Source of the DNA: an uncultured Porphyromonadaceae bacterium
GTDB lineage: Bacteria; Bacteroidota; Bacteroidia; Bacteroidales; Muribaculaceae
Direction: 5' to 3'
Assembly (NCBI GenBank): GCA_947175425.1
Contig: CAMWMR010000028.1
Span: 1-34,217 of the forward strand
Length of the DNA stretch: 34,217 nt
How positions within the stretch are numbered: the first letter of the stretch is position 1; each line of letters starts with the position of its first letter. Shown here piece by piece: positions 1 to 34,217 of this stretch. The notes beneath the pieces were generated by a model. That model was not told the origin of the DNA. It saw only the letters and a program-made list of their open reading frames with translations, and ran no database searches. The translations under genes were made by a program, and so were the position numbers.

Positions 1-2
1 CC

Positions 3-113
3 TATGACCTGGGCTTCCAGTATCCGCAGCACTTCTCGCGGATGTTCAAGCGCATCACCGGCCTTACGCCCACAAAATTCCGTGCGGCACCTCCCGCATC
101 ACTATCCAAATAA
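3..113 (+). CDS. AraC-family regulator, 3' end only
   Basis: This is the last 36 codons of a gene that begins left of the window, read in the frame starting at base 3 and ending at TAA. The peptide carries the end of an AraC/XylS DNA-binding domain: a GFxxPxxFSRxFKRxTGLTPxxFR pattern, which is the second helix-turn-helix and its C-terminal signature. It could belong to a plain AraC activator or to the tail of a hybrid two-component regulator; the sensor part is not visible. It converges on the susD gene and shares the inverted repeat just downstream. The family call is firm and the protein's role is unknown. Confidence 0.8.
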   Translation, partial: YDLGFQYPQHFSRMFKRITGLTPTKFRAAPPASLSK

Positions 114-117
114 TATT

Positions 118-146
118 GAAAAAGGCTGTGAACCACAGCCTTTTTC
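118..146. terminator. Bidirectional rho-independent terminator
   Basis: A perfect 13-bp inverted repeat (GAAAAAGGCTGTG, 3-nt loop, CACAGCCTTTTTC) lies between the stop of the plus-strand AraC gene and the stop of minus-strand susD. The stem ends in A5/T5 tracts, so each strand reads a GC-rich stem followed by T's. It can therefore end both converging transcripts, including the long PUL transcript that finishes with susD. Confidence 0.88.
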
Positions 147-168
147 GTTTAACACCATATATTTATTT

Positions 169-1854
169 TCAGTACCCGGGATTGTTGATTCCGTTAAGCG
201 CGGGATTGCTTTGTATTTCTTTTAGCGGTATAGGCTGCAACTCGCTGCAACCGGGAATAAAGTTTTTGTAGCCGGGATATGCAAGCGCCTTTTGGTTTAC
301 GACACTGTTTTCGCCGAATAGCTTGAGGGCGTCGTAGAGGCAACCCCAGCGCAGAAGGTCGTATTTTCGTATACCTTCGAAACACAGCTCGAAAGCACGT
401 TCAAAATAAAGCGCCTGGCGCACTTTGCCTTGTTCGGAAGCATCGTCGATAAACACCGGATTGCGAGTGGCTTTGGGCTTTGCATATACTTTGGCAAAAG
501 ATGCGGCATCCACAGCCGACGCTCCCGCCCGGGTTCGTACACTGCTGATAAGTGTCCATGCTTTTGACGTCTCGCCGAGTTCGTTGTATGCTTCGGCGGC
601 AAGCAGAGCCATGTCGGGGTAACGCAAGGCAACAAAATCAATATCGCCGTAGTTTATGTTTTTGTTCCAGTCGGCAGGATTCATCCATTCGCGCCGCCAC
701 TTTCCGACATACCAGCCCGTATTTGCACGCTCACTCTTTGTGTGCTCACGCGTTTCGGCATTCCAGCGATATTGGTAAGTACATATATTTATATCGCGGC
801 GGACATCGTTGTCCTCGTAGAAATCGCGCCACTCGGGGACAACGATAAAAAATGCGTTTGTACGTCCCATGTATGCCGACGCCTCGTTGCTCGGAATACC
901 CGTAGGCTCGGCTACAAGAGGACCGTTATATATTCCCCATGCGCTTCCGTTTCGTCGTCCCTGTTCCTGAAGCATTGAAATCTGCCACAGCGACTCCTTG
1001 CTGTCGGCAGTACCGTAGGACAGATTTTTGAAAAAGCCGTCGTAGCCGGCAGTGCAGAATCCGTGGTATCCCTGAGCCTCGATAGCCTCCCAATTATCCG
1101 TAACCGCCCGGAACAACTTAGTACGCTCGCTGTCGGAGGGTCGTTTCAAAGTTCCGTCGGCCTGCAGCGAATATCCTGCGCGTTGCATGAGCACACGCAT
1201 TAGCAAAGCATGTGCCGCTCCTGCAGTGGCTCTTTCCGGCGTGGTGGATGCGTTGGCCCACGACAGATAGCCGGCAGCAAGTTCAAGGTCGGTGACAATG
1301 CAATCGTATATGCTTTCGCGCCCTGTACGCGGAAGAAAAGCCTGGGAATATTCGTCGGTGCTTTCGGTTGGGAACGGCACATCACCCCACGCTTTTACAA
1401 GGTCGAAAGCTACAAATGCCCGCAAAAAACGTGCTTCGCCTGCCAGCGCTCTCAGATTGGAATCGGAGGAAAAATTCGCCATACCCTCAATTCCCGCAAT
1501 GGCACGGTTGGCGCGGTCGAGCGCTTCGTATTTCAACTGCCACAGTTTCTCGAGCACAGTGTTTGTTGAAGTTGCGGTATAGTGGACAATGTCGTGAATA
1601 CCATTGTCGTTATATGTACGGGATGTGAAATATGTGTCGTCGCTTGCGGGAGTTGCCATTTCGTACCATCCGTAATGCGTATTCTCGCTCAAGGAACTGA
1701 GTATTCCGTATATCGCCATTTCGGCATGCTCCTGCGAGTCGAAAAACACCGATTCGTCGTAGCTGCCCTGCGGATGCTCGTCAAGAATGTCGTTACAAGA
1801 AGTCAGGAACGGCAGTGCCAGGGCGATAAGTATATATTTGCCTGATATTTTCAT
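169..1854 (-). CDS. SusD-like surface glycan-binding lipoprotein
   Basis: A 561-residue SusD/RagB-family protein, the lid and glycan-binding partner of the SusC transporter encoded 20 bp upstream. The N-terminus is a lipoprotein signal with a lipobox ending at Cys20 (LTSC), followed by NDILDE, an acidic stretch of the sort linked to surface display in Bacteroidota. Family marks include the helical TPR-like region around residues 130-160 (EARFLRAFVAFDLVKAWGDVP), the RYPDMALLAAEAYNELG helix and the C-terminal ERAFELCFEGIRKYDLLRW segment. Length is normal for SusD proteins. It is the last gene of the run and should be co-expressed with SusC. The ligand cannot be read from the sequence; the neighbouring enzymes suggest a sulfated, uronic-acid glycan. 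Confidence 0.95.
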   Translation of the reverse strand: MKISGKYILIALALPFLTSCNDILDEHPQGSYDESVFFDSQEHAEMAIYGILSSLSENTHYGWYEMATPASDDTYFTSRTYNDNGIHDIVHYTATSTNTVLEKLWQLKYEALDRANRAIAGIEGMANFSSDSNLRALAGEARFLRAFVAFDLVKAWGDVPFPTESTDEYSQAFLPRTGRESIYDCIVTDLELAAGYLSWANASTTPERATAGAAHALLMRVLMQRAGYSLQADGTLKRPSDSERTKLFRAVTDNWEAIEAQGYHGFCTAGYDGFFKNLSYGTADSKESLWQISMLQEQGRRNGSAWGIYNGPLVAEPTGIPSNEASAYMGRTNAFFIVVPEWRDFYEDNDVRRDINICTYQYRWNAETREHTKSERANTGWYVGKWRREWMNPADWNKNINYGDIDFVALRYPDMALLAAEAYNELGETSKAWTLISSVRTRAGASAVDAASFAKVYAKPKATRNPVFIDDASEQGKVRQALYFERAFELCFEGIRKYDLLRWGCLYDALKLFGENSVVNQKALAYPGYKNFIPGCSELQPIPLKEIQSNPALNGINNPGY

Positions 1855-1874
1855 CGTTAGGTATATTTATACGG

Positions 1875-4800
1875 TCAAAAAGTGATGTTTGCGCCGAAAA
1901 TGAAAGTGCGGCTCAAAGGATAGGCACCGAAATCCACACCGGGAGTGAGCGGGCTGCTCATTGTGGACACTTCGGGGTCGAAACCGCTGTATTTTGTAAG
2001 CGTGGCTATGTTGTTGCCGGTAAAATACAGTCTCAGTTTGCTCACGCCCAGCGACTTCAGGCATCCCGAAGGAAGGGTGTATCCGAAAGTAAGGTTAGCC
2101 AGTTTGAGGAATGAGGCATCCTCCACCGCCCACGAATGCACGTACATGTCGCCCTGCTCCAAATCGTAGTATGCCGCCACGGTTTTTCCTTGGTTCAAAG
2201 CCGCCAGTTCGGCAGGGTCGGTTACAATTTCGCCGAGTGAATTTATTGTCATCCAGCGGTTATCGGAATTGGCTATGTTAAGCACATTTGCATTTTGTGT
2301 GCCAACTTTTGTACTTACCAGCTTTGTTGCATTGAGCACATCGGCGCCAAGGCTGAAAGTGACAAACACGCTGAGGTCGAAGCCTTTCCACATAAAGCTG
2401 TTGTTGAGACCTCCGTATAGTTTCGGCTGCGCGTTCCCGATAACCGTTTTGTCGGCCTCGGTAATTTCGCCGTCGCCGTCCAGGTCGCGGAACTTCCACA
2501 TGCCGGGGCGAACATTATCGCGGTTACCGCTGTAAGGCACGCCGTCCTTAAGAGAGTAAGTTTTTGTACTGCTTGAGTAATTGAAATCCTCCACCTGATA
2601 CAATCCGTCGGTAATATAGCCGTAGAATTGCCCTATAGGTTTTCCAACTTCAAGCACATGAGTGTTTTGCGAGAATCCGAATTTGGCCTCGTAATACTGT
2701 ACATCGCCCCCGACAAGTCCGGTAACCGTGTTGCGGTTATGGGTAAGAGTGAGCGTTGTAGTCCAATCGAAATCGGTAACATCGAGATTATGCGAGGTTA
2801 CAGTAAGATCCAATCCGATGTTGCGTGTGGAGCCGGCATTTATAATCATGTAGGAAAATCCCGAAGACATGGGCACCGGAGCATTGAGGAGCAGATTGTT
2901 GGAATTGTTCACATAAAACTCGGGGGTGACGGTAATGCGCTGGGAGAGAAAGCCCAAGTCGAGCCCGATATTGAAAGTTTTGTTCGATTCCCATTTCAGA
3001 GCCGGATTCGGAATTTGCTTTGCGGCGAATCCCGGTTTGAGCACATCGCCCATTGCCGTGAGCACGCTCTCCATGAGCGCCAGCGAATTGTACTGCCCGA
3101 TGCGGTTGTTACCCGCAAGACCGTAGCCGGCACGCAGCTTGAGGTCGGAAAAAACACCGAGTTCTCTCACGGCATCTTCCTCGCCAATGCGCCAAGCAGC
3201 GGAAACAGCCGGGAAATATCCCCATTTATTATTTTTGCCGAACTTGCTTGAGCCGTCGGCACGCACCGAGAAATTAAACAGATAGCGAGCCTTGTAATCG
3301 TAATTGAGACGGGTGAAGAATGACAGCAGTTTATCGTCGGGCGCATACGCAGTATTTACAGCCGAGGGGGTGCCGAGTCCGGCGTTGTTCATTCCGAAAT
3401 CGGCGGTTGGCAGATTTATAACACCCGCCTCGAGGCGACGTGTCCAACGCGACACATATTCCTGCCCGAGCTGGAACATCACGTGATGCTTTTTTTGGAA
3501 ACGTCGGTCGTAGGTAAGCACATTGCTAATGCTGACACTTCCTGTTTCGGTATTTATAATGGAACCGTAAATGCCGTTGCGGCGTCCCATTATCGAGTTG
3601 GGTCCGTAGAAGAGTTCGCGGCGATATGATTGATATCGTGTGCCTGTGGTGTTTCGGAAAATCCAGCCTCGCCCGAGTTTGAATGTAAGTCCAGCATTTG
3701 CCTGCAATGTGCGCACTTCGCGGTTATCCTGTTCCTCGGCAGCGTTGATAACGGGGTTTACAAGCACATTGCCGGAATCGTCGGTATATATTTCGTCATC
3801 ACCGAGCAGGAGGTCGGAATCGTTGCCTCTCAAACCGGTAGTGGGGCGATACTGGAAAATCTGCACCAGCTTGTTGAAACGGGCGTTGGTGTTGGAACCT
3901 CCTGTGTTTGTTCCGTTACCTGCCACTCCGGCACCGAATATACTTTGAGTATCGTAGTTTATGCGGCCTGTTATGCTCAGCCGCTTGCTGAGTTCACCTT
4001 TTATGTTTGCCGAAATGCTGTGCTTTGTGCTTCCCGAATGTACCATGGCACCGTCGTCGGAAATATATCCGTAGGAAGCGTAGTAATTGAACTTGTCGTT
4101 ACCTCCCTGGACAGCAGCGCGGTAGTTTTGTGTAACAGTCGTGCGTCCCATAGTTTCGTCGAGCCAGTCGATTCCGGGACGGTTGGCATAATTCTCGGGA
4201 ATGTCAATAAAGCCGCCGTACCTGTTCTGCCATGCACGCATTGTAGCCTCGGCATCGGTTGCCCAGCCTAAAGTTCTTTCATAATCGGCAATTACGAACT
4301 GCTCCACCGAAAGTTCCTTGAGCCTTTTTGCCAGCCGTCGCGTGCCAAGGTATGCATCGAAAGTCAAGTGAGCCTTTCCGTCGTTTTTAGCACCGCTTTT
4401 AGTAGTTACAAGCACCACGCCGTTTGCTCCGCGGGCGCCGTAAATAGCTGTAGCCGAGGCATCCTTGAGGACATCTATGCTTTCAATATCGGCGGGATTG
4501 AGGTTTGCCATACCGTCTTCGGTGGGGAACCCGTCGATAACAAATAGCGGCGAGTTATCCTGCGTAATTGAAATTCCGCCGCGCACTCTCACCTGCGGTG
4601 TCGCTCCGGGCTGTCCGTCGGAAGTGATAATCTGCACGCCCGACATGCGTCCTGCCAAAGCCTGCGTTGCATCGCCTCCGGGTGTTTGAGTAATTATATC
4701 GCTTTTAACCGAAGCAACCAAGCCTGTAATCTCCTTTCGGGTTTGAGTGGCATAGCCCACCACCACCACTTCGTTCAAGGCGTTTGACTTCGGTTTCATC

Positions 4801-5084
4801 ATTACATCTATTTTGCTTCGGCCATCCACGTTAATTGTTTGAGGCTCACAGCCGACATAAGTGAATGTAAGCTTGTCGGAAGCCGAAGGCACGTTGATGG
4901 AATAATTTCCGTCGATGTCGGTTACAGCGTGTATGTTCGCACCTTCAACCGAAATGCTCACACCTATTGCCGCCTCGCCGGTATCGTCGAGGACTGTGCC
5001 TGTGACAATATCGGCATATGCACTGACTGCTGCCGCCAACATAAGGCCGGTTACCGCCACTCTGGTATTTTTAAGGAAAATCAT
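1875..5084 (-). CDS. SusC-like TonB-dependent outer-membrane transporter
   Basis: A 1069-residue SusC/RagA-family TonB-dependent transporter. After a signal peptide (about residues 1-24, ending AYA) there is a carboxypeptidase-D-regulatory-like domain (about 27-105), then the NEVVVVGY segment that leads into the plug. The plug carries the SusC/RagA signature (DGFP, then IESIDVLKDASATAIYGARG near residue 210), and the remainder is a large beta-barrel ending in Phe. It has no N-terminal STN domain, so it is not the kind that signals through an anti-sigma factor, which agrees with control by the hybrid two-component system in this locus. It would import oligosaccharides captured by the SusD partner, powered by TonB. 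It sits 20 bp after lyase 2 and 20 bp before susD with no promoter in either gap. Confidence 0.96.
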   Translation of the reverse strand: MIFLKNTRVAVTGLMLAAAVSAYADIVTGTVLDDTGEAAIGVSISVEGANIHAVTDIDGNYSINVPSASDKLTFTYVGCEPQTINVDGRSKIDVMMKPKSNALNEVVVVGYATQTRKEITGLVASVKSDIITQTPGGDATQALAGRMSGVQIITSDGQPGATPQVRVRGGISITQDNSPLFVIDGFPTEDGMANLNPADIESIDVLKDASATAIYGARGANGVVLVTTKSGAKNDGKAHLTFDAYLGTRRLAKRLKELSVEQFVIADYERTLGWATDAEATMRAWQNRYGGFIDIPENYANRPGIDWLDETMGRTTVTQNYRAAVQGGNDKFNYYASYGYISDDGAMVHSGSTKHSISANIKGELSKRLSITGRINYDTQSIFGAGVAGNGTNTGGSNTNARFNKLVQIFQYRPTTGLRGNDSDLLLGDDEIYTDDSGNVLVNPVINAAEEQDNREVRTLQANAGLTFKLGRGWIFRNTTGTRYQSYRRELFYGPNSIMGRRNGIYGSIINTETGSVSISNVLTYDRRFQKKHHVMFQLGQEYVSRWTRRLEAGVINLPTADFGMNNAGLGTPSAVNTAYAPDDKLLSFFTRLNYDYKARYLFNFSVRADGSSKFGKNNKWGYFPAVSAAWRIGEEDAVRELGVFSDLKLRAGYGLAGNNRIGQYNSLALMESVLTAMGDVLKPGFAAKQIPNPALKWESNKTFNIGLDLGFLSQRITVTPEFYVNNSNNLLLNAPVPMSSGFSYMIINAGSTRNIGLDLTVTSHNLDVTDFDWTTTLTLTHNRNTVTGLVGGDVQYYEAKFGFSQNTHVLEVGKPIGQFYGYITDGLYQVEDFNYSSSTKTYSLKDGVPYSGNRDNVRPGMWKFRDLDGDGEITEADKTVIGNAQPKLYGGLNNSFMWKGFDLSVFVTFSLGADVLNATKLVSTKVGTQNANVLNIANSDNRWMTINSLGEIVTDPAELAALNQGKTVAAYYDLEQGDMYVHSWAVEDASFLKLANLTFGYTLPSGCLKSLGVSKLRLYFTGNNIATLTKYSGFDPEVSTMSSPLTPGVDFGAYPLSRTFIFGANITF

Positions 5085-5104
5085 CTGTATTAATTTTTCA
5101 CGGT

Positions 5105-7639
5105 TTATCTACTGCGGGAGCTCAGAGGCTCTGCATCGGTTAGTTCGTTGCAAACGGTTTCGCCGTCAACTTTTTCCACAATCATTGTAGACTGAAGGAA
5201 TTTACGGGCGAAAGTACGTCCGTTAATTTCAAGGGGGTCGGAGCCATAGGCAATGGCTGCATCGGCTGCCGGATTTGTAATTACAAGATGCGGTTTCGCG
5301 GCTGTATCCATGCAGGCATCTATTGTCCAGTTTCCGACTACTATGGAATTGCTGTCGGTGTGCACTTGGGCAGCTTCGTCATTCTTCGGCGTAATTTGAA
5401 TAATTGCAAGATACCGCACTTTTGGCGCCGAACATGAGGCACTCAAATGCCATTGGGGCGGATATTGGCTGTTCTCGACAGCGGGAACTACAGCCCATTT
5501 GTCGGTTTGCGATATATTCAGTTTTTCGGAACAGAGGAAAGTTACTTTGGCCCTGTACGGCAGAGCATTGTCGCATACTTCCACAACGGTGTTGTCGTCC
5601 GAAATATCGAATTTGCTTTTGGAATGTAAAAGCCAGTCGATTCGAGCCGCTTGGGAGGCTTCAATCTCATCGTAAATCACAATTGCATCGGAACCGAGCA
5701 TTGTTATATGTCGCAGATATTTTGTAAGCGGGGTGGAACCGAATCCGTATTCGGGCGTCTGCTCTATTCCGGCAGCTTTAAAAGCGGCAATCCACATGGG
5801 GTCGTCCGAAATGCCGCAATAGGCATGAGAGGCATCGCCAAGCGCATAAGCTATTGAAGAACCTCCGCCGGCACGAAGAATACGCCCCCACCCTGCCGTT
5901 GAATAAGGCTGTCCGATACCATTTACAAGGATAGTGTTGTGTGCGCGCGAATGCCTGTAGGACATGAGGTTGTGCGCGTCGCTGAAATTCTGATAATATC
6001 CTGAAGAACGGAACACATCTGTTCCACCGAATGTTATGTTGAACGCATTCTGGCAAGCTGTGGTGTGACTTCCCGAGCCGAATGTGCTTGAACGGAATCC
6101 CAAGGCGAGGTCGCCCGAAGTATCGAAAATATTGCTGTGCATGGCAACTTCTCCGCAATCGCGGTTCCACTGCAACATGTCGGCACGGTCATCGGGCTGA
6201 GAGGAATAATTCTGCGGGCCGCGGCATATTCGGTATATCCGCATTTCGTAGTCGCGGTTTATAAGCGTGCCGCAGCGGTTTGCATACCAGGAGGCGTAGG
6301 CATCGCCTGTCTGATAAGCCATTACATCGGCAAAAGAGGCAATCTGGTGATTCGGTTCCTGCCTTGTCTCGCTTCCGTCGCCGAAACCTATGTTCGAGCC
6401 TGCCGGGGGAGTTGTAAAACTGAGTGCCCTGCCTGCGTTAAGATACCACGGATGACGGAAATAGTCGCAGCCGGTAATATACGACATCATCAAAGGTATG
6501 TAGCACAGAGTTTGTATGTTGGCGTTGAAATATCCGGTACCGTTGTGCCAAAGGCCGTCGCGGTTGAAACCGCCTGCCGGGGCACGAGCCGTCCACAACT
6601 CATACAGATACTCGAGCATAGGCATAACGCGCTGTCCCTGCACCGGGTCGTCGTACAGCAAAATACATGCCTGGAAGAAATTACGATAGTTATGTTGCCA
6701 GAAATGATTGTCGAAAATATGATTTTCCTCGTATCCCCGGAAGGTGTCGAAGTTCTTGCATATCACATCGGCCATCCACGCTGCAGCCTCCGCCCGTGTG
6801 GCGGAGTCAATCATTGTGTAACATATATCGTAGCAGGCGGCAAGAGAATACAACAGATTGGAAGTTGTGAAATTGGAACTGTAAAGAACCTTGTCGGAAG
6901 GGAGGTTGTCTGTAAATGATTTATAAATCAGGAGCAATTTATCGGCATACTCCTGTTGCCGTGTAAGGTAATAGGCCTGATAGAGCCATGTAACATTTTG
7001 TGCGAATTCCTCGGCTTTGGTATAAAAAGAGGCAATATTTGAAAAATCGGTATCCAAGGGCGCCTGAGCACGCTGAATCAAGGATTTATATTCGGCATGC
7101 GAACTTATATTGCTGCGGGCGCTTTCAACTGTTGCCGAGGTATAGCAGTGGAGGCGTGGGAAAATGCGCGGCGCACCGTTTATAAATGTATCGAATTGTG
7201 GAGTGACAAAGATTGGAGATTCGGCCGTCACTTCAAAATCGTAAGTATCGCTCCATTCACCGGCGTTGCCGGCAGCATCCATATTACAGAAACGCCAGTA
7301 CCAGCGACCTTGGGAAAGTTCCTCGTGAGGATTGAACATGTTCCATTTCAACGCTTTGCTGCTCAAGGTGCGGTCGGCGGGAAAATCGGGAGAGGACGAG
7401 AGCTGAAATACGACAGCTTCGCCGTCGGCCATGTTCTGCGGCACAATCAGCGGGGCGGGATTTATAAAAATCTCGTTACACGAACGGGGATAAGGCACCG
7501 TGCGAATTTTTTGCTGATATTCATCGGGAGATGAAATCGCGGGCAGCTCCTGCGGCTGCTGCGGCTCGACAGGCACGGGAATACTATCGCTGCAAGCGAC
7601 AAGCGATATGGCCAGTAGTGTGATTGCTGTGTATTTCAT
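5105..7639 (-). CDS. Heparinase II/III-type polysaccharide lyase, lipoprotein (lyase 2)
   Basis: An 844-residue lipoprotein of the DUF4962 plus heparinase II/III type. I chose the ATG at 7639 rather than the GTG at 7678, because it begins directly with a lipoprotein signal whose lipobox ends at Cys16 (LVAC). After an N-terminal Ig/fibronectin-like region (about 45-140) comes the alpha/alpha-toroid (about 180-460) and a C-terminal beta-sheet domain. Candidate catalytic residues are His312 (DNHFW), Tyr370 (HNGTGYF) and His525 (GSHTTACQNAFN), with RAHNTILVNG near residue 567. It is a paralogue of the lyase at 10964-13567, which has the same motifs in the same order. It should cleave uronic-acid linkages by beta-elimination, probably at the cell surface. 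The exact lyase family and substrate are not certain. A hairpin sits 15 bp before its start. Confidence 0.85.
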   Translation of the reverse strand: MKYTAITLLAISLVACSDSIPVPVEPQQPQELPAISSPDEYQQKIRTVPYPRSCNEIFINPAPLIVPQNMADGEAVVFQLSSSPDFPADRTLSSKALKWNMFNPHEELSQGRWYWRFCNMDAAGNAGEWSDTYDFEVTAESPIFVTPQFDTFINGAPRIFPRLHCYTSATVESARSNISSHAEYKSLIQRAQAPLDTDFSNIASFYTKAEEFAQNVTWLYQAYYLTRQQEYADKLLLIYKSFTDNLPSDKVLYSSNFTTSNLLYSLAACYDICYTMIDSATRAEAAAWMADVICKNFDTFRGYEENHIFDNHFWQHNYRNFFQACILLYDDPVQGQRVMPMLEYLYELWTARAPAGGFNRDGLWHNGTGYFNANIQTLCYIPLMMSYITGCDYFRHPWYLNAGRALSFTTPPAGSNIGFGDGSETRQEPNHQIASFADVMAYQTGDAYASWYANRCGTLINRDYEMRIYRICRGPQNYSSQPDDRADMLQWNRDCGEVAMHSNIFDTSGDLALGFRSSTFGSGSHTTACQNAFNITFGGTDVFRSSGYYQNFSDAHNLMSYRHSRAHNTILVNGIGQPYSTAGWGRILRAGGGSSIAYALGDASHAYCGISDDPMWIAAFKAAGIEQTPEYGFGSTPLTKYLRHITMLGSDAIVIYDEIEASQAARIDWLLHSKSKFDISDDNTVVEVCDNALPYRAKVTFLCSEKLNISQTDKWAVVPAVENSQYPPQWHLSASCSAPKVRYLAIIQITPKNDEAAQVHTDSNSIVVGNWTIDACMDTAAKPHLVITNPAADAAIAYGSDPLEINGRTFARKFLQSTMIVEKVDGETVCNELTDAEPLSSRSR

Positions 7640-7654
7640 GAAACTGAATTTTAA

Positions 7655-7688
7655 GATTACGGCGATGCGGTTGTGCACCGCCGTAATC
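7655..7688 (-). terminator. Strong hairpin between fimbrillin-like gene and lyase 2
   Basis: On the minus-strand RNA this forms a 14-bp stem: GATTACGGCG pairs with CGCCGTAATC, followed by a G-U pair and TGC/GCA, with a loop of about 6 nt. In plus-strand sense the wobble becomes an A/C mismatch, so the element is built for the minus strand. It begins 11 nt after the fimbrillin-like stop codon and ends 15 nt before the lyase 2 ATG. Only a short A/T-rich stretch follows and there is no room for a new promoter, so it may act as a partial terminator or an mRNA-stabilising element within the operon. Confidence 0.65.
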
Positions 7689-7698
7689 GGAGAATTCT

Positions 7699-9249
7699 TT
7701 ATTCAAAAATTGTGAACATGGGGCGGACAAGGGCCGACTGGTTTGCCTTTGTAGAAATGGCAATGCCGGCGGCCTGCCAGTTGTAATCGGAGCCGCTTAC
7801 ATTGAGACGTACTCCCGAGGGATTGCCCTGGTCGTTAACCGTTGCGGAAAGATAGTTAACGGTGGCAATGGGGTCGCGGTCGAAAAGATTTGAAACAGGG
7901 AACATTGCCTTGAACGATTCGCTACCGGCAGCAGCCTCGCCGGTATATGCCGGAGCGAGCATTCCGAGCCAATACGATGCCTGATTCAAGGAGGGCACGT
8001 ACCATGCAGTCACGTTGTTTCCTGAAGTTCTGTTCGATGCCGTCCACGCAGCCCAGGCCTGACCAATGGGAGTATCCTTTACAAGAGGATTGGTGAGCAG
8101 AGTCATCATGGAACCGTTAGGAGCCTGTTCGGTTGCAAGACCTTCAATCACGGCGTCGCCAAACGACAGACGAGAACCTATATTATTAAGAGCAACGGCA
8201 TAACCTTTAATTGTTTTTCCTGCAAATTCGGCGGGATATGCGTCGGTGTTGTCACCTTCGAGAGCGCCAATGGCATAAACTACGGCCACAGCGTCGCTTG
8301 CCGATGTAACGGCTTTGCCTTCGGCGTTTACATAGCTTCCCACTTTAAAATCGACAGGTTTGTCGGGGTCGTTGTTCCACACACCGTCGATATTGACATT
8401 CACATCAATATCCTGAGTGGGAGCATCGCCGAGAGTACCTGTTACATTAACAAGGAAGTTAGCGTCGGTGGGAATAAGTCCGGCTGCTATGGTGAGTTCG
8501 AAAGTTTTGCTGCCGGTAACTTCAATGTTAATTTCTTCATCAAGCATAGAACTTGACTGAGTACCGAACATGTAGTTTACAAACCAGGGAGTCTGCTCGG
8601 GGTTGAAAGTATTGTTAGTATATGTTACGGCAGTTTTAACGGAAGTGTTACCGCTTAACACGCTGTATCCCGCAGGCGCGTTGTATTTCACTTGAATTTT
8701 ATCGCATCCTGCTGCATTTTCGGGATTTTCGGGAGAGAAGCTCACCTTAGCAAACGGACGTACCAAGGTGACGCCTGCATTTGCCGACAGCGAAGTGAGT
8801 TTTCCGGCAAAAGCATCGCATGCGGCAATAAGATTGTTGTCGGCAATATCGAATTGGGTTGTGTTATAGGTAATATCGGTGAGGTCGTCGGTATTATATA
8901 CCTTTACACCATTTGCGTTCTCGGGCTGGTACTCCGCCCAGAAAAGAGCCTGCACGGCACCTGCATCCTGTTCGGCGCCTGTAATTACAAACGAAGCTGC
9001 ACCGGAAGCGGCCGACATTGTTTTTTGCGAGCCTACAATGAGTCCGTTCTCGTCGATAAGCTGCATGATGCAGTTCAGCTGATATCCCTCGACGGTTTCA
9101 ATTCCGGCACGAGATGCAGGATTGGAGGTGTTAACAGTCACTGTAATATCACTGTGGCCGCCAAATTCGTCCACTATGATATCGTTGCTGCAGCTTGACA
9201 GAGCGGCAGCGGCAGCCATGGCAAAGGCTGAATAAAACAATTTTTTCAT
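7699..9249 (-). CDS. Fimbrillin-like lipoprotein (DUF6562 type), large
   Basis: A 516-residue lipoprotein with a type II signal peptide (LSSC, Cys20) followed by NDIIVDE. The N-terminal part has the pattern of DUF6562 fimbrillin-like proteins: an early beta-strand block, PASRA, a strand containing FWAEYQ and then YNTDDLTDITY. The remainder is beta-rich, low in charge and full of Asn, Thr and Ala, consistent with a surface adhesin or pilin-like subunit. It follows a smaller protein of the same type (27-bp gap) and a DUF3575 barrel, an arrangement I associate with fimbria-like surface clusters in Bacteroidales. In this locus it may be a glycan-binding or attachment protein expressed with the PUL. 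Family recognition is from memory of sequence patterns; the function is inferred. Confidence 0.65.
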   Translation of the reverse strand: MKKLFYSAFAMAAAAALSSCSNDIIVDEFGGHSDITVTVNTSNPASRAGIETVEGYQLNCIMQLIDENGLIVGSQKTMSAASGAASFVITGAEQDAGAVQALFWAEYQPENANGVKVYNTDDLTDITYNTTQFDIADNNLIAACDAFAGKLTSLSANAGVTLVRPFAKVSFSPENPENAAGCDKIQVKYNAPAGYSVLSGNTSVKTAVTYTNNTFNPEQTPWFVNYMFGTQSSSMLDEEINIEVTGSKTFELTIAAGLIPTDANFLVNVTGTLGDAPTQDIDVNVNIDGVWNNDPDKPVDFKVGSYVNAEGKAVTSASDAVAVVYAIGALEGDNTDAYPAEFAGKTIKGYAVALNNIGSRLSFGDAVIEGLATEQAPNGSMMTLLTNPLVKDTPIGQAWAAWTASNRTSGNNVTAWYVPSLNQASYWLGMLAPAYTGEAAAGSESFKAMFPVSNLFDRDPIATVNYLSATVNDQGNPSGVRLNVSGSDYNWQAAGIAISTKANQSALVRPMFTIFE

Positions 9250-9276
9250 TTTGGTATATTTAGGTTTGATTAATTA

Positions 9277-10278
9277 TTACAGTTGTCCGAGGTCGATGTC
9301 AACAGAGCCGTTGAATCCGGGATCGATGTTTACACCTCCGTCGGTAGTTGCAGTGAGGAAGCACCCTTTTACAGTAGTATTATATCCCGCTTTCACCGGA
9401 ATATTTACCGCAGTGTTCGACACCACTTCATTTTTCTCGTTTAATATTTCGAGCTGTACGGGAATCTCTTCTCCCGCCTCGGGGCATATTACAAAGTCGA
9501 ATCCTATTGCGTACTCATTGTCGGCGGTAGTTATAAGTTTGCCAAGCGAAGTTGTATATCCGAGGAAACTCAGCATGTTCTTGGGCATTTGTTCGGCAAC
9601 ATTATATCCGGTTGCGATATATCCGGCGTAACGGATACGCGCCGAAAACGACGAGCCGTTCACCATTCCCTCGGCAAGTTTGTGCTGAAATGCAGCCACG
9701 TCGGTGGTTATGAGCTCATAGCGTCCGACAGGTCGGGAGAGTTCCACATCCATATTTACCTTCGCCTGCCATTCGTTTACGAAGGGACGCAAATCAAGCG
9801 GAGCGCATGCTGAAAAAGCGTCCTTATATTCGGTATTGGCACGAAAAGAGTTCATCGGCATAACCGGTGTGAGCGACTGCGCATTGTAGAATGTTACAGT
9901 ATCGGCATCGCTGATATTCACATAATCGCTCCACACAAGAATCTGATAGTCGCGGGCATGGAGCCTCATGTTAACCGGAAGCATAAGGAGTCCTTCGGCT
10001 TCATCGGCAGGAACGCATACAATTCGGCGGTCGTGTACCCTGAGGTCATTACCCACTGCCTCTATGACAAAGCGGTGCGAGTATCCGTCGGCAGCTCTTG
10101 ACGAAGCCACTGTCACATCGCGTTGCGGCAGATCCATGTTAATGTTGAAATCCACATTAAGGAGCACTTCCGTAGGGTCTTCACCAATGCCGTCGGGTTC
10201 CTGGTGGAGAGTACACGAACCAAGCGTTGCCGCCATAAGCGCACCCAAACAATATAATACTGTATTTCTCATAATCAT
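9277..10278 (-). CDS. Fimbrillin-like lipoprotein (DUF6562 / Mfa2-like), small
   Basis: A 333-residue lipoprotein with a lipobox ending at Cys22 (LGSC). The body resembles the DUF6562/FimB-Mfa2 pattern: a strand with LMLPVNMRL, then DYQILVWSDYVNISDADTVTFYN, comparable with the FWAEYQ...YNTDDL block of the larger neighbour. The C-terminus is short and beta-rich. Its start overlaps the stop of the DUF3575 gene by four bases (ATGA), so the two are translationally coupled. By analogy with Mfa1/Mfa2 fimbriae it could be an anchor or assembly subunit for the larger protein that follows, but that is inference. An internal ATG two codons later is an equally possible start. Confidence 0.65.
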   Translation of the reverse strand: MIMRNTVLYCLGALMAATLGSCTLHQEPDGIGEDPTEVLLNVDFNINMDLPQRDVTVASSRAADGYSHRFVIEAVGNDLRVHDRRIVCVPADEAEGLLMLPVNMRLHARDYQILVWSDYVNISDADTVTFYNAQSLTPVMPMNSFRANTEYKDAFSACAPLDLRPFVNEWQAKVNMDVELSRPVGRYELITTDVAAFQHKLAEGMVNGSSFSARIRYAGYIATGYNVAEQMPKNMLSFLGYTTSLGKLITTADNEYAIGFDFVICPEAGEEIPVQLEILNEKNEVVSNTAVNIPVKAGYNTTVKGCFLTATTDGGVNIDPGFNGSVDIDLGQL

Positions 10279-10967
10279 ATTTTATACGAAAGTGAAATTC
10301 CCAAGCTTGTAGGACCGAAATAATCGCGTTGTCTTTTAGAAATCCAAGCGCCGTTATCGATGTTATAATATGTATTGTAGCACATGTTCACATAGCCTAT
10401 GCCAATGGCAAATTCAAGAGCCCAGTCGCGTCCGAGCGGCAATGTGTAGGAATAGTTTACGCTTGCTCCAAGTGCAGGACGGCCGGAGTCCTGATACCTC
10501 TTCTCGTTATATCGCATATTGAACCATGAAGCTGTTACACCGGCACCTAATGCACTGCCACGTCCGGGAGTACCGAAATAGTACTTTACTGCGGGCTGTA
10601 GAGTTGCTGTTCGCAAACCTTTTTCGGTGTTCCAGTCCCAGAACGACCAGATTACGGGGACTTCCACTGTCCATTTGGAAGCTACCTGCATTTCCCATGC
10701 AAGATTCAGCACGGCAAAAGCATCGTATGCCACGTTGGTTTTTATTGCCATATACCTGTTGGACGGAACCGCTTTGGGAGTTTCCTTTTTCACGGTTTTC
10801 TTCGCGGGTGCAGGCTTGGGAGCTGCGGGAGTGGCGCTTGTCGGAACCGTGGTTTTTTCGGCGGGCGCCGATGTCTGCACCTGCGGCTTCTGCGCCGAAG
10901 CGACAATTGAGCCGAACAACAGCAGAAAGGCAAATATTTGTTTATGTGATAATTTCATGTCGCTCAT
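10275..10967 (-). CDS. DUF3575-type outer-membrane beta-barrel protein
   Basis: A 230-residue protein with a signal peptide (cleavage after VASA, near residue 25), a Pro/Ala/Lys/Thr-rich linker (about 27-65), then a small beta-barrel domain with alternating hydrophobic strands ending in LGISLSYKI. The pattern NRYMAIKTNVAYDAFAVLNLAWE is typical of DUF3575 proteins, and the many Trp and Tyr residues suit an outer-membrane barrel. The linker could cross or contact peptidoglycan. The start overlaps the lyase 1 stop by ATGA and the end overlaps the next lipoprotein by ATGA, so it is locked into the operon. DUF3575 genes often sit beside fimbrillin-like genes in Bacteroidales. An alternative start three codons in (10958) gives a cleaner signal peptide. 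Confidence 0.75.
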   Translation of the reverse strand: MSDMKLSHKQIFAFLLLFGSIVASAQKPQVQTSAPAEKTTVPTSATPAAPKPAPAKKTVKKETPKAVPSNRYMAIKTNVAYDAFAVLNLAWEMQVASKWTVEVPVIWSFWDWNTEKGLRTATLQPAVKYYFGTPGRGSALGAGVTASWFNMRYNEKRYQDSGRPALGASVNYSYTLPLGRDWALEFAIGIGYVNMCYNTYYNIDNGAWISKRQRDYFGPTSLGISLSYKI

Positions 10968-13567
10968 ATTTCTAATTCGGGGAGCACATCTTCAAGTGTA
11001 GTGCGGTATCCAACTTCATTAATTACAGTTTCCTGTCCTTTATAGGATATGTTCACATCCTCCTTTGTACTGCGGATATAGAACGAGGGGGCACCCGACT
11101 CGGACAGATTCACACTAATAAGGTATCCGGCAAATTTTATGCGTCCGTCGGAAAGAATCTCGGGGTCTTTTGCGGGATGTTTCAGTGCATGGGTGTTTAC
11201 GCATGTGGCAAAGCGGTAGGTTTGGGCAGCTTTCGATGTTGCGTTGAAATGCCAGTGATTGGCAAAGGGTTTGAAATTGCCTTTTTCGTCGGCACGGAGC
11301 CAGTTTACGGCCGGTTCTCTAAATACGGAAGTAGTATCGGCATCGACAGCTCCCGACGAGAAAATCCAGGCATCGGAGGCTCCGCCTTTTCCGGTTGCCG
11401 TTACGTGTACGAACTTATCGGAGGACGTGTTCAATTCCATGGGATTTGTAACAGTGTGCAGCTGAAATGTCCATGTAACGGGCTTATCGGCCTCGAGTTC
11501 GTCGTATATGAATATACATCCGGTGTTGCCGAGCGTAACAATGTGACGGCGGAATTTTTTTACGTGATTCTCTGTGTCCCAGCCGTTTTCGGGAATATAT
11601 TGCACGTCGGACTGCTCGCCGCGCTGGAGCCACAACGGTGAAATAACAGGGCCATAGGCATTTGAGGCATCGCCGAGTACATAGCCGAGCCTGTCGCTCA
11701 TGTAATAACGCGGTATCCAGCCGTAACCTTCGACACCTATTTTCTGGCCGCATCCGTTAGCAAGTATGGTGTTGTGTCCCAAGGTTCCTCGGTGGCATAT
11801 CATTGAATGCTTGTCGGTGAACTCAATATGATGTCCGGCACTGTAGAAGAGCGGTTTGCCGCCATAGAAAGTGTTGAAAGCGTTTTGATTGGCAAGCGCG
11901 TGAGATGTTGAGCCGTAGGGTGAGCTGCGGAAACTCCACATTGCGTTTCCACCTACGCGATCCCAGTTCGTACACCACGAAGCAAGGCCGGTCTGCGGCA
12001 ACACGTATCCGTGGGGCAACTCGGGAAGCCCCGGGCCTTGAGGCAGAGGTTTGTCGCACAGAAGGCGGAACCATCCAAGGTCGCTCGGTTTTGCAAGTAC
12101 TGCTTTTTTCAGATAAAGAGAATCGGCTTTTAATGTGCGACGTACAAAATCGGCGGCGAAACTGTTGTTTTTGAGTCGTGCCATTGCATCGAGCTGGCCT
12201 ATACGCGCGGCATTGGGACGCGCGACATTCTGATGTCCGGAACCGTTACCTCCCGATTTGGAAAACGGGGGCTGCTGGAACATCATATACATTATATTTC
12301 CGTCGTACCAGGGATCGCTGAAAAAGTCGAATCCGGTTATACGTCCGTAGAGATATGGCAGGTCGACAAGCGTTTTGGTATTCACGGTAAAATACGAATC
12401 GCCGTTATGCCATCCTCCGTCCTTGTTCAGTCCGGGGAATCGCGCCAGCCAAAGGTTGTAGCAATAGTCGGTCCATAAATCGGCCTCGGGCAGTTCACCG
12501 AGCGTTGCAATTGCGGCCATAGCCGTTATTCGCATGGTCATTTGCCAAATATGGTTTTCGGCAATATGATTTTCAACATTATTATTGAACCGGGCATACA
12601 TTTTGGTACCTTTGTCCTTTATTTCATCGAGGAGGATTTTCTTTTGACTGTCGGACAAGAGATTAAAGAAAGAGTCGTAGGCAAGCGACGCCAGCGAAAG
12701 CATTGTACCGTCGTTAAAATCGCCTTTCACATTTTCGTTCTGCGACCAGGCACACATTGTTGTAATGCGTTTTACGGCTTCGTCGGCATATTTGCGGTTT
12801 TTTGTCAGCAGATACGCATATATAAGAGCCGTACAACTCTTTTCTTCTGCATCGATAATGCGGCGACTCTCGCGTGTGAGATAGGAGTTGCGCTGCATTT
12901 CGTTTGTGAGATTTCCGAGATTATCGGTGCGTATGTCCTCTATCCTTTTCATAGGAACAGCCATTGCCTTGTCGGCCTCCTCAATATACCACACAGCATC
13001 CTGTTTGCCCTTTGAGGCGGCTATGAATTTATCCCATTCGGCGGCATCGACAAGTACACGCGGATGTGTTGCGGGCACCTTGGATTTGAACTCGGCATAG
13101 GATGGCGGACAGAATTTATTTCCATTGTCGGCAATTGTTACATTATATACAGGACTCCATGTATCGTTACCGTTTTTGTCCACATAGGAATACTGCCAGT
13201 ACCACACCCCGTTTTTCAAATCTTTGTCGGGATTGTACATGGGCCAAATTGTCTCTACAATGGTTGTTCCCGTTTTAAAAGTTTTATCCTGTGAATATCG
13301 CAGGCGATATTTCAATTTGGATTTATCCACTTTTTTTACGGTATGCTCAAAGCCGTCGAGCGGCGCTCCAGTTCCCCGTGCTTCGACGGGCAATGGCCAT
13401 TGAAACGAAATTTTACGATCGTCGAGCACAGAACCGTCGGCAGGGAACGGAGTATCGCGGCTTTCGTGCATCAAACACACATCGTTTATCTGCAAGTTCG
13501 CTCCGGCCTTTGCTCCAAGCGCCGACATAATAATTATTGCAAAAAGAATAATGAAGTTCTTTTTCAT
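10964..13567 (-). CDS. Heparinase II/III-type polysaccharide lyase, secreted (lyase 1)
   Basis: An 867-residue protein with a type I signal peptide (cleavage after AKA, near residue 21), so it is probably periplasmic and soluble, unlike its lipoprotein paralogue. Domain order is an N-terminal Ig/fibronectin-like region (about 40-145, with WYWQYSYVD), an alpha/alpha-toroid (about 165-480) and a beta-sheet C-terminal half. Candidate catalytic residues are His339 (AENHIWQ), Tyr392 (HNGDSYF) and His556 (TSHALANQNAF); GHNTILANG lies near residue 598. This is the DUF4962 plus heparinase II/III layout found in several lyase families for glycosaminoglycan-like and other uronate polymers. It is the first gene of the long run toward susD and has a -7 box 25 bp upstream. 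The substrate is not known. Confidence 0.87.
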   Translation of the reverse strand: MKKNFIILFAIIIMSALGAKAGANLQINDVCLMHESRDTPFPADGSVLDDRKISFQWPLPVEARGTGAPLDGFEHTVKKVDKSKLKYRLRYSQDKTFKTGTTIVETIWPMYNPDKDLKNGVWYWQYSYVDKNGNDTWSPVYNVTIADNGNKFCPPSYAEFKSKVPATHPRVLVDAAEWDKFIAASKGKQDAVWYIEEADKAMAVPMKRIEDIRTDNLGNLTNEMQRNSYLTRESRRIIDAEEKSCTALIYAYLLTKNRKYADEAVKRITTMCAWSQNENVKGDFNDGTMLSLASLAYDSFFNLLSDSQKKILLDEIKDKGTKMYARFNNNVENHIAENHIWQMTMRITAMAAIATLGELPEADLWTDYCYNLWLARFPGLNKDGGWHNGDSYFTVNTKTLVDLPYLYGRITGFDFFSDPWYDGNIMYMMFQQPPFSKSGGNGSGHQNVARPNAARIGQLDAMARLKNNSFAADFVRRTLKADSLYLKKAVLAKPSDLGWFRLLCDKPLPQGPGLPELPHGYVLPQTGLASWCTNWDRVGGNAMWSFRSSPYGSTSHALANQNAFNTFYGGKPLFYSAGHHIEFTDKHSMICHRGTLGHNTILANGCGQKIGVEGYGWIPRYYMSDRLGYVLGDASNAYGPVISPLWLQRGEQSDVQYIPENGWDTENHVKKFRRHIVTLGNTGCIFIYDELEADKPVTWTFQLHTVTNPMELNTSSDKFVHVTATGKGGASDAWIFSSGAVDADTTSVFREPAVNWLRADEKGNFKPFANHWHFNATSKAAQTYRFATCVNTHALKHPAKDPEILSDGRIKFAGYLISVNLSESGAPSFYIRSTKEDVNISYKGQETVINEVGYRTTLEDVLPELEI

Positions 13568-13592
13568 GATACAGATTGGTTTTATTCTGTTG

Positions 13593-13600
13593 CAAAATTA
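13593..13600 (-). promoter_or_regulatory. Putative -7 box for the lyase 1 to susD run
   Basis: TAATTTTG on the minus strand matches the Bacteroidota -7 consensus TAnnTTTG and lies 25 bp before the lyase 1 start. No convincing TTTG -33 element sits 19-21 bp upstream, which is common for promoters that need an activator. A second match, TATTTTTG at 13684-13677, is also in this gap and could be used instead or as well. Confidence 0.45.
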
Positions 13601-13696
13601 ACTATAGAATAAGCACAAGACTTAATGTATTGTGAAATATGATTTTAAAATGGATATGTGCGCTTTAATTTTTGTGCAAAAATAGTAAAATTCTGT

Positions 13697-14914
13697 CTAA
13701 TCGGGGGTTTGCAAGGGCATATTGGCGCCCGCACGGAACAGTTTCATTACGTTTGCGGGCGAGCGTTTTGCCTTGAATTCAGCAGCCATAAAGTCCATAT
13801 ACGGTGCTGCGTGTGCAAAGAATTTTTTGTAAGCCCGGCATAAATAATTGTGCGGAGTACCGCTTTGGTCCACAAATCTGTTTTTGGGACATTCACCGTT
13901 ACATGCGAACAAAAAACGGCAATCGCTGCATTTTGCCGGCATACTCATTGTTTTAAGCCTTGAAAAGGCCGTGTTGACATTTCCTGTCATTATTTTTCTC
14001 AAATCATCATTATTGATATTTCCAAGCTTATACTCGGGAAATACAAAATGGTCGCAGCAGTATATATCGCCGTTATGCGCTACCACCGCCGCATGTCCGC
14101 ACGATTTGCCCATAGAGCACAATCCGGGCATCTCTCCAAGCCAATTAGCAAGTGTGGCGTCGAAGATTTGCACGAATATGCGTCCGACATCTTCTTTTAT
14201 CCAACAATCGAAAACACGGCACAGGAAATCGCCCCATTCTGCGGGAGTTATCGATTGTTCCGTCAATGTTCCTTTTTGAGTACAGCTTGCAAGGCGTCCG
14301 GCGGAAGTGCGGCGTTCAACTATTGGAGTAAATTGCAAATAGCGGCACCCCGCTTTTTTGAAAAAGGCATAGAACTCCTCGGGACATTTCACATTTATGC
14401 TGTTTACTACCGCCATTGCATTCCACTCAACGCCATGCCTGACAAGCATATCAATACCCTCCATTACTTTTGCAAAAGAACCGCGCCCGGAAGTATAAGT
14501 CCTTGAGGCATTGTGGATATGCTCCGGCCCGTCCAGGGAAATACCAACGAGCCAGTCCTGTTCATTAAAAAAGGAGCACCAGTCATTGTTCAGTAGTGTA
14601 CCGTTTGTTTGTATGCAGTTGACAATTAAGGTTTCGCCGGCATATTTATTCTGAAGCTGCACGGCTTTTTCAAAAAACTCCAAGCCGGCAAGGAGCGGCT
14701 CGCCTCCGTGCCATATAAAATTTGCCACGCCGCCTCTGTTGAGCTCTATATACTTTTTAATATAGTTTTCCAAAGTGGCATAGTCCATTATTGAGTTATT
14801 GTTTTGGGCAACAGATTCTTTTTCAAGATAATAACAATAACTGCAACGCATGTTGCAACGAGCGCCGGCCGGCTTGGCCATTAGAAACAAAGGCGATGAA
14901 TCCGTATTTGTCAT
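13697..14914 (-). CDS. Anaerobic sulfatase-maturating enzyme (anSME)
   Basis: A 405-residue radical-SAM enzyme that oxidises the active-site Ser or Cys of sulfatases to formylglycine in the cytoplasm. The radical-SAM cluster is the CxxxCxxC at Cys20, Cys24 and Cys27 (CNMRCSYCYY). The C-terminal SPASM region carries the auxiliary-cluster cysteines: GLCSMGKSCG, DIYCCDHFVFPEYKLGNI, then CSDCRFLFACNGECPKNRF and a final LCRAY. QTNGTLLN and ISLDGP are further anSME/SPASM marks. Length is normal for the family. There is no signal peptide. Its natural client here is the Ser-type sulfatase at 23858-25216. The start is only 20 bp from a hairpin that follows GH88, so it is probably expressed by read-through from the fucosidase/GH88 transcript. 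Confidence 0.93.
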   Translation of the reverse strand: MTNTDSSPLFLMAKPAGARCNMRCSYCYYLEKESVAQNNNSIMDYATLENYIKKYIELNRGGVANFIWHGGEPLLAGLEFFEKAVQLQNKYAGETLIVNCIQTNGTLLNNDWCSFFNEQDWLVGISLDGPEHIHNASRTYTSGRGSFAKVMEGIDMLVRHGVEWNAMAVVNSINVKCPEEFYAFFKKAGCRYLQFTPIVERRTSAGRLASCTQKGTLTEQSITPAEWGDFLCRVFDCWIKEDVGRIFVQIFDATLANWLGEMPGLCSMGKSCGHAAVVAHNGDIYCCDHFVFPEYKLGNINNDDLRKIMTGNVNTAFSRLKTMSMPAKCSDCRFLFACNGECPKNRFVDQSGTPHNYLCRAYKKFFAHAAPYMDFMAAEFKAKRSPANVMKLFRAGANMPLQTPD

Positions 14915-14934
14915 TCTACAGAGGTATAAGGATT

Positions 14935-14966
14935 AAATGAGGCCGCACCACAATGCAGCCTCATTT
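14935..14966 (-). terminator. Hairpin between GH88 gene and anSME gene
   Basis: The minus-strand RNA can form a 13-bp stem (AAATGAGGC with GCCTCATTT, one G-U pair, then GCA/TGC) with a 6-nt loop. The plus strand has a C/A mismatch at the wobble position, so the element works for the minus strand. It lies 42 nt after the GH88 stop and ends 20 nt before the anSME ATG. The T-tract after the stem is short and I find no promoter between the hairpin and anSME, so it may attenuate rather than stop transcription. Confidence 0.65.
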
Positions 14967-15008
14967 CAACTAACAATCTAATTTACCAATTAATATATAA
15001 CAAAGAGT

Positions 15009-16304
15009 CTAAAACATTCGGATTACAGGACTTTCGCCGTTAGCGAGGCGTTTGTATTTAACCAGCGCCTCAAGGAAATAATAATCGGCATAATTGAGGG
15101 GAGTGTCTATTTCCGAGCCGTGGGGCAATGAGCCTGTGGAATGCATGAGCACGAAATTTCCGTTTGTACCTTTTGTGGCAAGATAGCGCGGAGATGCCAG
15201 CGAGTGCAAAATACGTGTGGCATATCGGATATATTGCTGATTATCGGTGTGCGCGCCAAGTTCAAACAATGCCGAAGCTATTACAGCGGCAGCCGATGCA
15301 TCGCGCGGAGTAGTTTCTCCTGCCGGTGCGTCAAAATCCCAGTAAGGAACCAAATCATCGGTTTTGTTTTTATCAATTATAAGCTTTGCAACTTTTTCGG
15401 CATGGTCAAGATACTTTTTCTCACCCGTGTTACGGTAGAGTTCGGTATATCCGTACAAAGCCCAACCCTGTCCTCTTGCCCAGGCGGAATCATCGGCTTT
15501 ACCCTGAAAAGTCTGTCGGCGCTCCACAGAGCCGTCGGAATTGTAGCTCACAACATGGAAGCACGAGAAATCGTCGCGGAAATGATTTTTCATTGTTGTG
15601 TCGGCATGTCGGAGAGCAACGGTAACAAAGGATGAGTCACCCGTAATTTTGGCTGCGTTGAAAAGCAGGTCGAGGTTCATCATATTGTCTATGATAACGG
15701 GATAATTCCAAGGGCCGAAGTCCCACGAGCGTATACACCCTGTTTTGTCATCGAAGCGTCCTGCGAGGTTATAAGCAGTTTTTACAACCACGTTTTTAAT
15801 TGAATCGTGAGGCGCGAGACGATTGGCGTTGCCATAGCTGCAATTAACCATAAAGCCGAGGTCGTGGGTATCGGTCATGTCGGAAACCGGCAACAGCCTA
15901 TTGGTGAACTTAACGGCTTGCTCTTTAAGTTTTTCGTTTCCTGTCAGTTCGTAGGCATACCACAGCGAGCCCGGGAAAAAACCGCTTGTCCAGTCGGCAT
16001 ATCCTACGAGCGACACTTCACGAAACTCTTCGGGAGCAGGATGCTTCAACAGCTCTATTTCGGGTTTGAAACTATCGACAGGAACTTCCATTTGTGCAGT
16101 TAGCTGTTCCAGAGAATAGTCGGTTTTGAGAGCACGGGGAAAAAGAATTGTGGAATCGCAGTAATCGGCGGCTGCAAGCAACTGTGCTTCCGCAAGGTCG
16201 ACGGCGTTGTCGAACCATTCGGAGCCGGCAGGCTCAACGGTGGCGCTGTTTCCGCAGGAATAAAGAGCGGAGGCGGCAATAAAAAGAGTTATGTAATTTT
16301 TCAT
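15009..16304 (-). CDS. GH88 unsaturated uronyl (glucuronyl) hydrolase
   Basis: A 431-residue GH88 enzyme that hydrates the double bond of the unsaturated uronic acid left at the non-reducing end by a lyase, releasing it from the oligosaccharide. The two catalytic aspartates are readable: Asp148 in THDLGF and Asp206 in IIDNMMNLDLLF, matching the Asp pair of characterised unsaturated glucuronyl hydrolases. WARGQGWALYGYTELYR and the C-terminal YADYYFLEAL are also typical. The N-terminus is a signal with Cys17 (LYSC), a somewhat imperfect lipobox, so it is probably a lipoprotein facing the periplasm. The start overlaps the fucosidase stop by ATGA, so both are made together. It supplies the monosaccharide consumed by the KduI-KduD-KdgK-Eda operon. 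Confidence 0.93.
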   Translation of the reverse strand: MKNYITLFIAASALYSCGNSATVEPAGSEWFDNAVDLAEAQLLAAADYCDSTILFPRALKTDYSLEQLTAQMEVPVDSFKPEIELLKHPAPEEFREVSLVGYADWTSGFFPGSLWYAYELTGNEKLKEQAVKFTNRLLPVSDMTDTHDLGFMVNCSYGNANRLAPHDSIKNVVVKTAYNLAGRFDDKTGCIRSWDFGPWNYPVIIDNMMNLDLLFNAAKITGDSSFVTVALRHADTTMKNHFRDDFSCFHVVSYNSDGSVERRQTFQGKADDSAWARGQGWALYGYTELYRNTGEKKYLDHAEKVAKLIIDKNKTDDLVPYWDFDAPAGETTPRDASAAAVIASALFELGAHTDNQQYIRYATRILHSLASPRYLATKGTNGNFVLMHSTGSLPHGSEIDTPLNYADYYFLEALVKYKRLANGESPVIRMF

Positions 16305-17707
16305 TTTCGTATTTTAAATTTAAAGGCAAAAGGCATGTCAGGCATATCGGAGGGGAGCTGCACAACGGTTTTTCCGTTTTCGACGGAGTGTTTGAGTTCA
16401 CGACCGTCGGCAAGCAGTGTCACTGCACCGGCAGGTACATTTCCGCTCCATTCCACTTTTGAGGGCAGCTTGCCGTCATCATCAAGAGTGTATATTCCAT
16501 ATATAGTTTTGCCGTCTTTAGAGGCATTAAACCAAACAGGACCACAGTTATAAACTTTTGCAGGACGCGTGTTATATATGGCTTCTCCGTTTTTCTCGAG
16601 CCACTTGCCAATGAATTCAAGCCGCTCAACAGCCGCCTGCTCAATTCGTCCGTTTCCGTCCGGGCCGACATCGAGGAGAAAATTCCCACCTTTTGCCGTT
16701 ATTTCGGCAAGCATGTTTATGACATCGAAAGCCGATTTATACTTGGGGTTGGGCGTCCATCCCCACCGGTTGGTAAGTGTTGTGTTTGTTTCCCACGGAT
16801 AAGGCAGCTGTTCGGCAGGAATACGCATTTCGGGTGTGAGATAGTTCTCGTTTCGGCCTTTTACCGTGCGATCCACCACAATCAGCCCCGGCTGTTTGGC
16901 GCGTGCGTTTTCCACAATAGTGTCTATTCCAAAATCTTCGGCAGGAGCTTTAACCCATCCTCCGTCAAGCCACAGAATATCTATACGCCCATAATTACTC
17001 ATGAGCTCATCAATTTGTCCGGCGGTGTATTTGCAAAACTTATTCCACCAATCGGGGTGCTGAGATATGTCGTAATTCACACCTCTTGAAGGAGTGGCCT
17101 TGTCGGGATGCCAGTACCACGGACAGTGCCAGTCGGCTTTAGAGAAATATGTTCCAATCATGAAATCGTGTTTGCGAAATTCATCGGTAAGATCTTTCAC
17201 CGGGTCGATACCAGTAGTTCGGGTAATGGTATAATCGGTAAGCCGGGAATCGAACATGCAAAAACCGTCGTGGTGTTTTGTTGTGAACACCATGTATTTC
17301 ATTCCGGCATTTTTCATTATTTCCGCCCAATATGCGGCATCGAATTCGGCGGGATTGAATTGCCCGGCGAGCTGCCAATACCAATTTTTGAATTGGTCGT
17401 AGTTCATATCGGGCTGAATTTTACGTCGTCGCGCAATAAACTTGTCCTCGGAACAAAGAGGCCATGATTCCGATATCCCGGGAACCGAATACACACCCCA
17501 ATGAAAGAAAATTCCGAATTTACGATCCTGCCACTCATCAAGCGCGGCAAGAACGCGCGGGTCATCGGGAACGGTATATGTATCCGACATTCCATGCACG
17601 AAACCTTGTTCGGCAATATCGCGGGTAATTACTTTGCTTTGTCCAAGAACTGCAAGGCTTGGAAAAAGCAACATTCCGGCAAGAGATAACAGCAGTTTAT
17701 TTTTCAT
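16301..17707 (-). CDS. GH29 alpha-L-fucosidase
   Basis: A 468-residue glycoside hydrolase family 29 enzyme, exported by a type I signal peptide (cleavage near residue 22). Sugar-binding motifs are HWG at 69-71 and KHHDGF at 144-149; the predicted nucleophile is Asp248 in IDILWLDGG, and the PWETNTTLTNRWGW segment follows, where the acid/base glutamate is expected in this family. After the barrel (to about residue 385) there is a C-terminal beta-sandwich. It removes alpha-linked fucose, in the periplasm, from the glycan imported through SusCD. It is the first gene of a fucosidase-GH88 pair with its own -7 box. Some GH29 members prefer branched fucose; the exact linkage cannot be read here. Confidence 0.92.
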   Translation of the reverse strand: MKNKLLLSLAGMLLFPSLAVLGQSKVITRDIAEQGFVHGMSDTYTVPDDPRVLAALDEWQDRKFGIFFHWGVYSVPGISESWPLCSEDKFIARRRKIQPDMNYDQFKNWYWQLAGQFNPAEFDAAYWAEIMKNAGMKYMVFTTKHHDGFCMFDSRLTDYTITRTTGIDPVKDLTDEFRKHDFMIGTYFSKADWHCPWYWHPDKATPSRGVNYDISQHPDWWNKFCKYTAGQIDELMSNYGRIDILWLDGGWVKAPAEDFGIDTIVENARAKQPGLIVVDRTVKGRNENYLTPEMRIPAEQLPYPWETNTTLTNRWGWTPNPKYKSAFDVINMLAEITAKGGNFLLDVGPDGNGRIEQAAVERLEFIGKWLEKNGEAIYNTRPAKVYNCGPVWFNASKDGKTIYGIYTLDDDGKLPSKVEWSGNVPAGAVTLLADGRELKHSVENGKTVVQLPSDMPDMPFAFKFKIRK

Positions 17708-17731
17708 GGTGACTTATTTAAAGTAACGGTG

Positions 17732-17739
17732 CAAAGTTA
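17732..17739 (-). promoter_or_regulatory. Putative -7 box for the fucosidase/GH88 transcript
   Basis: TAACTTTG on the minus strand, an exact match to TAnnTTTG, lies 24 bp before the fucosidase ATG and downstream of the terminator of the regulator gene. The same 8-mer is found before the regulator gene and at 34121-34114. No clear -33 TTTG is present at the right spacing, which suggests activator-dependent use. Confidence 0.55.
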
Positions 17740-17792
17740 GGACATCGGCCGGGTATAGTTTTATTTCAATGTAGCGATTACACTCAAAATCG

Positions 17793-17829
17793 GCAAATGC
17801 CCTTTCAAATCTGTTGAAAAGGCATTTGC
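17793..17829 (-). terminator. Terminator of the hybrid two-component regulator gene
   Basis: A 16-bp stem on the minus-strand RNA: GCAAATGCC with GGCATTTGC, one U-G pair, then TTTCAA/TTGAAA around a 5-nt loop. The plus strand has a C/A mismatch at the wobble, showing that it is selected for the minus strand. It starts 21 nt after the regulator's stop codon and is followed by CGATTTTGAG. It separates the regulator transcript from the fucosidase promoter. Confidence 0.8.
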
Positions 17830-17850
17830 AATTGTTTAATCGGGTGTTTT

Positions 17851-20800
17851 TCAATCCCTTTTCACCAAATCGGAAGGCGAATATCCAAAGAATTTTTTGA
17901 AGCTTGTTGCAAAATATGAAGGAGTTCCATATCCTACCATAGCACTGACTTCGGAAACAGTATATCGTGCCGTTTTTAACAGCTCGAGCGCCTTGTTCAT
18001 GCGCACGCGCCTGATGAATTCGTTGGTTGATTCGCCGGTAAGAGCTTTCATTTTCAAATGAAGATTGGAACGGCTCATGCACATTTCCTTTGCAAAGGCA
18101 TCGGTAGAGAACTGAGAATCGTCCAGATGCTCGTTCATCACTTTGATTGCTCCGGCAAGGAATTCCTCGTCGAGAGGATTCACGGCTACTTTTGCGGGGT
18201 CTATTTCGGTGCAGTTGGTATAACGGTCGATTAAGCGGGCTCGTGTACGCAACTGATTTTTTATTTTTGCCGACAGCAGCTCAAGAGAGAAGGGCTTGGC
18301 TATATAATCGTCGGCACCTACATTCATACCACCCATGCGATCGGCAATATCCGATTTTGCCGACAACATTATTACGGGGATGTGGGAGGTACGGAGATTA
18401 CGTTTTACAGCGCGGCACAATTGCACTCCGTCGACATCGGGCATCATAACATCGGTAAGAATAAGGTCGATTTCTTCGGTTGTAAGCTGTTCTATTGCTT
18501 TTGCTCCGTTTGCCGCGAGAATCACGTTGTAGTTCTTTGCCAAAGAATCGCCAAGATATTTGAGAATTTCGGGATTGTCGTCCACAATCATAACCGAAGG
18601 ACGTTTGTCGGCTGTAGCCGCATCGGCACTGCCTGCATCGGCATTAGCCTCGATTTCGCTCTCGGGGCGTTCAATATCGGGAATATGTATAAAAGACTGA
18701 GCCGGCTTGGAGGAATCCGTTGAATCCTCGCCTGCCCGGAGTTCCTCCTCGGAATATGCGTTGCGGTTAACGGGCAAGGAAACGGTGAAGCTTGTCCCTT
18801 CGCCGAGTTTGCTTTCAACTTTTATATCACCGTGATGCAGCTCGACAAGGCGTTTCACCAGCGACAGACCAATTCCGTTACCGCTGGTGGAATCGTTAAC
18901 CTGATAAAAGCGCGTAAATATTTTATCGAGTTTGTCGGCGGGAATTCCGCATCCTGTATCGGCAACGGTGAAACGAAGCATATCGTTATCCGTTTCAAGG
19001 CTCAGCGAAATTGACTGTCCTTTAGGCGTGTATTTAAAGGCATTGGACAACAGATTGTTAAGTATAAGCTCAATATAATCGTTGTCCAAAAGCAGTTCGG
19101 GCTGCTCAATTGTTGAATCGAGAGTATAGCGTATATTCTTATGCGCCGCCATTGATTCGTAGGATTCAAAAATTCGCCTTGCAATGAGATTTACGTTCAC
19201 CGGCTTTATTTTTAGCTTGAACATACCCATTTCGGCTCTGCGGTAATCGAGCAGCTGGTTCACAATATGCAATATGTGCAAGGTGTTGTTTCTTACGGTT
19301 GTAAGTTTGTCGGTTACAACGGGGTCGTTCTTGCGGGCGAGGAGTTCGTCGATTGGCAGCATCATCAGTGTGAGGGGTGTGCGCAGTTCGTGCGACAGAT
19401 TAATGAAGAACTTCACTTTCATCTCCTCGATTTTTTGCTTTCGCTCAAAATCGGTCTGCTGCAGAATCATCTTTGCCGCCAGCATTTTCCTGTGCCAAAC
19501 GATTCGTAAAATAAAAACGATAATCGCCACTGCTATCAGGCACCATATCGTCAGTGCCCACCACGACAAATACCATACCGGTAATATTTTAATGCCGAGA
19601 GTTGCTATTTCATCGCTCATAATTCCGTCGCTGTTAGCAGCTTTGAGCATAAAGCGGTAGGAGCCGGCGGGAAGATTTGAGTAGGTAACCGCGCGCGTTC
19701 CGGCAACTACGGGAATCCATTGCTTATCAATACCGCCGAGCATATAATAGAACGTGTTGTTACCGTCGGAGATAAAATTGCTCACGGTGAACTCGATAGT
19801 GAACGAGGTCTGGTCGGATTTAAATGTAATATTATCGGTAAGTGCAATATTCTCTTCAAGCAAACCGGTTTCATCGCCGGGAATCACTGGTTTGTCGAAC
19901 AGTCTCAGTCCCACAATACGCGGAGCGGGCGAATATGGATTTGTTTCAAGAACCGAGGGGTTGAAAATACGAATGCCACCTATACCTCCGAACAACATTT
20001 TGCCGTTCGATGCATTCAGCACACTTTTTACCGAAAAATGCTTGTCATCGAAACTGTTGTATGTCGATACGCTTTCCACACCGGCGCTTTCGGCATTTAG
20101 CCGCACCACTCCACGGTTTGTGCTCACCCACAGTTTTCCCAAGGGGTCTTCGGCCACAGCGTTAATACTGTGTCCGGGCAAACCATCGGCCTCATTAAGA
20201 TGCATGAGCTCATTTCCGGCGGAATCAAAGGCCCATAATCCGTTATTCGTAGAAAGCCATATTCTTTTTTTAGTATCCTGAAAAATATGCTCTATAACCG
20301 GCATATTGTCCAAAAAAGCCTGCGGCAAAAAATCTACAGCTTCAAGCTTTCCATTTTCTTCCTTGAACACTGCCGGGCCGTCCTCGCCGTAAACCCATAG
20401 GCGATTGTCGGCATCACGGAACAAGCCGGTTGAGCGTTGCAGTCGGCGGCTTTTGTCAACAATATCGGTTTGCCCGCATACTTTTCCTGTTGCAGGGTCG
20501 TAGAGATACAGGCTGTTGAACGCATTGAGCCACAGCCGGCCGTCGAGCGAAGGTTCTATGGCAAACACATTTCGCGACGGAATACCTGCAGATTTCATTT
20601 TTCCGCTTTTTATATCGAGCACCGTCATTGCGCCTATATGCGTACCGATATATGCTTTTTCGGAATCATCGTCGATATATATGGCCTTTACGTCGTCGGA
20701 GCCAAGTCCGTAGGCTTTGGTAAAGTAGCGGAAAGTTCCTGTTGCAGGAGAATATACGTTTACACCTCCGCTGTTTGTTCCAATCCACACATTGCCGTTC

Positions 20801-21822
20801 TTGTCCTCCACCATTACCGATATAATATTATCGTTCAGCGAGCGTCCTTTTGCCGAATCCTTGCGAAGTGTTGTTACCTGGTTATTCAGCGGATTATAAT
20901 AATTAAGACCTCCGAAGAATGTTCCGAGCCATACTCCGCCCTGATTATCGGAACGGATATTTCTTACCGACGAATGCGAAATACCGTCGTTTCCGGTAGG
21001 AATGCTTATAACCGACTCTCCTGTAGGGCTGATTACGAAAAGGCCGTTGAAAGTTCCTGCCCACAGATTGTTCATGCTGTCGAATTCCAAGGCTCTTACA
21101 TGGCTGTCGGCAGGGACATACGAATAGCGTGTAATGCTGTTTTCGGCGGGACAATAGCGGAATACTCCCTTGCCTTCCGTGCCTATAAGCAGATTGTTGC
21201 CGTCGGCAAGCAAAGTGTTCACATCGGTATCGGCCGGCAGAGGCAGGTATGAGAGAGTTCCGTTGCCCGAAATTTTTGCCACGCCTTTTTTAGCTGTTCC
21301 TGCATACAGACAACCGTCCAACGTGGCCAAATCGTTCACCGGTTCGGCAAGCGCGGGAATTATTCCCTCGAATCTGTTGTGAGCAGTGTTGTAGAGGTAT
21401 AATCCTTCGGCGGTCCCAAGCACAAGCGTAGTATCGGAAACGGCGGCAAATGTGCGTATGGAGCTGTTGCGCCCCGGCATTGCATGAGCGTCGAACGAAT
21501 CGGATTCCTCATTGTAGCGGTATAGAATGTTTCCGGCCGCCGCATACAGGTCGTTCGCCTCAAATGCTACAAATTTAATTCCGCGCTGATTATTGGATAA
21601 GCCTGCCGCCGGGTCGTAATTATAAAATACGTAGCTGTCGAAGCGGCTTATTCCGTCGGGAGTGGCTACCCATAAATATCCATACTTGTCGAATGCAATA
21701 CTGTTGACAGTGGCATGCGGCAGCCCTTGCTGCATCCCTATTTTTTTAAATGACAGATTCGTTGGAACAGCCATAGCGATGACGCTCCATAACGACACAG
21801 TCAACATCGTTAAGAATTTCAT
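17851..21822 (-). CDS. Hybrid two-component system regulator (HTCS) of the PUL
   Basis: A 1323-residue one-protein sensor and regulator. In order: signal peptide (1-18); periplasmic two-propeller sensor with repeated LWVATPDGISRF- and VWIGTNSGGV-type blades (about 25-640); Y_Y_Y domain (about 665-745); one membrane helix (about 750-775); HisKA with phospho-acceptor His811 (INLSHELRTPLT); HATPase (about 905-1018; NNLLSNAFKYT, DTGCGI, GNGIGLSLV); an acidic, Ala/Ser-rich linker (1020-1073); receiver with Asp1124 (LTDVMMPD) and Lys1186; and an AraC-type DNA-binding domain (about 1225-1320; FATSFKKFFGYSPSD). The ligand is probably an oligosaccharide produced in the periplasm, which turns on the PUL. 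It has its own promoter and terminator and so can be made at a basal level. Confidence 0.96.
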   Translation of the reverse strand: MKFLTMLTVSLWSVIAMAVPTNLSFKKIGMQQGLPHATVNSIAFDKYGYLWVATPDGISRFDSYVFYNYDPAAGLSNNQRGIKFVAFEANDLYAAAGNILYRYNEESDSFDAHAMPGRNSSIRTFAAVSDTTLVLGTAEGLYLYNTAHNRFEGIIPALAEPVNDLATLDGCLYAGTAKKGVAKISGNGTLSYLPLPADTDVNTLLADGNNLLIGTEGKGVFRYCPAENSITRYSYVPADSHVRALEFDSMNNLWAGTFNGLFVISPTGESVISIPTGNDGISHSSVRNIRSDNQGGVWLGTFFGGLNYYNPLNNQVTTLRKDSAKGRSLNDNIISVMVEDKNGNVWIGTNSGGVNVYSPATGTFRYFTKAYGLGSDDVKAIYIDDDSEKAYIGTHIGAMTVLDIKSGKMKSAGIPSRNVFAIEPSLDGRLWLNAFNSLYLYDPATGKVCGQTDIVDKSRRLQRSTGLFRDADNRLWVYGEDGPAVFKEENGKLEAVDFLPQAFLDNMPVIEHIFQDTKKRIWLSTNNGLWAFDSAGNELMHLNEADGLPGHSINAVAEDPLGKLWVSTNRGVVRLNAESAGVESVSTYNSFDDKHFSVKSVLNASNGKMLFGGIGGIRIFNPSVLETNPYSPAPRIVGLRLFDKPVIPGDETGLLEENIALTDNITFKSDQTSFTIEFTVSNFISDGNNTFYYMLGGIDKQWIPVVAGTRAVTYSNLPAGSYRFMLKAANSDGIMSDEIATLGIKILPVWYLSWWALTIWCLIAVAIIVFILRIVWHRKMLAAKMILQQTDFERKQKIEEMKVKFFINLSHELRTPLTLMMLPIDELLARKNDPVVTDKLTTVRNNTLHILHIVNQLLDYRRAEMGMFKLKIKPVNVNLIARRIFESYESMAAHKNIRYTLDSTIEQPELLLDNDYIELILNNLLSNAFKYTPKGQSISLSLETDNDMLRFTVADTGCGIPADKLDKIFTRFYQVNDSTSGNGIGLSLVKRLVELHHGDIKVESKLGEGTSFTVSLPVNRNAYSEEELRAGEDSTDSSKPAQSFIHIPDIERPESEIEANADAGSADAATADKRPSVMIVDDNPEILKYLGDSLAKNYNVILAANGAKAIEQLTTEEIDLILTDVMMPDVDGVQLCRAVKRNLRTSHIPVIMLSAKSDIADRMGGMNVGADDYIAKPFSLELLSAKIKNQLRTRARLIDRYTNCTEIDPAKVAVNPLDEEFLAGAIKVMNEHLDDSQFSTDAFAKEMCMSRSNLHLKMKALTGESTNEFIRRVRMNKALELLKTARYTVSEVSAMVGYGTPSYFATSFKKFFGYSPSDLVKRD

Positions 21823-21856
21823 GGCAGAACATGTGCGGATTAATGATTTACAGGCA

Positions 21857-21887
21857 CAAAGTTAGTAATTTTCATGGAATTGATAAA
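21857..21887 (-). promoter_or_regulatory. Putative promoter of the HTCS gene
   Basis: On the minus strand a TTTA element (21887-21884) is followed, 19 bp later, by TAACTTTG (21864-21857). This fits the Bacteroidota -33/-7 promoter (TTTG, N19-21, TAnnTTTG) with one mismatch. It is 34 bp before the HTCS start codon and just past the terminator of the preceding gene. Confidence 0.6.
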
Positions 21888-21892
21888 CATAA

Positions 21893-21931
21893 ATTCAAGT
21901 GAGACTGCTATCACGGCAGCCCCACTTGAAT
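21893..21931 (-). terminator. Terminator of the beta-helix protein gene
   Basis: The minus-strand RNA forms a stem of about 16 bp: ATTCAAGTG with CACTTGAAT, then G-U, G-C and G-U pairs and CTGC/GCAG around a 7-nt loop. The two wobbles are A/C mismatches on the plus strand, so the element serves the minus-strand transcript. It lies 38 nt after the stop codon of the gene at 21969-23618 and is followed by a U-rich tail (TTATGTTTATC). Confidence 0.8.
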
Positions 21932-21968
21932 ATAAAAAACAGAATATGTAATTGGGTATTTCAGGATT

Positions 21969-23618
21969 CTATTTAATTATGACTTTTGTTGACGCTCCGT
22001 TTTTAACGGCAATGTAGATGCCGGGGAAGAGGCGGTCGGAAGCTACTTCGTTTCCTTGCATATTGTAATATACGGTGTTTCCTTCGGTTTCGGCATTGAT
22101 TTGGCCTACGCTTACAAGAGTGGCATTTGCAATTACGAGATTACCGTTGTCGGCAGCAAATGTAAAGTTGCTGTTGGCGCATTCAAATTGGTCGGCGTCG
22201 GAGCAATTGGTGAAAACGGTTTGTCCTACGGTTGGTGTTGTGCCGAGAGTTACCGAAACAGGTGTTGTGTTTGCAATACCTTCGGCGTCGACAGTGGTAT
22301 CGCCGTTAATACGCAGAGAAAGAGAATTGTCGCCCGATATTGAGCAACCTGCCGACGCATTGGTGGTAACGTACTGGTTGGGTACTTCACAATTGGTGAA
22401 TTTTACTCCCGAAATATGCCATGTTCCTCCGGCTGTGGCATCCACAATTCCACGGGCATTGCTTGTGATGAAATTCTCGAATGTTACATTATTGAGGTAT
22501 AAGGCAGCCGAAGATGAGGGCTGGAAAGAGGCAACGGTGAGTTCGGTATTGTTGCCGTCGAAAGTTACATCGTTGAAAGTGAGCGATGTTGTTGCGGTAT
22601 TGGTTACTGCAATGAATCGCGCGCCAACCTCGCCGCGGTTAATAGTAAAGCCGTTGCCGTTTACGATTATTGTTTTACCGGCTGTACGTGAAAGATTGGA
22701 TGTGAGAGTAATATCTTCCTTAATTTCGATTGTGGCCTCGCCCCCGTCTTCCACGGCAGTTATGGCGGCGTTCAAAGTATCGTAACCGGTATCGCCGATA
22801 TAAACGGGATAAACAGGTTCTACGGTTTTTTCTGCAATTACGAGGTTTGTTCCGTCGCTTTCGAGGATGTAGTTTTCGTCGTTTAATGTGAATACATCGG
22901 TAGCGGTGCTGTTACGTACGGCTGTGTTTCCAACTTCGGTAGTGGCAAACGAAAGGGTAACATTTCCGGAGACATCGCTTCCTGCCGCAGGAGTGAATGC
23001 CGAAGTTGAATTGTTTACGTATAGCGAGAACGAGCAATCACCTTCGATAGTGAGGTTGTTGTTTGCCAGCAGAACTTCGGCCGCAGAGCTTGTTGTGCAG
23101 TTTTCGAGCTTGACTCCGTTAAGAACAGCCGAGGGAATATTGCTGTTGCTGTTATTAAGACTTATAATGCTGAACGACGAAGCGACGTTGGCATTTGTAA
23201 CAGTTACATCGGCAAGATTAATGCTGCCACGGCTCACATTGATAACTCCGCGTGCGCTGGCGGTTTCGCCGCCGGTATAGTTGAGCGTGATATTCTCGGC
23301 AGTGAGCGAACCGTTTACGTTCTGCAGATTGAACACAAAGAATGTGGCGAAGTCCACAGTGTGTCCCTCTCCTTTAATTGTTATGTTTTTTTCGCCTACA
23401 AGCAATGCTGCATTTTCATTGGTATTATTGGCGGTTTTGGCGGGAGTTGCTGTAAAATCCTGGAGCACGGTAATTGTGCCTTCCGATTCAATAGCATTGA
23501 AAGCCTCCTGGAAAGTACTGAAACTTCCTTCCACTCCTTCCACACTCAGGTTCTGAGCCATTGCTGCAGGAGCTGCAGTGAGCGCCGCAATGGAAATTAA
23601 TTGTATAAGTTTTTTCAT
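21969..23618 (-). CDS. Secreted parallel beta-helix repeat protein, unknown function
   Basis: A 549-residue exported protein (signal peptide cleaved after AMA, residue 21). The body is Asn/Thr/Val-rich short beta-strands with the spacing of a right-handed beta-helix. It seems to contain two homologous halves: residues about 30-255 open with FSTFQEAFNAIESEGTITVLQDF, and residues about 280-500 open with YDTLNAAITAVEDGGEATIEIKEDI; both then have a KxIxIxGxGxTI strand. Residues 515-549 form a separate tail (VYYNMQGNEV, LFPGIYIAVKNG, KVIIK) resembling C-terminal sorting or anchoring tails of Bacteroidota. I see no catalytic motif, so a lyase activity cannot be claimed; it may be a surface binding or structural protein. 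It has a good promoter and its own terminator and lies between the regulator and the divergent sulfatase operon. Confidence 0.75.
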   Translation of the reverse strand: MKKLIQLISIAALTAAPAAMAQNLSVEGVEGSFSTFQEAFNAIESEGTITVLQDFTATPAKTANNTNENAALLVGEKNITIKGEGHTVDFATFFVFNLQNVNGSLTAENITLNYTGGETASARGVINVSRGSINLADVTVTNANVASSFSIISLNNSNSNIPSAVLNGVKLENCTTSSAAEVLLANNNLTIEGDCSFSLYVNNSTSAFTPAAGSDVSGNVTLSFATTEVGNTAVRNSTATDVFTLNDENYILESDGTNLVIAEKTVEPVYPVYIGDTGYDTLNAAITAVEDGGEATIEIKEDITLTSNLSRTAGKTIIVNGNGFTINRGEVGARFIAVTNTATTSLTFNDVTFDGNNTELTVASFQPSSSAALYLNNVTFENFITSNARGIVDATAGGTWHISGVKFTNCEVPNQYVTTNASAGCSISGDNSLSLRINGDTTVDAEGIANTTPVSVTLGTTPTVGQTVFTNCSDADQFECANSNFTFAADNGNLVIANATLVSVGQINAETEGNTVYYNMQGNEVASDRLFPGIYIAVKNGASTKVIIK

Positions 23619-23683
23619 TTTGTTGGTTTATATTAGTTTTTTCATTTTAAATCGGTACTGTTGATTCGTGGTTGTTTTGAGTG

Positions 23684-23715
23684 CAAATTTATGATGCAGC
23701 CCACTCATTACCAAA
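23684..23715 (-). promoter_or_regulatory. Consensus promoter of the beta-helix protein gene
   Basis: On the minus strand TTTG (23715-23712) is followed after exactly 20 bp by TAAATTTG (23691-23684), a full match to the Bacteroidota vegetative promoter (TTTG, N19-21, TAnnTTTG). It is the best promoter in the window and suggests constitutive or strong expression of the beta-helix protein. The leader of about 60 nt contains a copy of the gene's own start region. Confidence 0.75.
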
Positions 23716-23820
23716 CGATTGAATGGCGTTTGCACAAAATCGAAACATATTTGCACAAACGCAAAACACATGTTCGCAAAACTTGCTACAACTTTAAAAG
23801 GGGTGCGTTTATATACTCTA

Positions 23821-23828
23821 TAAATTTG
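23821..23828 (+). promoter_or_regulatory. Putative -7 box for the sulfatase/uronate operon
   Basis: TAAATTTG on the plus strand matches TAnnTTTG and lies 29 bp before the sulfatase ATG. There is no TTTG at the usual -33 spacing, so activation by a regulator, plausibly the HTCS, is likely. The promoter faces away from the beta-helix gene promoter, and about 130 bp lie between the two -7 boxes. Confidence 0.5.
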
Positions 23829-23857
23829 CAGTGTCAACAAATGCCTGAATTTAGTAT

Positions 23858-25216
23858 ATGAAAAAACGAATTGTCTCAGTACTGTTTTTGCTTGCATCCG
23901 CTTTCTCGGTTTATGCTTCAAAGCCCAACATTATATATATAATGACCGACCAACAGAGTGCAAATGCAATGAGTTGTGCCGGCAATGAAAATCTTTCCAC
24001 TCCCAATATGGACCGACTTGCCGAACACGGGGTGCGTTTTAATAACGCCTACTGTGCCATGCCGCTTAGCGGCCCGTCGCGCTCGGCCATGTTCACCAGT
24101 TATACCCCCTCGGCCACGGGAATGCAGGAAAACGAGACTCCCCTGCCCGACTCTTTGCGAAACCGCACACTGGGGAATATTATGGAACAGGCGGGATATG
24201 CAAACGGCTACAGCGGCAAATGGCACGTAAACACCAATTCACTGCCGGCCGACACTGCTTTCGGGTTCCGAAATCTGCACGGGCATAATGATACGGGTCT
24301 TGCCGAGGCTGCCATTGAATTTCTAAGAGAAGATCACGGCGACAAACCTGTGTTTTTGGTTGCGTCGTTCGACAATCCTCACAATATATGCGAATGGGCG
24401 CGAGGGCAGAAAATGCCTTTTGCGGAAGTTCCGGAAACAGCTGTCGACAGTTGTCCTAATCTGCCTCCCAACTTTAACATCAACCCCTACGATGCCGATA
24501 TTCTACGTTGGGAACGCGAACGCAGCTATCGCCTATACCCCACAAAGGGATACACTGCCGACGACTGGCGCAGATACCGTAATGCCTATTTCCGACTTGT
24601 AGAACATATCGACAGCGAGATAGGCAAGATTGTCGATGAAATCGACAGGCAAAATCTTTGGGATAACACGGTTGTTATTTTCACATCGGACCACGGTGAC
24701 GGACAAGGCGCTCACCAATGGAATCAAAAAACGGCGCTGTGGGAAGAGGTTGCAAATGTTCCGATGATTGTATGCCTTCCAAAAGGCAAGAATGCCGGAA
24801 CGGTGAGCGAGGCTCTTGTAAACAACGGAATAGACCTCATGCCTTCGGTGCTTGATTTCGCCGGAGTGGCGGCGCCTTATTGGTGCAAAGGAACGAGCTA
24901 CCGGAACTGCGCCGAAAATCCGAAAAATACAGGCAATAACGAATATATTGTTGTGGAAACCAATTTCGCCCAGACAGGCGGTACCCGTGGATGGGCAGTG
25001 AGAACTCCTCATTATAAATATGTACTGTATGAGGCCGGCAAAAATCGCGAAATGTTTTTCGATATGGAAAACGACCGCCTTGAACAAGTTAATCTTGCCA
25101 TTGAGGGCAAATATAAGGAAGAGCTTAAAAAACACAGGGAAATGCTGCGCCAATGGATGGAGACTAATCTTATTGGCGAACAGTACCCCTCTACCCGATT
25201 CATACCTGTAAACTAA
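23858..25216 (+). CDS. Ser-type sulfatase (S1 family), exported
   Basis: A 452-residue type I sulfatase with a signal peptide (cleavage after YAS or VYA, near residue 20-21). The active-site motif is SGPSR, with Ser71 as the residue that becomes formylglycine (S-x-P-S-R). Metal ligands are suggested by Asp31 (MTDQQ) and by FTSDHGDGQGAHQW; YSGKWH carries the active-site Lys and His. Ser-type sulfatases need an anSME, which is encoded in the same locus. It would remove sulfate groups from the imported oligosaccharide in the periplasm. It leads the plus-strand operon; kduD follows after 16 bp. The sugar and position desulfated are not readable from the motif alone. Confidence 0.93.
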   Translation: MKKRIVSVLFLLASAFSVYASKPNIIYIMTDQQSANAMSCAGNENLSTPNMDRLAEHGVRFNNAYCAMPLSGPSRSAMFTSYTPSATGMQENETPLPDSLRNRTLGNIMEQAGYANGYSGKWHVNTNSLPADTAFGFRNLHGHNDTGLAEAAIEFLREDHGDKPVFLVASFDNPHNICEWARGQKMPFAEVPETAVDSCPNLPPNFNINPYDADILRWERERSYRLYPTKGYTADDWRRYRNAYFRLVEHIDSEIGKIVDEIDRQNLWDNTVVIFTSDHGDGQGAHQWNQKTALWEEVANVPMIVCLPKGKNAGTVSEALVNNGIDLMPSVLDFAGVAAPYWCKGTSYRNCAENPKNTGNNEYIVVETNFAQTGGTRGWAVRTPHYKYVLYEAGKNREMFFDMENDRLEQVNLAIEGKYKEELKKHREMLRQWMETNLIGEQYPSTRFIPVN

Positions 25217-25232
25217 TAAACCAACCATAATC

Positions 25233-26042
25233 ATGACAACTATTACAACCGACATGTTTTCGCTGCAGGGCAAGACTGCCCTTGTAACCGGAGCGGCCTA
25301 CGGAATAGGTCTTGCAATAGCCCGCGCACTGGCCGGAGCCGGGGCTAAAATAGTTTTCAACTGCTCGCGCCGTGAAACTCTTGAACGCGGCATGAACGCC
25401 TACAAGGAGCTTGGAATCGATGCTAAAGGCTATCTCTGCGATGTTACCGACGAGGAAGCCGTTAAAAACATGGTTGCCGACATTGAGAGTACTGTAGGTA
25501 CTATCGATATTCTCGTCAACAACGCCGGAATAATAAAGCGTGTACCAATGGAAGAAATGGCCGTTGAGGATTTCCGCCGTGTTATCGACGTGGACCTTGT
25601 CGCGCCTTATATATGTGCCAAGGCCGTGATACCCGGCATGATAAAAAAAGGACATGGGAAAATTATAAACATATGCTCGATGATGAGCGAGCTCGGACGC
25701 GAAACTGTAAGCGCTTATGCAGCTGCAAAAGGAGGCCTTAAAATGCTCACCCGTAACATATGCTCCGAATTCGGCGAACATAATATACAATGCAACGGAA
25801 TAGGTCCCGGCTACATTGCCACCGAACAGACAGCCCCGCTTCGCGAACGTCGTCCCGACGGCAGCCGTCATCCTTTCGATGAGTTCATCATTGCCAAAAC
25901 TCCGGCAGGACGCTGGGGAAATCCCGAGGATTTAATGGGGCCGGCCGTGTTCCTGGCTTCCCATGCTTCCGATTTTGTAAACGGCCACGTGCTGTATGTC
26001 GACGGCGGTATACTTGCCTATATCGGAAAACAGCCTCAATGA
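25233..26042 (+). CDS. kduD: KduD-type 2-dehydro-3-deoxy-D-gluconate 5-dehydrogenase (SDR)
   Basis: A 269-residue short-chain dehydrogenase without a signal peptide. The NAD(P)-binding TGAAYGIG is at 19-26, NNAG at 96-99, and the catalytic Ser149, Tyr162 and Lys166 (YAAAK) are in place. The C-terminal GHVLYVDGGILAYIGKQP is typical of the KduD/gluconate 5-dehydrogenase group of Bacteroidales. With kduI, kdgK and eda in the same operon, the likely reaction is reduction of 3-deoxy-D-glycero-2,5-hexodiulosonate to 2-keto-3-deoxygluconate (KDG) in the cytoplasm. Automatic annotation may name it gluconate 5-dehydrogenase. Its stop overlaps the next start by ATGA. Confidence 0.88.
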   Translation: MTTITTDMFSLQGKTALVTGAAYGIGLAIARALAGAGAKIVFNCSRRETLERGMNAYKELGIDAKGYLCDVTDEEAVKNMVADIESTVGTIDILVNNAGIIKRVPMEEMAVEDFRRVIDVDLVAPYICAKAVIPGMIKKGHGKIINICSMMSELGRETVSAYAAAKGGLKMLTRNICSEFGEHNIQCNGIGPGYIATEQTAPLRERRPDGSRHPFDEFIIAKTPAGRWGNPEDLMGPAVFLASHASDFVNGHVLYVDGGILAYIGKQPQ

Positions 26043-27181
26043 AAAGCTTAGCAGTTAGTGCAGCAACTGTAATAGGCATGGCGCTTTCGTCGTGTGCGGA
26101 GGTGCATACCATAACAGTATCAAATGATTCCGACATTGAGCGCAGTGCCGAAATTGTGGAGATTGACGCCGGCATTCTCGATTCTATAATGCGACACAAG
26201 CCTTTCAGGATTCTTGATGCGGACAACAGAGAGCTGCCTTACCAACGCACTTTCGACGGGAAAGTAATATTTCCGGCATCGGTGGGCGCCCGAAAATCGG
26301 TAAAATATACTGTCAGCGCCGGAATGCCTGCCGAAACCGATACGCTTGCAACGGGAAATATTTATCCCCGGCGCAAAGACGACCTTACATGGGAAAACGA
26401 TCGCTGTGCATACCGCGCCTACGGACCAGCATTGCAACAGAGCGGCGAACGCGCTTTCGGCTACGATGTTTGGACAAAATCAGTGGCCGTTCCTGTAGTT
26501 GCAAAACGCTACGAGGATGCTTTTTCCGGCGCAAAGAATCTGCATGAGGATTATGGCGACGGAATGGACGTGTACACTGTCGGTCCGACATTGGGAGCCG
26601 GAACGGGCGCTCTGATGGATTCGTGTGATGCACTGATATATCCATATTGTTTCAAATCGTTCGAGATACTCGATAACGGCCCGCTACGCTTCACGGTAAA
26701 ACTTGCGTACGACTCGGGAGCCGGTGACAATGTGAGCGAGACGAGGCTCATCAGCCTTGACGCAGGGGCATTTCTGAACAGGACGTCCGTATGTTTCAAC
26801 GGGCTCCACAGGGCTCATAAATATGCTCCCGGAATAGTATTGCACCGACAGAATCCCGACGGTTATTCATTGCACCACAAGGAGTCGGTAATGGCCTATG
26901 CCGACCTCACCGATAACGAGCATGCCGGCAACGGAATAATATTCATCGGCATTGTGGCGCCTCAGGCCGACACATTATGCGTGAGGGATCTTCCCTCCGC
27001 CGAGGGCGATGCAACCGGACATCTGCTGGCTAAGAGTATATACGAACCGGGCGATACATATACTTATTATTGGGGCGCGGGCTGGTCGAAAGGGGCTATG
27101 CCCGACTGGCAGACATGGAAAGAATATCTGCTGACATTCCGACGAAAGCTCGAGAAGCCTCTCAAAACAGAAATAAAGTGA
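26039..27181 (+). CDS. DUF4861-type lipoprotein in the uronate operon
   Basis: A 380-residue protein with a lipoprotein signal (LSSC, Cys19), so it is membrane-anchored and faces the periplasm or the surface. The body matches the DUF4861 pattern as I remember it: an N-terminal Ig-like strand block (ITVSNDSDIERSAE), ENDRCAYRAYGPALQQSGERAFGYDVWTKS near 120-150, LHEDYGDGMDVYTVGPTLGAG near 170-190, and a C-terminal YYWGAGWSKGAMPDWQTWKEYL. Conserved Asp, Glu, His and Trp residues suggest a sugar-acting beta-sandwich enzyme. It overlaps kduD by ATGA and the permease by TGATG, so it is tied to the handling of the released uronate. A role before import, such as conversion or binding of the keto-uronate, is inference; no reaction is assigned. 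Confidence 0.75.
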   Translation: MKSLAVSAATVIGMALSSCAEVHTITVSNDSDIERSAEIVEIDAGILDSIMRHKPFRILDADNRELPYQRTFDGKVIFPASVGARKSVKYTVSAGMPAETDTLATGNIYPRRKDDLTWENDRCAYRAYGPALQQSGERAFGYDVWTKSVAVPVVAKRYEDAFSGAKNLHEDYGDGMDVYTVGPTLGAGTGALMDSCDALIYPYCFKSFEILDNGPLRFTVKLAYDSGAGDNVSETRLISLDAGAFLNRTSVCFNGLHRAHKYAPGIVLHRQNPDGYSLHHKESVMAYADLTDNEHAGNGIIFIGIVAPQADTLCVRDLPSAEGDATGHLLAKSIYEPGDTYTYYWGAGWSKGAMPDWQTWKEYLLTFRRKLEKPLKTEIK

Positions 27182-28602
27182 TGGAAGAAATTTTTAAATA
27201 CATAATAGGTCTTGGCGCTGCGGTAATGATGCCCGTGATATTTACCGTTACAGGTATCTGCATAGGCATCCGTGCAGGCGAGGCCGTGAAATCGGGGCTG
27301 AAAATCGGCGTAGGCTTCATAGGCTTGTCCATAGTCACCGCTCTGCTGACATCGGCATTGGGGCCTGCGCTCAATGCCATAGCCGGTATCTACGACCTGC
27401 AACTCAAGGTATTCGACATGGGCTGGCCTGCCGCAGCTTCGGTAGCTTATAATACAGCTGTCGGGGCGTTCATCATTCCGGTGTGTCTTGCGGTGAACAT
27501 TATCATGCTTGTCACCAAAACTACGCGAACGGTTAACATCGACCTTTGGAATTACTGGCATTTCGCATTTATAGGCGCTGTTATATATTTTGCATCCGAT
27601 TCGCTTGCGTGGGGATTCTTCGGAGCTATAGTATGTTATATAATAACAATGGTTCTGGCCGATATGACGGCGCTGAAATTTCAGAATTTTTATAAAGGGA
27701 TGGATGGGATATCCATTCCGCAGCCATTCTGTGCCGGTTTTGTACCGTTTGCAATCGTCATAAACAAAGTTCTTGACAAAATACCGGGAATCAACGGCAT
27801 AGACATTGACGCCGAAGGGATGAAAAAGCGTTTCGGTCTTCTGGGCGAGCCGTTGTTCCTTGGTGTTGTTGTGGGTGTGGGTGCAGGTTGCCTCACATGC
27901 CGTTCGGCTTCCGAGATTGTGGAAAAAATACCTTATATACTTGGCATAGGTATTAAAATGGGAGCTGTAATGGAACTTATTCCACGCGTTACAGTGCTTT
28001 TTATCGAAGGTCTCAAACCTATAAGCGAGGCAGCCCGCGCGCTTATTGCCCGTAAGTTCAAAGAAGCCGACGGCCTGAATATAGGCATGAGCCCCGCTCT
28101 TGTCATCGGCCACCCGACAACGCTTGTTGTATCATTGCTTCTTATTCCGGCCACTCTGTTTATTGCCGTTATTCTGCCCGGAAACAGATTTCTCCCCTTG
28201 GCTTCGCTGGCAGGAATGTTCTACATATTTCCTCTCGTACTTCCGTTTACACGTGGAAATGTATTCAAAACATTTATAGTGGGGCTTGTCATAATAGTTG
28301 CCGGGCTCTATATGGTTACGAATCTTTCGGCGGCATTCACACTTGCGGCCACGGATGTATATGAGGCCACCGGCGATGCGGCAGTTGCCATTCCCGAAGG
28401 TTTTTCGGGCGGCAGTCTTGATTTTGCGGCCAGTCCGCTGGCATGGCTTATTTACCAATGCTCCATAAACCTTAAGTGGATAGGGGCAATTCTACTGAGC
28501 CTGTGCAGCATGGCCTTGATGTGGCGTAACCGCGTACTCATAATTCGCAACCGCAAGGAAATGGAACGAGCCGGTTCCGATAAAATACAAACAACCGAAT
28601 AA
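27181..28602 (+). CDS. GatC-type PTS EIIC permease without PTS partners
   Basis: A 473-residue membrane protein with about 10-12 hydrophobic segments. It resembles the galactitol EIIC (GatC) along its length: LGPTVMLPI-like start (LGAAVMMPVIF), RAGEAVKSGLKIGVGFIGL, VFDMGWPAAAS, VDIWNIWH-like NIDLWNYWHFAFIGA, KFGPFGEP-like KRFGLLGEP (Gly-Glu-Pro at 222-224), ALVIGHP (His311) and LPGNRFLPLA. Length is close to the about 450 residues of GatC. I chose ATG 27181, which overlaps the DUF4861 stop, over an upstream TTG. No EIIA, EIIB, HPr or EI gene is in the window, and Bacteroidota generally lack a working PTS. It is therefore probably a secondary carrier for a uronate breakdown product such as the KduI product. 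The fold is sure; the substrate is inferred. Confidence 0.9.
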   Translation: MEEIFKYIIGLGAAVMMPVIFTVTGICIGIRAGEAVKSGLKIGVGFIGLSIVTALLTSALGPALNAIAGIYDLQLKVFDMGWPAAASVAYNTAVGAFIIPVCLAVNIIMLVTKTTRTVNIDLWNYWHFAFIGAVIYFASDSLAWGFFGAIVCYIITMVLADMTALKFQNFYKGMDGISIPQPFCAGFVPFAIVINKVLDKIPGINGIDIDAEGMKKRFGLLGEPLFLGVVVGVGAGCLTCRSASEIVEKIPYILGIGIKMGAVMELIPRVTVLFIEGLKPISEAARALIARKFKEADGLNIGMSPALVIGHPTTLVVSLLLIPATLFIAVILPGNRFLPLASLAGMFYIFPLVLPFTRGNVFKTFIVGLVIIVAGLYMVTNLSAAFTLAATDVYEATGDAAVAIPEGFSGGSLDFAASPLAWLIYQCSINLKWIGAILLSLCSMALMWRNRVLIIRNRKEMERAGSDKIQTTE

Positions 28603-28610
28603 ACCTATAT

Positions 28611-29633
28611 ATGAGTAAAATTGTAACCCTTGGCGAAATTATGCTTCGCCTTTCGCCTGCCGGAAGCAAGCGCTTTGTACAGGCCGATAATTTTGAAATA
28701 ATATGGGGCGGAGGTGAGGCCAACGTTGCCGTAAGCTGCGCCAATTACGGCCACGACGCTTATTTTGTGAGCAAACTACCCGAACACGAGATAGGACAGG
28801 CTGCAGTAAACGCTCTGCGACGTTATGGTGTAGATACCCGTTACATTGCACGCGGAGGAAAACGTGTGGGTATATACTACTGTGAGACAGGTGCATCCAT
28901 GCGGCCTTCTAAAGTGATATACGACCGCGCCGACAGTGCCATTGCCGAAGCACTCCCCAAAGAGTTCGACTTCGATGCCATTATGGAAGGTGCCGACTGG
29001 TTTCATTGGAGCGGCATAACCCCGGCACTGAGCGACAGCGCTGCCGAACTTACCCGTCGGGCTTGTGAAGCGGCAAAACGCCACGGAGTCATGGTATCGG
29101 TCGACCTCAACTTCCGTAAAAAGCTTTGGACAAGCGAGAAAGCTCAAAGCATAATGCGTCCGCTCATGAAATATGTGGATGTATGTATCGGAAACGAGGA
29201 AGACGCCGAACTTTGTCTGGGCTTCAAACCCGATGCCGATGTGGAAGCCGGAAACACCGCCGCCGAAGGATACAAGAATATTTTCAAGGCCATGATGACG
29301 GAATTCGGATTCAAATATGTGGTATCCACATTGCGCGAAAGCTACTCGGCAACGCACAACGGCTGGAAAGCGATGATATTCAACGGCGTGGAATTCTACG
29401 AGAGCAAGCGGTACAATATAAATCCTATTATCGACCGCGTGGGAGGCGGCGACTCTTTCTTGGGAGGACTCATCCATGGCTTGCTGACAAAAGCCGGTCA
29501 AGGCGAAGCGCTCGAATTTGCAGTGGCTGCCTCGGCTCTCAAACACACAATAAACGGAGATTTCAATATTGTTTCCACTGCCGAAGTAGAAGCATTGGCA
29601 GCCGGAAATGCTAACGGAAGGGTTCAACGATAA
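28611..29633 (+). CDS. kdgK: 2-keto-3-deoxygluconate kinase (PfkB family)
   Basis: A 340-residue PfkB/ribokinase-family sugar kinase. Family marks are GEIMLRLSPAG at the start, the WGGGEANVAVSCA motif near 32-44, SVDLNFRKKLW near 153-163, and the ATP/anion-hole signature DRVGGGDSFLGG with the catalytic base Asp281. The N-terminal and RKKLW patterns are those of KDG kinases. It phosphorylates KDG to 2-keto-3-deoxy-6-phosphogluconate (KDPG) in the cytoplasm. It starts 8 bp after the permease and its stop overlaps the aldolase start (TAATG). The neighbouring kduD and eda support the substrate. Confidence 0.93.
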   Translation: MSKIVTLGEIMLRLSPAGSKRFVQADNFEIIWGGGEANVAVSCANYGHDAYFVSKLPEHEIGQAAVNALRRYGVDTRYIARGGKRVGIYYCETGASMRPSKVIYDRADSAIAEALPKEFDFDAIMEGADWFHWSGITPALSDSAAELTRRACEAAKRHGVMVSVDLNFRKKLWTSEKAQSIMRPLMKYVDVCIGNEEDAELCLGFKPDADVEAGNTAAEGYKNIFKAMMTEFGFKYVVSTLRESYSATHNGWKAMIFNGVEFYESKRYNINPIIDRVGGGDSFLGGLIHGLLTKAGQGEALEFAVAASALKHTINGDFNIVSTAEVEALAAGNANGRVQR

Positions 29634-30289
29634 TGGCACGATTCGACAAACTTACCGTATTGACCAAAATGGGAGCTGCCCCTGTTGTTCCGGTATTCTA
29701 TCACAGCGACGCCGCCTATGCCTGCAGCATAGTAAAAGCGTGCTACGACGGAGGTATACGCACCTTTGAATTCACAAACCGAGGCGATTGCGCCCACGAG
29801 GTATTTGCCGAAATAGTTAAATTCGCAGCTCGAGAATGCCCGGAAATGGCTGTCGGAGTCGGCTCGGTTGTAGAACCCGCCACAGCAGCGTTGTACATCC
29901 AGCTTGGGGCATGCTTTGTTGTGGGGCCTTTGTTCAATCCCGATGTAGCCAAAATATGCAACCGAAGAGGTATTTTGTACACACCGGGCTGCGGCAGTGT
30001 AAGCGAGGCCGGATTCGCTCAGGAAGCCGGATGTGACTTGTGCAAAGTTTTCCCGGGCGATGTCCTTGGACCTCAGTTCGTAAAAGGAATACTCGCCCCT
30101 ATGCCTTGGAGCAAATTTATGGTAACCGGGGGCGTGGAACCGAGCCGGGAAAACCTGTCGGCCTGGTTCAATGCCGGCGTGTATTGTGTTGGAATGGGCA
30201 GTAAACTTTTTCCTAAAAACGCCACACCTGCCGAGATTAGCGACAAATGCCGCAATGCACTGGAATTTATTGAAACACTCAGGAAATGA
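29633..30289 (+). CDS. eda: KDPG aldolase (2-dehydro-3-deoxyphosphogluconate aldolase)
   Basis: A 218-residue class I aldolase of the KDPG/KHG family. The Schiff-base lysine is Lys138 in [11 protein letters not shown] and the catalytic glutamate is Glu46 in [26 protein letters not shown] is the phosphate-binding end of the barrel. It cleaves KDPG to pyruvate and glyceraldehyde 3-phosphate, the last step of uronate breakdown. It overlaps kdgK by one base (TAATG) and kduI by four (ATGA). Length is normal and there is no signal peptide. Confidence 0.94.
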
Positions 30290-31206
30290 AAAAACTTATA
30301 ATTGCAATAGCAGCTGTCATAACTGCTGTCTCGGCTATGGCTGAGACAAACTATACTATTCTTCGCGCCTGTCATCCCGACGATGTAAAACACTACGACA
30401 GCGAGCAACTACGCGCTCATTTTATGATGCCGAAGGTTATGGAGCAAAATGTGATTAATCTCACCTACTCCATGTACGACCGAATAATATATGGTGGCGT
30501 TGTACCCGTGGAGATGACGGTTATGCTCGAAACCATTGAACCGCTTAAGGCCGATTATTTTCTTGAACGGCGTGAACTCGGCGTAATCAACATCGGGGGC
30601 GACGGCATTGTAACTGTCGACGGAACAGAGTATGAGCTTCACTCAAAGGATGCCCTTTACATTGGCAGAGGCGCTAAAGAAGTTGGTTTTGCGAGCAAGA
30701 ACTCATCCTCCCCGGCAAAATTCTACCTCAATTCAACTCCGGCACATAAGTCCTATAAGACACAGCTCGTTACTATCGACGGCCGCCGCGGTTCCATTAA
30801 AGCCAATCGCATAAAAGCCGGCTCCTTGGAGGAAAGCAACGACCGTATAATAAATCAGCTTATCACAGGCAATGTTCTTGAAGAAGGACCGTGCCAACTG
30901 CAAATGGGGCTTACCGAATTAATGCCCGGCTCGGTGTGGAACACCATGCCTCCTCATACCCACGACCGCCGTGTTGAATGCTATTTTTATTTCAATGTCC
31001 CTCAAGACAATGCCATTTGCCACTTAATGGGTGAACCGCAGGAAAACCGCCTTATATGGCTGCACAACGAACAGGCCGTAATGGCACCCGAATGGAGTGT
31101 ACACGCCGCCGCCGGAACATCCAACTACATGTTCATATGGGGCATGGGAGGCGAGAATCTCGACTATGGCGACATGGATAAAATAACATATCTTGAACTC
31201 AAGTAG
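30286..31206 (+). CDS. kduI: KduI-type 5-keto-4-deoxyuronate isomerase with signal peptide
   Basis: A 306-residue cupin-type isomerase that converts 4-deoxy-L-threo-5-hexulose uronate to 3-deoxy-D-glycero-2,5-hexodiulosonate. It aligns to E. coli KduI throughout ([55 protein letters not shown]). The zinc ligands are His224, His226, Glu231 and His273, offset by a constant 28 from the E. coli residues 196, 198, 203 and 245. Unlike E. coli KduI, it begins with a textbook signal peptide (MKK, hydrophobic core, AMA then Glu20). The ATG used overlaps the eda stop (ATGA); an internal ATG at 30337 would give a cytosolic form of 289 residues. Export is therefore likely but not proven. Confidence 0.93.
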
Positions 31207-32506
31207 AACGATATTGGAAGCAACATCGTATACTATGGCTCAGGCCATAGCCGAAGCCAAACGCTGCCTCAACTGCAAAGTACCGCAATGCCGGAAAGGC
31301 TGCCCTGTTGGAAATGATATTCCGGCTTGGATTCATGAGCTTTCCATGGGTAATATAGGCAACGCAATGAGCATTATCAATACCCGCAGCAATCTGCCGG
31401 CCGTATGCGGACGCGTGTGCGCTCACGAACGCCAATGCGAGGGAAACTGCGTGCTCGGTAAAAAAGGCTCACATATAAATATAGGGCGACTTGAACAATT
31501 TGTGGCCGACTTCGATACTAAAATGCGCCTCACACGCTGTGCTATTGTACAGAAAAACCGTGGACGTGTGGCTGTGATAGGAAGCGGGCCGGCAGGGCTG
31601 ACAGTTGCCGGCGAACTCGCCCGCACAGGTTTCGACGTGGAAATTTTTGAAATGGAGCCTCAGCCGGGAGGTGTGCTCATGTTCGGCATTCCCGAATACC
31701 GCCTGCCCAAAGATATTGTCAGCAGCGAAATCGACAAAATATGTCAGCTTGGAGTTAGAATCAATACCGGTGTGACCATAGGCTCGGATATAAATATCGA
31801 CCAACTTTTTGAACGTGGTTTCGATGCAATTTTTATGGGTACCGGAACCGGGAAGCCCAAAAAACTCTCCATACCCGGTATCGAAAACGACAAGGTACGT
31901 CAGGCCATATATTTCCTCCGACGCGTAGGACTTTACAACGCCGGCCTCATATGCCGCGATGAAGTTCCGGTTTCGGAAGGTGACACCGTTTTCGTTATCG
32001 GATGTGGAAATACAGCCATCGACGCGGCTCGGTCGGCAATGCGGCTCGGGGTAGGCAAGGTTACAATAATCTACCACCGAGATATCGAACGAATGAGCGC
32101 CTTGAAAGCCGAATACAACGAAGCCGTTGACGAGGGCGTGGAATTTATGTGGAATTCATCGGTAAAAGCCATTGCCGCAAACGGCAGCGCGCTTGAGCTG
32201 ACAGTTGACGAGGCCGGAACGGAGCGCACGCTATACGGACAAAAAGTGATTCTTGCCATTGGGAGCCGACCCGCCAGTCGTATAGTATCCACAACCCACG
32301 GCATAGAAGTGGACGAAAACGGATATGTAATTACCCGCGACATCCCATATGGCATGACAACCCGCAAAGGAGTATTTGCAGGCGGCGATGTTGCAGGGAA
32401 TCAGGCAACAGTGGTACATGCAATGTCCAATGCAAAAGAGGTGGCAGCCGGAATAGCTACCTATGTGGACGCAATAAAACTGATGCAGGCAATCGACAAA
32501 CGTTAG
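31193..32506 (+). CDS. GltD/NfnB-like NAD(P)-dependent FAD oxidoreductase
   Basis: A 437-residue flavoprotein of the glutamate-synthase small-subunit family. Two N-terminal iron-sulfur clusters are indicated by Cys25, Cys28, Cys33, Cys37 and Cys72, Cys76, Cys82, Cys86. FAD binding is at VIGSGPAGL (about 128-136), NAD(P) binding at [21 protein letters not shown], and the end motif is [29 protein letters not shown]. The start is a TTG overlapping kduI by 14 bp; the ATG at 31235 is the alternative. I prefer upstream initiation because the Tyr-Thr just before that Met is conserved in relatives. The large glutamate synthase subunit is not in the window. It may balance NADH/NADPH for the KduD step or be a stand-alone glutamate synthase or NfnB-like subunit; the electron partner is unknown. 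Confidence 0.85.
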
Positions 32507-32533
32507 AGAACTGCACCGTAAATTGGTTGTTCG

Positions 32534-32568
32534 GATGGAGCTGCGTTGGGCAGCTTCATCTTTTTTTT
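32534..32568 (+). terminator. Rho-independent terminator of the uronate operon
   Basis: An 11-bp stem (GATGGAGCTGC with GCAGCTTCATC, one G-U pair on the plus-strand RNA) with a 5-nt loop is followed directly by eight T's. It lies 27 nt after the stop of the last operon gene. It is the clearest terminator in the window. Confidence 0.92.
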
Positions 32569-32596
32569 CCAATCGCACAGGGAAAAAACTGTATAA

Positions 32597-32745
32597 TACA
32601 CTTTACCGACAATAGGTATAGCCCTATAAGCCAACTTCTTAACTTGAAAAGCGTAATTAAAAATGGCAGATGTCAGTTGAGCATACCCGACACAGTTTGC
32701 TCTTCCGCATTGGATATGGTTCTTTGCAGTAAAAGATTTTTGCAA
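32597..32745 (-). pseudogene. Decayed partial copy of the transglutaminase-like gene
   Basis: Bases 32597 to about 32737 are a near-copy of 33601 to about 33741, in the same orientation. The remnant still translates to a segment matching residues 78-123 of the protein at 33429-33968 (FTAKN, RANCVGYAQLTSAIFNYAFQVKKLAYRA, VGKVY), including the predicted catalytic Cys. The signal/membrane part, the His and the Asp of the triad are missing, and the reading frame runs into the operon terminator. It looks like what is left after duplication of the neighbouring gene pair followed by deletion. Confidence 0.8.
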
Positions 32746-32817
32746 AAAACAATTTATTTATAAGTATGAGACAACTGTATTTATAAGAATGATTTACACC
32801 GAATAGATATATCGCTA

Positions 32818-33429
32818 TCAAAAAATATTCTTATCGGTAGCATATAATAGAATTGCTTTGTCTGAATCACTTTTTACATTGTGGATAATATTAAATGTGT
32901 AACCTGAAACAGTAAAACACCCTTGACTGAGAGGCAAGCAAGGCAGTCCAAATATGCAAACATCCGGCAATCCGTCATGTATCAATATACCTCTTACATA
33001 AGCATTTGAATTTGTAGTATCCAGCCCATGTAACTCTATTGCATTAAGATTATACTTGGTAGCCTTCCTGCTTATTCCAAGCTTATAATGTCCGAGACTT
33101 GAATAATTGCTACCATTCTTGTTACTAAACTTAGGTTTAAAAATACAATCGAAGTCTTTTCCGATACCATGAGCACATAGACCTGAGTGGTCTATTCTAT
33201 TATTCTGTAAATCCACAATAAACAGTCTCTCTTTGCCGGAATAGATAGAATAGTCAATTATAATACAATATCTTTCGCAGAGATTGTGTTGTTTGCAATA
33301 CTCCTTTAACTCATTACACAATTCAGAGTTGATAGAAGTTTTAAGTGAGCGACCCCAAGCAAAAGATATGATTGTTAAGAAAATAAGGCTAAATATTACA
33401 ATGAGAAGTAATTTAATAATCTTTTTCAT
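32818..33429 (-). CDS. L,D-transpeptidase-like (YkuD_2) protein, membrane-anchored or exported
   Basis: A 203-residue protein with an N-terminal hydrophobic segment (about 5-24). The C-terminal half follows the murein L,D-transpeptidase-like (YkuD_2) pattern: SSLGHYKLG near 110-118, IELHGLD near 131-137, YVRGILIHDG with His151, and LSQGCF with Cys171 as the predicted catalytic thiol. Such enzymes act on peptidoglycan peptides in the periplasm. The start overlaps the stop of the upstream transglutaminase-like gene (TAATG), so the two are translated together. It is short compared with usual family members and the sequence is AT-rich relative to the PUL. The fold call is fairly good; activity is not established. 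Confidence 0.75.
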   Translation of the reverse strand: MKKIIKLLLIVIFSLIFLTIISFAWGRSLKTSINSELCNELKEYCKQHNLCERYCIIIDYSIYSGKERLFIVDLQNNRIDHSGLCAHGIGKDFDCIFKPKFSNKNGSNYSSLGHYKLGISRKATKYNLNAIELHGLDTTNSNAYVRGILIHDGLPDVCIFGLPCLPLSQGCFTVSGYTFNIIHNVKSDSDKAILLYATDKNIF

Positions 33430-33968
33430 TAATTGTTTATTCGCATAAAAGTTAATCCTGTGAGGTCCTGTAAGGAAGTATCTATAAAAACAGTTTTATC
33501 TCCTAAATCCACTTCAACAAAATCATGGTCTTTGAAAAAGGGTCTGTGCTTTTGTGGTAATATCTTTTGAGCGACATTATTAAGGTCTATTCCCAACAAA
33601 TACACTTTACCGACAACAGGTTTAGCCCTATAAGGCAAATTCTTAACTTGAAAAGCGTAATTGATAATAGCTGATGTCAGTTGAGCATACCCGACACAGT
33701 TTGCTTTACCGTTTGGAATATTGTTCTTTGCAGTAAAAGTAAGTTCTTTACATACAAGCTCCGAACACTCGCTTAGTATCTTTTCGGGCGAATCAGAAGC
33801 TTTGCATATTTCTTCTGTTCTCTCTTTTAAGTCCCGGGTAAGACAGCATGTTACCACATTCCTGTCCGCATCTTTCTCAAATTTGATTTGAGATATAAGG
33901 AATAGTAAGCAACATCCTATGCTTATTACAATTAATATGACTTTTATAAGAGTCTTCATTTTTGACAT
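33429..33968 (-). CDS. Transglutaminase-like exported protein, partner of YkuD_2 protein
   Basis: A 179-residue protein with an N-terminal membrane or signal segment (about 6-26). A possible papain/transglutaminase-like triad is Cys91 (GKANCVGYAQ), His148 (KDHDFVEVDL) and Asp163 (VFIDTSL), in the order and spacing of that fold. I do not recognise a named family. It is coupled by TAATG to the L,D-transpeptidase-like gene, which suggests a joint job in the periplasm, perhaps on peptidoglycan or a protein cross-link. A decayed second copy lies at 32597-32745. A start three codons in is also possible. Confidence 0.6.
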   Translation of the reverse strand: MSKMKTLIKVILIVISIGCCLLFLISQIKFEKDADRNVVTCCLTRDLKERTEEICKASDSPEKILSECSELVCKELTFTAKNNIPNGKANCVGYAQLTSAIINYAFQVKNLPYRAKPVVGKVYLLGIDLNNVAQKILPQKHRPFFKDHDFVEVDLGDKTVFIDTSLQDLTGLTFMRINN

Positions 33969-34113
33969 TTCTTATCCAATAATATTCGGCTTCCTTAATA
34001 TGATTGTGAAATTGTCCGGATTTCAACAAGGAATAAATAAAGCGAAAACGTTCTTTCTAATATATCTGCATAACTGTGAGCCAACGCAATGCAAAGTTTA
34101 TTACTATGCGCCG

Positions 34114-34144
34114 CAAAGTTAGCAAAATATTTGTAGCTTTCAAG
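34114..34144 (-). promoter_or_regulatory. Putative promoter of the transglutaminase-like/YkuD_2 pair
   Basis: On the minus strand CTTG (34144-34141) is followed after 19 bp by TAACTTTG (34121-34114), fitting the Bacteroidota promoter with one mismatch in the -33 element. It lies about 145 bp before the first start codon, leaving a long leader in which I see no clear gene or riboswitch. Confidence 0.5.
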
Positions 34145-34169
34145 GTAAAACCACATGTTTTTACAATCG

Positions 34170-34211
34170 AGTAGGAGGTAAACACTAATCATAGGGTGTT
34201 TATCTCCTACT
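34170..34211. repeat. 16-bp inverted repeat at the window's right edge
   Basis: AGTAGGAG, then G, then TAAACAC pairs with GTGTTTA, T, CTCCTACT around a loop of about 10 nt. The single non-Watson-Crick position is G-U on the plus strand and A/C on the minus strand, which favours a plus-strand RNA. Only three T's follow. No plus-strand gene is seen just before it, so it could be a terminator for an unseen RNA, an element of a gene beyond the edge, or the end of a small mobile repeat. Confidence 0.5.
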
Positions 34212-34217
34212 TTCGTG

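Follow-up and report, generated by a model that had tools for sequence, protein, structure and literature searches.

Two earlier papers bear on the present locus, a 2018 paper on galactitol IIC proteins of Bacteroides, reportedly by Zafar and Saier, and a 2013 paper on the regulons of Bacteroides, said to be the work of Ravcheev et al. The accessible text of the former describes galactitol IIC proteins without a PTS in five of seven Bacteroides strains and proposes them to be secondary carriers (PMC6281302), so that, as far as this text goes, IIC carriers working without a PTS were suggested for Bacteroides as early as 2018, and what is new here is their tie to uronate breakdown. The single Bacteroides galactitol IIC homolog TC 4.A.5.1.4 probably belongs to the same family as the EIIC described below. 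Its genes are called monocistronic, and no substrate is named in the accessible text (PMC6281302), whereas kduI follows the EIIC gene on the same strand in the Bacteroides and Phocaeicola isolates analyzed here (loci L157, L159, L165, L167, L169-L171, L179, L181 and L186). The galactitol permease GatC (TC 4.A.5; PF03611, TIGR00827; PDB 9u82) is homologous to this EIIC over its full length and has the same core residues, but the EIIC differs in standing without recognizable IIA, IIB, HPr and EI, in falling below the TIGR00827 cut-off, in the replacement of Asp304 by Ser/Thr and in adjoining uronate genes.

UlaA, the IIC of the ascorbate PTS, shares the ascorbate/galactitol superfamily and an elevator mechanism according to the available part of its description (PMC6048161). 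By contrast, it works with the partners UlaB and UlaC, and its alignment to the EIIC is weak (probability 5%). The fusion of UlaB at the C-terminus of UlaA places this terminus inside (PMC6048161, available part), so that with 11 helices the N-terminus would, by parity, lie outside. A PTS also serves GAG catabolism in streptococci, where the unsaturated hyaluronan disaccharide is taken up and DHU enzymes act downstream; this system, however, has EIIA, B, C and D, imports disaccharides and uses a cytoplasmic hydrolase, as described in the accessible portions of two papers (PMC6045597, PMC12838403). Within the Bacteroides regulons, the KdgR uronate regulon and four others include a few periplasmic or extracellular proteins according to the text available, and an earlier notice of the present association in its supplement is possible (PMC3878776). 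In the accessible part of a GAG review, the inner-membrane uronate carrier is left unnamed for chondroitin sulfate, and only a putative hexose transporter is given for heparan sulfate.

The EIIC Gene and Its Neighborhood

The window, that is, the whole stretch of 34,217 nucleotides of DNA analyzed here, encodes an orphan EIIC amid genes for uronate breakdown (Table 1). The protein is a member of the EIIC-GAT family, matching the Pfam profile PF03611 with 249.3 bits (cut-off 24.2) over profile positions 1-384 of 394, while TIGR00827, the model of galactitol-specific PTS IIC, reaches 374.9 bits against a cut-off of 542.2 bits. The solved galactitol IIC 9u82 matches residues 3-440 (E 2.1e-84), and the translation contains GEP at 222-224 and IGHP at 309-312, all in agreement with the earlier description of a full-length galactitol EIIC relative bearing both motifs. 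The overlapping start codons described at the same time are found upstream only, where the EIIC start overlaps the DUF4861 stop codon (27179-27183); downstream, 8 bases separate the EIIC stop from the start of the next gene, which encodes the PfkB-family kinase.

The names KduD and KdgK are taken from context. The SDR dehydrogenase passes the cut-off of the NCBIfam model NF005488, “gluconate 5-dehydrogenase” (492.8 bits), but reaches 233.4 bits with the KduD model TIGR01832 (cut-off 338.85), and no signal peptide is seen at its N-terminus. The best NCBIfam model for the kinase is NF041633 (KHG/KDPG aldolase-kinase fusion), at 525.9 bits below the cut-off of 700, and none of the NCBIfam KDG kinase models exceeded its cut-off. 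Five other genomes encode DUF4861-EIIC fusions, and the predicted structure of DUF4861 (pLDDT 90.8) resembles sugar beta-supersandwich proteins (GH38, PL26, HepC; TMq 0.28-0.51 in these comparisons).

Table 1. Features of the window discussed in the text.
Feature	Position	Strand	Basis
SusD (169-1854) and SusC (1875-5084)	169..5084	-	PF07980, PF07715, PF00593
DUF4962 and heparinase II/III-like protein, lyase candidate	5105..7678	-	PF16332, PF07940
DUF4962 and heparinase II/III-like protein, lyase candidate	10964..13567	-	PF16332 (655.7 bits), PF07940
GH88-like protein with lipobox-like N-terminus, candidate unsaturated uronyl hydrolase	15009..16304	-	PF07470 (36.1 bits, cut-off 26.6)
Sulfatase, upstream, signal-peptide-like N-terminus	23858..25216	+	PF00884 (173.6 bits)
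SDR dehydrogenase, assigned as KduD/DhuD by context	25233..26042	+	NF005488, context
DUF4861 protein, lipobox-like N-terminus, overlaps EIIC start	26039..27181	+	PF16153 (275.2 bits)
Orphan EIIC-GAT permease, 473 aa	27181..28602	+	PF03611, 9u82, orphan residue signature
PfkB-family kinase, assigned as KdgK by context	28611..29633	+	PF00294 (117.8 bits)
KDPG/KHG aldolase (Eda)	29633..30289	+	NF005499 (339.4 bits, cut-off 275)
KduI, 5-dehydro-4-deoxy-D-glucuronate isomerase, signal-peptide-like N-terminus	30286..31206	+	NF002091
Predicted signal peptide of KduI, residues 1-19	30286..30342	+	Translation; hydropathy 2.99 by our rule

PTS Partners in the Window, the Genome and the Phylum

None of the 22 window ORFs searched with Pfam matched a PTS partner, in line with the earlier note, according to which EIIA, EIIB, HPr and EI are missing from the 34 kb. 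The whole-genome search for EI, HPr and GatA/GatB proposed there likewise gave nothing over cut-off in the genome carrying the window (99.99% complete), which contains exactly one PF03611 protein: the best match to HPr scored 15.5 bits (cut-off 23) and that to IIB 11.4 bits (cut-off 23.6), no EI N-domain was found, and no EIIA-2 exceeded its cut-off. EI was detected in none of 67 EIIC-bearing genomes, and in 7 of 14 control genomes with the same search. Near the orphan EIIC loci searched no IIA or IIB was found (best E 0.12), while the same models recovered all 12 PTS-linked loci. Hence, none of the genes that define a PTS group translocator (TC 4.A.5), cognate IIA/IIB, EI or HPr, was recognized, and divergent partners, sought by family in the EIIC's own genome and as EI in the 67 genomes, were dismissed with no match over cut-off. 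The broader premise that Bacteroidota generally lack the PTS holds only with a restriction, since EI was found in 273 of 392 genomes of the phylum sample, all of them labelled “same phylum”, i.e., outside the class and order of the window.

The Orphan Clade

When the protein was placed in a tree of EIIC proteins, another step suggested beforehand, the orphan EIICs formed one clade, which includes a Lactobacillus plasmid protein. The L. intestinalis plasmid operon reads kduD-EIIC-kdgK-eda (52% identity for EIIC), with no IIA or IIB in 17 kb of the plasmid and no kduI in the plasmid stretch. Plasmid searches for more Bacillota orphans gave one non-Bacteroidota protein above 50% identity among the matches listed, and a viral_contigs scan gave no orphan EIIC. 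The window EIIC carries the orphan signature residues Q181, K215, S304 and S342. Position 304 (window numbering) is Ser or Thr in 59/59 and 82/82 orphans, two sets that overlap, but Asp in 12/12 PTS-linked EIICs, two of which are near-identical Salmonella proteins, so that the Ser of the window EIIC departs from the PTS-linked pattern. At position 181 the orphans have Gln and the PTS-linked proteins His or Thr, although one of the latter also has Gln; D79, W82, D121, H127 and D161 are core residues common to both groups. The lack of EI, the single orphan clade and the loss of Asp304 are comparative data that support the earlier proposal of a PTS-fold carrier repurposed as a secondary transporter.

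Co-occurrence and Linkage of EIIC and KduI

The suggested tie of EIIC to uronate breakdown is strengthened by its co-occurrence and linkage with KduI. In the family sample of 197 genomes, EIIC is present in 61, KduI in 62 and both in 61 (Fisher p 1.2e-50, a value that assumes independent genomes, which these are not). The EIIC count equals 63 PF03611 matches minus two below the cut-off (G031 and G054) and includes one protein clipped by the contig end (G108), and the KduI count includes a 57-residue fragment (G121). All 8 EIIC genomes in the order sample of 265 have KduI as well; however, 62 of the 70 KduI genomes in it are without EIIC, so KduI has no general need of EIIC. A same-strand KduI or KduD lies within 6 kb of EIIC in 59/59 fetched family loci and in 78/80 genome_contigs loci; in the two unlinked loci, L122 and L178, the contig finishes shortly after EIIC. 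Among the 59 family loci, linkage is seen for KduI in 56, for KdgK in 39 and for Eda in 27. In B. finegoldii, the EIIC locus adjoins pectinesterase genes. At 36 kduI loci without EIIC, a shared carrier was sought within 7 kb among ORFs with at least six hydrophobic stretches; the most widespread group of similar proteins is found at 7 of the 36, and five proteins scanned were of MFS, Nramp-like, exchanger, SSF and sulfate types, so that no replacement carrier is named for these loci.

The N-Terminus of KduI

The window KduI matches the equivalog model NF002091 with 390.5 bits (cut-off 250) and is the only KduI of this genome at E <= 1e-20. It contains the metal motif HxHx4E, which is also present in 30/30 signal-bearing KduIs sampled. 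Signal-like N-termini were called with our own hydropathy rule, not with SignalP; the rule is also positive on 42/146 EIICs and thus cannot distinguish cleaved signals from membrane anchors. In the window KduI the signal-like N-terminus is evident both by the rule and on inspection of the translation. By this rule, KduI has a signal-like N-terminus in 134/137 EIIC loci, a set in which some contigs occur twice (e.g. L057 and L102), corresponding to 108/111 distinct N-termini, and in 0/35 EIIC-less Bacteroidales. The rule is positive for DUF4861 (52/53) and GH88 (6/6) and rarely so for KduD (2/109), KdgK (1/79) and Eda (0/60; together 3/248). KduI copies distant from EIIC in three EIIC-bearing records are not signal-like (0/3), and those on other contigs (L244-L247), together with one more adjoining EIIC (L248), all are (5/5). 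Mapped onto the KduI tree (n=68), the signal label requires 3 changes, of which 2 or more are forced, and L237 and L239 may represent a second, independent gain. In the match to PDB 9kd0 (KduI), for which no paper was found, residue 2 of the chain is aligned to residue 20 of the window KduI, which suggests that the depositors trimmed a signal peptide. KduI appears to be exported where EIIC is present, which points to the KduI product as the probable cargo of EIIC.

Proposed Route and Alternatives

The gene set, its linkage, the lack of recognizable PTS proteins, the export-type N-terminus of KduI and the residue changes are read directly from the sequences, and given these the EIIC is probably a PTS-derived, PTS-free, stand-alone elevator-type carrier of a uronate intermediate, with DKII (3-deoxy-D-glycero-2,5-hexodiulosonate) as its cargo after periplasmic KduI. 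Lyases and the GH88 hydrolase would release unsaturated uronate in the periplasm, where it would open to DHU (5-dehydro-4-deoxyglucuronate) and be converted by exported KduI to DKII. Provided that KduI acts in the periplasm and KduD in the cytoplasm, DKII has to pass the inner membrane, and the candidate for its import, by linkage, is EIIC. Inside the cell, KduD would reduce DKII to KDG, KdgK would phosphorylate KDG and Eda would then split KDPG. We infer the cargo, the direction and those enzyme roles that were assigned by context, and uptake may be pulled by the reduction and phosphorylation, perhaps also by an ion. The kinase gene does follow EIIC, as the earlier note had emphasized in assigning to the kinase the phosphorylation otherwise performed by a PTS, but the enzyme would act on KDG after reduction by KduD, not on the cargo. 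The DUF4861-EIIC fusions are consistent with EIIC as the DKII importer. We lean slightly toward a joint move, in which isomerization was placed in the periplasm and a captured PTS permease imports DKII without the PTS, with DUF4861, as a carbohydrate-type domain in the periplasm, sometimes fused to it for delivery or processing.

It is unlikely that the EIIC instead carries a compound that precedes KduI, unsaturated uronate or DHU, for a cytoplasmic isomerase to act on, even though the KduI linkage alone predicts this equally, GAG use by Bacteroides is described in the accessible literature as involving the passage of monomers through the inner membrane, and a cytoplasmic isomerase missed by the KduI search could exist. 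The sole KduI detected in the genome has a signal-like N-terminus, the EIIC of L. intestinalis occurs with kduD but without kduI in the plasmid stretch, and the dhuD-dhuI cluster is reported, in the accessible part of the source, to be absent from Bacteroidota, where DhuI alone is possible. Import of KDG, the product of KduD, would suit the frequent linkage of kinase and aldolase, also seen in L. intestinalis, yet is improbable given the higher linkage of KduI (56/59 vs 39/59 for KdgK) and the rarity of signal-like KduD, an SDR enzyme that should need NAD(P)H inside.

Neither fold nor family dictates the substrate, and the cargo could be another compound, for instance a neutral sugar released by the same PUL, with the KduI linkage reflecting shared regulation only; this is likewise improbable, as EIIC and KduI are present or absent together across the 197 genomes and linkage of EIIC is also seen in other settings, at the pectinesterase genes of B. 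finegoldii and in the Lactobacillus operon. The core residues D79, W82, D121 and H127 shared with PTS-linked EIICs, and the HPr and IIB matches below cut-off, would be compatible with continued coupling to phosphorylation through unrecognized or very divergent PTS proteins. However, the absence of EI from the 67 EIIC genomes in a search that succeeded in 7 of 14 controls, the lack of IIA/IIB near the orphan EIICs searched and the loss of the PTS-invariant Asp304 make such coupling extremely improbable.

For the DKII carrier, the named EIIC candidate would make the inner-membrane step of uronate use testable and, if correct, would provide a natural case of a PTS permease functioning without the phosphorylation chain. 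Many Muribaculaceae, as well as some members of Bacteroides and Phocaeicola, would then have a periplasmic KduI, an enzyme usually drawn as cytoplasmic, and the predicted location implies that KduI annotation should consider the N-terminus.

Pocket Residues

Mapping of the EIIC pocket onto UlaA was set aside, since the alignments are weak: they tentatively suggest that position 181 corresponds to UlaA His194 and position 304 to UlaA Asp314, and one of the alignments ends one residue before Asp314. As a precedent for the proposed carrier, the S184L variant of E. coli GatC is reported, in the accessible part of the source, to transport xylose; S184 lies three residues past His181, the position at which the orphans have Gln.

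Gene Neighborhood and Absence of the PTS

In agreement with the earlier note, a galactitol-family EIIC of 473 residues is encoded in the window, within a tightly packed same-strand run in the order sulfatase, KduD-like SDR, DUF4861 protein, EIIC, PfkB kinase, Eda, KduI and GltD-like oxidoreductase; 22 of 59 family loci have a relative of this last gene close to EIIC. The opposite strand carries SusC, SusD, two DUF4962/heparinase-like proteins, a GH88-like protein, a fucosidase, a radical SAM protein and a hybrid two-component regulator, so that the window appears to be a PUL directed at a sulfated glycan that contains uronate. Two further stretches of that strand are listed in the table.

Features of the window and of fetched loci
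Feature	Location	Strand	Remark
DUF6562 and DUF3575 genes	window 7699-10967	-	overlap one another and the DUF4962 gene, between both lyase candidates; no Pfam match found in 7699-9249
DUF4861 protein	window 26039-27181	+	many invariant polar residues
EIIC	window 27181-28602	+	
GltD-like NAD(P)-binding oxidoreductase	window 31193-32506	+	last gene of the EIIC run
ORF, 179 aa	window 33429-33968	-	adjoins L,D-transpeptidase-like gene; nothing matched in Pfam or NCBIfam at E 0.001
kduD-EIIC-kdgK-eda	L182 (Lactobacillus intestinalis plasmid) 7134-11016	+	no IIA or IIB in the 17 kb read
Second KduI	L148 (fetched locus) 16201-17124	-	no signal-like N-terminus; opposite strand; adjoins second KduD-like gene

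The host genome (2.50 Mb, 99.99% complete) holds a single PF03611, with EI, HPr, IIB and EIIA-2 all lacking a match over the cut-off, and EI was found in none of the 67 EIIC-bearing genomes tested. The earlier statement that Bacteroidota generally lack the PTS needs limiting: EI is present in 273 of 392 genomes of the phylum sample, no matching row belonging to the window’s class. Models of IIA and IIB built from PTS-linked loci recovered both partners in 12/12 of these, and a scan of 159 loci and the window gave nothing better than E 0.12 in orphan loci. PTS-free IIC carriers were proposed in Bacteroides in 2018 (PMC6281302), and in the literature passages covered neither a link between EIIC and uronates nor an exported KduI was found in print.

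Linkage to a KduI with a Signal-Like N-Terminus

Among 197 genomes of the family sample, EIIC was over the cut-off in 61, KduI (E ≤ 1e-20) in 62 and both in 61, the one KduI without EIIC being a 57-residue fragment. In the order sample (n = 265) all eight EIIC genomes have KduI, and 62 of the 70 KduI genomes have no EIIC. KduI or KduD lies on the same strand within 6 kb of EIIC in 59/59 fetched family loci and 78/80 genome_contigs loci, two sets with contigs in common, and kduI is immediately 3′ of EIIC in ten Bacteroides/Phocaeicola isolate loci, in one of which (L157) it is divided into two ORFs.

The first 20 residues of the window KduI resemble a Sec-type signal by eye, and the match to the solved KduI 9kd0 starts at residue 20. 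A rule demanding a mean hydropathy of at least 1.8 across 11 residues and a basic residue was applied to 137 five-prime-complete KduIs in 146 EIIC loci, ten of which yielded no such KduI; 134 passed (108 of 111 distinct N-termini), although the rule is unable to separate a signal from a membrane helix, since 42/146 EIICs pass as well. The three failures are L048 and L172, barely below the cut, and the second copy in L148, a locus that also holds a signal-bearing KduI. None of 35 KduIs from EIIC-less genomes passed (35 out of 62 available), nor did any of three copies apart from EIIC in EIIC-bearing records. Copies on non-EIIC contigs in four EIIC genomes do pass; the operon may simply have been split there, since all four lie less than 400 bases from a contig end. 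Of the neighboring proteins, DUF4861 (52/53) and GH88 (6/6) pass, and KduD (2/109), KdgK (1/79) and Eda (0/60) rarely or never do. The HxHx4E motif is kept in 30/30 signal-bearing KduIs sampled. From sequence, KduI thus looks to be exported where EIIC is present.

Evolution and Possible Cargo of EIIC

The earlier note had named placement in a tree as a check: among 46 EIICs, comprising 34 orphans (L. intestinalis included) and PTS-linked relatives, all 34 orphans are set apart by a single branch (support 100/100; 200/200 bootstrap trees). With midpoint rooting they are nested among PTS-linked relatives, several of whose branches are long. Q181, P182, K215 and S342 are common to the 33 Bacteroidales orphans, and position 304 is Ser in 32 and Thr in one, as against Asp in 12/12 PTS-linked proteins; the L. 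intestinalis EIIC has Q181, K215, T304 and S342. Exceptions among PTS-linked proteins are Gln at 181 in one and Ser at 342 in two. The lost acids and gained lysine would suit an anionic cargo. In E. coli GatC, substitution of S184, three residues beyond His181, by Leu is reported to yield a xylose carrier.

In the established pathway KduI turns 5-dehydro-4-deoxyglucuronate into 3-deoxy-D-glycero-2,5-hexodiulosonate (DKII), which KduD then reduces (PMC12838403, PMC6045597). If the only detected KduI is outside and KduD inside, DKII would have to pass the inner membrane; the membrane protein linked here is EIIC. The plasmid operon of the Gram-positive L. intestinalis, whose EIIC belongs to the same clade, has no kduI in the stretch read, which fits DKII as the cargo. 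A weak point of this reasoning is that the window “KduD” scores over the cut-off for gluconate 5-dehydrogenase but under the one for the KduD model; Bacteroidota are reported to pair kduI with dhuD.

DUF4861 and EIIC form a single stop-free frame in four genomes from the same genus (L036-L039) and in a Rikenellaceae MAG (L166), and Pfam detected both domains in the two fusion proteins scanned. Since UlaB is fused to the C-terminus of UlaA, which has 11 helices (PMC6048161), parity would place the N-terminus outside in the ascorbate/galactitol superfamily. Compared with PTS-linked EIICs, the orphans are on average more acidic at the N-terminus and more basic at the C-terminus. Because of this topology and these end charges, a DUF4861 domain attached to the N-terminus of EIIC and lying in the periplasm would be topologically sound. 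The predicted structure of DUF4861 (pLDDT 90.8) resembles sugar beta-supersandwich proteins.
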